From positions 1 through 54,443 of the IMG/VR virus record IMGVR_UViG_3300021379_001249: 54,443 nucleotides of DNA; one strand, 5' to 3'. The position numbers were made by a program, and so were the translations under genes. The stretch comes from a virus. The notes under the pieces were generated by a model that did not search any database, was not told the origin of the DNA, and was given only the letters and a program-made list of their open reading frames with translations. Shown in pieces: positions 1-54,443 of the stretch (positions are counted from its first letter, which is position 1; the number at the start of each line of letters is the position of its first letter).

Positions 1-314
1 TTTTTCCAGTGTCGCACACCACGTTTGTCACGAAGTGAACCAGAAACATGTTGATAAACATGCCACAACTCATGAAGAAGTGTTTGGCAGTACAATTCTT
101 CAGACAAAGTTGTTTCCATTTCAATCAAAAACTCACGGGGACGATGATCACAATCCATCACGGTGCAGAACCCTTGAGCACCTTCGCGCTTAAGTCCTCT
201 ATGAGCGACTGTGATGTCTAGGTGATGGTTAGGCATGTACTTTGCCTTAAACCACTCAATGATGCCTCTACAGCGTCTTTTAGACGCCTTTCCAGTAATG
301 TCAAGATAGAGCAT
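1..314 (-). CDS. Putative zinc metallopeptidase-like protein (HExxH), 3' end cut by window edge
   Basis: About 104 N-terminal residues are visible, starting at ATG 312-314; the gene runs off the left edge. It carries HELWH at about residues 81-85, followed by VYQH, which matches the zinc-binding HExxH of gluzincin and SprT-like metallopeptidases (family knowledge). The remaining zinc ligand would lie in the missing part. Its start lies within the preceding 32-codon ORF, so the two are probably translationally coupled. The substrate is unknown; a role in host takeover or virion maturation would be a guess. A non-enzymatic HExxH protein is the main alternative. Confidence 0.6.
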   Translation of the reverse strand, partial: MLYLDITGKASKRRCRGIIEWFKAKYMPNHHLDITVAHRGLKREGAQGFCTVMDCDHRPREFLIEMETTLSEELYCQTLLHELWHVYQHVSGSLRDKRGVRHWK

Positions 315-399
315 TGATCGCAGCAGAAGTTACACGAGTTCCCCAGTTCATCAACCAGAAGAATGAAGCAATGAACACAAGTTTTTCAGTGGCAGTCAT
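301..399 (-). CDS. 32-aa small hydrophobic protein
   Basis: This short ORF begins at ATG 397-399 immediately behind a very strong purine-rich ribosome site (GGAGGAGG) and ends with TGA at 301-303, overlapping the start of the metallopeptidase-like gene. The peptide has a hydrophobic stretch (LVFIASFFWLM) that could sit in or on a membrane. It follows the terminator at 422-455, so it may head a short transcript with the downstream gene. No family is recognised; the strong ribosome site is the main support. Confidence 0.45.
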   Translation of the reverse strand: MTATEKLVFIASFFWLMNWGTRVTSAAINALS

Positions 400-421
400 C
401 CTCCTCCGTGTGTATGCACAT

Positions 422-455
422 ATTATAAAACCCGTCAAGCGTAAACCTGACGGGT
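422..455 (-). terminator. Rho-independent terminator after the fibre array
   Basis: A perfect 8-bp stem, ACCCGTCA with TGACGGGT (430-437 and 448-455), has a 10-nt loop and is followed on the minus strand by TTTTATAAT. It lies just past the stop of the last fibre gene, where the minus-strand array would end. The TATAAT inside the T-rich tail could also act as a -10 element for the two small genes beyond, but no -35 was seen. Confidence 0.75.
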
Positions 456-480
456 GTGTGCCACTTATTCAACTGTCCAT

Positions 481-2094
481 TTATCCTTGAACAATAATTT
501 GTGTATCGGAGAGTGATGTTCCTGCTATCACAGAGGGGTTTCCTTTCGTTGTACTAATTCCTCCATCATTTTGAACGTAGTATGTTTTAGCAGTTGTCAA
601 CCCCGACTGTGCATCATCGACGGAACCTGCAATTTGAATTGTAGCTGTTTGTCCATCAGAGTAAGCACCATCTGAAAAACCTATGAAGTTTCCTGATGTA
701 AGGTTTGATTTTGTAAGAATACCTAGAGTAGATATTCCTTTTACCCCGGATTCTTTAAAGAAAATAGCTACCTTTCTAAAATATGGGAGATATGTTGCAT
801 TACATGCTACTGTATTTCCTTCATAAAATACAACAGGAGTGTCAAATGTGACAGAGGTGCCAGAGATAGTTCCGACGACAGCAGTGCCATAATTTGAATT
901 GCCATTATCTCTATAGACAGTTACGAATTTCCCAGCATTTTCTTCATAAGCAACACCAATTTCCTGAACAGCGGCACTCTCAAACACTGCTTCAGAACCA
1001 AATGTTATATCTGTTCCGCTAACAGTGCCAACAATACCCGTTCCATAATCGCTGTTAGCGTCATCTTCATATACTATCAATACTTTTTGGTTGGCAGTAT
1101 CATATGCGACACGTATGTATAATGTACTCGCACCATTAAATGTTGCCACAGTGCCATAACTCACTGATGTTCCACTAATAGTTGCTACAACTGCTTTGCC
1201 TTTATTACTATCGCCAGTATCTCTAAACACTATGACGTGTTTTTGAGCATTGATATCATACACAGAATCAATGTATTCGGTGTTGCTAGAATTAAAAGAC
1301 ACTGCAGAACCAAAGCTAATACTGTTGCCGCTGACAGTTCCTACTATACCTCTACCATCAGAAACTGAAGCATCTCTATAACATATAAGAACTTTTGATG
1401 CATTAGTATCATATGTTATAGACATACGCTCACCAGTATTATTGTTGGCATTAAAAAGAACTTTATCGCCAAAGAATATTGAATTCCCAACTACTTCACC
1501 AACTATGGCAGCGCCTTGATTGTTAGTTTCGTTGTCCTGAAATGCAATCACTACCTTATCATTACTAGTGTCATAAGTGACATCCATGTAATATGTGGTG
1601 TGATCGTTGAAAACAGTAGGACTTCCATAAGTTAGTGTATCGCCATCAACACTGACAACTACAGCTGTAGGTCTTTCAGTATTATCCTGATCATTGTATA
1701 CAAGAACTATTTTATTGCTATCGGGAATAAAAACAGCATGTGGTTGTTCAATTTGAGAAAGTTTTAAATTTGCGTTTTTTGTGTTTGTTGCTATGTCTAC
1801 AAAACTACCAAAAGTAATAGTGCTGAGAATAGATTCTGTTACAATACCTACTTTTCCGTTAGTCTTACCAATCACTGCTGCACCATCTGCGATGGCACCA
1901 GATGCTACTAACTGTAAAGTGCCACCACCCCCAGCAGTAGCCCAATCACTTCCACTATAAATTTTTAACGCATTATCACTAGTATTATAATAAGCATCTC
2001 CCGCGTTTGCAGATCCTGGATCAGATGTGCTTGCTGCTAAACCTATTCTGTCTGATCTTACTTCGCTATGCGATCCTACAAATAAAGGTGCCAT
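481..2094 (-). CDS. Tail adhesin with seven-bladed propeller (paralogue 1)
   Basis: This is a 537-aa predicted receptor-binding tail protein. Residues 1-55 form the MAPxFVGS anchor with the fibre motif DPGSA..GD.YYNT....LKIY.G..W, shared with the next two genes. A linker (ASGAIADGAAVI) leads to seven repeats of about 50 residues at roughly 105-460, each with a core like YDTxxxKVxIxYRDxxNS and ending in VGTVSGxSISFG. The C-terminal cap (about 465-537; IGFSDGAYSDGQTATIQIAG, then DAQSGLTT) is shared by all six propeller genes here. Seven repeats suggest a closed beta-propeller. The blades are more diverged than those of the 18947-24382 set. It is the last gene of the array, just before a terminator. 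Confidence 0.85.
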   Translation of the reverse strand: MAPLFVGSHSEVRSDRIGLAASTSDPGSANAGDAYYNTSDNALKIYSGSDWATAGGGGTLQLVASGAIADGAAVIGKTNGKVGIVTESILSTITFGSFVDIATNTKNANLKLSQIEQPHAVFIPDSNKIVLVYNDQDNTERPTAVVVSVDGDTLTYGSPTVFNDHTTYYMDVTYDTSNDKVVIAFQDNETNNQGAAIVGEVVGNSIFFGDKVLFNANNNTGERMSITYDTNASKVLICYRDASVSDGRGIVGTVSGNSISFGSAVSFNSSNTEYIDSVYDINAQKHVIVFRDTGDSNKGKAVVATISGTSVSYGTVATFNGASTLYIRVAYDTANQKVLIVYEDDANSDYGTGIVGTVSGTDITFGSEAVFESAAVQEIGVAYEENAGKFVTVYRDNGNSNYGTAVVGTISGTSVTFDTPVVFYEGNTVACNATYLPYFRKVAIFFKESGVKGISTLGILTKSNLTSGNFIGFSDGAYSDGQTATIQIAGSVDDAQSGLTTAKTYYVQNDGGISTTKGNPSVIAGTSLSDTQIIVQG

Positions 2095-2127
2095 CTATAT
2101 ACCTAACAGAATTTGTCTATATTTTCT

Positions 2128-2135
2128 TATTTATT
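2128..2135 (-). promoter_or_regulatory. T4-type late promoter (AATAAATA)
   Basis: The minus strand reads CAATAAATAAG, with the stop codon TAA of the upstream adhesin gene (2131) inside the motif, about 34 nt before the ATG of the 481-2094 gene. It matches the TATAAATA late-promoter core of T4-like phages apart from the first base. Confidence 0.6.
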
Positions 2136-3759
2136 GTTTAATAAGTATTTCGGTGTCCGAAATTGCAGTTCCCGCGAATACTGATGGAACACCAACAGTG
2201 GTGCTTAGATTTCCATTATTTGTCACGTAAAGTGCTGTGCCTGTTGTCAAACCGGACTGAGCATCATCAACTGTGGAAACAATTTGTATTGTAGCAGTTT
2301 GTCCATCAGTATAGGCAGCATCAGAAAAACCAATAAAGTTTTCCGTTGTTAAATTTGTTGTGTGATAGGGAGTTGTAAACACATGTGCATTTCCAACATT
2401 AGTTTGTTGATTGGCATAAACCGCCACAGCTTTTTGAGCATCTGAATCATAAGCGATATCTGCGAACAATAATGGACTTGATGGATTATTAAGTCTATGA
2501 GTGCTTGCAACACTTATATCATTACCAGATACATCACAGACTGCTATATATGGTTTATTGCCATCAGAATTGGGGGAATACATGAACAAAATTTTATCTG
2601 CTTTTGTATCATATGTCATGGCGTGATATCCACCGTCTCCAGTATAAACTGTAGTTGGAGATGCAAAACTAATACTTCCTATTCCACTTGTAACATTAGA
2701 TACAACCACTCGACCTTCCTGATCTTCGTTAAAATATCCAAGAACAGCTTTTTCTGCATTTGAATCATATGCCATGGTGATGTAACTGGTTGATTTTTGA
2801 CTAAACATCACCTTATTAGTAATTGTCACATCGTCAGGGCCACCAGCTGATGCTTCATTGATAGTAACTACCCTACATACTCCATCACTATATCCACTCC
2901 CACCATCTGTATACGCAGCTAACATCTTGCGAACACCGGGGTGATACATGACTTTAATATTAGTGGCAGAACCATTAGGTTCTAATACAAATTCATCACC
3001 AAAAGCTGGAGTGCCACCATTATTGTATCCTACTATGCAACTTGCCCTATTAGAATGTTGTTTTGCTCTATATGCAATAAGAAATTTATCAACATTGGGA
3101 TCATAATCTACCGAAATATGATCAAGATCATCTGGTTCAAAAGTAGTGGTGCCGCTAAAAGTTATTGAACTTCCACTAACTGTTCCATATTGAGCTTGTC
3201 CATTTCCTGCACCTTGACTTTTATACGCAAAGATAATTACTCCTTCACTCGAATCATATGCTATATCTACAGAGGGAATTACAACATCAAAACTCATAGT
3301 AATGGGTGATCCAAAACTAATACTAGAACCACTAACAGTTCCTATTATAACTTTCCCCTTCCCTGAATCACCAGTGTCATAGTAAACTACGACAACTTTT
3401 TCATTAGACGCATCATAAACAGCTTTGTTATAATATGGTATTGCATTGTCATAAGTTACAGCTGCACTTGTATTCACACCAATAGTTGTGGTGCTAATAG
3501 CAGAAACTTTTCCGTCAGATTGAAGAATTACTGGTGCTCCGTTAGGCAATGATCCTGATGCGACTACACTTACTGTACCAGAACCTTGTATCGCACTCCA
3601 AGAACTACCATCATAAAACTTTAATTGATTGTCAGAACTATTATAATATCCATCACCCTCAGATGCTGTGCCTGGGTTTGATGTACTAGCGGCTAACCCA
3701 ACTCTATTAGATCTTACTCTAGTATCATCGCTATTTGATCCTACAAAAATGGGTGCCAT
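2131..3759 (-). CDS. Tail adhesin with seven-bladed propeller (paralogue 2)
   Basis: This 542-aa tail adhesin has the same plan as its neighbours: MAPIFVGS anchor with NPGTASEGDGYYNSSD...LKFYDGSSW, the linker ASGSLPNGAPVI, seven blade repeats at about 100-458 and the DAQSGLTT cap. The blades are strongly diverged: repeats 3 and 4 have lost most of the VGTVSG signature, and repeat 4 carries an insertion, although the YD...K..I.Y core remains. It probably sits at a fibre tip and binds a host surface receptor (inference from the modular plan and location). Its TAA stop is part of the late promoter of the next gene. Confidence 0.85.
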   Translation of the reverse strand: MAPIFVGSNSDDTRVRSNRVGLAASTSNPGTASEGDGYYNSSDNQLKFYDGSSWSAIQGSGTVSVVASGSLPNGAPVILQSDGKVSAISTTTIGVNTSAAVTYDNAIPYYNKAVYDASNEKVVVVYYDTGDSGKGKVIIGTVSGSSISFGSPITMSFDVVIPSVDIAYDSSEGVIIFAYKSQGAGNGQAQYGTVSGSSITFSGTTTFEPDDLDHISVDYDPNVDKFLIAYRAKQHSNRASCIVGYNNGGTPAFGDEFVLEPNGSATNIKVMYHPGVRKMLAAYTDGGSGYSDGVCRVVTINEASAGGPDDVTITNKVMFSQKSTSYITMAYDSNAEKAVLGYFNEDQEGRVVVSNVTSGIGSISFASPTTVYTGDGGYHAMTYDTKADKILFMYSPNSDGNKPYIAVCDVSGNDISVASTHRLNNPSSPLLFADIAYDSDAQKAVAVYANQQTNVGNAHVFTTPYHTTNLTTENFIGFSDAAYTDGQTATIQIVSTVDDAQSGLTTGTALYVTNNGNLSTTVGVPSVFAGTAISDTEILIKQ

Positions 3760-3780
3760 GTCTAATAGTCCTTTTAGTGG

Positions 3781-3788
3781 TATTTATT
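3781..3788 (-). promoter_or_regulatory. T4-type late promoter (AATAAATA)
   Basis: The minus strand reads AAAAATAAATACC. The TAA stop of the 3784-5415 gene is embedded in the motif, and the ATG of the 2131-3759 gene follows about 25 nt downstream, preceded by AAAAGGAC as a likely ribosome site. Confidence 0.6.
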
Positions 3789-5415
3789 TTTTAACGATAA
3801 TTTTAGTTGCTGAGATAGCAAGTCCACCAACAACGGATGGACTATCTGCTATCGTGGTTAATGTTCCAACTCTGTGAACAAAATGTCTGCTACCCACTGT
3901 TAGTCCACTTTGTGCATCGTCCACGGAACCTGCAATCTGCACTGTAGCAGTTTGTCCATCCGAATATGCAGCATCTGAAAAACCTAAGAAATTATCTGAG
4001 GTTAAATTACTAGTTGTTCTTGCACTTTGTATGGTATGTGCATACGCTCCTGTGTTAAACCCAATAACATTGACATTTAATTTTTCATCAGATACATATG
4101 TGCTAGATGGAAAATTTGGGTTAACTCCAAAAATTTGAGTTTGTATGCTTGAATCTAATGTTAAAGTGGTTCCATTAAAGGTGCCTTGTGTTACGGCTTG
4201 ATACCAATTTGGGTTAGAACCTTGTCTATATGTGAATAGATATTTTTTCTCTATGGGATCAAATGTTGCTTGCAAAAATGTGGGAGATCCAGATGGTTGT
4301 CCTGAAGATGGTTCCGCTAATGTAGTATATTGAATATAATCGTCACCAGCAGTAACGATTCCCACCCTATACTTTATTTTATCATTATTAACAAGTGGTA
4401 CAAAAATATTTCCAGATGGAGAATCATAGACTAATTGCACATATTCATAAGCTCCAGGTCCTAGTTGTTGAGTCCCCCATTGTAAGTTATCTCCTCTAAT
4501 AATTCCAATTGCCTGATAGTGCGTATAACCAGCGGTTTGATCTCTCCACATTCCAAGAACTCTACCATCAGATTCAATATATGTTGCACTTAACCCCGCA
4601 TCACTTGATAATGTATTTCCTGATGTTGAGGCTCGCACTGCACCCATACCTGTGACAACATCACCATCAACTTTAAGAACTTGTCCCCAAAAACCAGGAT
4701 TAGTGCTTGGTTGATTTGCATTAAACATTACAATGTTTTCTGTTTGTTTGTGATATATTAATTTTATAAAATTAATACCACTGGTTTGATGAACATATGT
4801 TCCCTCAGCACCAAGTTGAAATGTGTCATCTTTTATACTTGCGGTATATGCGTAAATACCACTTGATGAATGAAATGCAAATACAATATTTTTAGTGGGA
4901 GGGTGATATACGGCTGATGGTGCCGTATAAATGGCACTAGTTCTTATTTGTTGAGGAGTACCAAAAGTAATTCCAGTGCCAGTAATAGTTCCAACGACTC
5001 CATATGGACGATCACTGTTGTCAGTAGCTTGATAAACTACAAATAATTTCTTTTGACTTTCATCATATGCTACAGAATTGCCTGATATTTGTTCATTAAG
5101 TGGTCCAAGGTTTTTAGGTTCACCTGATGTTATGCCTATTCCAGTTGATGTTATACCAGATATTTTTCCATCTGTTGTGATGACAACAGTCTGTCCATTT
5201 GCAAGCGTTCCTGATGCAATTCCACTGAATGTACCACCACCAGCACCTACAGCACTCCAGGCACTTCCGTCATATGCTCTTAAACCACTATCAGAACTGT
5301 TGAAATATACATCACCTTCTGATGCACTTCCTGGGTTTGATGTACTTACTGCGAAACCAACTCTATTGGATCTAATCCTAGAGTCATCGCTATTTGAACC
5401 TACGAATATTGGCAT
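3784..5415 (-). CDS. Tail adhesin with seven-bladed propeller (paralogue 3)
   Basis: This 543-aa tail adhesin starts with MPIFVGSNSDD and the fibre motif NPGSASEGDVYFNSSD, then the linker ASGTLANGQTVVITTDGK. Seven highly diverged repeats of about 50 residues (about 100-463) follow; the first is still recognisable (VVGTITGTGITFG), while later ones keep only the hydrophobic strand pattern. The DAQSGLTV cap closes the protein. It begins 10 nt after the stop of the 5426 gene, with CTGAGG as ribosome site, so the two are probably co-transcribed. It is the most diverged of the six propellers and may recognise a different receptor. Confidence 0.82.
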   Translation of the reverse strand: MPIFVGSNSDDSRIRSNRVGFAVSTSNPGSASEGDVYFNSSDSGLRAYDGSAWSAVGAGGGTFSGIASGTLANGQTVVITTDGKISGITSTGIGITSGEPKNLGPLNEQISGNSVAYDESQKKLFVVYQATDNSDRPYGVVGTITGTGITFGTPQQIRTSAIYTAPSAVYHPPTKNIVFAFHSSSGIYAYTASIKDDTFQLGAEGTYVHQTSGINFIKLIYHKQTENIVMFNANQPSTNPGFWGQVLKVDGDVVTGMGAVRASTSGNTLSSDAGLSATYIESDGRVLGMWRDQTAGYTHYQAIGIIRGDNLQWGTQQLGPGAYEYVQLVYDSPSGNIFVPLVNNDKIKYRVGIVTAGDDYIQYTTLAEPSSGQPSGSPTFLQATFDPIEKKYLFTYRQGSNPNWYQAVTQGTFNGTTLTLDSSIQTQIFGVNPNFPSSTYVSDEKLNVNVIGFNTGAYAHTIQSARTTSNLTSDNFLGFSDAAYSDGQTATVQIAGSVDDAQSGLTVGSRHFVHRVGTLTTIADSPSVVGGLAISATKIIVKK

Positions 5416-5425
5416 TTTTCTAACC

Positions 5426-6850
5426 TCAGTTTATTTCTTCTAAAACAAACTTAAACTTTTTACCTGTTCGCCTGTTTATCAAGTAGAGATCATTTTCTCC
5501 CTCTTGAATCGTATAAGAACCCCAAGTCCCATCAATATCATTGCCACCTCTTGCTTCATTACTTAAGTCTAAGTCAGAGGTGTAAAGGTTTGCCCAACGC
5601 TGTGCTGTTGCACCAAGATCTCTTGTGCCATTACCATCAGGAACTACATTACCACCAAATGTGGAAACACCTGCTGTAACAATAACGCCGGATCTTGCAG
5701 TAATAATTCCAATCGAATCAACATTAGTTACATCTTGATATGTAAGAGTTCCTGCAATAGACACATTACCACTAAAGGAACCAGATGCTGCTGTTACAGA
5801 ACCAACAGTAATGTTTGGAGTTCCAGTGAGCCCACCAGCAGTTCCTGAAGTATTACCGGTAACATCACCTGTTAAATCACCTACAAAGGTTGTTGCAGTA
5901 GCAACACCAGTGATAACAACACCACCAGGATTTGCTTGTGCCTTAACATTACCACCACTATCTTTCAGTGAAGTTGCATCAATACCTGTTAAGTTAGAAC
6001 CATCACCATGGAATCTTGTAGCAGATACTGCACTATCACTGATAGATATGGCAGCACCAACTTTGAAACCAGTTGCAGTTGCAATACCAGTAATTACTAC
6101 ACCACCAGGATTTGCCTGTGCCTTAACATTACCACCACTATCTTTCAATGCAGTGGCATCAATACCTGTTAAACTTGATCCATCACCCTCAAAAGAACTA
6201 GCAGTTACAATACCTGATACGTTTAAGTTGGTAAAGTTGCCCTGAGTAACTACGATAGATGCAACACTATACTTGACAGTTTCAATTAAATCATCTGCTT
6301 GTGCAGGAACAGTTAATACAATAGCTGTCCCACTAGTATCAGTAAAGTCATCAGATCCTAATCTAACACCATTTCTGAATACATCAATATATCCTGCCGT
6401 ATATCCACCAGTGATTGTGAATGATGTCTGTCCTTCAGTTGCAGTAAACTCTTGTTTTGATTGAACATTACCATTGTTTGCATAGTCAATAGCAACGGCA
6501 GTTCCTCTTACAACACCAAAGAAGTCTAACCCTGCATTAGGTGCAGTGGTAAATGTAATCGTAGAGGTAGAAACTGTATAATCAGTGTTTGGTTCTTGAA
6601 TGACACCACCCAAAGAAATCTGCAACATCGCAGCATTTCTTGGTTGATATGCAACACCACCAATGGTTAAATTAAATGTTGTAGTTGAGTTATCAAAACT
6701 AGAACTTATATCATCTAATTCTTTAATATTATTTGCTGCTGCAGGAGTAAAACTCTTCCAAACGACTCCCGTCCATTCATATGAAAATCCAGCATCAGTG
6801 TCAGTAAAAACGCTTCCAATACCGGGACTATTTGGAAATTGAATCGCCAC
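5426..6850 (-). CDS. Tail fibre protein with internal duplication
   Basis: This 474-aa tail-fibre protein starts at GTG (6848-6850). Residues 1-200 carry N-terminal modules common in cyanophage fibres: MAIQFPNSP...GVVWKS, then LGGVIQEP.TDYTV....ITFTTAP and FTATEGQTSF.I.GGYT.GYIDVF.NGVRL. Two copies of a module with GDGSxLTGIDA and LKDSGGNVKAQANPGG follow (about 220-320), then the shaft block (GNVSIAGTLTYQDV...DSIGIITA). The C-terminus is distinct: a GTRDLGATAQRWANLYTSDL motif typical of fibre ends, then a short charged domain ending KKFKFVLEEIN. No propeller or chaperone domain is present. It probably forms a trimeric shaft (family knowledge plus inference). Confidence 0.85.
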   Translation of the reverse strand: MAIQFPNSPGIGSVFTDTDAGFSYEWTGVVWKSFTPAAANNIKELDDISSSFDNSTTTFNLTIGGVAYQPRNAAMLQISLGGVIQEPNTDYTVSTSTITFTTAPNAGLDFFGVVRGTAVAIDYANNGNVQSKQEFTATEGQTSFTITGGYTAGYIDVFRNGVRLGSDDFTDTSGTAIVLTVPAQADDLIETVKYSVASIVVTQGNFTNLNVSGIVTASSFEGDGSSLTGIDATALKDSGGNVKAQANPGGVVITGIATATGFKVGAAISISDSAVSATRFHGDGSNLTGIDATSLKDSGGNVKAQANPGGVVITGVATATTFVGDLTGDVTGNTSGTAGGLTGTPNITVGSVTAASGSFSGNVSIAGTLTYQDVTNVDSIGIITARSGVIVTAGVSTFGGNVVPDGNGTRDLGATAQRWANLYTSDLDLSNEARGGNDIDGTWGSYTIQEGENDLYLINRRTGKKFKFVLEEIN

Positions 6851-6874
6851 AGTGCTCTATACCACTACTTTTTC

Positions 6875-6882
6875 TTATTTAT
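6875..6882 (-). promoter_or_regulatory. T4-type late promoter (ATAAATAA)
   Basis: The minus strand reads ACATAAATAAG directly after the TGA stop of the 1522-aa gene and about 25 nt before the GTG start of the 5426-6850 fibre gene. Confidence 0.55.
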
Positions 6883-6883
6883 G

Positions 6884-9800
6884 TCAACGTGCATTGGCAC
6901 CCCCACCAAACAAGTCGATTGATGGCGCTTCTGCCCAAGCTGCGTAGACGTATTTCGTTGTTCCATCTGTATCGTTAGTTCCTGCATTAGTGCCTCTTAA
7001 CTTAAATCCATTTGACAATAAATCTTTTGCATTTCCGCTAAAATCATATTCTGCATTGTTAATACTTGGGTAAAGTTGAAGTGACACAGGATTAGATGGT
7101 TCCCTTACAGAGTCATGCAAAATCCAGTTTTGACTTTCAAGGCATTTGATAATTACTAGTGACGGACGAAAGCCTAACTCAATATAATTACCGTCGCTAT
7201 TTCCATTTCCGGTGTAGGTGCCAAATTTTTGTAGGCCAGGAACATCGTGCCAACAGTAGGCTATGTAATCTTCGTTTTCATTTGTTGAATAACTATGTGC
7301 TGTTTTGAATACTGTAGATGTTGGCCTTCCACTAAATCGCCCTGAGTCTGTACCACTACTTGTAAAAATTAAATATTGATTATCTCCAAGAGCAGAATGA
7401 TAAATGTCCCAATTATAAGTGTTATCTAAGTTTTTTGTTATAATAAAATCAGGTGCCTGTGAAAGCCCATGTGCCACTTCATGAGCACTAGTATCATTAG
7501 GTCCAGTATATTTTATGATACTAAATCCCTGTTTTGTTCCAACAGATGCACCAGCGATAGTGGTATCTCCAGCAGTCAATCCTGCCGCAGCAGCACTTGC
7601 AAAACCCTCATCATCAACATTAAAGGTGTTTTTGTTTCCACCAGCTCTCCAGAACCAACCAACTAAGGGTTCATTATTATCATTTTGACTAGTATCACTT
7701 GCACCACTTATTTGAATGCTTTTATTTTCAAGGAAACTAAAAGAAACAGTTCCCTCAGTTCCTGTACTATTTGAGACTAATCTTTTATTATTACCACGAA
7801 CAGTGTCATAAAGACTGTGCGAATAGGCTTGATTTCTAAACTTAATCCACGCAAAATCAGCATCAATAGGTGCCTGTATTACACGATTGTTAGTTCCATC
7901 ACCAGTCCAAGTAGCAATACCAACATACTGATCAGGGCGTGAAATCACAGTTTCTGGACGTGTATTAGCAGTATTCAGTGGTTGGAAACCATCTGGTGGT
8001 GGGAACTTAAAGGGTTTTTGTCCGAAGTTTATTTCTGCTTTGGCACCACCTCCCCTTAAAGAAATACCAACTGCCCATCTCTGAGATGTTGAAAGGGTTG
8101 AGCTAATATCGCCTTGATCAACTCCGTTGATAATAAATCCTAACTTACCAGTATCTGCATTATATCTAAGTCCTACCACATCTCCAGGAGTGCTCCAAGT
8201 AGTGCCATAAGAAGTAGAAGAGCTATTGTTATACCATTGTGCTTGTGCATCAACTATGACATATCCAGTTGATTGTGCTGCTAAGTCTTTTGTTGAGGCT
8301 AATGGATACCCATCTTCTGAATCATTTAATCCAAAAAGTCCAAATTGAATATCATTATCAGATGCACTCTGTCTACCTTTATGTGTTAACTCAACAAACC
8401 ATTTTCCAGATTCGATTACACCTGTGCAAAGTGTGGTATTCCAATTACTTCCACCGGTTACAAATGTATTTCCATCAGATAATGTGTTATTTCCTCTATT
8501 CAATAAGGGACTAAAAGTATTATATCCAGTTTCTTGTCCACGAACTGTGTTAATGTCAGTGTTGAATGGGTTGAAGTTGGTTGCTGCTGCATCTCCGTTT
8601 GCTGTGATAGTTCCAGGAGTTACGGCAGCAGCAGTCGCTGAACTATTTGACTGACAACACAGAAGTTTTGTGTTGGTTACATTTGTGAGTGGTGCTGCTG
8701 GTGGTGTGAAGTTTGATGTGTAAACTGCAGAACCATTTACAATTCTAACGTTAGAAATGAATCCATTGTAATCATATGTTCCTGTGTCCTCACCACCTAT
8801 TCTTACATTCTCAGTTGTATCATTTAATGACACATTTACATTACTTGTAGTGGATACCTGTGCAACACCATCTACATATAATGTCATCGTGCCACTATTT
8901 TTTACCGCTGCAAGATGAGACCATCTGTTTATGGGAAATGAGGCGGAAGAGGAAATACTATAAGCACTTGATCCATTATACCAATAAAATTGTTCTGTCC
9001 CGTCACTTCCTTGCCCAAACCAAAATGTTCTTGTAGAGTTTCCGCTTCCATATTTTGAAACATAAGTATCGACTGCATTTTCAAATTTATATCTAAAAAA
9101 TTCTATTGTAAAATCATTAGTTCCAAAAGTAAAATCAGAACTATCTGCAATTGATAAATCATCGTTAGTTCCATCAAAACTCACAGCACCATCAGCAATC
9201 TTGGCAAGTTTAGAACTACCACTCACACCTGATGGAGTGTCTGGGAGAATGTCTGGGGAGGTTGCGGGTACTACAAAGTCACTGGTGTATTTTGCTACTC
9301 CTTTGTAGATACGAACATCTTGAAGGTATCCATCTACCAAAAGACTGGTGCTATTATATCCACCACCTACTCTACAGTAACCCTCTGTTGATACTATATT
9401 TGCACTACTAGTATAATCTGATCCTTGCTGTACACCATTAGAAAAACACCTTATCGTACTTCCAGATCTAGTTATTGCTATATGATTCCATTTATCTTTT
9501 GCCCCTTCACTACCAAACGTATTTTCAAATACCCAACTACTATTATATTGATAATTGAACTTAATTCCTTCATCAAATCTTCTTATTACCCATCCACCTT
9601 TATTTGATCCAAGAAAAGCACTATTATTTGCTGTTCCGATTAATTCATTATTATTATCCAAAAAAGCCCAGAGTTCAATCGTAAAATCTCCTGTTCCAAA
9701 ATCAAAACAATTATCACTCTCAGTTACATCTAAATAGTCTCCAGTTCCATCAAATTCAAAACTACCCGAATAAAAATTGCTGCTTTCATTTGCAGCAGCA

Positions 9801-11452
9801 GCATCACCAGACGCTGAGACTGCTCTTGTAGAAGAAGTGCAAGCAATAGAAGCACTTACATCATCTTTAGAACCAACTAATGGAAGTGCAAGAACACAAT
9901 TTGATGCATATTGATCTGCTTTAGTATTATCAGTAGTCACACTGATAGCACCATTCATAGCACTGGCGTGTGCTGTGCAATAGTAGTATAAAGTATCTGG
10001 TGCATCATGAGGAACAGTAATCGTGATTACATTTGAAACAGAAGTATTTGTTCCAGTGGTATATGCGGTTGTGCTTGAATCTGGATTTGTTGATGAAAAT
10101 CTGAGGGGGTGACTAGCATGACTTGTATAATCAAATCTGTAGGTAGCACCTCTAATGAATTCTAATGATGGATTATCGCCTGATGTTATATCAAACTGAT
10201 ATACACTTCCGTTAGCAGTTGTTACGGTGTAAAATTTATTCTCTTTACTTCCAAATACACCAACTCCTGCTGTAGTTCCACCTTGAGTTGTATTCAGAAT
10301 AGGTCTTGCACCAGATACTTGTGGGTTATCAAGTGCTACTGAACCACCAAAGTTTACTGGTGTCCAGTCATTTCCATTTCCAATTCGATCCTCACCGATT
10401 GGTGCAGATCCATCAAACGGGAGGTAGAAAGAATTATCTGCTGCCGCATCAACAAGCATGTAACCATTTACTTTAATGTAAGTAATACCAGGTCTATTGC
10501 CAGATTGAGCAACCATTGTCATGGTGTTAAAACTGCCAACAGTACCTGTCCAAATTGAATTTGATCCACTATATGTTAGTGTTGTTCCGTCAATTGTAAC
10601 TGTGGTTTGTCCATCATTAAATCCTTTGTATTCAATTTCAAAAGGTCCCTGCCCAAAATTTGGCGAAAATGTTAATGTTCCTTGAAGTGTATCAAGAGCG
10701 ATACTTGTTGCTGCACTTCCATCAAATCCATTAGATTTTGGATTAGAATTGCGCCAAGGTCCATCTGATGGACTTAGTTGATTACTAAATGTTACACCAT
10801 AAAATCTTTTATCGTGTTTATATTTTTTAGGTTTCCAAGTGTTTGTGAGTGGATCAGTAAATCCAAAGTTTTCAGGTCCAAGTGCTGCTCCATCTATGAA
10901 ATAGACCTGTGACATCGCATCGTTCCATTCCCTATCATTATTATAGGGAGTAGATGTTCCAATTCTATGAACTATACTATTTTCATTATATGGAAGTTCA
11001 AAATTCTGAGTTGGATTTGAACTTGACGTGCTCCAAACAGTTATAAGTTCTCCATTTACATAAATTTTTGTTCTATCAACTGCTGCTGCTTCTGTAGTGT
11101 CACATGTCCAAACCACATGATACCAACCAGTATCTCTAAAAACTTGTGAGGTTACTTTAAAGTTTTCTGCTCCTCCAGCATACCTTAGTTTATCATTATC
11201 ATCAAAATCTAATGAAAGATAATTTGAGTTGGAAAGACCGCTTGATGGTCCTACCATGAAAAAAGATTTCTTTCTACCAAAATCTCCCTGTCTAACCCAA
11301 CTACTGTGAGTCCAGGTCCTTCTATTTCCGCCAGTAAAAGTTCTAATTAAGTGTTGGCTTTTAGATTGATCAAACTTTAAACTACCATCAATAACCTGAG
11401 CACCACTAGCAGCACTCTGTCCAATAATCGGTGCAGAAAAAACTCTTGCCAT
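6884..11452 (-). CDS. Giant multidomain tail adhesin (LamG, cupredoxin-like, SPRY-like, DUF7483-like)
   Basis: This 1522-aa adhesin contains, in order: a LamG-like lectin fold (about 20-200; RRTWTHSSWVR, WYHVVWTCDT, KIYVNGE); a cupredoxin-like domain (about 400-505) with H448, C492, H495 and M499 spaced like type-1 copper ligands; a second LamG (about 567-732) and a third (about 756-929), each with the GDFTIE/NDFTIE and W.H.A signatures; a SPRY/B30.2-like domain (about 1004-1147; ESGKWFVEL, VVGLRYNADTGKLGFIING); and a DUF7483-like C-terminal domain (about 1175-1520). Most parts are glycan- or protein-binding folds, so a receptor-binding role is likely. It follows the 11466 gene closely behind a TGAGGGGGAT ribosome site, so the two form a pair. 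Domain limits are read by eye. Confidence 0.8.
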   Translation of the reverse strand: MARVFSAPIIGQSAASGAQVIDGSLKFDQSKSQHLIRTFTGGNRRTWTHSSWVRQGDFGRKKSFFMVGPSSGLSNSNYLSLDFDDNDKLRYAGGAENFKVTSQVFRDTGWYHVVWTCDTTEAAAVDRTKIYVNGELITVWSTSSSNPTQNFELPYNENSIVHRIGTSTPYNNDREWNDAMSQVYFIDGAALGPENFGFTDPLTNTWKPKKYKHDKRFYGVTFSNQLSPSDGPWRNSNPKSNGFDGSAATSIALDTLQGTLTFSPNFGQGPFEIEYKGFNDGQTTVTIDGTTLTYSGSNSIWTGTVGSFNTMTMVAQSGNRPGITYIKVNGYMLVDAAADNSFYLPFDGSAPIGEDRIGNGNDWTPVNFGGSVALDNPQVSGARPILNTTQGGTTAGVGVFGSKENKFYTVTTANGSVYQFDITSGDNPSLEFIRGATYRFDYTSHASHPLRFSSTNPDSSTTAYTTGTNTSVSNVITITVPHDAPDTLYYYCTAHASAMNGAISVTTDNTKADQYASNCVLALPLVGSKDDVSASIACTSSTRAVSASGDAAAANESSNFYSGSFEFDGTGDYLDVTESDNCFDFGTGDFTIELWAFLDNNNELIGTANNSAFLGSNKGGWVIRRFDEGIKFNYQYNSSWVFENTFGSEGAKDKWNHIAITRSGSTIRCFSNGVQQGSDYTSSANIVSTEGYCRVGGGYNSTSLLVDGYLQDVRIYKGVAKYTSDFVVPATSPDILPDTPSGVSGSSKLAKIADGAVSFDGTNDDLSIADSSDFTFGTNDFTIEFFRYKFENAVDTYVSKYGSGNSTRTFWFGQGSDGTEQFYWYNGSSAYSISSSASFPINRWSHLAAVKNSGTMTLYVDGVAQVSTTSNVNVSLNDTTENVRIGGEDTGTYDYNGFISNVRIVNGSAVYTSNFTPPAAPLTNVTNTKLLCCQSNSSATAAAVTPGTITANGDAAATNFNPFNTDINTVRGQETGYNTFSPLLNRGNNTLSDGNTFVTGGSNWNTTLCTGVIESGKWFVELTHKGRQSASDNDIQFGLFGLNDSEDGYPLASTKDLAAQSTGYVIVDAQAQWYNNSSSTSYGTTWSTPGDVVGLRYNADTGKLGFIINGVDQGDISSTLSTSQRWAVGISLRGGGAKAEINFGQKPFKFPPPDGFQPLNTANTRPETVISRPDQYVGIATWTGDGTNNRVIQAPIDADFAWIKFRNQAYSHSLYDTVRGNNKRLVSNSTGTEGTVSFSFLENKSIQISGASDTSQNDNNEPLVGWFWRAGGNKNTFNVDDEGFASAAAAGLTAGDTTIAGASVGTKQGFSIIKYTGPNDTSAHEVAHGLSQAPDFIITKNLDNTYNWDIYHSALGDNQYLIFTSSGTDSGRFSGRPTSTVFKTAHSYSTNENEDYIAYCWHDVPGLQKFGTYTGNGNSDGNYIELGFRPSLVIIKCLESQNWILHDSVREPSNPVSLQLYPSINNAEYDFSGNAKDLLSNGFKLRGTNAGTNDTDGTTKYVYAAWAEAPSIDLFGGGANAR

Positions 11453-11465
11453 TTATCTATCCCCC

Positions 11466-12803
11466 TCAGCTAAAGTTAAGTGCTGCTGTTGTAAGAACTT
11501 GTGTTCCTGCTGCTCCTACTCGATGGACAGTAAATGATAATTGACTTATCGTCCCACTGGCAGTAGGTAATGATGGTTCTGAACCTGACGGGAATAGGAA
11601 GTATGTAGAGAACCCAACAGTTGCAATACCTGTGTTCACAATAGTGATGACATGAGTTGCATACTCTGTGCCACCTTTACAATCAATAGTTGCTAAACCA
11701 GATACATTTACTTTGTGAACATCTTTTGAAAGATCTAATGTGGCAATGGATTGATCAGTTGCGGTAATTGATTCGGTGCTAAGTCCAACTGATATTCCTG
11801 TTAAGTTGCTGCCATCACCTTCAAATGATGTGGCAGTTAATGCACCCGTTGATGAATTAAAGGTAAGATTGGTGCCAGTTTTTGCTTCAAGTCCTGTGCC
11901 GGTTGCATCAGTTGTAAAGAGAACATTACATGAAGTATCACTTGACTCATCTACAACATTAAAACCTGCTGCAATGTTTGATTGAGTAATAACAGAGTTA
12001 CCCATCAGTGAGTGATTAGTACACTGATAGTGAAGAACTGCTGGTGTTGTGTCACTTACTGTAATTTCAGTGTAAGCATTATCAAAGGTTACGCCTGTAG
12101 AGTATAATGTTGTCTTGTCTGCTTCAAGATAAAACTTGAGTGGATGACTACCAGTATTATCGTTAGTAAATCTATATGTTCTACCAGGAGTTAATGTAAT
12201 AACTGGTGCTTGTAAGTTATCAATAACATATCCATTACTGCTACCAGATCCATTGTATCTGTGCGTAGAGTCTTTAGTCGCTACTGTTACTGTGTAAGTA
12301 ACTGTTCCACCACCTGCTTGTCCGAGAGAACCATCATAAGTCAATCTATCCTCAAATGTACCAATACCCGTTACATCAACACCATTTGCAAGAACTTGAA
12401 TACCCTGTTGGGCAGTAATGATACCAACAGAATCAATATGCTCTACATCTTGATAAGTTAATGTACCACCAATGGTTACATTACCGCTAAAAGAACCAGA
12501 TGCTGCTGTTACAGAACCAACGGTGATGTTAGGAGTACCCGTAAGTCCTTGAGCATTTACAGCAAGAGTAGCATTGCTTGCTGTTCCAGTAAGATTACCA
12601 ACAACACCACCGGATGCAGTGGTAACACCAGTAATTTTAACGCCACTTAAAAATGTTGCTTCAGTTGCAGTCTGAATATTATCTGTGCTTGCAACACCCG
12701 TTAAACCTTCTCCACTTCCCACAAAAGAAGACGCGGTAATCACACCCGCTACATTTATATTGCCACTCAGTGGATTTAATAGTTGTACCTTCTTCTGTGA
12801 CAT
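11466..12803 (-). CDS. Tail fibre with cupredoxin-like domain
   Basis: This 445-aa fibre begins with a shaft region rich in GVITASSFVGSGEGLTGV-type repeats and the shared block (GLTGTPNITVGSVTAASGSF, then GTLTYQDV...DSVGIITAQQGIQV). Residues about 175-275 form a cupredoxin-like domain: TYRFTNDNTGSHPLKF with H220, then LHYQC at C261, followed by H264 and M267, which resembles the C-x2-H-x-M loop of plastocyanin. A GDGSNLTGI repeat and a distinct C-terminal domain (about 345-445; SKDVHKVNVSGL..IDCKGG) follow. It is the first gene of a pair with the 1522-aa adhesin, which also has a cupredoxin-like domain. Copper binding is inference; the domain could be structural only. Confidence 0.82.
   Translation of the reverse strand: MSQKKVQLLNPLSGNINVAGVITASSFVGSGEGLTGVASTDNIQTATEATFLSGVKITGVTTASGGVVGNLTGTASNATLAVNAQGLTGTPNITVGSVTAASGSFSGNVTIGGTLTYQDVEHIDSVGIITAQQGIQVLANGVDVTGIGTFEDRLTYDGSLGQAGGGTVTYTVTVATKDSTHRYNGSGSSNGYVIDNLQAPVITLTPGRTYRFTNDNTGSHPLKFYLEADKTTLYSTGVTFDNAYTEITVSDTTPAVLHYQCTNHSLMGNSVITQSNIAAGFNVVDESSDTSCNVLFTTDATGTGLEAKTGTNLTFNSSTGALTATSFEGDGSNLTGISVGLSTESITATDQSIATLDLSKDVHKVNVSGLATIDCKGGTEYATHVITIVNTGIATVGFSTYFLFPSGSEPSLPTASGTISQLSFTVHRVGAAGTQVLTTAALNFS
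12375..12545 (-). repeat. Dispersed fibre shaft block (one of eight copies)
   Basis: This block encodes the GLTGTPNITV...GNVTIGGTLTYQDV...IITAQQGIQV segment. Related copies lie near 5690-5830, 16370-16515, 18705-18800, 20520-20640, 22335-22440, 24165-24260 and 26290-26400, all on the same strand. Copies share long identical stretches such as acatcttgata and accctgttg(t/g)gc. Such direct repeats would allow homologous exchange between fibre genes. Confidence 0.75.
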
Positions 12804-12820
12804 TATACCACTATTTTTTT

Positions 12821-12830
12821 AGTTATTTAG
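12821..12830 (-). promoter_or_regulatory. T4-type late promoter (CTAAATAACT)
   Basis: The minus strand reads CCTAAATAACT just after the TAA stop of the 807-aa adhesin and about 20 nt before the ATG of the 11466-12803 fibre gene. CTAAATA is a variant of the late core. Confidence 0.5.
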
Positions 12831-12831
12831 G

Positions 12832-15255
12832 TTAGCGTGCAATGCCGCCATTCGCTTGGAATGGATTTTCAGCAAATGCGGCGTAGATGTAGGTGTTGCC
12901 GCTCAGATTAGGTACAGTGCCACCGCTTGATCTGATCTTGATGCCATTGCTTAAAAAATCGCACCTATCAGTAGTGCTATATTCAGCATTGTTGTTGTTA
13001 GGTTGCAAACCTGTAGTTACAACGTTATCAATATCTCTTGATGAGTCATAGATATTCCAAGGTTGGGTTGCGTCAGCGTTTTTCACGAAAAAGAAAGCCG
13101 GCCTGAATCCTAAATTCAAGAACGGACCATCAGCGTCATTATTCCCTTCATATGTGCCAAAGGCACTATACGATTCGATAGCCTTAAAGCAGAAGGCGAT
13201 GTGATCTCCAGTGTTTGGATCGTAGCTAAATACAGAACTGTTCACAGTCCCAAATGACGTTGTAGTTTCTACGGCGTTTGTTTGATTTAGGCGCATCTGT
13301 TTGCCAGTACCTAATGCACTATGGTAAACATACCAATCCTCTGATCCACCGCTAGCCCGCTTAATCCAAATCATATCGGGGGTATCGCCCAAGCCGTGCC
13401 CCAGAGTTTTAGTGCCTGTCGTCATACTTGGCGCTTGCACAATGGAAAACCCAGCTGTTGTGTTGGCTCTTACATTTGTAGTAAAATTGCCATTAGTGTT
13501 GCTGACCGTTGACGATCCAGCGTCCCAACACCAAGCACAAAATGTCCCGCTGCTTTGGTTTACGTCATCAGAATTGCCTAATGTAAATCCATCGCTGTCA
13601 AAACTTGTCACCATCCCCGTGCCAGTCCCTGGGACGCCAGATGAATTAGTAACAGCAAACTTATTTGCACCTCGTATAGTGTCAAAAATCAAGTTGTTTC
13701 TGGTTGTGTTTCTTTGCTTAATCCAAACAAGGTCTGGGCTGAAAGAAAATTCACTCCGCTCATGTGTTGAACCTGTGCCTGTATAGAGGTCTATGTCAAA
13801 ATAATCCGAACCATCGGCAATAGTAGGTGTAGGCAGTGAAGTTGTCGTAAGACACTTATGATTAGTTGGAGCTGAATGAGAAAATTCACGCTGCCCCCAG
13901 TTTGCAACAACCGTTTGTGCTGCGTTGTTAGCATTGTCTCCTACATAAGGAAAATATGTTCCGCTTGGTAGACTTGTCGTTGCATTGCCTTGTGAAACTC
14001 CATTCTTGTAAAACGCCAACGTACTATTGTCTAGATCCAACGCAACGCCAATAATATCTCCCGTCGTGTAACTATCTCCGTAAGAGGAATCAGCACTGCT
14101 CAACCACTTATTTCCATTGTAACTACTGTAGAAATATGCACCGGCACTGGTTGGACTTGCTGCATCAGGACTTAAAGATCCTAAGGCAACACCAATGGCT
14201 GCGTTTGTATTTCCATCAGCACTTGTGAGTTCAACTTCCCAGTAATATTTTCCACTAGACACACCAATACTTCCAAAAACACCGTCTTTGGGAGAACTTG
14301 TGGTAGCAGCCTGAAGATTGCCGTTTGACAGAGTTACATCGTTGCCTTTGTTAAGAGAATTGAAAACACAGTAGTTCCCGATAACTTCTCCACCGGCACC
14401 GGAGTCAGTGTTCTCAGTATCATTTGTTGGAAAGTCAAACAGAACATCATTACCTGAACCTGCTGCTTCACTAAAACCATTTGCTGTAAAGTTATTGCCA
14501 TTCCCACTAGTGTCGTTGCCAATTGTTCCATCATTTGCAAAATCTAAAAGGTGAAAACCGTTTGTTCCATATGATCCACTATAAGTCGATCTTTGCCATA
14601 CTCCGTTTGAGTCAGCAGCCCCGAATGATCCGGGGGTAAGTTGAGATCCATCAACAAAATGTACATCGGTTATGAGGCCATTCATCACATTTGTGCCAGA
14701 ATTATAACTGATGTAATGAACATGATTTGAATCATTCATGTTGGTGTTGATACTATCACCGGGGAAGTTAGTGCTTGTCTGAAGAGATTGTTCAACACCA
14801 TTTACGTAAATTCTAACCCTGTTATTACTAACACCTTGAGTGGTATCTACTGCACAAACAACATGATACCATGCACTAAAATCTCTAAATACAGCGTCTG
14901 TATAAACATAGAAGTTATCACCCCCATACTGATCAAGGCTAATCCTATAATCTTGTCCGCCACCTGTTCCACGAAATTTTAAAAGAGTGTAGTCACTACC
15001 ACCAGTCGATGCTCTAAACAAACTATCACGGCTGGTATCACCACATCTTTTTACCCAACCACTCCAAGTCCATGTCGTGCGATTAGTTGTGGAACTTGGA
15101 GTGCGATTTAGATAAGTTGAGGTGTCGGTAAAACGAAGTGAACGATTTCCTAAAGTAACACCAGAACTAAGAAGAGCCTGCTGAAAAGCACCACCTCCCA
15201 TTCCACCCATAGTGAGCATGGGTTTTTCTTTCTTGTGCCAATTATTATCTATCAT
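12832..15255 (-). CDS. Tail adhesin with LamG, SPRY-like and DUF7483-like domains
   Basis: This 807-aa adhesin starts with the KKEKPMLTMGGMGGG anchor also found at the starts of the 16750 and 24412 genes. A LamG-like domain follows (about 36-230; RTTWTWSGWVKR, WYHVVCAVDTTQ, RIYVNGVEQ), then a SPRY-like domain (about 323-460; SSGKYYWEVEL, IIGVALDLDNSTLAFYKNG), then a DUF7483-like domain (about 480-800; LVWIKQRN, HGLGDTPDMIWIKR, AFCFKAIESYSAFGTYEGN). It follows the 15270 fibre gene by only 14 nt with TTGAGG as ribosome site. It is probably a receptor-binding tip subunit docking on that fibre (inference). Parts of its 3' half look more GC-rich than the neighbouring genes, which may mean recent exchange. 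Confidence 0.82.
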   Translation of the reverse strand: MIDNNWHKKEKPMLTMGGMGGGAFQQALLSSGVTLGNRSLRFTDTSTYLNRTPSSTTNRTTWTWSGWVKRCGDTSRDSLFRASTGGSDYTLLKFRGTGGGQDYRISLDQYGGDNFYVYTDAVFRDFSAWYHVVCAVDTTQGVSNNRVRIYVNGVEQSLQTSTNFPGDSINTNMNDSNHVHYISYNSGTNVMNGLITDVHFVDGSQLTPGSFGAADSNGVWQRSTYSGSYGTNGFHLLDFANDGTIGNDTSGNGNNFTANGFSEAAGSGNDVLFDFPTNDTENTDSGAGGEVIGNYCVFNSLNKGNDVTLSNGNLQAATTSSPKDGVFGSIGVSSGKYYWEVELTSADGNTNAAIGVALGSLSPDAASPTSAGAYFYSSYNGNKWLSSADSSYGDSYTTGDIIGVALDLDNSTLAFYKNGVSQGNATTSLPSGTYFPYVGDNANNAAQTVVANWGQREFSHSAPTNHKCLTTTSLPTPTIADGSDYFDIDLYTGTGSTHERSEFSFSPDLVWIKQRNTTRNNLIFDTIRGANKFAVTNSSGVPGTGTGMVTSFDSDGFTLGNSDDVNQSSGTFCAWCWDAGSSTVSNTNGNFTTNVRANTTAGFSIVQAPSMTTGTKTLGHGLGDTPDMIWIKRASGGSEDWYVYHSALGTGKQMRLNQTNAVETTTSFGTVNSSVFSYDPNTGDHIAFCFKAIESYSAFGTYEGNNDADGPFLNLGFRPAFFFVKNADATQPWNIYDSSRDIDNVVTTGLQPNNNNAEYSTTDRCDFLSNGIKIRSSGGTVPNLSGNTYIYAAFAENPFQANGGIAR

Positions 15256-15269
15256 TTTTTACCTCAATA

Positions 15270-16661
15270 TTAAGCGAAGTTTGCAACATTAGCAAGAACT
15301 GTATATGTAGCATCACCTGTTTTAATTATATTGTAAGTATAATAGTCATTTCCTGAACTACCACCTGCAGAAGGAGCACTACCACCATTCCATTTTTCAG
15401 TGACAGCAGATCCATCAATAGTTAGTTGAGCAGAATAACCTGCTGCTGCAGCAGTGGTGATTATGGTAACTGATATAGCATCACCAGTTGCCATTACAGA
15501 GTTTAATGTAGTTGACGAGTTAACTCTAATGTTAGGTGTTGCTGTTGTTGTCTCTGTTGTAGTAAACAGATGTGCCATTCCATCTTCAAGATCAATATTA
15601 GTATTATCGCTTAACTTACCAGCAGTAATATTGATTCTTTCAAGTAGTTCACCATTATTAAAGTGAATACCACCACCTGAGGTGATACGCATTTTTTCCG
15701 ACATCGCACTACCATTATGAGTTAAGAATGCAATATCACCTGTGCGACTTGAGTGACTTTTATTAATAAAGTCAATTTGACTTACAACAAGACCATTCGA
15801 GTTGTATCCTCCTATGTTAGAGAAATTATTATCGGTGGAATTAAGATTGGCAAGAGATAATGCTCCACCAGCATTAGCTGCCAAATTGGTGCTGCTACTG
15901 ACACCTGAAAGACTAACAAATCCGCTACTAAGTCTTGATCCTGCAGTGGTAAGAGCCGTAGTAGTCTTCGCAACTAAAACATTACCGCTTGCATCAAATC
16001 TGGCTACTTCGGATCCCAGTGATCCATTTGACACCGGGAAAAACTTTAGAGCACTAGAAGTAGCACCATCTGATCCAAAAAGTCTATAACCATACTCAGC
16101 ACCAGATGATCCACGAGTAATTTCAACCGAAGCATTTGCTGTTGCATTATTAACGCTTAATTCTGCGTTAGGATTTTCATTTCCGATACCAATCAAACCA
16201 GTAGAAGTTACACGAAGTCTCTCAGTGCCATTAGTGTTTATTGTAAAAGTGCCAGTAGAAGGGAATCTAATAGAAGTATCAGTATCACCAGTGTGCAGAA
16301 TAGAGTCTGCAATAGAAACGTTACTCTTGAATGTGCTTACTCCAGTAACATCAAGTCCATTTGCTAGGACTTGGATACCCTGCTGTGCAGTGATAATACC
16401 AACAGCATCAATATGACTTACATCTTGATAAGTTAATGTTCCGCCAACAGATACGTTACCACTAAAAGCACCAGATGCTGCTGTTACAGAACCAACTGTT
16501 ATGTTTGGAGTACCAGTAAGTCCAGAAGCATTTGTCGCTGTTCCAGTGACATCTCCTGTCAGATTACCAGAAAACGAAGATGCTGTAATAATACCAACAC
16601 TCAAATCTTCAGTTGTTGATAATGCGGTAGTAAAACCAGCTAAGTCTGATATTCTAGACAT
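15270..16661 (-). CDS. Tail fibre, first gene of a fibre/adhesin pair
   Basis: This 463-aa fibre has the shaft motifs GIITASSFSGNLTGDVTG and the shared block near residues 45-95. A middle region (about 100-290) carries fibre motifs: ADSILHTGDTDTSIRFP, GTERLRVTSTGLIGIG. The C-terminal domain (about 325-463; ERINITAGKLSDN, HLFTTTETTTATPNI, SAPSAGGSSGNDYYTYNIIKTG) is shared with the 18119 and 25502 fibres. Each of those three genes is followed by a KKExP...GGG adhesin, so this C-terminal domain is probably the docking platform for the partner. It is preceded by two late-promoter-like motifs. Confidence 0.84.
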   Translation of the reverse strand: MSRISDLAGFTTALSTTEDLSVGIITASSFSGNLTGDVTGTATNASGLTGTPNITVGSVTAASGAFSGNVSVGGTLTYQDVSHIDAVGIITAQQGIQVLANGLDVTGVSTFKSNVSIADSILHTGDTDTSIRFPSTGTFTINTNGTERLRVTSTGLIGIGNENPNAELSVNNATANASVEITRGSSGAEYGYRLFGSDGATSSALKFFPVSNGSLGSEVARFDASGNVLVAKTTTALTTAGSRLSSGFVSLSGVSSSTNLAANAGGALSLANLNSTDNNFSNIGGYNSNGLVVSQIDFINKSHSSRTGDIAFLTHNGSAMSEKMRITSGGGIHFNNGELLERINITAGKLSDNTNIDLEDGMAHLFTTTETTTATPNIRVNSSTTLNSVMATGDAISVTIITTAAAAGYSAQLTIDGSAVTEKWNGGSAPSAGGSSGNDYYTYNIIKTGDATYTVLANVANFA

Positions 16662-16673
16662 TCTATTGCCTTT

Positions 16674-16702
16674 CTAGTTATTTATCTGCTGGTTTATTTA
16701 TT
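16674..16702 (-). promoter_or_regulatory. Two tandem T4-type late promoters
   Basis: The minus strand carries AATAAATAAACC (16691-16702) and AGATAAATAACTAG (16674-16687) in the 88-nt gap before the 15270-16661 gene. A double late core at the largest gap between fibre genes suggests a well-expressed transcription unit covering the 15270 and 12832 pair. Confidence 0.55.
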
Positions 16703-16749
16703 GATACTAAGCAATGGCGAGGAATATATAAATGCCACTTCTTTAATTG

Positions 16750-18105
16750 TTAAATTTTGGTGACATCTTCTGTAAGAGTAGCCGCCGCATCAGTTAATGT
16801 TGAAGTTGATTCAGTAGGACTTCCTTTTGCACTTGAAGTTGATAAACTCGGAGTACCTCCAGTCAATGATCCTGCAGATTCAGTTAGAGTTGTAGCTTGA
16901 TATGTAAATGAACCATATGTTCCGGTTTTTGAACCATCACTAGGAAGTTTTGCAATAAAAATATCATCACTACCTTCACCATCCGAGGCAGTGTACCCAC
17001 TGACATACATGTTATCACCAACTACTTTAATACCCAGTCCATAATCTCCACCTGATCCTCCCAACGCTCGTTGAAACTGAAGTGTCCCTGAACTATTCCA
17101 TTTTGCAATGAAAATATCTCTACTTCCGGCACCAACACCACTTAAGTATCCACATACATAAACATTATCATCACTATCAGTCGTGATAGCATTTGGAACA
17201 TAACGGCTATATTGAGTTATTCTACGCTGCCACTGAATTGTTCCTGAACTATTATATTTTACTACTTCAGTATCTTCATAAACTCCATCATTGAACTGAA
17301 CTGCTACATAGACATTTCCTGAAGTGTCTACCGCAACTCCATGCCTGGCAGGTAAGTCACCAGTAGATGAAGAAAGAGATCTTTGCCATACTATATTTGT
17401 ACTACTATTAAGTTTTGCAAGCCAGAAATCAAAAGAAGACGATCCTCCATCATAATAACCAGCAATATATTGATCGGAACCATATACCGCTATTGAATTG
17501 CCATATGAATTACCGCCATTATCAAAACTCCTCTGTATTTGTATGGTGCCAGAACTATTTCGCTTATAAATTGCAATCGCGGCTAAGTTAGATGAATTAG
17601 CACGGACGCCTGCTGCATAGACATTATCAGAACTATCAATAGCTATTGAGTATAAGTAATCACTTAGTGTTGTACCATTTACTTTTTGCCACTGAAGAGT
17701 TCCAGAATTATTATATTTTACCATTAAGGTATCATTACTTCCAGGACCCTCTGATACGGTAAGTCCACATACGTAAACATCATCAGAACTGCCAATAACT
17801 ACGCCATAAAATTGATCTTGACTGGTTCCCCCCAATGTTCTTTGCCACTCCAAAGAACCAAGATTATCAAACTTTGCTATGTATGCACTTTTATCTCCAG
17901 GACCCGCTGAACTAGTTCTCCCTACAACAAATATATTTTCATTACTATCAATTGCTATGTCTTGTCCCCTTTCTTCACTGCTACCACCAAGAGTTGCAAT
18001 CCAATATTCAGAACCACCACCTACTAAACTACTTCCAACACCACCACCCATTCCAAGCAAATTGAGAAATGGTGATTCCTTTTTATAATGCTTAGTCAAA
18101 TTCAT
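16750..18105 (-). CDS. Tail adhesin with SBBP-type seven-bladed propeller
   Basis: This 451-aa adhesin has the anchor YKKESPFLNLLGMGGGVG at residues 7-24. Seven repeats of about 50 residues (about 33-395) have the SBBP pattern (DSSDNVYVCG......DIFIAKWNSSGTLQFQR), for example LGGSSEERGQDIAIDSNENI and LGGSGGDYGLGIKVVGDNM. A low-complexity Thr/Ser-rich tail (LTESAGSLTGGTPSLS) ends the protein. SBBP repeats form beta-propellers (family knowledge), here of a different family from the six other propellers. It starts 14 nt after the 18119 fibre stop behind GATAGGAGATAA, nearly identical to the junction at 25489-25501. It is probably the tip subunit of that fibre. Confidence 0.84.
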   Translation of the reverse strand: MNLTKHYKKESPFLNLLGMGGGVGSSLVGGGSEYWIATLGGSSEERGQDIAIDSNENIFVVGRTSSAGPGDKSAYIAKFDNLGSLEWQRTLGGTSQDQFYGVVIGSSDDVYVCGLTVSEGPGSNDTLMVKYNNSGTLQWQKVNGTTLSDYLYSIAIDSSDNVYAAGVRANSSNLAAIAIYKRNSSGTIQIQRSFDNGGNSYGNSIAVYGSDQYIAGYYDGGSSSFDFWLAKLNSSTNIVWQRSLSSSTGDLPARHGVAVDTSGNVYVAVQFNDGVYEDTEVVKYNSSGTIQWQRRITQYSRYVPNAITTDSDDNVYVCGYLSGVGAGSRDIFIAKWNSSGTLQFQRALGGSGGDYGLGIKVVGDNMYVSGYTASDGEGSDDIFIAKLPSDGSKTGTYGSFTYQATTLTESAGSLTGGTPSLSTSSAKGSPTESTSTLTDAAATLTEDVTKI

Positions 18106-18118
18106 ATTTTATCTCCTA

Positions 18119-18898
18119 TCAAGCCAAGTTAGTAACATTAGCGAGAACTGTGTATGTAGAATCGGCAGTTTTGATTATACTGTAAGAGTATAAATCTTTT
18201 CCACTTGCTCCACCAGCAGTGGGAGCACTTCCTCCATTCCAAACGAGCTCACCACCATTTGTTCCCACAGTGACACCATCAATATGAACTGTCGCTGCAT
18301 AACCAGCAGCTGCGGCAGAAGTAATAATAGAAACAGAGAATGCTTCTCCTATTTTAACATCGGTATTGATACCTGTTCCTGACATAATATTAGGAGTTGC
18401 TGTTGTTGTCTCGGTTGTGGTGAACAAATGAGACATTCCATTATCAAGATTGATATTTGGAGCAGCACTTAATTTATTTGCAACAACATTCACTTGCTCT
18501 CTTAACAGTCCAGCAAAATCAACATTAGTTGCTTGCAAACCAGCAGAAGATGTTGTGACTGCGGCACCAGTAAGTTCGCCAGTAACATTACCAGTAACAT
18601 TACCAGTAATGTTGCCAGAGAATGATGTTGCAGTAACAACACCAGTGACACTTACACCAGTCTTAAACGTGGAGAAACCAGTGATATCAAGTCCATTAGC
18701 AAGCACTTGAACACCCTGTTGTGCTGTAATGATACCAATGGAATCAATATTATTAACATCTTGATATGTTAGTGTACCAGCAATACTAACATTGCCAGAA
18801 AAAGTTGCTGCAGTGCCTGTGACATTAAGTCCATCAGGAAAGTCAGGTGCTCCCGTACCCAGTCTATTAGAGTAATTATCCGCTCTTACCTTTGACAT
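18119..18898 (-). CDS. Short tail fibre, first gene of a fibre/adhesin pair
   Basis: This 259-aa fibre is the minimal version of the family. The N-terminal anchor (residues 1-25; VRADNYSNRLGTGAPDFPDG) matches the RADxxxxxxGTGAP anchors of the next three genes. The shared shaft block follows (about 30-75), then TGVVTATSFSGNITGNVTG. The C-terminal docking domain (about 130-259; VNVVANKLSAAPNINLDNG, HLFTTTETTTATPNI) is shared with the 15270 and 25502 fibres. It overlaps nothing and is followed closely by the SBBP adhesin. A perfect TATAAATA late core lies upstream. Confidence 0.84.
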   Translation of the reverse strand: MSKVRADNYSNRLGTGAPDFPDGLNVTGTAATFSGNVSIAGTLTYQDVNNIDSIGIITAQQGVQVLANGLDITGFSTFKTGVSVTGVVTATSFSGNITGNVTGNVTGELTGAAVTTSSAGLQATNVDFAGLLREQVNVVANKLSAAPNINLDNGMSHLFTTTETTTATPNIMSGTGINTDVKIGEAFSVSIITSAAAAGYAATVHIDGVTVGTNGGELVWNGGSAPTAGGASGKDLYSYSIIKTADSTYTVLANVTNLA

Positions 18899-18931
18899 TT
18901 GGGTTCACTCTCCCCCAATAGATTTTTTTAT

Positions 18932-18939
18932 TATTTATA
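18932..18939 (-). promoter_or_regulatory. T4-type late promoter (perfect TATAAATA)
   Basis: The minus strand reads GTTATAAATAATAAAA, a perfect TATAAATA core, 33 nt before the ATG of the 18119-18898 gene and after the stop of the 18947 gene. Nearly the same leader (ATAATAAAAAAA, then GGGGGA.AGTGAACCCAAATG) precedes the 25502 gene. Confidence 0.7.
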
Positions 18940-18946
18940 ACTCAAC

Positions 18947-20743
18947 TTATGCCTTAATAGCAATCTCAGTTGCTGATAATGCAAGTCCTGCTTCTACTGA
19001 TGGTGTACCTGCTGTTGTGCTAAGTGTACCATCATTTTGTACATAATGCACTGAAGCAGTTGTTAAACCACTTTGAGCATCATCAACGGCACCTGCAATT
19101 TGTATCGTAGCAGTTTGTCCGTCAGTATATGCAGCATTAGAGAAACCTAAGAAGTTTGATGATGTGAGGTTTGTACTTTCATTTCGGAAAACAATAGATG
19201 TTCCATAGTTTGAATTACCTTCATCTCGATAACCAATAATAACTTTATTGATATTTGAAGCAAATGTTGCATCTATGTTATCAGTAGCAGCAGATTCAAA
19301 TATAAGAGAAGTATCAAAACTAATACTAGTACCAGATACAGTGCCTACAATCACTCTTCCATAATTATATCCTCCACCTGAGTTTCCACCATCCTTATAA
19401 GCAATAACTACTTTACCAGCATTAGAGTCATATACTGCTGCAGTTCTGAAAATGGCAGCAGAGTCAAATACAACAGGAGATCCAAAACTTATACTAGTAC
19501 CAGATACAGTGCCTACAATTGCTTTTCCTTTATCGCTGTCACCATTATCCGTAAAAACAATAACTACTTTTTCGTTACTGGAGTCATATGTTGCTGAAAT
19601 ATTTTCGCTTCTAGCACTTTCAAAAACTACAGCAGAACCAAAACTAATTGAAGTGCCACTAACAGTTCCTACGATAGCAGTTCCGTAGTGAGAATTACTG
19701 AGATGTCTCCATGCAATGACTACTTTATTATTGGTTGAATCAAATGTTATGTCAGGATTGCGACTATCGGAACCTTGAAATTGAGCAACACTACCAAAAC
19801 TAACATCAGTTCCACTAATAGTTCCTACTATAGCAGCCCCATAATTATTGTTGTCTCTGTACGCTAGAACAATTTTATTGTTGCTAGAATCAAATGTTCC
19901 AACAATATCAGATGCTTCTGAAACAAATTGTACTTCAGTACCAAAACTTATTGATGTACCACTTACAGTTCCTACACGCGCCTTTCCATATTGATTGCCA
20001 CCACCTTCTTGATACGCTATAAGAAATTTATTAGCATTAGAGTCAAAAGTTATTGAAGTATAATCCATCGCAGTAGTCTCAAAAACTACAGGAGTACCAA
20101 AACTTATTGATGTGCCACTTACGGTTCCTACAACTGCTTTTCCTTTATCGCTGTCACCACCATCCTTATAAACAATAACTACTTTTCCGTTACTGGTGTC
20201 AAATGCTGCGTCAATTCCTCTGTCTGTGACATTACCAGATTCAAATACAGTAGCAGATCCTAAAGATTGACTAGTGGTTGCAATACCAGTTACTGTACCA
20301 TCACTCTGAAGAATAACAGTTTGTCCATTCGCTAAAGTTCCTGATGCAATACCAGATACTGAAGGACTGACACCAGAAAGAGATGAACCATCACCACTAT
20401 AAGAAGTGGCAGTGATAACTCCAGTTACATCTAAACCACCACCATTGATGGTTGCAATACCTGCTACAGTTATTGGATTATTAAATGTTCCAACACCACT
20501 TACTGTAACACCGTTAGCAGATACTTGAATACCCTGTTGTGCTGTGATAATACCAACGGAGTCAACGTTGGTTACGTCTTTATATGTTAAATTACCATCA
20601 ATCGTTACGTTACCAGTGAATGATCCGTTGGCAGCAGTTATGTCACCAGTAAAGGTAACAGCAGCACCAGTCACACCACTCTTAAAGTTTGGTGTTCCTG
20701 ATCCAGAATAGTTAACGAGTGAGTCTGCTCTTAATCTAGACAT
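18947..20743 (-). CDS. Tail adhesin with seven-bladed propeller (paralogue 4)
   Basis: This 598-aa adhesin has the anchor MSRLRADSLVNYSGSGTPNF, the shaft block (about 40-75) and GDGSSLSGV, then the linker ASGTLANGQTVILQSDG. Seven blades follow at about 160-520, with cores such as YDSSNEKVVIVFTDNGDSDK and ends VGTVSGTSISFG, then the DAQSGLTT cap. The blades are highly regular, more so than in the 481-5415 genes, which fits recent amplification. It is a predicted receptor-binding protein with shaft and head in one chain, unlike the two-gene pairs. Confidence 0.86.
   Translation of the reverse strand: MSRLRADSLVNYSGSGTPNFKSGVTGAAVTFTGDITAANGSFTGNVTIDGNLTYKDVTNVDSVGIITAQQGIQVSANGVTVSGVGTFNNPITVAGIATINGGGLDVTGVITATSYSGDGSSLSGVSPSVSGIASGTLANGQTVILQSDGTVTGIATTSQSLGSATVFESGNVTDRGIDAAFDTSNGKVVIVYKDGGDSDKGKAVVGTVSGTSISFGTPVVFETTAMDYTSITFDSNANKFLIAYQEGGGNQYGKARVGTVSGTSISFGTEVQFVSEASDIVGTFDSSNNKIVLAYRDNNNYGAAIVGTISGTDVSFGSVAQFQGSDSRNPDITFDSTNNKVVIAWRHLSNSHYGTAIVGTVSGTSISFGSAVVFESARSENISATYDSSNEKVVIVFTDNGDSDKGKAIVGTVSGTSISFGSPVVFDSAAIFRTAAVYDSNAGKVVIAYKDGGNSGGGYNYGRVIVGTVSGTSISFDTSLIFESAATDNIDATFASNINKVIIGYRDEGNSNYGTSIVFRNESTNLTSSNFLGFSNAAYTDGQTATIQIAGAVDDAQSGLTTASVHYVQNDGTLSTTAGTPSVEAGLALSATEIAIKA
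19182..20262 (-). repeat. Tandem blade repeats within the propeller gene
   Basis: Seven in-frame DNA repeats of about 150 bp. The VGTVSGTSISFG segment recurs as near-identical DNA, for example around 19485-19515 and 20095-20130 (ccaaaacttat...gt(a/g)cca). The same sequence occurs in the two following genes, giving extended homology across 5 kb. Confidence 0.8.
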
Positions 20744-20774
20744 TTATGTTCACTCTCTATGGCAACTTTTTTTA

Positions 20775-20782
20775 TATTTATC
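20775..20782 (-). promoter_or_regulatory. T4-type late promoter (GATAAATA)
   Basis: The minus strand reads AGGATAAATATAAAAAAAG; the TAA stop of the 20778 gene is inside the motif. The 18947-20743 gene starts about 32 nt downstream. Confidence 0.62.
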
Positions 20783-22553
20783 CTTTGACAATTATCTTGG
20801 TTGCAGAAACGGCAGTTCCAGCCTCTACTGATGGAGAACCAGCAGTTGTACTTAATGTTCCATCATTCTGTACATAATGTTTTCTTGCAGTTGTTAAACC
20901 AGACTGGGCATCATCAGTTGCACCAGTTATTTGTATTGTTGCAGTATCGCCATCAGAATATGCAGCATTAGAAAAACCTAAGAAGTTTGTTGATGTTAGG
21001 TTTGTTCCAACTGTTCTAAAAACAACTGCTTCTCCTCGGCCATCGTCATCATTTTTAAAGATAATAACCGTTCTATTATTGGTGGAGTCAAATGTTGCCG
21101 AATAATATTCAGTATTACCAGATTCAAATGTAACAGGATCATTAAAACTAATTGATGTGCCACTTACCGTTCCTACAATTACTTTTCCTTTGTTAGAATC
21201 ACCATGATCCTCATAAGCAATTACTACTTTATCTTCACTAGAATCAAATACTGCAGAAAGATATCTACTATCACTAGATTCAAATACTACAGCAGAACCA
21301 AAACTAATTGATGTGCCTGATACAGTTCCTACAACTGCTGTTCCATATTGAGAGTTACCAGAATCTCTGTAAGCAATAACTACTTTACCATTGGTGGAAT
21401 CAAATGTTGCCGAATTCCACGTAGTAGATGAAGAAGTATAGACAACAGCACTGCCAAAACTAATACTAGTACCAGATACAGTTCCTACAATTGCTGTTCC
21501 ACCATTTGAACCATGCTCATAAGCAATCACTACCTTACCATTAGAAGAGTCAAATGCTATGGAAATATCTGCAATACCCGCAGATTCAAATACAACAGGA
21601 CTACCAAAACTAATACTAGTTCCACTAACAGTTCCAACAAGTGCAGTTCCATGGCCAGAATTTGCAGCATCTCTGTAAGCGATTACCACCTTACCATTAG
21701 TAGAATCATACGCTATCACATTGTATTGGGTATTTGAACTTCCATCAATAACAACTGGAGTACCAAAACTAATTGAATCCCCACTTACAGTTCCAACGAC
21801 TGCTGTTCCTTTATTGCTATTACCTCCATCCCGATATGTAATTACTATTTTTCCATTAGCAGAATCAAATGTTGCTGCTGGGTAATCAATAGCAGCACCT
21901 TCAAACTCAACTCCAGAACCAACAGTAATTCCTATACCTGTTACAGTTGCAACAACTGCTGTTCCGTGGTAGTTAGCAGCAGGACCTCGATATGCAATCA
22001 CTACTTTATTATTTGTAGAATCAAAGGCGCTAGAAAAACGATAAACCGTAGAAGATTCAAAAATAGTGGTGACGCCAACTTGAGTATTTCCTACAACACC
22101 TGCCACAGTTCCATCACTTTGAATGATAACAGTCTGTCCATTCGTTAATGATCCCGACGCAATACCACTTAAAGTAGGAAGAACACCAGTAAGATTAGCA
22201 CCACTTCCTTTTAATGTTGTGGCAGTGATGACACCAGCAACATTCAAACCATTAGCATCAGCAGTTGTAACTCCAACAACTTCAATAGAGTTATTAAACG
22301 TACCAACACCAGTTACGGTAAGTCCGTTCGCCTCAACTTGAATACCCTGTTGTGCAGTGACGACACCAACAGCGTCAATATTTTCTACTTCTTGATATGA
22401 TACTGTACCACCAATAGTTAAATTGCCAGAAAATGTCGCGTTGACGCTGGATACCTGAGTAAATGTAGCACCAGTTGCAACTATTCCATTAGGAATGTTT
22501 GGTGCTCCTGTACCGTCTCTATTTACTATTGAGTTAGCTCTAAATCCAGACAT
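20778..22553 (-). CDS. Tail adhesin with seven-bladed propeller (paralogue 5)
   Basis: This 591-aa adhesin starts with MSGFRANSIVNRDGTGAPNI, then the shaft block (GTVSYQEVENIDAVGVVTAQ), GSGANLTGV and the linker ASGSLTNGQTVIIQSDG. Seven blades lie at about 158-514 with cores such as FDSTNGKVVIAYRDSGNSQY, and the DAQSGLTT cap ends the chain. Blade edges (for example ESAGIADIS, TSSSTTWNS, ESSDSRYLS) differ most between repeats, while strand cores are conserved, as expected if loops on one propeller face make the receptor contact (inference). Confidence 0.86.
   Translation of the reverse strand: MSGFRANSIVNRDGTGAPNIPNGIVATGATFTQVSSVNATFSGNLTIGGTVSYQEVENIDAVGVVTAQQGIQVEANGLTVTGVGTFNNSIEVVGVTTADANGLNVAGVITATTLKGSGANLTGVLPTLSGIASGSLTNGQTVIIQSDGTVAGVVGNTQVGVTTIFESSTVYRFSSAFDSTNNKVVIAYRGPAANYHGTAVVATVTGIGITVGSGVEFEGAAIDYPAATFDSANGKIVITYRDGGNSNKGTAVVGTVSGDSISFGTPVVIDGSSNTQYNVIAYDSTNGKVVIAYRDAANSGHGTALVGTVSGTSISFGSPVVFESAGIADISIAFDSSNGKVVIAYEHGSNGGTAIVGTVSGTSISFGSAVVYTSSSTTWNSATFDSTNGKVVIAYRDSGNSQYGTAVVGTVSGTSISFGSAVVFESSDSRYLSAVFDSSEDKVVIAYEDHGDSNKGKVIVGTVSGTSISFNDPVTFESGNTEYYSATFDSTNNRTVIIFKNDDDGRGEAVVFRTVGTNLTSTNFLGFSNAAYSDGDTATIQITGATDDAQSGLTTARKHYVQNDGTLSTTAGSPSVEAGTAVSATKIIVKG
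21010..22080 (-). repeat. Tandem blade repeats within the propeller gene
   Basis: Seven in-frame repeats of about 150 bp. The segment ccaaaactaat(a/t)(c/g)(t/a)(a/t)gt is repeated at about 21300, 21450, 21605 and 21765. It is homologous to the repeats at 19182-20262 and 22815-23900. Confidence 0.8.
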
Positions 22554-22573
22554 CTGGGCACATTATTTTTAAG

Positions 22574-22581
22574 TATTTATT
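22574..22581 (-). promoter_or_regulatory. T4-type late promoter (AATAAATA)
   Basis: The minus strand reads AACAATAAATACTT, with the TAA stop of the 22577 gene embedded in the motif and the ATG of the 20778-22553 gene about 21 nt downstream. Confidence 0.6.
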
Positions 22582-24382
22582 GTTTGACGATTATTTCTGT
22601 GTCAGAAATTGCAGTTCCTGCCAACACAGAAGGACTTCCAGCAGTGGTGCTAAGTGTACCGTCAGTCTGTACATAATGCTTGGAACCTGTTGTTAAACCA
22701 GATTGTGCATCATCTAATGCGGTTATAATCTGAACAGTTGCTGTTTGTCCATTTGTATAAGCAGCATCAGAGAAACCAATGAAGTTTTCTGATGTTAGAT
22801 TTGTGCCTGTAGATGCGTTTTGGAACACAACTGCTGTTCCGTAATTAGAGTTTCCTTGATCCTTATATACGATCACCACTTCATTATTAGTTGAATCAAA
22901 TGTTGCTGAAAGGTAATCAGTCACAGCACTCTCAAAAACTACGGCAGTACCAAAACTAATACTAGTTCCACTTACGGTTCCAACAATTAATGTTCCATAA
23001 GTAGAGTTTCCGCCATCTCTATAAGCAATAACCACTTTACCAGCATTTGAATCATATGCCACTGCATTATAATCAGACATAGTAGCAGATTCAAATACAA
23101 CAGCAGTTCCAAAACTAATACTAGTTCCACTTACGGTTCCAACAATTGCTGTTCCATAACTAGAGTTTCCATCATCTTGATAAGCAATAACTACTTTTCC
23201 ATTAGCAGAGTCAAATGCTGCTGATATTCCACTACCAAGATTAGCAGATTCAAACACAACAGCAGAACCAAAACTAATACTAGTTCCACTTACTGTTCCA
23301 ACGATTGCTGTTCCATAAGCAGAGTTTCCATCATCCCTGTATGCAATAACAACTTTTCCATTAGTTGAGTCATACACTGGAGCAATATGTCTAGTAGCAG
23401 CAGATTCAAAAACTGTGGCACTGCCGAAACTAATACTAGTTCCACTCACAGTTCCTACAATTGCTGTTCCATAATCAGAGTTTCCATCATCCTTATAAGC
23501 AATAACCACTTTACCATTAGTAGAATCAAATGTTGTTGATACAAATTCAACTTGTGCGCTTCTAAAAGTCGCTACGGAACCAAAACTTATCGATGTACCA
23601 GATACAGTGCCAACCACTGCTTTTCCATAATTAGAGTTTCCACCATCCGAATATGCAATTACTACTTTACTATTAGTAGAATCAAATGTTGCTGAAATGT
23701 AAGTGGAATTAGCAGATTCAAATACAACAGGAGTGCCAAAAGTGATTGATGTCCCACTCACAGTGCCCACGACAGCAGTGCCATAATTACTGTTTCCAGC
23801 ATCTTTATAAGCAATTACTACTTTACTATTTGCAGAGTCAAACGTTGCTGAAGTCCACTGAGAGTTGGCAGATTCAAATACGGCGGGAGATCCAACAGAT
23901 TGAGAAATATCACTCGTAGACACACCTGCAACCTTTCCATCAGATGTTACAATGACAGTTTGTCCGTTAGATAAAGTTCCTGAGGCAACTAATGAAGTAG
24001 TGCGGTTAGTTCCTGTTAAAGCACTTCCATCACCAGTAAATGAAGTTGCAGTAACTACACCAGTGGCATGAAGTCCAGATTCATTAATGGTTGTAATACC
24101 AGCAACAGTTATTGGTGAATTAAAAGTGCTGATACCAGTTACATCAAATCCATTTGCAGAGACTTGAATACCCTGCCGAGCAGTTATAATACCTGTTGAG
24201 TTTATATTATCCGCGTCTTGATATGTTAATGTGCCATCAACTGATGCATTACCAGATAAACTAACATTACCACCACCTAAGTCACCAGAGAATGTTCCAG
24301 TGGTAGAAGTAGCACCATGAGTTAAGTCTGGTGCCGAAGTACCAGTTCTATCTGTTAGTGTATCAGCTCTTAGTCTAGACAC
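22577..24382 (-). CDS. Tail adhesin with seven-bladed propeller (paralogue 6)
   Basis: This 601-aa adhesin starts at GTG (24380-24382). The N-terminus MSRLRADTLTDRTGTSAPD is followed by the shaft block, GDGSALTGTN and the linker ASGTLSNGQTVIVTSDGK. Seven nearly uniform blades (about 159-522) have cores such as FDSTNGKVVIAYKDDGNSDY and ends VGTVSGTSISFG; the DAQSGLTT cap closes the protein. It is the most regular propeller in the window and could be the most recent product of blade duplication. It probably serves as a receptor-binding protein with its own shaft. Confidence 0.86.
   Translation of the reverse strand: MSRLRADTLTDRTGTSAPDLTHGATSTTGTFSGDLGGGNVSLSGNASVDGTLTYQDADNINSTGIITARQGIQVSANGFDVTGISTFNSPITVAGITTINESGLHATGVVTATSFTGDGSALTGTNRTTSLVASGTLSNGQTVIVTSDGKVAGVSTSDISQSVGSPAVFESANSQWTSATFDSANSKVVIAYKDAGNSNYGTAVVGTVSGTSITFGTPVVFESANSTYISATFDSTNSKVVIAYSDGGNSNYGKAVVGTVSGTSISFGSVATFRSAQVEFVSTTFDSTNGKVVIAYKDDGNSDYGTAIVGTVSGTSISFGSATVFESAATRHIAPVYDSTNGKVVIAYRDDGNSAYGTAIVGTVSGTSISFGSAVVFESANLGSGISAAFDSANGKVVIAYQDDGNSSYGTAIVGTVSGTSISFGTAVVFESATMSDYNAVAYDSNAGKVVIAYRDGGNSTYGTLIVGTVSGTSISFGTAVVFESAVTDYLSATFDSTNNEVVIVYKDQGNSNYGTAVVFQNASTGTNLTSENFIGFSDAAYTNGQTATVQIITALDDAQSGLTTGSKHYVQTDGTLSTTAGSPSVLAGTAISDTEIIVKQ
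22815..23900 (-). repeat. Most uniform tandem blade repeats
   Basis: Seven in-frame repeats of about 155 bp. The string ccaaaactaatactagttcc recurs at about 22950, 23107, 23267 and 23426, followed by act(t/c)ac(g/a/t)gttcc. The regularity exceeds that of the other five propeller genes. Confidence 0.85.
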
Positions 24383-24403
24383 TTATTTCACTACATTTTT
24401 TAG

Positions 24404-24411
24404 TATTTATA
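24404..24411 (-). promoter_or_regulatory. T4-type late promoter (perfect TATAAATA)
   Basis: The minus strand reads AATATAAATACTAAAAAATG, a perfect late core immediately after the TAA stop of the 24412 gene and about 22 nt before the GTG start of the 22577-24382 gene. Confidence 0.7.
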
Positions 24412-25488
24412 TTATGAACCCTCACTGATTGCGATGTAGATAAATGTTCCTCCAGCATTCCAATTACCATTGTTTGTATTATCAAAAGTAAAACCTGTTG
24501 ATGTAGGGTATAAACCGGTGTAGTTTTTAGTTTCTTCGTCGTCGTTGGTGTTGGGAAACAACACTTTATAACTTGAACTTGTCACTCCACGAGTAGTATC
24601 AACTAACCACCAAGGAGATTGTGCGCTGGATCTCTTAAATAGAATCCACTGAGGTTGAAATCCAAGATTTTCAGATATAGTTGTATTTGATCCCATAGTA
24701 AAACCACCGCACTTAATAATGGATTCGTTTCCACCAGTTCCAAACTCTTGTTCATCGTGAGCAAACAGGTAAGCAACATAGGTTCTATTAAGAACGTTGA
24801 TTGCAGCAGTATCTCCTCTAAAGTAAGTAGATGTTGGAGTAAAACTTGCCCAACGGGAAGATCCACTAACACCAGAATCAGTCTCAGACAATCTTAGTTC
24901 ACCTTGATTTCCAGTATATCGATGATATGAATACCAAGGATCACTACCGAAGTTACGTCCCTTCACCACGATAAACCCAGGAACACTACCAAGATTGTGG
25001 GGTATATTTCGGTTAGTTTGGCCATCGCCAGTATATGTTATTACATCAAAAAATTTAGGGCACTTGCGAAAAGTCCAAGAAACATAAGTGTCATTAACGT
25101 AATTATTAGTTTCACCACCCAATAAGAAACCGTCACTATTGAATTGTGTCAATCCTCCAGATGCTGTTCCCTCTTGAGCAGTTGCTTCGGTACGTAAATA
25201 TTTTGTTGTACCTCTTTCTGTATCGTAAAGAAAATGTTGATCATTACCCCCCGCAACACGTTTTTTCAACCAAACAAGTCCACCTTCACCTGATAAGTCA
25301 ATATCATTAGTTATCGTTTGTGTTTCTTCTTCACCGGAACCGTTATTGTTTCCTGTATATAATTTTGTCGAAAATACTTGATCTACAGTAATCCCAGAAG
25401 CAGCGGAAAATAATCTACTTGGAACACCACCACCCAGTCCAGTTAACCCTTGAATGGGTGCTTCTTTCTTTGAAAATTCATTTAACAT
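24412..25488 (-). CDS. Tail adhesin with DUF7483-like domain
   Basis: This 358-aa adhesin has the anchor FSKKEAPIQGLTGLGGGVP at residues 5-23, shared with the 12832 and 16750 genes. The rest is a single DUF7483-like domain: GLVWLKKR, HFLYDTERGTTKYL, FNSDGFLLGG, YVSWTFRKCPKFFDVITYTG, HNLGSVPGFIVVKGR, then a second half with LGFQPQWILFKR. It begins right after the 25502 fibre stop behind GATAGGAGATAA, a junction nearly identical to that at 18106-18118. It is probably the tip subunit docking on that fibre. DUF7483 has no assigned function that I can state; its place at phage tips suggests receptor binding. Confidence 0.82.
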   Translation of the reverse strand: MLNEFSKKEAPIQGLTGLGGGVPSRLFSAASGITVDQVFSTKLYTGNNNGSGEEETQTITNDIDLSGEGGLVWLKKRVAGGNDQHFLYDTERGTTKYLRTEATAQEGTASGGLTQFNSDGFLLGGETNNYVNDTYVSWTFRKCPKFFDVITYTGDGQTNRNIPHNLGSVPGFIVVKGRNFGSDPWYSYHRYTGNQGELRLSETDSGVSGSSRWASFTPTSTYFRGDTAAINVLNRTYVAYLFAHDEQEFGTGGNESIIKCGGFTMGSNTTISENLGFQPQWILFKRSSAQSPWWLVDTTRGVTSSSYKVLFPNTNDDEETKNYTGLYPTSTGFTFDNTNNGNWNAGGTFIYIAISEGS

Positions 25489-25501
25489 ATCTTATCTCCT
25501 A

Positions 25502-28036
25502 TCAAGCAGCAGTTGTTGTAAGTGTAGCAATAACAGTATACGTAGAACTTGCAGTCTTCATAATGGTGTAAGCATAGATGTCTACACCACTTGCTCCACC
25601 AGCAGAAGGAGCACTTCCACCAGTCCAGTTCAACGTACCACCGTTTGTTCCTACTGTGTTTCCATCAATATGTACTGTTGCTGCATATCCAGCAGCTGCA
25701 GCAGTTGTGACAATTGTGACTGACATTGCATCACCAGTTGCCATGGCAGTATTAATGCCAGTGGTTGTCATAATATTAGGTGTTGCCGTAGTTGTCTCAG
25801 TGGTTGTGAAATGATGAATCATTCCATTGTCAAGGTTAATATTTTGATTATCACTTAACTTACCAGCAGTAATATTGACTCTCTCTATCAGTTCTGCATT
25901 ATTGAAGTGAACACCACCTGTTGAGGTAATACGAAGCCTTTCATTATCAGCAGTGTTAAACGCCATGGCATCATTGGCATGTTCATATTTAATGATGCCT
26001 CGATTAGGAGTCGCAGTTCCATCAGCAAAGAAAATATGTCCATTGTTGCCAGTTCCACTGACAATTGTCATGCCACCATTATTACCCGTATTTCCTAATA
26101 CAAGTTCATTACCGGCACTATTGTAACTACCGGGATTGTTAATATTAATACCAACTTTACCACTTGAATCTACACGAAGTCTCTCACTACCAGCAGTTTC
26201 TACTGTAAAGATATTAGCGGCAGGGAATCTTACAGCAGTGTCAGTATCTCCTGTATGAATAATTTTGTCGGCGATTGATACATCACTTCTTGCAGTGATG
26301 ATACCAATAGAATCAATATTGGTTACATCAGCATATGTTAAAGTTCCCCCAATAGTGACATTACCGCTAAAGGAACCAGTAGATGCTGTTACATTACCAT
26401 CAAATGATGTAGCAGTACAAACACCAGATACTGTTAAACCAGCAGTAAATTCAGGTGCTCCTGTTCCAGATGCATCAGCAAAGTTATCAGCACGAACTCT
26501 ACCACCAGACTTACCAAGTGCAGGTAATGTTTGAGTGGTTCCGATGCCAAGAATGTTAGGAACAAACTCATCACCATCAGCAACGATTAAGTCTGCGTCT
26601 CCACTAACTTCAATCTCTGCATATTGAGTGTAAGCAACAATAGCAGTGCTTGGAGGATCAATAGTAATTGTTGATGCGACACCGAGAACTTGATCAGTGT
26701 AGTAAATCTTATTAAGAGGACTTGTTTGAACAGAGCTTAATGCAGTTCCAAGTCCAGCAGGTAAGTTGGTAAGATTGCTACCATCACCTTCAAACGATGA
26801 TGCCGTAACAACACCAGTGAAGTTAGCGGTAGAACCAGTTAAGATACCAGTAACTACAATACCATTAGGGTTGGCTTGTGCCTTTACATTACCACCACTA
26901 TCTTTGATTGCTGTAGCATCAATACCTGTTAATGCACTACCATCACCGTGGAATCTAGTGGCAGATATTGCACCATCCGAAATAGAGATAGCAGTACCAA
27001 CTTTAAAACCAGTAGCAGTTGTAATACCAGAAACATTAACACCACTGGGATTAAATCTTGCTACTTCTGATCCATTTGAAGTTACAGCAGGATGTTCATC
27101 AGCAGGGAGATAAAAACCAGTGTTAGAATCACTACCAAATGAAATAGCAGGGACAGATGCAGTTCCTGTGCTGAACGCAACATTCGTCAGTGTTGTAATA
27201 ATACCAACGTTAAATGGTGCAGCGTCTACCCACTGTGCGCTGTTATCATCTTGATAGTAGATGAAGAGTCGTCCAATATCTGTATTATACCACAGGTTTC
27301 CGGCAGTAATAATACCAGTGAAAGCATCGCCAGGTGTAGAACCAACACCAATACTTGCACTACCACCACCTCCACCTTGGAAGTTGACTGTTACTATACC
27401 AACAGCAGCATTATACTGAGCGGTTGTGAATCCAGGGCCTTTGAATTCAAGGAAAGAAACACCGTATCCAACTACGCCACCAGTTGTTCCAACACCGATC
27501 TGTCCAGCACCAATAAACTGTGCTGCAGTGACAACACCACTAACAGTTGCACCACTACTAAAGTTGGGATAATTTGATAATGTAGTGATGTTTGCAGTGG
27601 TGATTGTTGCAGTACCACTTACATTTACATCTCCTGAAGAAATTGCATCTGTAAACGAGGTAATTCCAACAACGACTGGAATCGTTGCAATACCTGTGAG
27701 ATTCAGGTTTCTACCAGTAATCTCATCATATGAGAGATCAGCAAATGTGGTAAATCCAGTAACTGTAAGTTGATCAACACTTAAACCACCAAGTGTTGAG
27801 AACCCAGTTACATTTAAATTGCCAAGATTTACATCACCCGCTGCTACTTCCAGGTTTGCAATCGTAGCAACACCTGTAATATTAATATCCGTTGCTGCAA
27901 TTCCACCACGAACATCCAGAGTAGAGCGAGGCCCAGTGCTCGCAATACCTACCTTTTTACTACTGGCGTCCGCAACAATAAGATCAGAGTTAACCTCTAA
28001 GCCATTCTTTACGACAAAACTCTTATCTACTGCCAT
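25502..28036 (-). CDS. Long composite tail fibre, first gene of a fibre/adhesin pair
   Basis: This 844-aa fibre begins MAVDKSFVVKNGLEVNSDL with early shaft repeats (NVTGFSTLGGLSVDQLTVTG). A middle region holds IGVGSTPGDAFTGI and FLEFKGPGFTTAQY, then the GDGSALTGIDA..IKDSGGNVKAQANP module shared with the 5426 fibre. Near residue 513 an internal copy of the RVRADNFADASGTGAPEF anchor appears, which is N-terminal in four other genes. After it come the shaft block, fibre motifs (HTGDTDTAVRFP, GSERLRVDSSGKVGI) and the docking domain (about 705-844). The protein looks like a basal fibre fused to a complete short fibre. Its promoter leader resembles that of the 18119 gene. Confidence 0.84.
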   Translation of the reverse strand: MAVDKSFVVKNGLEVNSDLIVADASSKKVGIASTGPRSTLDVRGGIAATDINITGVATIANLEVAAGDVNLGNLNVTGFSTLGGLSVDQLTVTGFTTFADLSYDEITGRNLNLTGIATIPVVVGITSFTDAISSGDVNVSGTATITTANITTLSNYPNFSSGATVSGVVTAAQFIGAGQIGVGTTGGVVGYGVSFLEFKGPGFTTAQYNAAVGIVTVNFQGGGGGSASIGVGSTPGDAFTGIITAGNLWYNTDIGRLFIYYQDDNSAQWVDAAPFNVGIITTLTNVAFSTGTASVPAISFGSDSNTGFYLPADEHPAVTSNGSEVARFNPSGVNVSGITTATGFKVGTAISISDGAISATRFHGDGSALTGIDATAIKDSGGNVKAQANPNGIVVTGILTGSTANFTGVVTASSFEGDGSNLTNLPAGLGTALSSVQTSPLNKIYYTDQVLGVASTITIDPPSTAIVAYTQYAEIEVSGDADLIVADGDEFVPNILGIGTTQTLPALGKSGGRVRADNFADASGTGAPEFTAGLTVSGVCTATSFDGNVTASTGSFSGNVTIGGTLTYADVTNIDSIGIITARSDVSIADKIIHTGDTDTAVRFPAANIFTVETAGSERLRVDSSGKVGININNPGSYNSAGNELVLGNTGNNGGMTIVSGTGNNGHIFFADGTATPNRGIIKYEHANDAMAFNTADNERLRITSTGGVHFNNAELIERVNITAGKLSDNQNINLDNGMIHHFTTTETTTATPNIMTTTGINTAMATGDAMSVTIVTTAAAAGYAATVHIDGNTVGTNGGTLNWTGGSAPSAGGASGVDIYAYTIMKTASSTYTVIATLTTTAA

Positions 28037-28068
28037 TTGGGTTCACTATCCCCCGTTAGTTTTTTTAT

Positions 28069-28076
28069 TATTTATC
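28069..28076 (-). promoter_or_regulatory. T4-type late promoter (GATAAATA)
   Basis: The minus strand reads GAGGGATAAATAATAAAAAAA with the TAA stop of the 28072 gene inside the core. The ATG of the 25502-28036 fibre lies about 33 nt downstream, after CCCAA. Confidence 0.65.
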
Positions 28077-29754
28077 CCTCAAACAATTCAAAAATTGCAA
28101 ACGCCCTAGTGCTTACGTTGCCATTAGGAGATTGATTTATAACAACTTCAACTTCACCATTACTATATCCACTTCCTCCTCCACCACCACTTCCATCGTT
28201 ACCAGCCGTGCCACCATAAGCTCCAGATCCACCGCCTGCCTGATTGGGAGTACCACCATTTCCACCGTTGTTACGATGTCCAATACCAGGTTTATAACCT
28301 CTCTGTATTATTGGTGTTTGAGACATTTCATTACCATTTACATCACGGAATCTTGATTGTCCTATATCTTCACAAGGAGAGAATCTAGCTTGGAAATAAT
28401 CTGATCCGATCGTACAACCTGATACCCTACCACCTGTATTTGCATCCCAGTTTACACCACCGTAAACATTACCGCCTGGGAAAAAACCAATGACAGGTAA
28501 ACCTCCATCACCATAAGGAATTCCTCCCACTCCACCATCTCCACCGCGATTGTTACGTCCGTTAAAACCAGCTATACCAATACCTCCACCATTACCCCCT
28601 CTACAGTTAGAATTAGCATTAGAACCTTTTCCACCACCTCCGCCGCCACCAAGGGCAACTAAAAGTGTTCCTTTTTTATAGAGATATGCGGCACCTCCTC
28701 CTCCATTAAGTCCTCCGGTTGGTTGACTTTGAGAACCTAACTTGAGAATATATTCAGTATTTCGCTCTAATGTGATATTGAATATGGATATTGCACCTTC
28801 TCCTCCAACAGCAACTTCATTTTTACCAGCCGCCGCTGCTAAAGTCATTTTAATTTTAGTGTCTTTTTCAGGGGTGTGGAATGAATAAACACTGGTAGGG
28901 TTAGATGGATCTACAGTAAGAGTAAGTGATCCATCTGCCAAGTTACTCGTACCATTTCCAAAGAAGTTACCACTACCATCATGATAGTACCATTCTATGA
29001 TTGATCTATTGGCAACCACTTGAAACCCTACGCTGTCAGAGTCCAGTGGAGAATTACCTGCAGTAGGATGACTGATTTTACATCTCATTCCAGTCAAACC
29101 AACTTCCAGATCTGAAATAGTAAGTGTGGGAGTGGTAGCACCACTTACAGTGTCACTATCAGTCAATACTTCATTTCCTCGAATCCACTGATAACTTAAG
29201 TCAGAATCATCAGACACTGATGCGACAACACTAAATGTAGCATCAACTCCTTGTCCCACGATTTGTTCAACAGGTTCTGTTGTAATACTGATAGTTGGAT
29301 TTACGTTAACCAATACATTAGATGTGTCAGTGTCCACCGGTTGATTAACACCATTTCCTGTTGATGCAGCAATGCCAGCAGTAATGGCACCACTTTCAGA
29401 TTGATATGCTGAACCGTTATAGACTGCTCTTAAAAATACCTTTTTACCATCATCAGTAGGACTGACTAAGTTACTCAACGTAAGTTCATTTGTCTGTGCT
29501 CCACTAATCCTATCAGTGGTATCTACGGCAGCAACACCATCAATATACCACTGATATCCTATTGTTCCAGTGTTTGTTACTCTTTCGCCAGGTATTGTTG
29601 GATTATGTTTGAACTCAGCGGTAGCAATACCGGTGAAGGTAACGCTACCACCATCATTAACTGTAGACGATTCTGGTTCAGAAGTGAACCTTAAAAAAGG
29701 CCCGTTTAGATCAGTTGTTGTTTGAGTTACGTTATAGAATCCTAATCCTATCAT
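28072..29754 (-). CDS. Tail adhesin with two Ig-like domains and glycine-rich domain
   Basis: This 560-aa protein has two Ig-like domains (about 20-130 with GYQWYIDG and LTLSNLVSPTDDGKKVFLRA; about 150-250 with LSYQWIRGNE and LTISDLEVGLTGMRCKIS). A jelly-roll-like region follows, then a glycine-rich domain (about 335-545; ALGGGGGGGKGSN, GGDGGVGG, GGGSGAYGG) that resembles the glycine-rich domain of ALK/LTK receptors and poly-glycine-helix adhesins such as T-even gp38 (family knowledge). It ends GYSNGEVEVVINQ...FAIFELFEG. Its ATG overlaps the TGA of the 1960-aa gene (ATGA), so the two are translationally coupled. It is probably a tip adhesin. Confidence 0.78.
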   Translation of the reverse strand: MIGLGFYNVTQTTTDLNGPFLRFTSEPESSTVNDGGSVTFTGIATAEFKHNPTIPGERVTNTGTIGYQWYIDGVAAVDTTDRISGAQTNELTLSNLVSPTDDGKKVFLRAVYNGSAYQSESGAITAGIAASTGNGVNQPVDTDTSNVLVNVNPTISITTEPVEQIVGQGVDATFSVVASVSDDSDLSYQWIRGNEVLTDSDTVSGATTPTLTISDLEVGLTGMRCKISHPTAGNSPLDSDSVGFQVVANRSIIEWYYHDGSGNFFGNGTSNLADGSLTLTVDPSNPTSVYSFHTPEKDTKIKMTLAAAAGKNEVAVGGEGAISIFNITLERNTEYILKLGSQSQPTGGLNGGGGAAYLYKKGTLLVALGGGGGGGKGSNANSNCRGGNGGGIGIAGFNGRNNRGGDGGVGGIPYGDGGLPVIGFFPGGNVYGGVNWDANTGGRVSGCTIGSDYFQARFSPCEDIGQSRFRDVNGNEMSQTPIIQRGYKPGIGHRNNGGNGGTPNQAGGGSGAYGGTAGNDGSGGGGGSGYSNGEVEVVINQSPNGNVSTRAFAIFELFEG

Positions 29755-32700
29755 GCGAAGTTCTGTCCTCCTACTACACCGAATAATGTTGTGCCGCCAT
29801 CAAAAGTTTTGAATGAATAAATGTCAGTCTTATCAGCGGTTGTTGTGACAATGGGTAAGACACCACCTGCGGGGAACTTGACATCAATATCTGTTCCTCC
29901 ACTGGTTTTAAAAGTTGCAATACCAACAGAGTGTCCTCCAGTGCTATCCTGAGTAATAAGAATCGAGAAGGCAGTAGCACCAGTTGGAGGATTCAGGAGT
30001 GTGAATTGCGATACATCAGCATCGACTGCTAAGGTGAAAGATTGTGCGACAGACAAGTCAATGTTTACATTACCACCAGAGATGTCAAGAACTTCAACAT
30101 ATTCAGAATAAGTCTTAAACTTAGCAGATCCTTCAATGTCTACTTTTGCTCTTGGAGTTCCAGTTCCAAAACCAGTTTGATTACTAGATGTAGAAAGTGC
30201 AGTGCCAACAACAATATTGGTAGCAGTAATAATACCAGTGCGTATCTCACCAGATGTACTATCTAGTTTGTGATTTGCAGTGGTGATAATTCCGCTAACA
30301 TTTACATTAACAACATCAAGTCTTGCATCGAAAATAGCGTTGTTTCTTACCTTCAGATCTGTTGTTCCGGTTCCAGTTGTTCCAACATCAAGTGGGAAGT
30401 GAGGAACAGAAGTTCCAACACCTACGCGAACAAGGTTGTTGGGGAAGATGCCAGTTCCAAGTCCAACCGCAGTGCTGCTAAACAAACTATCATTCTGAAG
30501 GTTTGTAATACCAGAACCATCACCGATAAATTGCGTAGCAGTTATTACGCCAGCGGAGTTTACATTACCAGAGAGATAAGAATCACCTTCTACTCTGAAT
30601 TGGAATGTATTTGCCGCTGTTCCAACACCTGCTCTACCAGATGTATCGACAGAGAACTCAGTGCCACCACTACCAACTTTGAGAACCTTATCGCCAGGTG
30701 TGGTTGTAGCAATACCAACGGTGTCAAAGATTCCAACGCTAAGAGTCTTCTCAAGACTTACATTTCCGAAACGATACCAATCGTTTTCGGTGGTATAAAT
30801 CCAACCAACATATCCACCTCTAGTTGGGTTTGCATTATATACGACATCACCAGGGTTGCCTGCCAGTGAAGGGGTAGCAATACCAACTGTATACTTTCTA
30901 GAAACTGTTGTATCACCTTGTAAGAACAAGGAATTAGACTCAACACCCTTACTTGAGGTAGAGGTAATCTTTTCGTTGAAGATTACAGGGCCATCAAACT
31001 CAGAAACAATGTTTCCGTCAGGGCCACCCTCAACTCTCAGAGAACGACTGATGGATGCTTCAAGAGGAGTAAGTACATCAAATCCGACGCTCACACCGCT
31101 GGTTGAGACATCCTCACCAGTTACAGTAGGAATAGGTGCATCAAAGACTTCTTCTTGTCCAGTTGCAGAACTTACCTTCTTATTACCAACATAGAAGTCA
31201 CCAGCATCATTCATACCAGTATAGACATTTACACCACCATCAAACTTGAGAGACTGTGAAAGAAGTGCTTCTCTAGTGGTGAGATCTCTATCCTGCTTCT
31301 CAGGAAGTGCAGTTGAATAATTACCAGGGCCGTAACCAACATATTCAAATGTATGTCCAGATGCACGAATGATTGAGTTTCTTCTGAATTCAATTGGACG
31401 AACTTTAACTCTCTTAATTACAGAGTTAATCGCATGTGTAGTTGCTCTTGTTCCAAGGACACCTCTGAATACTGAAACAGGGTTACCTGTTACAGTTGTC
31501 TTGACTCTAACAATCTCCTCATCAATCAGCAGATAATCACCGATGTTGATATCAGTATCAGTGACATCCAGAATGTCAATATCAGTTGTTGATGCAGTCA
31601 GAACCGCTGCAGAAATTGTGGTAGTGATACCAGCATAAGTGGTTTGCTGTCTACCACTTAAGTTCTCATTTTCAACAACAACATTACCACCAGCGGACGC
31701 ATAACCGTGAGGGAATACTCTGATGGTTCCAGATGGTGTAGGAGCAACAGTTCCGACACCTATACTGATTTCAAAAGAATTAAGTGCTTCAGTCTTCTTG
31801 ACGATGAAATCACCTCTATAAAGTGATTGTTCAGCACCACCAAGTTCAATCTTATTGTTAACTCTCAGTCCGTGATTTTGAGTTGTGGTAACGACACCAA
31901 CACCAGTTACTTTATTGTAGTTGAAAGCACTTACATTCAGTGCTCTACCAACAACCTGAACAGCGGCAGATGCAAGATCGGTGATTCCAATTCCAGATGC
32001 ACCACTTACAGTTGCAGCAGATGCAACTTGAACTTCCTTCGCAGAACCTGCGGTAACACCGGTAATTCTATACAGAGTGTTGTAAGGATGATTTGTTTCA
32101 GGTTTAGCGTTGATTAATTCTACGGTGTCGCCAGTGTTGTCGTGAATCTTGGTGACAGTGACAATACCAACAGAATATCCAGAAGTTGTTCCAACACCAA
32201 CAATCTGCAGAGAATCTCCTACACTGTATGCACTACCACCGTCCATAATCTTGGCGGCGACAATGTTACCAGAAGAATTAACTTCAATTCTAGCAGTAGC
32301 ATTTTGTCCCTGAGATGTTGCAGCACCAGCAGAGGTTAACTTAGCGTTATAGATGTAACCAGCACTTCCATTACCATAACCAGCACCACTATCAGCGATA
32401 CCGATATTTACAACACGATTGAGTCCGTGATCAATGGTTGAGAAGAACGTATGAGCAGTTCCAGCACCATTGGACTGAACTTCGGTGACACCAAAACCAA
32501 TGTTATAGTCAAATACCTGAGCATTAAGTGTTTCTTTGGTAACACTATTCTGCGGATCATTAACAACTGTCTCGCCAATTGGTGTAGGCAGTGCGAACGA
32601 TGCAGACTGTGTAGGATCACTCTTGGGATTATCTCTGTTTGTTTGAGGATACAGAGTTTGAATATTCTGAGAGAATCTTTCGGTAGAGAAAGGAGAAACA

Positions 32701-35633
32701 GTAGGACTGTTAGAATTATTGATAATCAGCAGATGATAGATACCATCTTGCTCTCCAGCAATGTATCTTTGAATTTGCTGTGAACGATATACCTGATAAG
32801 TTCCTTTCGTTCTAGTCTGAGCGAAAGTAGGCAGACTTGTAGTTCTTGAGGATGTATCGTTGGTGAACGCACCAGGGCCAGAAGTGCTTACAAGTGATAC
32901 GGTGAACTCTCTAGCACTAGTGATACCTGTAACATTGAATCTACCATTAAAACCAGAGTTAGCAGTTCCAACTGGATTGTTAGCACTAACGATATTATTA
33001 ATCTCAACTTGAGAACCAATCTTAAGATTGTGGGGAAGTTCAGTTAAGATATTTGCAACATTGCTGCTCCAGTTAGCTCCAGCGATGAATCTAAAGTCTC
33101 TCTGCTCATTGACATTACCGATGGTTACTGAAGTAGGACTGAAGTATGATGCTACTTCAGTATCAGTTGCTCCGGTTGCATTAGAGGAGTCCTGAATGAT
33201 ATATCCATCAACAGGAGGACGGGCAGAAGTAATACCAGAACCAGAAGGAATTACATAACGTGCTCTGTAAATCGTATCAATGACATTTCTGGTGTCAGGT
33301 TTACGATTGATGAATGTTCTTGGAGTGGCAGCACCAAGAGAGGTGGTTCCAAGTGAAACTAAGGTAGAATAAATGTCATTATCTGTTGATGCAGTGCCAA
33401 CAGTTACATACCACTGCGACTCAGTAGAGTCAAACTGAATGGGGTGTCCAATGTCGCCAGCAACTTTATCAGATACTCTACTTTGAACTCTTAAAATACC
33501 ACCTTTATTATTAATGGTAAGAGCATCACCATTAATCGAATCATTCAGAGTCTTGGCAATCTTAATCTGATCAGTTCCTACGCCAGATGTAATTGCAAAG
33601 TAGAGTTGATTCGATTCTAATCCATCAGGAAGGTGTGCGTTTTCTGCAACGACACGAATGCTTTCACCAGACAGTAAATTGTGAGGAGAGTCAAATGTAA
33701 TCGTATTTGAAGTGATGCTATTGATTCCAGATGTTCTACCAACTTTGTGAATCTTCTGGAAAGTATCCTGAGTTGTTGATAACTCAGTATCAGGCATCAC
33801 AATACGAGCAGAACGATTCGTAGGTGTACCGCTACTATCAGGAATCAGAACGTTCAGAGTGTCGTTCTCTTTTGCACCGAATCTATAACCTTCAATGACA
33901 CTATCAGGAGCGACATCTTGATTAGTTTGGTTATAAAGATAAAGTCTGCTAGTTGATGCAACACCAACTACAGTCTTTTCAACATCAATCGCATTGAACT
34001 CAATTGCGCCTTGTGTAGTTTCAAGTTCTTTAGGAGGAATGATGTGAGTAATGTATCCAACATCATCTCTATTGAATGATGTAGTTTTGAATCCCTTTGA
34101 AACAAGTGCTTTTGCACCAAAGTTGGAGTTAGAGTTGGTAACAGATAAGTCACCACCACTCTCAGTCACAAAGTGATTTGCATAACCAATAGCAAAACAC
34201 GAAACGATTTGAATTACAGAGTCGTTTGATGCCTTGATATGGAAGTTTTCATAATCTGGTTTGAAGACAGCAGAGCTATCCTCATTGATGTTTGCATTTC
34301 CGGCAAATGTTGAGTCCTTATATTCTCCGCTTGATGCATTATACTTAACGAATGCATTTTTATCTTTCTGAAGTCCAATACCCGTAAACTGGGCAACAAC
34401 CATGGACTTAAATCCAAGTGCTTTGCTTCCATCAGCGTGCATACCGCACATACCGAAGACGGAACGCAGAGAGATGTTAAAGATATAAGGAGACGCAGAA
34501 GTTACACTATCAGACTGCAGATCAACCTGAGATCCTGTTACAGTGGGTAATGCATCAGAAGGTGCATTAGATACACTATACTTAAACTGAGTGGTTCCCT
34601 CAGCACTCGTCTCTAATACATCACTAACAACAAATTGTCCGTTGTATGCTTCTGTACCTACATTAGAAATCTTGATTGGAGTATCAACGTCTAATCCAAA
34701 CAGGGCACTTTCAAGAGTGACAGTAATGTCAGTGGTGGCAGTTACACCATCACCTGCCTTGATACTGGTAATTCCGATCGCACCACTCTTGGGGCCAACG
34801 ATACGGAATTCATCAATCTTAGGTTGAATGTCAAGTCCCGAATCAGGATAATCAGGTTGAATCTCTCTACCAGAAGAAGGCCCATACGCTAAACCAACCT
34901 TCTCATAATACATGTCAAGATCAGTTCTTCCAGCATCAAAGTTGCTGATGAATGCATCGTTGATCTTTACGTCGTTCTTACCATCAGCGTACTCAAAACA
35001 AGTAAGTTTATGGTGAGAAAAATTAGGAACGAATGTATTAGTAGTATAATCTTTAAATACGATTCCATTAGGATCACCATCAAAAATAGAGAACTGCCAA
35101 GTGTAGCAAGTACCAGTTACTCTGAATAGAGCAGTTCTTTCAATATTCGCATTTTCAGGATCCGGAACATATTTCGGACGAATCTTAGTTTTACGAAGAT
35201 CTAAACCTACCAGAGATGTTCCTCTAGGTAAAATAACTCCACCATGAACACTGTTAAGCTTATATAAAGCGTTATTTTCTGTTGAGAGATCAAAATTAGT
35301 GGTTAGTGAAAAAGATGGAAAGTCTGAAGAAGTAAGTCCATTTCTCAGTCTAAAGTTACCGGATCCATCAGGAATCCATCCAGGACGGTTATCTACAACG
35401 TGCTCACCAGGATATAAAAGAATCGTAGTCTTACTAAATCTATCGTTATCTAATCCACTCTGATACGAAAATCTAGCTGCCTCAATGAGTGCCCTTTGAA
35501 TCGTTTTAAAAGGACGAGCAAGAGAATTACCCTGATTTTCGATAGAGTCTGTGGCGTCTAAATCGTTAGGATTAACGTAGAGAATGTTGCCACGCGCATT
35601 CTTTAAAAAATTATCTAGACGACTGAGAGGCAT
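29751..35633 (-). CDS. Giant virion structural protein, baseplate/fibre type with pectate-lyase-like N-terminus
   Basis: At 1960 aa this is the longest protein in the window. It begins MPLSRLDNFLKNARGNILYV, then GNSLARPFKTIQRALIEAAR, a pattern typical of right-handed beta-helix (pectate-lyase-like) tail spikes, followed by GVILPRGTSLVGLDLRKT and a long beta-rich body (about 100-600). Middle segments carry many TGVGVVTTT and SGAGYGNGSAGY repeats. Near residue 1705 lies the fibre motif TATQFIGDGSGITNL and the end is fibre-like. Cyanomyoviruses carry similar large structural proteins near the baseplate genes; it may connect baseplate and fibres. No enzymatic residues could be assigned. Its promoter is the late core at 35663. 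Confidence 0.8.
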   Translation of the reverse strand: MPLSRLDNFLKNARGNILYVNPNDLDATDSIENQGNSLARPFKTIQRALIEAARFSYQSGLDNDRFSKTTILLYPGEHVVDNRPGWIPDGSGNFRLRNGLTSSDFPSFSLTTNFDLSTENNALYKLNSVHGGVILPRGTSLVGLDLRKTKIRPKYVPDPENANIERTALFRVTGTCYTWQFSIFDGDPNGIVFKDYTTNTFVPNFSHHKLTCFEYADGKNDVKINDAFISNFDAGRTDLDMYYEKVGLAYGPSSGREIQPDYPDSGLDIQPKIDEFRIVGPKSGAIGITSIKAGDGVTATTDITVTLESALFGLDVDTPIKISNVGTEAYNGQFVVSDVLETSAEGTTQFKYSVSNAPSDALPTVTGSQVDLQSDSVTSASPYIFNISLRSVFGMCGMHADGSKALGFKSMVVAQFTGIGLQKDKNAFVKYNASSGEYKDSTFAGNANINEDSSAVFKPDYENFHIKASNDSVIQIVSCFAIGYANHFVTESGGDLSVTNSNSNFGAKALVSKGFKTTSFNRDDVGYITHIIPPKELETTQGAIEFNAIDVEKTVVGVASTSRLYLYNQTNQDVAPDSVIEGYRFGAKENDTLNVLIPDSSGTPTNRSARIVMPDTELSTTQDTFQKIHKVGRTSGINSITSNTITFDSPHNLLSGESIRVVAENAHLPDGLESNQLYFAITSGVGTDQIKIAKTLNDSINGDALTINNKGGILRVQSRVSDKVAGDIGHPIQFDSTESQWYVTVGTASTDNDIYSTLVSLGTTSLGAATPRTFINRKPDTRNVIDTIYRARYVIPSGSGITSARPPVDGYIIQDSSNATGATDTEVASYFSPTSVTIGNVNEQRDFRFIAGANWSSNVANILTELPHNLKIGSQVEINNIVSANNPVGTANSGFNGRFNVTGITSAREFTVSLVSTSGPGAFTNDTSSRTTSLPTFAQTRTKGTYQVYRSQQIQRYIAGEQDGIYHLLIINNSNSPTVSPFSTERFSQNIQTLYPQTNRDNPKSDPTQSASFALPTPIGETVVNDPQNSVTKETLNAQVFDYNIGFGVTEVQSNGAGTAHTFFSTIDHGLNRVVNIGIADSGAGYGNGSAGYIYNAKLTSAGAATSQGQNATARIEVNSSGNIVAAKIMDGGSAYSVGDSLQIVGVGTTSGYSVGIVTVTKIHDNTGDTVELINAKPETNHPYNTLYRITGVTAGSAKEVQVASAATVSGASGIGITDLASAAVQVVGRALNVSAFNYNKVTGVGVVTTTQNHGLRVNNKIELGGAEQSLYRGDFIVKKTEALNSFEISIGVGTVAPTPSGTIRVFPHGYASAGGNVVVENENLSGRQQTTYAGITTTISAAVLTASTTDIDILDVTDTDINIGDYLLIDEEIVRVKTTVTGNPVSVFRGVLGTRATTHAINSVIKRVKVRPIEFRRNSIIRASGHTFEYVGYGPGNYSTALPEKQDRDLTTREALLSQSLKFDGGVNVYTGMNDAGDFYVGNKKVSSATGQEEVFDAPIPTVTGEDVSTSGVSVGFDVLTPLEASISRSLRVEGGPDGNIVSEFDGPVIFNEKITSTSSKGVESNSLFLQGDTTVSRKYTVGIATPSLAGNPGDVVYNANPTRGGYVGWIYTTENDWYRFGNVSLEKTLSVGIFDTVGIATTTPGDKVLKVGSGGTEFSVDTSGRAGVGTAANTFQFRVEGDSYLSGNVNSAGVITATQFIGDGSGITNLQNDSLFSSTAVGLGTGIFPNNLVRVGVGTSVPHFPLDVGTTGTGTTDLKVRNNAIFDARLDVVNVNVSGIITTANHKLDSTSGEIRTGIITATNIVVGTALSTSSNQTGFGTGTPRAKVDIEGSAKFKTYSEYVEVLDISGGNVNIDLSVAQSFTLAVDADVSQFTLLNPPTGATAFSILITQDSTGGHSVGIATFKTSGGTDIDVKFPAGGVLPIVTTTADKTDIYSFKTFDGGTTLFGVVGGQNFA

Positions 35634-35662
35634 CTTACTAACGCACTATTTCTGTTGTTAGT

Positions 35663-35670
35663 TATTTATC
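35663..35670 (-). promoter_or_regulatory. T4-type late promoter (GATAAATA)
   Basis: The minus strand reads ACTGATAAATAACTAACA, between tRNA-Thr and the ATG of the 1960-aa gene (about 30 nt upstream of it). It probably starts late transcription of the fibre region. Confidence 0.6.
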
Positions 35671-35683
35671 AGTTATATTATCA

Positions 35684-35755
35684 AGCCCCCGAACGGATTT
35701 GAACCGATGGCCTACGCTTTACAAAAGCGTTGCTCTACCGCTGAGCTACAGGGGC
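35684..35755 (-). tRNA. tRNA-Thr (anticodon UGU)
   Basis: The minus strand folds as a complete cloverleaf: acceptor GCCCCTG with CGGGGGC (one G-U), D arm GCTC..GAGC, anticodon stem ACGCT/AGCGT with loop TTTGTAA (anticodon TGT), and T arm with GGTTCAAATCC. No CCA is encoded. It reads ACA codons, which are frequent in this AT-rich genome. Confidence 0.93.
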
Positions 35756-35757
35756 AA

Positions 35758-35841
35758 TAGGAGTGGGGGGACTTGAACCCCCACGAAGTTACCTTCAACA
35801 GATTTTAAGTCTGGTGCGTCTACCGATTCCGCCACACTCCC
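35758..35841 (-). tRNA. tRNA-Leu (anticodon UAA)
   Basis: The minus strand gives acceptor GGGAGTG with CACTCCT, the D-arm sequence GGCGGAATCGGTAGACGC typical of leucine tRNAs, anticodon loop CTTAAAA (anticodon TAA), a long variable arm (GAAGGTAACTTC) and the T arm GGGGGTTCAAGTCCCCC. The discriminator base is A, as expected for Leu. Position 27-43 looks mispaired. It reads UUA, a common codon in AT-rich phage DNA. Confidence 0.93.
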
Positions 35842-35847
35842 AAAAAA

Positions 35848-36102
35848 TTAGGGGTATTCTTTTTCTCCACCACCTAATGCCATTTCAAAAGAACCTTCAA
35901 GATCCTCTCCATCACCATAAACTTCAATTAGTCTATCCCAAATAGATGCATCAACTCCATCTATCCACATTCCCCAAGTACCAGTATCTTCAGGATCTGG
36001 ATCCCAAGTGCAAATGTCTGCTTCGGGATAATTAAATTGAATAAAATCAACTACTTCAAGTTGATCATTTTCCGTTTCAAGATATACCTTCAAATCATCC
36101 AT
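35848..36102 (-). CDS. Small acidic protein, unknown function
   Basis: This 84-aa, very acidic protein (for example TWDPDPEDTGTWGMWIDG) is not recognised. It is the last protein gene before the two tRNAs. Just upstream, AAGGAG is followed at once by an 18-codon ORF (36095-36151) whose stop overlaps the start of this gene; this could be a leader peptide or chance. The acidic, tryptophan-rich make-up suggests a small regulatory or DNA-mimic-like protein, but that is speculation. Confidence 0.6.
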   Translation of the reverse strand: MDDLKVYLETENDQLEVVDFIQFNYPEADICTWDPDPEDTGTWGMWIDGVDASIWDRLIEVYGDGEDLEGSFEMALGGGEKEYP

Positions 36103-36158
36103 TATATGTCGGTGGATGAAATGTACAATATTCGTTAAATGTAATCTTCATCTCCTTA

Positions 36159-36338
36159 TTAGTCAGATTCGCATTTTTCGCTGCTTTCGGTAAGTTCCAT
36201 TTCGCAGCGAATAACATTTCCATAGACTGACGGGTTTCTGTTCTCATACTCGTAACACTTAAGAATTTCTTCGTAAAACCCTACAGGGTAAATTTTTGCC
36301 GGAATTTTTTTTGGCGCTTTTTTGGAATTAAAGCTCAT
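36159..36338 (-). CDS. Small protein, unknown function
   Basis: This 59-aa protein starts at ATG 36338 behind GAGGGAAAA; longer upstream reading is possible but would overlap the preceding gene and lacks a ribosome site. The N-terminus is basic (MSFNSKKAPKKIPAKIYPVG) and the C-terminus acidic with two cysteines. It starts 7 nt after the stop of the 60-aa gene, inside the short operon driven by the sigma70-type promoter at 36554-36582. No family is recognised. Confidence 0.55.
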   Translation of the reverse strand: MSFNSKKAPKKIPAKIYPVGFYEEILKCYEYENRNPSVYGNVIRCEMELTESSEKCESD

Positions 36339-36345
36339 TTTTCCC

Positions 36346-36528
36346 TCAGAGAGGACTTGAATACGCGATAGCATCTTCGGGTGCAGTATCACGAATGAAA
36401 GACAACACATTCATGAACTCATCCATTGTCGTGCAATCCACAACCCTCTCATCACCTTCGTTGGAGTAGAGATAAAAATTACGGGTAGAAGGATCGATGA
36501 CGACTCGGGTGAGAAACTCGTCTTGCAT
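36346..36528 (-). CDS. Small conserved-type phage protein, unknown function
   Basis: This 60-aa protein (MQDEFLTRVVIDPSTRNFYL, then SNEGDERVVDCTTMDEFMNV) looks like the short hypothetical proteins common in cyanomyoviruses. It begins about 25 nt downstream of the -10 of the perfect sigma70-type promoter, so it is the first gene of that transcript. Function is unknown; its promoter suggests expression before the late genes. Confidence 0.65.
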   Translation of the reverse strand: MQDEFLTRVVIDPSTRNFYLYSNEGDERVVDCTTMDEFMNVLSFIRDTAPEDAIAYSSPL

Positions 36529-36553
36529 TAGGTGTTCCCTTGATTACCCACAT

Positions 36554-36582
36554 ATTATAAGGTAATCAGGAATCCTTGTCAA
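36554..36582 (-). promoter_or_regulatory. Perfect sigma70-type promoter (TTGACA-17-TATAAT)
   Basis: On the minus strand TTGACA (36577-36582) and TATAAT (36554-36559) are separated by exactly 17 nt, a full match to the bacterial housekeeping consensus. It overlaps the 3' end of the 80-aa gene and points at three small genes and two tRNAs. The -10 sits in the loop of an 8-bp inverted repeat (TGATTACC/GGTAATCA, 36541-36548 and 36561-36568) that could be an operator. It is probably used by the unmodified host polymerase early in infection. Confidence 0.8.
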
Positions 36583-36808
36583 GCAACTCACCGATGATTA
36601 TGTAGTAACAATCCACTGGCAACCCATTGGTATCCAGAGTGATCTCCCTCCCCTGACGACGCTTGACACGAAGATCTTGGTTCGCTCCAACCTGTGTCAA
36701 ATGAATTGTGATGGAGTCCATGTCAATATCCTCTTCCCATGATTCTGGGATAATAATTTCTTTTTTAGTTGTTCTGCCATGCAGAAATTCAAAGTTTGGT
36801 TCAATCAT
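36566..36808 (-). CDS. Small virion-associated domain protein
   Basis: This 80-aa protein resembles the C-terminal domain of the 334-aa spike-tip protein encoded at 38302: IIIPESWEEDIDMDSITIHL here matches IIKLPEYWKGLVDYDTITVN there, and DCYYIIIGE matches QCFYQVWVDR. It thus looks like a stand-alone copy of a small beta domain found in many phage structural proteins. Its ATG overlaps the stop of the 497-aa gene by four bases, so it is the last gene of the hub operon. Role unknown; a tail decoration or assembly factor is plausible. Confidence 0.65.
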   Translation of the reverse strand: MIEPNFEFLHGRTTKKEIIIPESWEEDIDMDSITIHLTQVGANQDLRVKRRQGREITLDTNGLPVDCYYIIIGELLDKDS

Positions 36809-38298
36809 TTCATAACCTCCGTTATTGATGTTACACCTAGGACAACTTGCAAGGACTCAAGTTTGTCCGCCTCTTCATTAAGTGTGCCTAAAATTTTTCT
36901 GATTCCGTGTATACTTAGTTGCTTTTGCACGGACTGCACTCTCAATGCCTGAGAACTTTCAACTAAGATATTAGTTTTACCATCTTGTGCTTTCAATGCA
37001 GTTTCTTTAGTGCTTGAGATACCGAGAGTATTTGTAATACCATCATTAATAGCGGTTGAACAAGATGATAGCGATTCATACAAAGTAGCTGAGAATATAG
37101 TGCTTGAACTACTAACAATTCTTCTTTGTCCTTCACTTGCTCTAGCACCACCCGATAAAATTGGAGCGTGACTGAAACCAAGTTTATAAAATGCTTGTCC
37201 TGCACCAACCTCAGGTTCAGGTTCGCCTCCAGCGTCAAGTGGTAGTACTTTAAGATTTTGATCCCAACTTCTTGGATTACTCAGAGCTCCAGAGTTGTCT
37301 AAGTAAACTGAAACTCCAGTTCCAAGTGTAGCAGTTGAAGCAATACTGATTGTTTGAGGGGTAAATGGATCCGTATCAAATGGTATGTCAAACCTCTTTC
37401 TACCACCTGTCTGAAAACCTGCTGGATCTTCAAGAACTCTAAATGAGACAAACGTTCCGTCTGCCTCAGGAGCTGATGCTGCTGCTCCCGTAGGTGAAGC
37501 GATAGTCAAAATATTTACAACAACACCTGTGCTGCCAATGCCAGTTGAAGGAATAGATCGAATGTCTTGCGTGGTTGTTCCCACTCCAACTATTTTTGTG
37601 GTTTGAGAAATAACAGACGTTTTACCTGAACTTACGATCACCTGATTAGTTCCAAATGTAAGTCCCGATCCTACAGGTTGCATTACAGTAATAAAAGTTG
37701 AACCAATGCTGCAAGTTCCAATAAACTCACCCACTAATGTGTCACCGATATCTTTATCAAAAGGTTCTGAATATATTTTAAGTCCATATCTATTTCTTCT
37801 GTCTAAAGCAAAATACGGATCAGTTATTATATCAGCAGTATCATATTCTTCTTCAAAAAGATTTGAAAAAGTTTGGTTAATGGGATAAAAACTGACAATG
37901 CCTGTGGTGCCCACATAAGCAACAGTGCTACCTATACCTGAAGTTGAACGAAGATTTCGATCTGTGGGTTGATATCCAAGTCCGTTAAGTCTAGTACACT
38001 CAAGCGTATAATCATCAGGATCAGCACCACCACTTGCTTGAAAATCAACCACTCTCCAAAATAAATCGCTCACACAATCACTATCAATTGCATCTTCATA
38101 TGCACTGGCAACATCATCAAAAGATCGATTCACAACATTCAAGTCTTCAAGGACTTGTGTTTCTATTTTTATAATACCTGTATCGTATAATAACTTTTGA
38201 TCGTCAAGTTCAAGGATAGTAGTTTGAAGAGTTTCAATATTTTGAATCTTAAATTCAATATCCTCTTGTGCTTGTTTTTGTAAATTAGTTGAAAGCAT
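36805..38298 (-). CDS. Virion structural protein, baseplate hub region
   Basis: This 497-aa protein has an N-terminal coiled-coil-like stretch (about 5-75; EDIEFKIQNIETLQTTILEL), a beta-rich body (about 100-400; VGVGTTTQDIRSIPSTG, FDIPFDTDPFTPQTISIAST) and a second helical end (about 435-497). It resembles structural proteins of unknown role in marine T4-like phages. It sits 3 nt after the spike-tip gene and is coupled to the 80-aa gene, so it probably belongs to the baseplate centre or its periphery. The exact T4 counterpart is not clear. Confidence 0.65.
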   Translation of the reverse strand: MLSTNLQKQAQEDIEFKIQNIETLQTTILELDDQKLLYDTGIIKIETQVLEDLNVVNRSFDDVASAYEDAIDSDCVSDLFWRVVDFQASGGADPDDYTLECTRLNGLGYQPTDRNLRSTSGIGSTVAYVGTTGIVSFYPINQTFSNLFEEEYDTADIITDPYFALDRRNRYGLKIYSEPFDKDIGDTLVGEFIGTCSIGSTFITVMQPVGSGLTFGTNQVIVSSGKTSVISQTTKIVGVGTTTQDIRSIPSTGIGSTGVVVNILTIASPTGAAASAPEADGTFVSFRVLEDPAGFQTGGRKRFDIPFDTDPFTPQTISIASTATLGTGVSVYLDNSGALSNPRSWDQNLKVLPLDAGGEPEPEVGAGQAFYKLGFSHAPILSGGARASEGQRRIVSSSSTIFSATLYESLSSCSTAINDGITNTLGISSTKETALKAQDGKTNILVESSQALRVQSVQKQLSIHGIRKILGTLNEEADKLESLQVVLGVTSITEVMK

Positions 38299-38301
38299 TT
38301 T

Positions 38302-39306
38302 TTATTCCCTCACATCATAATGAAATCCAGCGATAGAATATTCAGTGTTATCTCCTGGATAGTCTGCTGCTGACTCTCCATCATATTCTACCACAAGTGG
38401 TTGATCAGATAACCTGTCAACCCACACTTGGTAGAAACACTGAACATTAGTCAGATGATTTCCTGCAATTATAATTCTATCCTCCTGAATATCTTTTACG
38501 TACAAATCATCCTTTCTTCCAAATGGAGTTAAGTTTACTGTAATTGTATCATAATCAACTAAACCTTTCCAGTATTCTGGTAACTTGATGATATGATTAC
38601 CATCAAGTTTTCCCCTTATGTAAATAGCAGACTCTGGCCCTTCTACACAAATATGCCTGACTCTTTTGCCCTTTCTGGTGGGGTGAGCGAGATCAAAACC
38701 TTTTCTAGATGATAAAGTTTTTCCACTCTTTTTAGATAAAACATCTGCACCAGTGATTAAACTGGTTGATACTAAAGGCCCATTAACAACAGTGGGGCCT
38801 GCTAATGCTTTCGCTGACGCTCTGAACTCGGCACCTGCTTGTGCCTGTGCTCCAGTTTCAACCGTTGCGCCGGTATCAACCTGAACACCAAGTTTTTTCA
38901 TCAATGCGATGAACTTTGTTTCAAGTGGTGAGAAAGTTAATTTTGAAGTTAAGTTTGTTTCGATAACAATGGTGGTTGCCATTGTGATACCAACTGGGCC
39001 AAGGGGATCACCAAGAACAACATCAATGGGTGTTGATGCCGGAGGAGGAAGTCCTCTAATATGAAAAATAGAAGGTGCCTTTGCCGCCAAAGGGTTACTG
39101 ATGGGATCTGGCCTTGTAACCATCATCGCAGCAGTGTGAATAGGATGAAGTATAGGACTTCCAACCATCACACCACCATTAAAGAATCCTGTGCCAGGAA
39201 TGGCAGCAGCACCTGTCAGATAAGCAGCGCAAGGAATAGGTATTGATCCTTGAGGGGAAAAGTTTACCTGTAGTTGTTTACCGATATGTATGTCTGATAC
39301 TTCCAT
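38302..39306 (-). CDS. Spike-tip-like baseplate protein with PAAR-like N-terminus
   Basis: This 334-aa protein begins with a Gly/Pro/His-rich region (GSIPIPCAAYLTGAAAIPG, GVMVGSPILHPIHTAAM) that resembles PAAR-type tips which cap phage spikes. A low-complexity middle (TGATVETGAQAQAGAEF) follows, then a C-terminal domain (about 215-310; KRVRHICVEGPESAIYIRG, IIKLPEYWKGLVDYDTITVN) widespread in cyanophage structural proteins. It directly follows the beta-helix spike gene, which fits a tip or tip-plus-chaperone role. The PAAR assignment is tentative because the usual metal-binding pattern was not confirmed. Confidence 0.6.
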   Translation of the reverse strand: MEVSDIHIGKQLQVNFSPQGSIPIPCAAYLTGAAAIPGTGFFNGGVMVGSPILHPIHTAAMMVTRPDPISNPLAAKAPSIFHIRGLPPPASTPIDVVLGDPLGPVGITMATTIVIETNLTSKLTFSPLETKFIALMKKLGVQVDTGATVETGAQAQAGAEFRASAKALAGPTVVNGPLVSTSLITGADVLSKKSGKTLSSRKGFDLAHPTRKGKRVRHICVEGPESAIYIRGKLDGNHIIKLPEYWKGLVDYDTITVNLTPFGRKDDLYVKDIQEDRIIIAGNHLTNVQCFYQVWVDRLSDQPLVVEYDGESAADYPGDNTEYSIAGFHYDVRE

Positions 39307-39924
39307 TTATAATAGACTCTGTAAAAGTTTTTTAAGTGTCTCAGCGTATTGAATTGGAGACATTGAACCCGATCCAGTGAATGAAGTAACGGGAGATACA
39401 TCAGGAGATTCACTTACTTTAAAAGTTCCTGCATCAACCTTAACACGTTGTCCAGAGTTGATGTTTACGTTTCTCTCTGCTGCCATTCCAATGGCATCCG
39501 CTGCAACTACTCTAACTTCACTAGATGCCATGTCTATTGTTGAATTAGAGTTAATATTAACAAACCCGGTAGTCGATCCATTGCCATTTGCAATAAGATC
39601 AATATCCTGTGCCATTATTCTCACTCTGCCTCTAGGTGCATATAATATTATGTCACCATTTTCAGCATATGTAATTGCAGAAACACCATCAACTGGTTTT
39701 TCACCACATCTAACATTATACACGGATGGCGCAGAAACGTTAATGGCACCATCAAGGTTACCACTCATCTGAAGTCCGATATATTGTGCTCTTTTAAAAG
39801 TTGAAGGAAAAATACGACGAATCATTACCGCCATCTTATTATTCCTTGCATCAGTGGTGTCAAGGACAAGTTCACCAGTGGTGTTGCCAAACCTATTATA
39901 ATCTGGACATTCTACTGCTGCCAT
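39307..39924 (-). CDS. Baseplate central spike, gp5 beta-helix-like
   Basis: This 205-aa protein carries, at about 100-175, short regular beta repeats (GDIILYAPRGRVRIMAQDID, NINSNSTIDMASSEVRVVA, NVNINSGQRVKVDAG) typical of the triple-stranded beta-helix spike of T4 gp5 and VgrG (family knowledge). It lacks the OB-fold and lysozyme domains of T4 gp5; those appear in neighbouring genes. It ends in a short amphipathic helix (YAETLKKLLQSLL). It sits between the OB-fold hub gene and the spike-tip gene, its start overlapping the previous stop by one base. It should puncture the host outer membrane. Confidence 0.72.
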   Translation of the reverse strand: MAAVECPDYNRFGNTTGELVLDTTDARNNKMAVMIRRIFPSTFKRAQYIGLQMSGNLDGAINVSAPSVYNVRCGEKPVDGVSAITYAENGDIILYAPRGRVRIMAQDIDLIANGNGSTTGFVNINSNSTIDMASSEVRVVAADAIGMAAERNVNINSGQRVKVDAGTFKVSESPDVSPVTSFTGSGSMSPIQYAETLKKLLQSLL

Positions 39925-42900
39925 TATACCTTACCTACACAATCGATTACTTGTAGAGTTGGAGTTCCGAATGGAACAACGAATCCAGAGTCATTAGCAT
40001 TAACAAATCCTAATATTGGTTTCAAATCAGCATTAAATCCGGTTCTTGTATTTATTTTAATATCAGGAAGGACTGTGTATCCAATACCAGGGTTTGTAAT
40101 GTTGACACCTAATATCTTACCATCTTGAATGATCAAATCACCAACATTACTTGTGTCTCCGGGTTCATATCCAAATCCAGGGTTCGCAACAAATACACCG
40201 TCAAGAGTGCTGATGAAATCATCTCCAGAAGAACCGGGGCCAGGAGGACATCCTGGTGCTGTGACAGTAACACTGAACTCAGGTATTTTGCCCCAGTTAG
40301 GATCAAGCAGTTTCTCTCTCATCTTAGGGCCAACTCTCAAGAAGAACTTATTCTCCAAGAAAAATCTAATATCTTGCTCAGTAAATCCTTGATCAAATGC
40401 TCTTTGTGCATCAACATCAAAACCGAATTGATACCTTACTCCAGTCTCATAAACCTTTCCATAAGAATAATCAAACTGTGTCATATCTTTAATCATAGGA
40501 TTGGTGCCAGTTATGACACAACCTGGCAGCAAATCTTCAGTAAAGTTTTCATCAATAACTACTGGATTTTCACCAGGTAAAGTGATGGTGTCTCCATAAA
40601 ATAGGGTGATAGTTTGTCCCTCAGTGTGAGGAATATCCCAATCAAAGTTTGCTCTATGCACAGAGGTTTGACATCTATTTGCCCATACTCTTCCGCTTCC
40701 CCCTTTGTCACCAATTGGGAAACTATCATATCCATATCCAGGATCAAGCATAACCACATCAGACACCCCGTTTGATAGGGTGGTATCATCTTCCGCTCTT
40801 AGATTAATATTGAAACCTCTAACATAAGTTGCCTGCCTTCCAGGTTCTAGACTGTTTGTCATATCAAAAGCAACCTTAAATCTGGTGGCAGAAACAGATT
40901 GAGGATAGGTTGATGATAATGTAATTGATCTATCAGACGCTACAAGTCCACTTGCTCTAAGTCGTTTTGTTACACCAGTAACTTTTAAATCAGGATTGTC
41001 ACCGAAATCTCTTACATCAATGTAATACCCAATGCTACCGACAAGGTGTCCTTCTGTTCCAGTGCCATCATAGACAACTGTCTCTATAATCTCTTCGTCA
41101 GTAACAGTTATGCTAACGGGAGATGTAGGAGCATAAAAAGCAAATCCGTAAGCATTATGAGTTCTATCTAAAAAATATTCAGGTGATCCTTCGTTTATAT
41201 CACTTGTAAACAAGACATCATTGTTATTAGTCTTTGCGTAGAGCAATGTGGTTGGTATTTCTCCACCATCAATCTTAAACGGACGATTTCCAGTGGCAGG
41301 GAAAACGTAAGCGGTGTAACTACTTAATGGTTTTCCTGCATTGCTTCGATTCCCTTCCTCATCATCAATAAGGCGGATAGTTCCCGGTGGTTGAGGGCCA
41401 ACAAACACATTAGCTAATATACCTTCATTAGTATATCCTTCAGGAGGTGTGCTATTTAAACCAGTGAAATGATCTAAGGTGGTTGGATTATAATATCTGT
41501 ATAATGGAGTCGTGGTGAATGTTACTGAATTGACATTTCTAGTTGTTTCAGTGCGTGCTTCGATTTCATTATATCTTGTTACCGTAATGAAATCTGTGAG
41601 GGATGGATCAATGGTAATAGTTCCCTGAACATCAGTAATATCATATGTCTGTTCAGTAATGTCAGTGTCACCGTTCTCAATATCAGTGCCTCCATTGATA
41701 CCTCCTCCACCAACCTGATCAATGACAGTGATTCCTCTTGCACCCTTTCCCTTACCACAAGCATCCTCAAATTCTATTAGAGGGGGACTGGTGTATCCAC
41801 TACCAGGAGTGACTATTTGAACTCCAAGTATTTCACCAACTGCGTTGACAACAGCATTTCCTGAGGCACCTGTGCCACCACCACCCCAGAATTTGACGAT
41901 AGGAGGGCCACAATTTACAGCACCAGTGTTGCACGAACCGTCAATAACACTCTGCCATATCGTGCCCATATTGAGATCACTGAGGGGATTATAAGGTGAT
42001 CCGTCACTGTTAGAGAAATTGACTATCGAATCAACCTCATTTCCAAACTCATCAAATACACTTTCAAATGTTGTCGTTATATTTCCCACACCAGTCGAAA
42101 CATCTCTTACAAGTCCTTGTGCCTGAGTAAAGATGTTATTAAAATCTATGACTTCTTTGGGTGCAGATGATCCATTTAAGAAGTCCCATTTCTCAGTCTG
42201 AGGGCACTCGTTCTTAACAGGACATTTAAAGAAGTCTAATAGATCAATGACGAATTGAATTAATTCATTTGCAAAGTTAATACCTTTTCCAAGAAGTTCC
42301 GTAAAGGTTGAAAGAATTGAGTTGATCGATCCAACAATATTACCTAAAATATTTCCTACAATACCACCAAAAATATTCTGAACTAAACAATCTGCTGCAT
42401 TTAGAATCTTATTGATAATGGTTCTCAATATGTTTGCAACAATATCTTCCAGTCCAGAAAGGATTCTATAGAACAAACATGAGATAGCAGAGAGTGCTTT
42501 ATCACTTGCTTCATTGGCAAGGTATCTTGCACTGAGTGGTACATTACCTATTAAGTTATTGACAACTGTTGTTATCTTTCTCAGCACCCATTTTCTAACT
42601 TCCTGCATTAAAGCAGCAATAATTCTTGAGATGTCTCCTGCTGCATTGGCCAATGAAATATCAAATTCTTGATCACCAATACCGATACCACTAGCAATTT
42701 TAGCATTGTTTATGCTGTTTCGTGCATCTTTTCCAAACTGTTGAGCGGTGACAAGAAAACTATCATCTCCAGTGATACCTGTTTTAATTGCCTCCACTTC
42801 TCTAATTAATTTTTCAATAGCATCATTAACACCAGCAACATTTACCTTTTCGCAAGATGCGGGTTTAGGAAATTTGGGAAGTGGTGTATCATAATCAACA

Positions 42901-43418
42901 GTAGTATCAAAATAAGATACGTCCTGAGAATCATACAATTCACCAGAATTAAATCCATTTTTTAACTCATTGAGAAAAGTATGAGGAACTACCGAATCAG
43001 TAACAAACCCACTAAGTGCTTGTTCTCCTGTACTGTCATCAAATCCTCGAAGAAGATTGGAAATATAATTAGGAACTATTTTTTCAATAAAAAGAGTGCC
43101 ACTATCAGGATCTTTTGAAACGTAGACAAAATCGTTTGGTACATACCTTATTATACCAACCGTTTGTGCTCCCTTACCGCTAGAAGTTGCAACCGGATAA
43201 GCGACAGGGAGTTTATTTTCTGGTTTATCTGGAGGATCTTCTCCAAGAATACGAACTCTGTATCGAGCAGCAACAACGTCAGGTTTTACACTACCAAACT
43301 TTTCAGTATCATGTGTGTCTAATTGTGTAAAAGTACCAACAATCACAGCAATTTTTCTCTGGGTGTCAGCCCAGAGTTTTACTATCTTTTTAGAATCGTA
43401 TCTGCTCTCTAATCCCAT
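39924..43418 (-). CDS. Large baseplate hub protein with gp5-like OB fold
   Basis: This 1164-aa protein has an N-terminal region (about 10-115; ARYRVRILGEDPPD, LPVAYPVATSSGKGAQ, DFVYVSKDPDSGTLFIEKIV) that matches the layout of the gp5/VgrG OB fold. Amphipathic hydrophobic helices (about 290-395; GGIVGNILGNIVGSINSIL) follow. Around 639-765 lies a DUF5648-like repeat (LYRYYNPTTLDHF, EGYTNEGILANVF), found elsewhere in secreted and surface proteins. Four PGxGY motifs (about 540, 893, 1084, 1111) mark short beta repeats. It is probably the hub component joining gp27-like protein and the spike. The OB-fold call is by pattern only. Confidence 0.6.
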   Translation of the reverse strand: MGLESRYDSKKIVKLWADTQRKIAVIVGTFTQLDTHDTEKFGSVKPDVVAARYRVRILGEDPPDKPENKLPVAYPVATSSGKGAQTVGIIRYVPNDFVYVSKDPDSGTLFIEKIVPNYISNLLRGFDDSTGEQALSGFVTDSVVPHTFLNELKNGFNSGELYDSQDVSYFDTTVDYDTPLPKFPKPASCEKVNVAGVNDAIEKLIREVEAIKTGITGDDSFLVTAQQFGKDARNSINNAKIASGIGIGDQEFDISLANAAGDISRIIAALMQEVRKWVLRKITTVVNNLIGNVPLSARYLANEASDKALSAISCLFYRILSGLEDIVANILRTIINKILNAADCLVQNIFGGIVGNILGNIVGSINSILSTFTELLGKGINFANELIQFVIDLLDFFKCPVKNECPQTEKWDFLNGSSAPKEVIDFNNIFTQAQGLVRDVSTGVGNITTTFESVFDEFGNEVDSIVNFSNSDGSPYNPLSDLNMGTIWQSVIDGSCNTGAVNCGPPIVKFWGGGGTGASGNAVVNAVGEILGVQIVTPGSGYTSPPLIEFEDACGKGKGARGITVIDQVGGGGINGGTDIENGDTDITEQTYDITDVQGTITIDPSLTDFITVTRYNEIEARTETTRNVNSVTFTTTPLYRYYNPTTLDHFTGLNSTPPEGYTNEGILANVFVGPQPPGTIRLIDDEEGNRSNAGKPLSSYTAYVFPATGNRPFKIDGGEIPTTLLYAKTNNNDVLFTSDINEGSPEYFLDRTHNAYGFAFYAPTSPVSITVTDEEIIETVVYDGTGTEGHLVGSIGYYIDVRDFGDNPDLKVTGVTKRLRASGLVASDRSITLSSTYPQSVSATRFKVAFDMTNSLEPGRQATYVRGFNINLRAEDDTTLSNGVSDVVMLDPGYGYDSFPIGDKGGSGRVWANRCQTSVHRANFDWDIPHTEGQTITLFYGDTITLPGENPVVIDENFTEDLLPGCVITGTNPMIKDMTQFDYSYGKVYETGVRYQFGFDVDAQRAFDQGFTEQDIRFFLENKFFLRVGPKMREKLLDPNWGKIPEFSVTVTAPGCPPGPGSSGDDFISTLDGVFVANPGFGYEPGDTSNVGDLIIQDGKILGVNITNPGIGYTVLPDIKINTRTGFNADLKPILGFVNANDSGFVVPFGTPTLQVIDCVGKV

Positions 43419-43421
43419 CTA

Positions 43422-43649
43422 TCAGTTGTCGTGTGTTTTACACTCAGGTGCGCCAGGCTCCATCTCACAAAAGAGTTCAAGTGCAGTGGGATCGTGGTGA
43501 TCACCTGCTTCAATTTCTTCCTTATGATTTTCAACGTAAACTTCAAGTTCGTGAAGTTCTTCTTCGATGTGGCGGCGTTGTTGTGGAGACGTTGTGGGAT
43601 TCTCAAGAATCTCCTTGTCCGTTTGGATGTGCTTTTCTACGCTTTCCAT
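43422..43649 (-). CDS. Small protein with CP12-like C-terminus
   Basis: This 75-aa protein ends DPTALELFCEMEPGAPECKT with C61 and C70 spaced C-x8-C, the same as the C-terminal disulphide loop of CP12 (DPLExYCxxNPExxECRxY). CP12 binds GAPDH and PRK and shuts down the Calvin cycle in cyanobacteria (family knowledge); phages use it to redirect carbon. The N-terminal cysteine pair and the AWDxVEEL core are missing, so PRK inhibition may be lost. It lies inside the baseplate operon, one base overlapping the gp27-like stop, so a structural or assembly role is the alternative. Confidence 0.65.
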   Translation of the reverse strand: MESVEKHIQTDKEILENPTTSPQQRRHIEEELHELEVYVENHKEEIEAGDHHDPTALELFCEMEPGAPECKTHDN

Positions 43650-44959
43650 TAGTTTTTAACTCCGTAAGAATCTCTGACTAGGTTAAGTCCGGTGAATGCC
43701 TGTGTAGGCGTACTGTAATGACACAAATCCGCTATCATATATATGCCACTATCTTTGGGGCTCCTTGACTGACTCTTCTTTTGTGAAGTTTCAGGAAACT
43801 TACAGAACACCAGATCTCCGGCATTTAATGATAGATCTGCATCAATCACTATATTAAGCGATGAACTGAACTTTTGCCTATAATTTTGTTTGGATTGTTG
43901 TGACGTGCTAACAATATCAAAACTACTACTATCTACATTACCATTATCACTTGATATTGCAGCTAAAGTTCCATCAGATAAAACCTTCTGTCCGTCATCT
44001 TTTATTTGATGTAGTTCATCAGTTATCTCTCCATCGTAATCTTTATTTACGATTGGTAAATTGATTCCAGCAATTACTCCATTTCCTTCTGATGGTGATG
44101 TTCTTGGAATAATTCTAAATCTTTCTTCTGATCCTAGGTTATCAAACAAATCTAGTTCAGTGTTATATGCTCCCTCTTCAAACTGTCTGAGCATATCATT
44201 AATAAGAACAAAACTAGATTTAAGAATCTTGCCATCGAAACCGGCGCTTACACGATTATCAGCAAATCCAGTCTCTTCAAATTTTTTGATAACTTTTCCA
44301 GTAGTATCAAACATCTTATCAAGAGATTTGAAATTAAAACCTCTTGATGTTTCCCAAAACAAATATCCTGCACTATTAATACCCTCAGGAACTGATACCT
44401 TCTGAACATCAAGACACATTTCAAAAGGATATCGATTATCTCCATTAAATTGAATCTCATTTTTTGATGATTCTGACGATAGAATCTTCTCAGTTCCTAA
44501 GTTTCTTAATGCTTGAGTAATCAAGACATCTGCTTTTCCGATATAACTATCAGTCATTCTATTTTTCACAAGAGTATTATCATATGCTTCTTTTGAAACC
44601 ACTCTGATTGAGCACGATGATTCTCTTACACCCTTACCTGCAAAGACAGTTTTACCAACTCGCAAATCATTATCACCAGACAGATCAATCTGATTACCAA
44701 ATTGATCTTCAAGTTTTAGTTTGAACGTTTCAGTACCTTGCAGTTTGATTGATTCTAAAACGCCTATAGTGCCCTTAGAACCATCTTTTGAATTGGTGGC
44801 AGTGCCAGTATCAATGATCGTCATATCAACTGTTATATAAGGACACAGCACACTCTCACGGTATTCAAGAACGGGAACACCTGCCCTGAGATCAACAGAG
44901 TCTTCGTTCTCGTTAGAGAATACCTCTAATACTTTGTGATTGAGAGACTTTCCTTGCAT
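43649..44959 (-). CDS. Baseplate hub protein, gp27-like
   Basis: This 436-aa protein (SLNHKVLEVFSNENEDSVDL, LRAGVPVLEYRESVLCPYIT, VDMTIIDTGTATNSKDGSKG) has the beta-rich look and size of gp27-type hub proteins, which form the trimeric ring between tube and spike. It ends with SGIYMIADLCHYSTPTQAFT, a typical late beta segment of gp27/VgrG-like hubs. Gene order supports this: after the gp26/frameshift/tape-measure genes and before the OB-fold and spike genes. It overlaps its neighbours by one base on both sides (TAATG). The T4 name is by position and shape, not by clear identity. Confidence 0.6.
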   Translation of the reverse strand: MQGKSLNHKVLEVFSNENEDSVDLRAGVPVLEYRESVLCPYITVDMTIIDTGTATNSKDGSKGTIGVLESIKLQGTETFKLKLEDQFGNQIDLSGDNDLRVGKTVFAGKGVRESSCSIRVVSKEAYDNTLVKNRMTDSYIGKADVLITQALRNLGTEKILSSESSKNEIQFNGDNRYPFEMCLDVQKVSVPEGINSAGYLFWETSRGFNFKSLDKMFDTTGKVIKKFEETGFADNRVSAGFDGKILKSSFVLINDMLRQFEEGAYNTELDLFDNLGSEERFRIIPRTSPSEGNGVIAGINLPIVNKDYDGEITDELHQIKDDGQKVLSDGTLAAISSDNGNVDSSSFDIVSTSQQSKQNYRQKFSSSLNIVIDADLSLNAGDLVFCKFPETSQKKSQSRSPKDSGIYMIADLCHYSTPTQAFTGLNLVRDSYGVKN

Positions 44960-46692
44960 TATGCTGCTGGTACTAGTACTTCTTTTTCTACTCGTTGAAG
45001 GGCAATAACAACTTCTCTAGTTTTTACAATACCCTGACTACCATATGTAGTCGGGCTGTTCAAACCATCAGACATATTTCTATTTACACTCGACACTATA
45101 GTCGGTTTTGATGTACTACTCTGATTACCTATTTCAGTTTCATTTTGCTGAGGTGCTTTTGGAGTGACAACGGGATCTTTTGGTTTTACTTTAGGAGGAG
45201 TTGTATCTTTAGATTTTAAGAATTGTTTTCTAATCAACGCCTCAGTGCCTGCACCTGCTCCAATGGATCCTGCAAGAACAGCAACACCCGCTACAGTTCC
45301 GACACCAGATACACCCAATGCACTACCAACCATCAAACCAGCAGAGGTTACCAACCATCCCAATCCATAAGCTGAAAGTTTGACAACTGCAGCATTTACA
45401 TCTCCATTAAGTAAATCCTGTTCTACTTCTTTAGCTAGACTGTATAAACTCAAAAGTCTAAGAGATCTTCCAAGAAATCTCCTTACACCCATGGGAACTT
45501 TATCAATCAATCCGATACCTGGTATTTTTGTAGATCCAATTCTCTTTAAAGCATCAGCAGAGTTACCCATCTTGCTTTGTAATGATTTTGCAAAATCACC
45601 TAAAGCAACTTTTCCCTTTTCAATTGAACCAAGAACTTGCCTTCCTCTTCCTAAAAACCTTTCATATAACGATAATTTTTTAGGTTCTGGTATGGTTGGT
45701 GTTGTGGGTTTTGATTCAATAGGAGAATAAGGCCCTCTAATTCTTTGAGATGGCGTTAAATCAACTGGATCAACTGGACTTGCTGTCCTGGCGATTTGCA
45801 GTTCGAGTCTTTGTTTTAAAATATTATTTGCCGCTGCTCGTACATCAGCAGGCATCTTTGCATCGTCTGCTATTTTTGCAATTTGAGGATAACTGTATTC
45901 CTTTGCAAGTGTTTTTTCAAGATTTGTTCTTAATGGGTTGAATTTTGGTATCTCACCTCTATCTGTAAAAATAGTTGATGGCCCTTTAGCACCCGCACCG
46001 GTTAAAGCTGGTGATTTACTAAAAGTCTTTCTCTTAACATTGACAGCAGGTTTAGCAGGTTGTCTTGTTAATGATTTTATCGGTGTCTTAGCAGGTGTCT
46101 TAGCAGGTGTCTTAGCAGGTGGCTGAGATCCAGCAGGGGACGTAGGCCCTGGTGGATCTTTAGGTGCGGTTAACTGTCCTAGTTTGCCTGCGAGTCCAAG
46201 AATGCCACGAATTATAATATTAAATTCAGAATCAAATTCCTTAAAAGGATTCATCCCTATGACAAAATCACCAATACCTACAAATATATTAAAAATATCT
46301 TTTCCTAAATTATAAACATCTTTTAGAAAAGGAACAACTTGTTCTTCAAAAAATTTCTTTGCGTTAATAGCAAACTCTTTTAACTTTTCAATTATTGTTT
46401 TAATTGCGATTGCAATTTTATCAATATTTTTTACAATTAATCCAAGCAATGTAAAGGCACCAAATCTTATTACTGTATCTAATATATCACCACCAGGTTT
46501 CATTTTATTTGTTAAACCACCAGCAGCACCCTTTAAATCACCTAAAAACTTTTTGGTTTCAATTCTATTCTCACGCTTTTCAATTTTTTCCGCAGTATCT
46601 TTTTTCTTTTTATCACTAAATCTTTTACTTCTTATGTCAAAATTTTTCTTGTAAGTATCAACAACCGTAGTGAACTCAGTAAGTTTAATCAT
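44959..46692 (-). CDS. Tape-measure-like / hub protein, paralogue B
   Basis: This 577-aa protein has a charged N-terminal region (about 20-60; KRFSDKKKKDTAEKIEKREN), then the helix ILDTVIRFGAFTLLGLIVKN (about 70-90), shared with the preceding gene. Further amphipathic helices follow (about 95-165), then a Pro/Lys-rich linker with PAKTP repeats (about 190-215), and two hydrophobic helices near 415-480 (LVTSAGLMVGSALGVSGVG). Such hydrophobic helices are usual in tape-measure proteins. Its ATG overlaps the previous stop by four bases. It is close in length to T4 gp29 and may be one half of a split tape measure. Confidence 0.62.
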   Translation of the reverse strand: MIKLTEFTTVVDTYKKNFDIRSKRFSDKKKKDTAEKIEKRENRIETKKFLGDLKGAAGGLTNKMKPGGDILDTVIRFGAFTLLGLIVKNIDKIAIAIKTIIEKLKEFAINAKKFFEEQVVPFLKDVYNLGKDIFNIFVGIGDFVIGMNPFKEFDSEFNIIIRGILGLAGKLGQLTAPKDPPGPTSPAGSQPPAKTPAKTPAKTPIKSLTRQPAKPAVNVKRKTFSKSPALTGAGAKGPSTIFTDRGEIPKFNPLRTNLEKTLAKEYSYPQIAKIADDAKMPADVRAAANNILKQRLELQIARTASPVDPVDLTPSQRIRGPYSPIESKPTTPTIPEPKKLSLYERFLGRGRQVLGSIEKGKVALGDFAKSLQSKMGNSADALKRIGSTKIPGIGLIDKVPMGVRRFLGRSLRLLSLYSLAKEVEQDLLNGDVNAAVVKLSAYGLGWLVTSAGLMVGSALGVSGVGTVAGVAVLAGSIGAGAGTEALIRKQFLKSKDTTPPKVKPKDPVVTPKAPQQNETEIGNQSSTSKPTIVSSVNRNMSDGLNSPTTYGSQGIVKTREVVIALQRVEKEVLVPAA

Positions 46693-48497
46693 GATACTAA
46701 GTCCTCAATGCCAAGTGCTTTTCCAACCAAACCTCTCATTCTGACACCAGAGGAGATTTTGAAATTAGGAATTTCATTACCAACCTGAGTGCCTGGTTGC
46801 TGTGCTTTTTCCTGTATTGTGGGTAAAACAATAAAGCTTGTTTTAGTGGGTACGTTAGGTGTATCAATTCCAAGGAATTGTCGAATGGGTTTGAAAATAA
46901 AATCAAGATCAACTCCACTAAAGCGATCATCAACGGATTTTTTCTCTGCCGTAGGCTCAATTGCTGATGTAACAGGTGGAGCAACAGTTTTTTCAACGGG
47001 TTTTACATATGTTGGAATCGGATCTTTTCTTGCCGCCTCTACAATCGCTCTTTCAGGTGGTAATGCTTTATCACTTGGGCCTACCCAGGGATTGATACCA
47101 CGTTCTTTCATTAGTTGCAGTGCTAAAATATCTTGTGCTTTCTCATCAAATTTTGCAGAGAGAGGCACCTTTGCTCTATCAACTAATCCAGGTAAAGTAT
47201 TACCAATAATTTGATACTTTCCTACAGCGTGTAGTTTTCCTTGATCAGCCCATTGTCTCATTGAAAGAGAACCATCATCATATTGTAACTTAAGAATATC
47301 ACCAACTGTCAAAGAGGTTAAAGATTTTTTAGATGGATTAAATGGCGCATTTCTATAATCGCCAGCAAAAGTTGTTGATCCGTCAGGAAATGTATACTTA
47401 TTTCCGCGTCCTTCTTTGTCTCCATACTGATTGATTGCATTATAGTCACCCGATCCTTTTGATTCATACTTAGCAAGAACGTCTAACGCCTTTCTCTGCA
47501 TGTCACTCATAGGAACTATTCCACCACCGGAAAATCCAGGTACTAATCCATACTTTGGAATGTTTGTTCCACCACCTGCTTTATTCATCGCCATCATGGT
47601 GTCTGCGCCAAACATGCTGACAGCACCACGACTCATTACAAACTCACCTGGAGTTAACATAGCGGGAACTGTATCAGTTCCCATCGCAAATCCACCAGTA
47701 GCAAAAGGAATAATCATAGGGACACCTCCGGGGCCAACATCAGGTAAAGGAACACCTTGTCCAGGTAATAATTTAGTTCCAGGAACAGTTTCCAGTCCCT
47801 CTTCCTTCTCTTTCTCAGTGGCAAAATACTGTCCAAGAAATGGGAACCTTACTAATAATTTTCTAAAATCCTCAGCAAATTTTGCAATCTTTGGCCCTTG
47901 TTCTTTGAACCAATCAACAACAGGTATAAGTTTATCTCTTACCTCTCTTAATTTATCGGGGATACCTGAAATAAATTTCTGAGCGTCTTCTAGAAATTTT
48001 TTATTTTTAGGATCACCAAGAAAATCTGTGACAAACTTTACTATTTGTCCTAACAAAGTAAATGCTAAAAATCTTATAACAGTATCAAAAACATTCTGTA
48101 AACCTCCAATAGCTTTCTTAATACCACTTCCTGCATTTGAAAATATTTTTCCTACTTCAATTCTTTTTTCTCTTGTTTCACGCTTTACTTTAGCGTCTTT
48201 TTTTCTGTCGTAATCTTGTTCCTTCTTTTCTAATTCATTGTCTTTCTTAATGACATCAATCAGTTCATCAAGTTTTTCAATTAACTCTTTACTAGTGTCC
48301 TCATCTTTAGGAATGAGTTTATCCGGTTCAATCTTGACTACTACAGGACGCACACTAGGAAGTCCAGGTGCTTTAAATGACTGTCCTATTAAGGGATTTT
48401 TAAAAGTCTTTGTTTTAAAATTCTCAGCATTAATCTTCCCTCCTTTAGAGTCATCATCTTCTTCTCTGATTGACTTTAAAAGATCGTCTAGATTCAT
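46689..48497 (-). CDS. Tape-measure-like protein with muramidase-like domain, paralogue A
   Basis: This 602-aa protein has a charged, coiled-coil-like N-terminus (about 60-125), the helix VFDTVIRFLAFTLLGQIVKF (about 138-160) shared with its neighbour, and the tape-measure signature VPAMLTPGEFVMSRGAVSMF (about 277-296). A muramidase-like domain follows (about 335-465; LAKYESKGSGDYNAINQYGD, AVGKYQIIGNTLPGL, AQDILALQLMKERGINPW) in which E345 fits the catalytic glutamate of phage lysozymes and transglycosylases. T4 carries its tail lysozyme in gp5, so here the activity appears to have moved. It follows the 55-codon ORF, overlapping its stop by one base. Confidence 0.72.
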   Translation of the reverse strand: MNLDDLLKSIREEDDDSKGGKINAENFKTKTFKNPLIGQSFKAPGLPSVRPVVVKIEPDKLIPKDEDTSKELIEKLDELIDVIKKDNELEKKEQDYDRKKDAKVKRETREKRIEVGKIFSNAGSGIKKAIGGLQNVFDTVIRFLAFTLLGQIVKFVTDFLGDPKNKKFLEDAQKFISGIPDKLREVRDKLIPVVDWFKEQGPKIAKFAEDFRKLLVRFPFLGQYFATEKEKEEGLETVPGTKLLPGQGVPLPDVGPGGVPMIIPFATGGFAMGTDTVPAMLTPGEFVMSRGAVSMFGADTMMAMNKAGGGTNIPKYGLVPGFSGGGIVPMSDMQRKALDVLAKYESKGSGDYNAINQYGDKEGRGNKYTFPDGSTTFAGDYRNAPFNPSKKSLTSLTVGDILKLQYDDGSLSMRQWADQGKLHAVGKYQIIGNTLPGLVDRAKVPLSAKFDEKAQDILALQLMKERGINPWVGPSDKALPPERAIVEAARKDPIPTYVKPVEKTVAPPVTSAIEPTAEKKSVDDRFSGVDLDFIFKPIRQFLGIDTPNVPTKTSFIVLPTIQEKAQQPGTQVGNEIPNFKISSGVRMRGLVGKALGIEDLVS

Positions 48498-48664
48498 TAG
48501 CCCTGCTGCTGTTGCATCTTAAGTTTCTCTTCTTCCAAATGAGATCTTAGGAGTTCAACATAAACATCTCTCTCCCAAGGAATCATATTTTCAATCTCTG
48601 TTAATGAGTATTTATGGAACTGAATCAAAGAAAAATTTAACTTATAGTAACTCTCCAAATTCAT
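48497..48664 (-). CDS. 55-aa tape-measure chaperone partner (gp51-like position), read by -1 frameshift from gp26
   Basis: This ORF (MNLESYYKLNFSLIQFHKYS, then EIENMIPWERDVYVELLRSH) lies between gp26 and the first tape-measure gene, the place of gp51 in T4-like gene order. The PWERDVYV..L..H.EEE pattern resembles the T part of tape-measure chaperones such as lambda gpGT. Its ATG has no good ribosome site and lies in the loop of a perfect hairpin. In the -1 frame from the gp26 slippery site it is in frame, giving a predicted 299-aa gp26 fusion. It may also be made alone, so both products are possible. Confidence 0.75.
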   Translation of the reverse strand: MNLESYYKLNFSLIQFHKYSLTEIENMIPWERDVYVELLRSHLEEEKLKMQQQQG

Positions 48665-48688
48665 ATGGGAGAGTGCTACGCGAAAAAA
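48650..48688 (-). promoter_or_regulatory. Programmed -1 ribosomal frameshift signal
   Basis: In the gp26 frame (AGT TTT TTC GCG TAG) the heptamer T TTT TTC (48682-48688) precedes the stop. A 7-nt spacer and a perfect 7-bp stem (ACTCTCC/GGAGAGT, 48668-48674 and 48650-48656, 11-nt loop) follow. A -1 slip reads on as CGC GTA GCA CTC TCC CAT ATG and enters the 55-codon ORF in frame. The three standard parts of a -1 frameshift site are all present at the expected spacing. Confidence 0.75.
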
Positions 48689-49395
48689 CTTGCCAGTCCC
48701 TCCAGAGTAACCTTACTCTTCTTCTTTGTTTTAGGATTAACCACCTGAACTTCATGAGACAGTTTAGGCATCGTGGAAAAGAAAGACTCAATCTCTTTAA
48801 ACTGAGCAGAGTTCATCTGCTCTAAAAATTCAGTGACTTCTTTCTTTGTAAAGTCATCAGTTGTCCACGCTTCGTCAGCAGAATATACCTTATCAATACA
48901 AGATGCGATCAATTCAAATGACTGATCAACTTGATTATCATTTGAGAATTCAAAGTTACTCTTCACAAACTGATCAAGTGATGGATACTTCATTTCCATC
49001 ATCAAGTTGTCATCTAATTTAATTTGATTAGAGTGATTCTTATCTCTAGTTACCTTGATATCATCAATACTAATCTGCACTTCAGCATAAGTCTCTCCGT
49101 CGTCAGGACAAAGAACACTCACCTCAATGTCTTCACCAACAGACTTACCACGAATATTGAGGAACAGATATTCAATGTCAAATGTAGGAAGTGTATCAAC
49201 TTTCACACCGCGAGTCTGAATACAATCCTTAAGGACTGCTTTGATAGCATTGGTGATTTCTTTTGAGTCGTCGCTCTCAAGTGCAAGAACTAATAACTTT
49301 TCTTCTTTAACAAGGAAAGGACGAAACTTGATTGTTTTTCCAGTCGAAGGCAACTCCAACTCATACGTTGGGGTTGAAATTTTTGGTAAAGGCAT
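48676..49395 (-). CDS. gp26: Baseplate hub / tape-measure chaperone gp26
   Basis: This 239-aa protein matches the T4 gp26 baseplate-protein family (PF12322-like): LPSTGKTIKFRPFLVKEEKL near residues 15-35, ALESDDSKEITNAIKAVLKD, then a Cys/Asp-rich beta segment (VLCPDDGETYAEVQISIDDI) and YPSLDQFVKSNFEF. T4 gp26 is needed for hub assembly. Here its position just upstream of the tape-measure-like genes and the -1 frameshift signal at its 3' end suggest that gp26-family proteins work like the lambda gpG chaperone. It is the first gene of the long hub operon and has a late promoter 21-28 nt upstream. Confidence 0.82.
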   Translation of the reverse strand: MPLPKISTPTYELELPSTGKTIKFRPFLVKEEKLLVLALESDDSKEITNAIKAVLKDCIQTRGVKVDTLPTFDIEYLFLNIRGKSVGEDIEVSVLCPDDGETYAEVQISIDDIKVTRDKNHSNQIKLDDNLMMEMKYPSLDQFVKSNFEFSNDNQVDQSFELIASCIDKVYSADEAWTTDDFTKKEVTEFLEQMNSAQFKEIESFFSTMPKLSHEVQVVNPKTKKKSKVTLEGLASFFA

Positions 49396-49415
49396 GATAT
49401 GTTATTCAGTATGAG

Positions 49416-49423
49416 TATTTATC
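49416..49423 (-). promoter_or_regulatory. T4-type late promoter (GATAAATA) for the hub operon
   Basis: The minus strand reads GAGCGATAAATACTC, with the TAA stop of the 49419 gene inside the core. It lies about 21 nt before the ATG of gp26 and is the only late core seen for the coupled genes from 49395 down to 36566. Confidence 0.65.
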
Positions 49424-50045
49424 GCTCTCCGCTGATGATATAGCGTGAGAAATTAAAGTTTACAGTGCAAAGAAGTATTTGTGATGCGTCATAACTGACA
49501 GGCATCTGATTGATTGAAATAGGATATGCATTCACAAATTTATATTGCAAATCTCTTCCTTTATAATCTCTTTCAAATTTTCTTATAAAGATTTCACTCT
49601 TGTATTCATTAGGAAAGTTAACTCTATAATTATAGTTGTCTCTTTCAGCATCTCTTGATCCATCTTCATTTACAATAAATGATATCCAGTTCTCAAAAAA
49701 GTTAATTATATCATATTGTTCATCAACATAGAAACTGAATGAAGAAGTCGTGTCATATTGTCTTCTGTAAGCGTGCCTCTCAGTTACACCAGTGTGATCA
49801 TTATCAAGAGTATGAGTTGCTAAAGAACTTCCAGGAAGTGCTGCTTCTCTGCAAGAAAGAGTTACTTTTTCATCCATAGTATAATTATATCCACCACCAA
49901 TGTCAAATCTTCTTCTACTATTCATCCAAGAACGAACAGCAGAAGGTGGGTTAAAATGACATTCATATGTTGAAGTAAGAGAAGGCCTCAAGATGTTTGC
50001 CTTTAAATCAGCAACATTCCTTGCTCTTGGTTTTGGCGTTGCCAT
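49419..50045 (-). CDS. Tail-tube-fold baseplate protein, gp54-like
   Basis: This 208-aa protein shows the tail-tube fold pattern: EKVTLSCREAALPGSSLATH (about 59-78), RRQYDTTSSFSFYVDEQYDI, then FVNAYPISINQMPVSYD and a final strand LCTVNFNFSRYII. Such proteins include gp19 (tube), gp48 and gp54 (tube cap/initiator). Placement beside the hub operon and facing gp48/gp53 favours gp54, the tube initiator, but a gp19-type tube protein cannot be ruled out. It is short for T4 gp54 (about 320 aa), close to a bare tube domain. Divergent from gp4, with a short AT-rich gap between them. Confidence 0.6.
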   Translation of the reverse strand: MATPKPRARNVADLKANILRPSLTSTYECHFNPPSAVRSWMNSRRRFDIGGGYNYTMDEKVTLSCREAALPGSSLATHTLDNDHTGVTERHAYRRQYDTTSSFSFYVDEQYDIINFFENWISFIVNEDGSRDAERDNYNYRVNFPNEYKSEIFIRKFERDYKGRDLQYKFVNAYPISINQMPVSYDASQILLCTVNFNFSRYIISGER

Positions 50046-50053
50046 CTAAATAG
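50046..50053 (+). promoter_or_regulatory. Late promoter-like CTAAATAG before gp4
   Basis: The plus strand reads ATCTAAATAGTTTTTACC, about 22 nt before the gp4 ATG (50075). It matches the late core at TAAATA only. It overlaps the start of the divergent 49419 gene, so both genes share one small control region. Confidence 0.45.
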
Positions 50054-50074
50054 TTTTTACCGTATATATTATGT

Positions 50075-50530
50075 ATGGGAGTTAGTAAGAAAAGTATTTA
50101 CCGTCCCTCCAATCCACAGAAGTACAAGGGTAATGTCAACAATATAATATGCCGTAGTAATTGGGAGAGAAGTTTCTGCGTATGGTGTGATAAGACTGAT
50201 GCTATTCTTGAGTGGGGAAGTGAAGAGTTTTTTATCCCATACATTTCACCAGTTGATAGAAGAGTTCATCGTTACTTTCCAGATTTTATCATCAAAGTAA
50301 GGGAAAGTAGTGGGGAAGTGAAGACTTATGTCATTGAAGTAAAACCTAAAAGAGAAACTGCTCCACCCACCGTTGGTAAAAAGCAACGTAAGACTTTGAT
50401 TAGAGAAAGCACAACCTATGCTGTGAATCAGGCAAAGTGGAAAGCAGCTCGTGAATGGTGTGCAGACAGAAGAATCGAATTCAAGATCATCACCGAAGAC
50501 GAATTAGGTATCAGAACTTATGGAAGATGA
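50075..50530 (+). CDS. gp4: Head completion nuclease-like protein gp4
   Basis: This 151-aa protein is the T4 gp4 (gp50) head-completion family, needed to finish DNA-filled heads before tail joining. It has a TnsA/PD-(D/E)xK nuclease layout: WERSFCVWCDK (about 31-41), EWGSEEFFIPY, HRYFPDFIIKV with D70, and VIEVKPKRE with E88 and K90, the catalytic pattern D...ExK. The C-terminal half is basic and helical (AKWKAAREWCADRR). It opens the plus-strand block; an out-of-frame ATG at 50071 was not used as the start. Overlaps the next gene by 11 nt. Confidence 0.87.
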   Translation: MGVSKKSIYRPSNPQKYKGNVNNIICRSNWERSFCVWCDKTDAILEWGSEEFFIPYISPVDRRVHRYFPDFIIKVRESSGEVKTYVIEVKPKRETAPPTVGKKQRKTLIRESTTYAVNQAKWKAAREWCADRRIEFKIITEDELGIRTYGR

Positions 50531-50903
50531 TTTTCAGTTTGAAGAACAAGTTGGTAATAATAGACTAGAGTTTGTCAAAGATTCAATCAGAGATTTGGGT
50601 GATCCTGAAGACATGATGGTTGAAATCATGAGCATATTAAATGAAACGGTTATTATTCCTGACGTAGGAGAAACGTACACCTTCATTTACAATGCAAAAA
50701 CTCCTGGTATTCAATACGATCAACACCCTATGGTTGGTGTGACTGATGTATTTCAATGGGGATTCAGAGGAGTTAATTTTCACTGGGATAAGATTAGAAA
50801 TTATACATGGCAAGAGGTGCCTGGACAATTACATCTTGTAAGACAAAGTGAAATTCAATCTCTTCTTGATATACCTTATGCATATTATCTCACCAACATC
50901 TAA
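50520..50903 (+). CDS. Conserved-type phage protein of unknown function
   Basis: This 127-aa protein between gp4 and gp48 has an acidic N-terminus (EDDFQFEEQVGNNRLEFVKD), a helical segment (PEDMMVEIMSILNE) and a beta-rich end (PGIQYDQHPMVGVTDVFQWG, then FRGVNFHWDKIRNYTWQEVP). The sequence looks typical of cyanophage proteins encoded at this place, perhaps baseplate-related. Its start overlaps gp4 by 11 nt, so it is translationally coupled. No T4 counterpart could be assigned. Confidence 0.65.
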   Translation: MEDDFQFEEQVGNNRLEFVKDSIRDLGDPEDMMVEIMSILNETVIIPDVGETYTFIYNAKTPGIQYDQHPMVGVTDVFQWGFRGVNFHWDKIRNYTWQEVPGQLHLVRQSEIQSLLDIPYAYYLTNI

Positions 50904-50910
50904 TAAATAG
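50902..50910 (+). promoter_or_regulatory. T4-type late promoter before gp48
   Basis: The plus strand reads TCTAATAAATAGAAAAAAAG: the TAA stop of the 127-aa gene is followed directly by TAAATAG, about 20 nt before the gp48 ATG (50930). Confidence 0.6.
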
Positions 50911-50929
50911 AAAAAAAGTTCTGACTATA

Positions 50930-52339
50930 ATGTCTGCACAAAAAGCAACTAGTGGGATTGTATTTAGAAATATAGATGGAGTTGATAGACTTTTTAGAAC
51001 TATCACTACTTATGAAAATAGTAAGATTACTAATACAAAAATACAGGAAGTGATAGGTAATGTAGATGATGAAAAGAGCAAAAGTTTATATAATACTCGA
51101 TTACTTGAGACACCAGATCTTGTGTCAGAAGATGATGATGGATTCTATTATACAACCGTAAGAGATGGAGGAACTGATACAATCTATGCCGATTTTGATT
51201 TAAGAAAATCCTTTGAAGAGCAAAACTCTACAGGCGTGGTTTCTCTTACAAATGATTTGAATGCTGCCTCTATCGATGCATTGACAGATCAATTTTCTGA
51301 AGATCAACAGGGAAGTAAAGATTCATTCTGGAGATCTCAACTTACTGGAAATGATAATATTGCTGTAAGTCCTGAACCCGAAACAACTGAAATAGCAACT
51401 AATTATGCAATTGACGAAATAAAGGTAGAGGGAAGAAGACGAAAAGAATATGAAAATCTTTTCTATCCAGAAGATATTACCACATCTAAACAAGATAGAA
51501 TTAGATTTACAATGTTCTATCAATCTGGATCTCGAATTGGTTTTGATTTAAACAGTTCAAATCCATTCGTCATTGGACAAAAAACAAGAACTAATATTGA
51601 AGGTTCTGTAACACTTCCGATTCAAGGTGGTATAGCAGATAGTAATCAAGTTGCATTCAACGGTTCAACACTTAATCCTGTACAGGGTGCTTTAGCAGCG
51701 GTGTCCTTAAATCCTCAGGCAGCAGTTCAAAATTTAATTAATGTACTAAAAGGTGATGCTGAGGATATACAAGCAGCTATTAGATCAGATGATGCACAAG
51801 CTACCATTGGCGCATTAAGATTATTTTTAGCACAATCAGCAGTGGGTGCTCAGGGACTTGTTCCAAGGACAACTGGTGCTATTCTCAATCCCAACTTAGA
51901 ATTAATACTTCAGGCACCACAACTTAGAAGTTTTAATTTTACTTTCACAATGTCTGCAAGAAGCAGAACTGAAGCAACACAGATTAAAAAGATAATTAGA
52001 TTTTTTAAACAAGGGATGTCAGTAAAGAGATCTGATACATCACTCTTTATCGTATCACCTAATATGTTTAGAATTAATTACTTGACTGGTGAAGGAAGAC
52101 AACATCCATCCTTAGGAAGGATAAAAAATTGTGCCTTAGCAGCAATAAATACAGAATATACCCCTGACGGAACATATATGACTTTTGATGATGCAGATAG
52201 AACAATGACATCATACAAAATCACTATGCAGTTCACAGAACTTGAACCAGTTACAGAGGACGATTACCTTGGATCAGGCCCGGTAAGAGAGGAAAATGAA
52301 TTTAGGCCTGTAGTTCCGCTAAATCAAATAGGTTTCTAA
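50930..52339 (+). CDS. gp48: Baseplate tail-tube cap gp48
   Basis: This 469-aa protein begins MSAQKATSGIVFRNIDGVDR and ends in a tube-like domain (about 325-450; SFNFTFTMSARSRTEATQIK, IIRFFKQGMSVKRSD, YTPDGTYMTFDD, SYKITMQFTELEPV) typical of gp48/gp54 and gp19 tube proteins. gp48 caps the baseplate hub and starts tube polymerisation (T4 knowledge). It is longer than T4 gp48 and has a Gln/Ala-rich helical middle (AALSLNPQAAVQNLINVL-type). The neighbouring gp53 gene supports the call. It starts right after the late promoter and ends 1 nt before gp53. Confidence 0.78.
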   Translation: MSAQKATSGIVFRNIDGVDRLFRTITTYENSKITNTKIQEVIGNVDDEKSKSLYNTRLLETPDLVSEDDDGFYYTTVRDGGTDTIYADFDLRKSFEEQNSTGVVSLTNDLNAASIDALTDQFSEDQQGSKDSFWRSQLTGNDNIAVSPEPETTEIATNYAIDEIKVEGRRRKEYENLFYPEDITTSKQDRIRFTMFYQSGSRIGFDLNSSNPFVIGQKTRTNIEGSVTLPIQGGIADSNQVAFNGSTLNPVQGALAAVSLNPQAAVQNLINVLKGDAEDIQAAIRSDDAQATIGALRLFLAQSAVGAQGLVPRTTGAILNPNLELILQAPQLRSFNFTFTMSARSRTEATQIKKIIRFFKQGMSVKRSDTSLFIVSPNMFRINYLTGEGRQHPSLGRIKNCALAAINTEYTPDGTYMTFDDADRTMTSYKITMQFTELEPVTEDDYLGSGPVREENEFRPVVPLNQIGF

Positions 52340-52340
52340 A

Positions 52341-53009
52341 ATGGCAAGTTACTTCAGACAAGTTCCAGACTTTGATTATGTCAACAGAGATTCTGATGGC
52401 AAAAATATTGGCGACTATCAGGTTGTAAAAAATCTTTTCAAGAGAGTTAAGATTCGCCCTGACATATTAGAAAACTTAGCATACTTTACTCAATACAGAA
52501 TCAGTGGAGATGATCGTCCAGATAATGTTGCCTTTGAAATCTATGGCGATGAGTCTTTTGATTGGTTGGTAATGCTTGCTAACAATATAATGAATATTCA
52601 GACAGAATGGCCTTTAAGTCAAGCAGCATTCAACGACTTTTTGATTAAAAAGTATGGTGACATTGAAAAGGCAAACAACATTCACCATTATGAAACTAGA
52701 CAAATGAAAAATGATAGTGGTGAAATTGTTGTACCCAAAGGATTAAATGTTCCTAAAAATTACAAAGTAGAATACTTTGATACGAGAAGAAATCAATATG
52801 TTGTCAGAACAAATGAAGTTGATGCAGTCACGAACTACACCTATGAAGTTCGTAAGGAAGAAGCAAAGAGAAATATTTACTTACTGAAAGCAGAATATGT
52901 TGAACTTGTTCTTGATGATGTAGAAAGATTGATGCCATATAAAAAAGGTTCCACTCAGTATGTGAGCAGAACCTTGAAGAAAGGGGAAGATATTAGATTG
53001 TTTAATTAA
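52341..53009 (+). CDS. gp53: Baseplate wedge protein gp53
   Basis: This 222-aa protein matches the T4 gp53 wedge family: YFRQVPDFDYVNRDSDGKNI, FKRVKIRPDILENLAYFTQY, then DRPDNVAFEIYGDESFDWLV (about 74-93), which parallels PEELANAIYGNPQLYWVL of T4 gp53, and the WPLSQAAFNDFLIKKYGDI segment. gp53 joins wedges around the hub. It follows gp48 by 1 nt. Its TAA stop and that of gp32 (opposite strand) sit on one TTAA palindrome, so the two transcripts converge with no visible terminator. Confidence 0.85.
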   Translation: MASYFRQVPDFDYVNRDSDGKNIGDYQVVKNLFKRVKIRPDILENLAYFTQYRISGDDRPDNVAFEIYGDESFDWLVMLANNIMNIQTEWPLSQAAFNDFLIKKYGDIEKANNIHHYETRQMKNDSGEIVVPKGLNVPKNYKVEYFDTRRNQYVVRTNEVDAVTNYTYEVRKEEAKRNIYLLKAEYVELVLDDVERLMPYKKGSTQYVSRTLKKGEDIRLFN

Positions 53010-53950
53010 CTCTCTGCCAGTTTCTGGAAGTAAGAAAGTGCATCGTCTTCATCTTCATCCTTGGATGCAACTGGTGTAGATGCAGTGATGTCAGGAGAGT
53101 TGAAGTCAGGTTTAGAGCGTGACAGAGACTCTTGAATCTGACGCTCTGCAGTTTCTTTTGCTGCATAGTCATCATACTCAGTCTCTTCATCAGCAGGAGA
53201 GGGAGTGCGAGACTTCTGTCCCAGGACATACTTGAGACGACGCTCAAGATCTTCATAGGACTTGAACTGATCTTCAGCAGTCAGTCCAGCAAGAGAATAC
53301 TGCTTCTTCCAGATTGCTTCCATAGCATCATCATCACTCAGCAGAGGAGCGGGTGCTTCAAACTCAGACTTATCATAGTTCCAGTAACCGTCCTTCTTGA
53401 CGATCTTCAGTTTGAAGTTTGCACCTTGCCAGAAGTCAAAAGGATTGATAGGAGTTTCGTCTTCAAACTCAGGTTGCATTGCTTCCATGATCTTGTCAAA
53501 GATCTTCTTACCGAACTTGTAAAGGAAGACGCCACCTTCGTTGTGAGGATTAGTAGGATCTTTCACAACATAGACGTTTGCATAGTAAGACAGTTTGCGC
53601 TTCTGCTTACGGACAACATCTTTGTTAGATTCAATACCGCTGTTCCACAGTTCGCGGTTGTGCTCTGACACAGGATCTTTCTGTCCCAGTGTTGTCAGAG
53701 AGTTCTCGATGTACCAACCACCAGGGCCTTGGAAGGCGTGGGAATACATCTTTGCCCAGGGGAGATCTTCTCCTTCAGGGGCAGGGAGGAAACGGAGTAC
53801 AGCGAAACCGTTACCAACTTTATCGACTTCGGGTTTCCAAAGACGATCGTCGCCTCCGCTAGCGGTGTTGTTCATCTTCTCAACTTCCTTGACAAGTTTG
53901 GAAGTCAGAGAACCGATAGAGGATTGCTTTTTGAGATCAGAAAAGGACAT
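53006..53950 (-). CDS. gp32: Single-stranded DNA-binding protein gp32
   Basis: This 314-aa protein is T4-type gp32: GNGFAVLRFLPAPEGEDLPW (core strand, T4 GNGQAVIRFLPS), GPGGWYIENSLTTLGQKDP, RKLSYYANVYVVKDPTNPHN, GVFLYKFGKKIFDKIMEAM and FDFWQGANFKLKIVKKDGYW. The C-terminal tail is acidic (ASKDEDEDDALSYF), as expected for protein contacts. The zinc-site region of T4 (YIETCSSTHGDYDSCPVC) has no cysteines here (YIENSLTTLGQKDPVSEHN), so this form probably lacks zinc. It coats ssDNA in replication and repair. The leader is A/C-rich and lacks a clear ribosome site, which may suit translational autoregulation. Confidence 0.93.
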   Translation of the reverse strand: MSFSDLKKQSSIGSLTSKLVKEVEKMNNTASGGDDRLWKPEVDKVGNGFAVLRFLPAPEGEDLPWAKMYSHAFQGPGGWYIENSLTTLGQKDPVSEHNRELWNSGIESNKDVVRKQKRKLSYYANVYVVKDPTNPHNEGGVFLYKFGKKIFDKIMEAMQPEFEDETPINPFDFWQGANFKLKIVKKDGYWNYDKSEFEAPAPLLSDDDAMEAIWKKQYSLAGLTAEDQFKSYEDLERRLKYVLGQKSRTPSPADEETEYDDYAAKETAERQIQESLSRSKPDFNSPDITASTPVASKDEDEDDALSYFQKLAES

Positions 53951-53994
53951 TGTTTTTGTATTAGTGAGATTTGGCTTTTGGGTACTTCGTTATT

Positions 53995-54339
53995 CTACAC
54001 GTCGGAACCCTGGGTGTCAATCTGCTGCTTCATTGCATCAAGCATCTTTCCCATATTAGAGAAGATGACACTGATGTCAACGTCTTTCGGCAGTCCCATC
54101 ATTGTAGCAGATTCTACGATGCGGGATTTCATCATCTTGGCTTCGGGATCATCAGACAAACTCAGTCTCGTATAGAGAACCTTTTGTTTGTCCAGCAGTT
54201 TCTCTAGAAGCGCAACATGGAATTTCTTCTCCTCCTTATTCATGGAGGGAAACTTAAAAACATTACTATAAACTTCTTCCTGAAGTTCTTGGATTTCCGT
54301 CATTTCTGCACGGACAACTTCGGAATCAAAAAAACTCAT
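53995..54339 (-). CDS. DUF1825-like protein
   Basis: This 114-aa helical protein (MSFFDSEVVRAEMTEIQELQ, then EEVYSNVFKFPSMNKEEKK, FHVALLEKLLDKQKVLYTRL, SLSDDPEAKMMKSRIVESAT) resembles DUF1825, a family of cyanobacterial proteins also carried by cyanophages. The family's role is unknown to me. It precedes gp32 on the same strand by about 44 nt, so it may be co-transcribed with it. The start has a good ribosome site (TAGGAGAAGC). A role in replication or host transcription is possible from position only. Confidence 0.7.
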   Translation of the reverse strand: MSFFDSEVVRAEMTEIQELQEEVYSNVFKFPSMNKEEKKFHVALLEKLLDKQKVLYTRLSLSDDPEAKMMKSRIVESATMMGLPKDVDISVIFSNMGKMLDAMKQQIDTQGSDV

Positions 54340-54443
54340 GCTTCTCCTAAAACTACTTCCTTTAGTATTTTTTTGTAACGAAATACATCAATATTTAGGA
54401 AAGGTGTATACTTTCTTATTTTAAAACTTACGAATGTCCACAC
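54340..54443. other. AT-rich leader before the DUF1825-like gene
   Basis: About 104 bases without an ORF. The minus strand holds CCTAAATATTG (late-like), AGTATACACC, and TTGATG followed about 17 nt later by AATACT, a weak sigma70-type match. None is strong enough to call a promoter. Confidence 0.3.

Follow-up and report, generated by a model that had tools for sequence, protein, structure and literature searches.

The window analysed here is the whole of IMG/VR viral record IMGVR_UViG_3300021379_001249, a contig of 54,443 bases from a marine virus that its baseplate genes identify as a T4-like phage. The product of gene 50930 is 42% identical, over part of its length only, to the S-SM2 tail-tube cap. 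Isolates compared with the first 25 kb of the window included no near match, and T4-type late-promoter motifs were no more frequent than expected by chance. Large genes for fibres and adhesins follow one another on the minus strand over positions 1–35,633, and among them three fibre genes are each followed directly by an adhesin gene:

15270..16661, minus strand: fibre gene 1, ORF of 463 aa, matching phrog_5906 at residues 321–462 (E 2e-36)
15273..15647, minus strand: type I socket at the C-terminus of fibre 1 (profile E 2e-66)
12832..15255, minus strand: adhesin 1, 807 aa, comprising plug, LamG-like, SPRY and DUF7483 domains (Pfam)
15184..15255, minus strand: type I plug at the N-terminus of adhesin 1 (MIDNNWHKKEKPMLTMGGMGGG..; plug pattern)
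18119..18898, minus strand: fibre gene 2, ORF of 259 aa, matching phrog_5906 (E 7e-20)
18122..18505, minus strand: type I socket at the C-terminus of fibre 2 (profile E 3.7e-74)
16750..18105, minus strand: adhesin 2, 451 aa, comprising plug and SBBP beta-propeller (Pfam SBBP E 1.4e-16)
18034..18105, minus strand: type I plug at the N-terminus of adhesin 2 (MNLTKHYKKESPFLNLLGMGGG..; plug pattern)
25502..28036, minus strand: fibre gene 3, ORF of 844 aa, matching phrog_5906 (E 6e-27)
25508..25891, minus strand: type I socket at the C-terminus of fibre 3 (profile E 9.6e-73)
24412..25488, minus strand: adhesin 3, 358 aa, comprising plug and DUF7483 (Pfam DUF7483 E 2.4e-41)
25417..25488, minus strand: type I plug at the N-terminus of adhesin 3 (MLNEFSKKEAPIQGLTGLGGG..; plug pattern)

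The initial annotation of this DNA had described a C-terminal domain common to the three fibres, present in multiple copies, and partner genes that follow at once and share a distinctive start, all of which we find to be so. The domain, which we call the type I socket, is ~125 amino acids long, carries the motif KLS..xNI.L.xGM.H.FTTTETTTATPNI in all three fibres and is 63–67% identical to the first copy in the others; a profile search of the record returned exactly three copies. All three sockets match the profile of PHROG 5906, which is the same domain and carries no assigned function; one is proposed here. Searching the socket sequence against solved structures gave nothing significant. At the level of the predicted fold, its best matches appear to be phage structural proteins, namely the Pa223 capsid spike (Z 6.8), residues 80–180 of CBA120 TSP4 (Z 5.6) and T4 gp9 (Z 5.3), with alignments of 95–97 residues at rmsd 3.2–3.7; these Z-scores are modest, and values below 8 may reflect a common arrangement only. 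Among predicted viral proteins the fold has 102 matches at E ≤ 0.001. S16 gp37 (6F45) is absent from the fold matches listed for the socket, which leaves room for a relationship between the two.

The adhesin genes start 14, 13 and 13 nt beyond the fibre stop codons (pairs 1, 2 and 3, respectively), the gene order of gp38-type adhesins. Their N-termini conform to the pattern KKExP-x5-G[ML]GGG, which is found three times in the window and defines the type I plug, a segment of ~22 amino acids with one tryptophan in 12832 and none in 16750 or 24412. The remainder of the partners had been said to differ completely. This is not the case: 12832 and 24412 both carry DUF7483, their heads being 26% identical over ~350 amino acids (E 2e-22), and the propeller of 16750 is the only type I head in the window unrelated to the other two. 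A fold search with DUF7483 found no clear relative.

It had also been claimed that no other fibre gene possesses either part. For the type I socket profile and plug pattern this is correct, each being found three times, but two analogous pairs of other types lie one on each side of the type I genes:

11466..12803, minus strand: fibre gene with type II socket (about 11469–11840), conserved in loci L123–L125 together with a conserved partner N-terminus
6884..11452, minus strand: type II partner, 1522 aa, comprising adaptor MARVFSAPIIGQSAASGAQVIDGSL and a LamG, SPRY-like and DUF7483 head
29751..35633, minus strand: large fibre, 1960 aa, with type III C-terminal domain (about 29754–30182)
28072..29754, minus strand: type III partner, 560 aa, comprising adaptor MIGLGFYNVTQTTTDLNGPFLRF, Ig domain and glycine-rich head (Ig_3, phrog_24848)

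The 6884 N-terminus is conserved in L123, and its spacing relative to 11466 is likewise kept in other contigs. The 28072 gene overlaps 29751 by 4 nt, and in 13 loci the type III C-terminal domain is conserved alongside a related N-terminus in the partner. The type I and type III socket profiles show weak similarity over their last 44 columns (p 2e-4, probability 44); the type II socket has no profile similarity to either.

Further possible pairings were seen elsewhere. Fibres that end in a different domain (..TTAEDxDxVTxGIHYN..) are followed by the plug variant KE[KS]P[VI]FTGI[TS]RG[IV]GGFG in L043 (4836) and L037 (minus strand, about 1999), possibly a fourth docking type. In L150, L157, L160, L161, L168 and L175, DUF7483 proteins with MAVNKRLLQG- or MGLNKRLIGAG-like starts lie downstream of a small KTDWYIIREADNG.. 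protein instead of a fibre, which may represent a further adaptor pairing. Within the window, a shaft module (TLTYQDVxNIDSIGIITAQQGIQV) is present in seven fibre genes, its DNA 62–87% identical to the reference copy:

12412–12519, 16387–16494, 18723–18830, 20541–20648, 22354–22461, 24180–24287 and 26292–26399: copies of the shaft module

Six proteins (at 18947–24382 and 481–5415) have SGTSISFGSAVVFES...DSTNGKVVIAYRDGGNS-type repeats and are apparently single-chain beta-propellers. Three of these, the fibres 18947, 20778 and 22577, combine the shaft module and the repeat head, apparently a propeller, in one chain; the other three have a different N-terminus (MAPIFVGSNSDD..).

How strictly socket and plug go together was surveyed in three sets of loci: (a) a socket-first search yielding 32 viral loci, (b) a plug-first search by DNA patterns blind to the socket and (c) a search with a wider socket profile, isolates included. 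The expectation in the initial annotation that neither domain would often be found alone was borne out from both sides. Because the plug DNA pattern occurs in only 45 stretches in 2.9 million viral contigs, nearly all of them true plugs behind sockets, the pattern in the window is not a chance occurrence. On the plug side, 82 genes carry the pattern, 77 have an upstream ORF and in 74 of these a socket lies directly upstream; the three without comprise one chance match and two genes in L066, so that true plug genes are preceded directly by a socket in 74 of 76 cases. On the socket side, 89 distinct sockets in sets (a) and (b) and the annotated isolates have a readable downstream gene, which begins with the strict plug in 76 cases and a looser match in three; by eye, the remainder are followed by a divergent plug with a P-start (seven) or by a second socket gene (three). 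The strict pattern was seen in 25 of 818 other ORFs, most of which are true plugs where the start was picked differently or the contig ends.

In set (c), the matches listed include 94 socket ORFs, all with the domain at the very end of the protein, and of the 82 distinct genes downstream of them, 81 encode a plug and one is a tandem socket. Gaps between socket gene and partner gene among these matches are mostly −4 to +21 nt, and the wider plug consensus reads M(S)P[LI]-x5-G-x5-GFG. If any M(S)P start is counted, the figures are 68/82 genes downstream of sockets versus 34/546 other ORFs. Fusions of socket and head genes were sought in the survey loci and none was found, sockets being C-terminal. 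A tblastn search of isolates with the plug gave no match, the query being too short.

One-to-one pairing is not strict, however, since L066 has three tandem plug genes behind one socket, two of them without a socket of their own, and the isolates S-CAM22 (L101), P-SSM7 (L102) and S-MbCM6 (L104) have two consecutive socket genes followed by a single adhesin. In L066 (390–3900) a 2OG-oxygenase-like gene precedes the last of the three plug adhesins, which are possibly alternative heads for one socket, and genes for 2OG-Fe(II) oxygenases or similar small proteins were also noted near the fibre and adhesin genes of L037, L102, L103 and L104. The fibre/adhesin layout of the window recurs, with glycine-rich adhesins, in the isolates P-SSM7, S-CAM22, Syn30, S-MbCM6 and CRP-3, and in ctXG6705 the partner bears the annotation ‘phage tail fiber adhesin gp38’. 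One viral collection alone contains at least 582 socket relatives. The presence of socket and plug relatives in hundreds of viral sequences suggests a widespread means of swapping the part of the phage that contacts the host. The literature searched, in which few subscription journals were covered and in which absence is weak evidence, contained nothing specific on socket/plug pairing in marine phages.

What the plug carries varies greatly, in keeping with the interchangeable heads originally envisaged. Amongst 75 partners scanned for domains (nearly all type I, with the type II and III partners of the window included) we found Gly_rich_2 (23), DUF7483 (12), LamG (6), RCC1 (4), SBBP (4), SPRY (2) and GP38 (1), in proteins of ~200 to 1900 amino acids. 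By sequence, the M(S)P plug in its wider form also carries DUF7483-like heads among the matches listed, and homologous heads are mounted on adaptors of types I and II within the window itself, those of 12832 and 6884 (E 1e-50). Evidence for what the adaptor follows comes from an unbiased head-first set of 30 deduplicated pairs, gathered from DUF7483 heads alone, in which nearest neighbours were compared using the first 22 amino acids of the adaptor and the last 90 of the upstream gene product. Adaptor and upstream C-terminus share their nearest neighbour in 15/30 pairs, compared with 3/30 for adaptor and own head and 3/30 for head and upstream protein (permutation mean 1.0, maximum 6, 2000 runs). 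The adaptor therefore goes with the C-terminus encoded upstream and not with the head to which it is fused. The docking domains had been described as covarying, which stands across types in the light of these figures but not within type I, where socket and plug distances are all but uncorrelated (Mantel r 0.08, 48/500 permutations) and there is therefore no signal of coevolution. Conservation of both the socket and the plug in type I fits a common standard, not pairwise coevolution.

For structure prediction, AlphaFold2 was given the L001 socket–stop–plug pair as a fused monomer, translated in frame across the stop codons, with 42 paired rows. The socket is predicted confidently (pLDDT about 88–96); the plug is not placed (pLDDT 36–52). 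The model of adhesin 3 alone (pLDDT 84, pTM 0.85) has a confident DUF7483 domain with residues 1–30 below 50, and the plug thus appears disordered when the adhesin is modelled by itself.

Three other explanations of the pairing can be weighed against docking. The downstream protein might be a tail-fibre assembly chaperone of the T4 gp38, Tfa or Alteromonas A5 gp9 type, which caps the fibre C-terminus to help it fold and may then leave. The gene order is that of fibre–chaperone pairs (PMC10579305) and phrog_863 (‘tail fiber assembly’) matches 3/75 partners, but no chaperone family profile matches the three partners in the window, and proteins of up to 1900 amino acids with lectin-like, propeller and glycine-rich heads are hard to reconcile with such a role, for which heads of unrelated folds would be needless; we regard it as improbable. 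We give the same low weight to linkage alone, in which a recombination junction spanning the fibre gene's 3′ end and the opening codons of its neighbour would move as one, the two proteins never touching. Head swaps do occur at the fibre/adhesin boundary and the fused-monomer model predicted no contact. A junction maintained by DNA homology should keep its bases, however, whereas the plug is conserved as protein and its third codon positions vary freely, their entropy being 1.56–1.98 of 2 bits (near random) at the conserved P, T, G, S and A codons; moreover, amongst the matches listed, phages with sockets of only 40–50% identity still share both socket and plug at the protein level.

The plug might, lastly, be no more than a leader for trimerisation, folding or translational coupling of the adhesin, with no binding to the product of the neighbouring gene. 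Its shortness, N-terminal position and disorder in isolation, together with the tight spacing of the two genes, would suit a leader. Against this, the plug follows the upstream C-terminus over its own head, is conserved at the amino-acid level and is almost never found without a socket, and this explanation strikes us as the least probable of all.

Taken together, the results are best read as describing a two-part, non-covalent receptor-binding fibre tip with exchangeable heads, and we consider it likely that such a tip is both real and widespread. The fibre, probably a trimer, would end in a constant beta-rich socket domain, and the gene directly downstream would encode an adhesin with a short N-terminal plug (P-[LIF]-x4-5-G-x-GG or, more widely, M(S)P[LI]-x5-G-x5-GFG). 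As the virion assembles, the plug, disordered alone, would fold onto or inside the completed socket, and docking of the two would fix the receptor-binding head in place without a covalent bond. As only the plug would have to be kept, heads of unrelated folds could be exchanged. With three type I pairs, one type II and one type III, a virion might bear several heads, each at an addressed position. A more tentative proposal, which we would put at a little under even, is that mutually exclusive socket/plug codes, at least three of them in this record, serve tailed phages as an addressing system, in which the short N-terminal code sets the fibre for each head, one virion shows several different heads in fixed places and acquiring the right tag of ~20 residues would make a new head usable.

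Were the docked tip to be confirmed, M(S)P[LI]-x5-G-x5-GFG or KKExP-x5-GxGGG behind a socket C-terminus would be a short signature of receptor-binding proteins in uncultured marine phages, whose host range is difficult to predict. PHROG 5906 would gain a function, as would the N-terminal segments of many proteins with DUF7483 or Gly_rich_2, and the exchange of heads between unrelated folds would be directly testable with small purified domains.

The initial annotation had likened the pairs to gp37/gp38, a comparison that holds as analogy and not as family membership. In S16, the gp38 attachment domain comprises three helices with three exposed tryptophans (PMC6851490). A single gp38 adhesin caps the fibre trimer, its N-terminal part setting compatibility (PMC6851490, PMC12892980), and PP01 gp38 regains function on T2 fibres when the N-terminal 113 amino acids of T2 gp38 are swapped in (PMC12892980). 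The window pairs resemble T2/S16 gp37–gp38 in that the adhesin gene lies behind the fibre gene, the adhesin N-terminus would decide the fit and the putative receptor-binding part is variable, and many of their relatives have glycine-rich heads. Membership of the gp38 family was considered and rejected. PF05268 (GP38) gave no match to the window partners at E ≤ 1 and none in a record-wide search in which the controls were equally silent; amongst the 75 scanned partners it matches one, at E 2e-4. The window plugs are too small for the S16 attachment domain (PMC6851490): they are only about 22 amino acids long, have at most one tryptophan and are disordered alone. Nor do the type I heads of the window, which are LamG/SPRY/DUF7483 or SBBP, include a polyglycine II sandwich. 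We have therefore not filed the partners as gp38 proteins. The window also differs from T2/S16 in that a single record combines several pairs with at least three docking types, and in the many unrelated folds of the heads.

Two further systems offer partial parallels. The tailspikes of CBA120 and other Ackermannviridae similarly comprise several receptor-binding proteins per phage joined by beta-rich docking domains (PMC8825819), and the fold matches of the socket include CBA120 TSP4 XD1 and T4 gp9, at Z-scores of 5–7 that may reflect a common arrangement only. In CBA120, however, the docking domains are N-terminal, whereas the socket here is C-terminal and its proposed ligand a short peptide; TSP4 XD1, moreover, is thought to be a spacer and not a binding site (PMC8825819). 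In Alteromonas phage A5, a fibre and a downstream cap gene are swapped together, as one module, among distant marine phages (PMC10579305), but the A5 partner is a chaperone resembling intramolecular chaperones (PMC10579305), unlike the partners described here with their adhesin-type heads. Our best reading is that the tip would work like that of T2/S16 gp37–gp38, with a much shorter adaptor.
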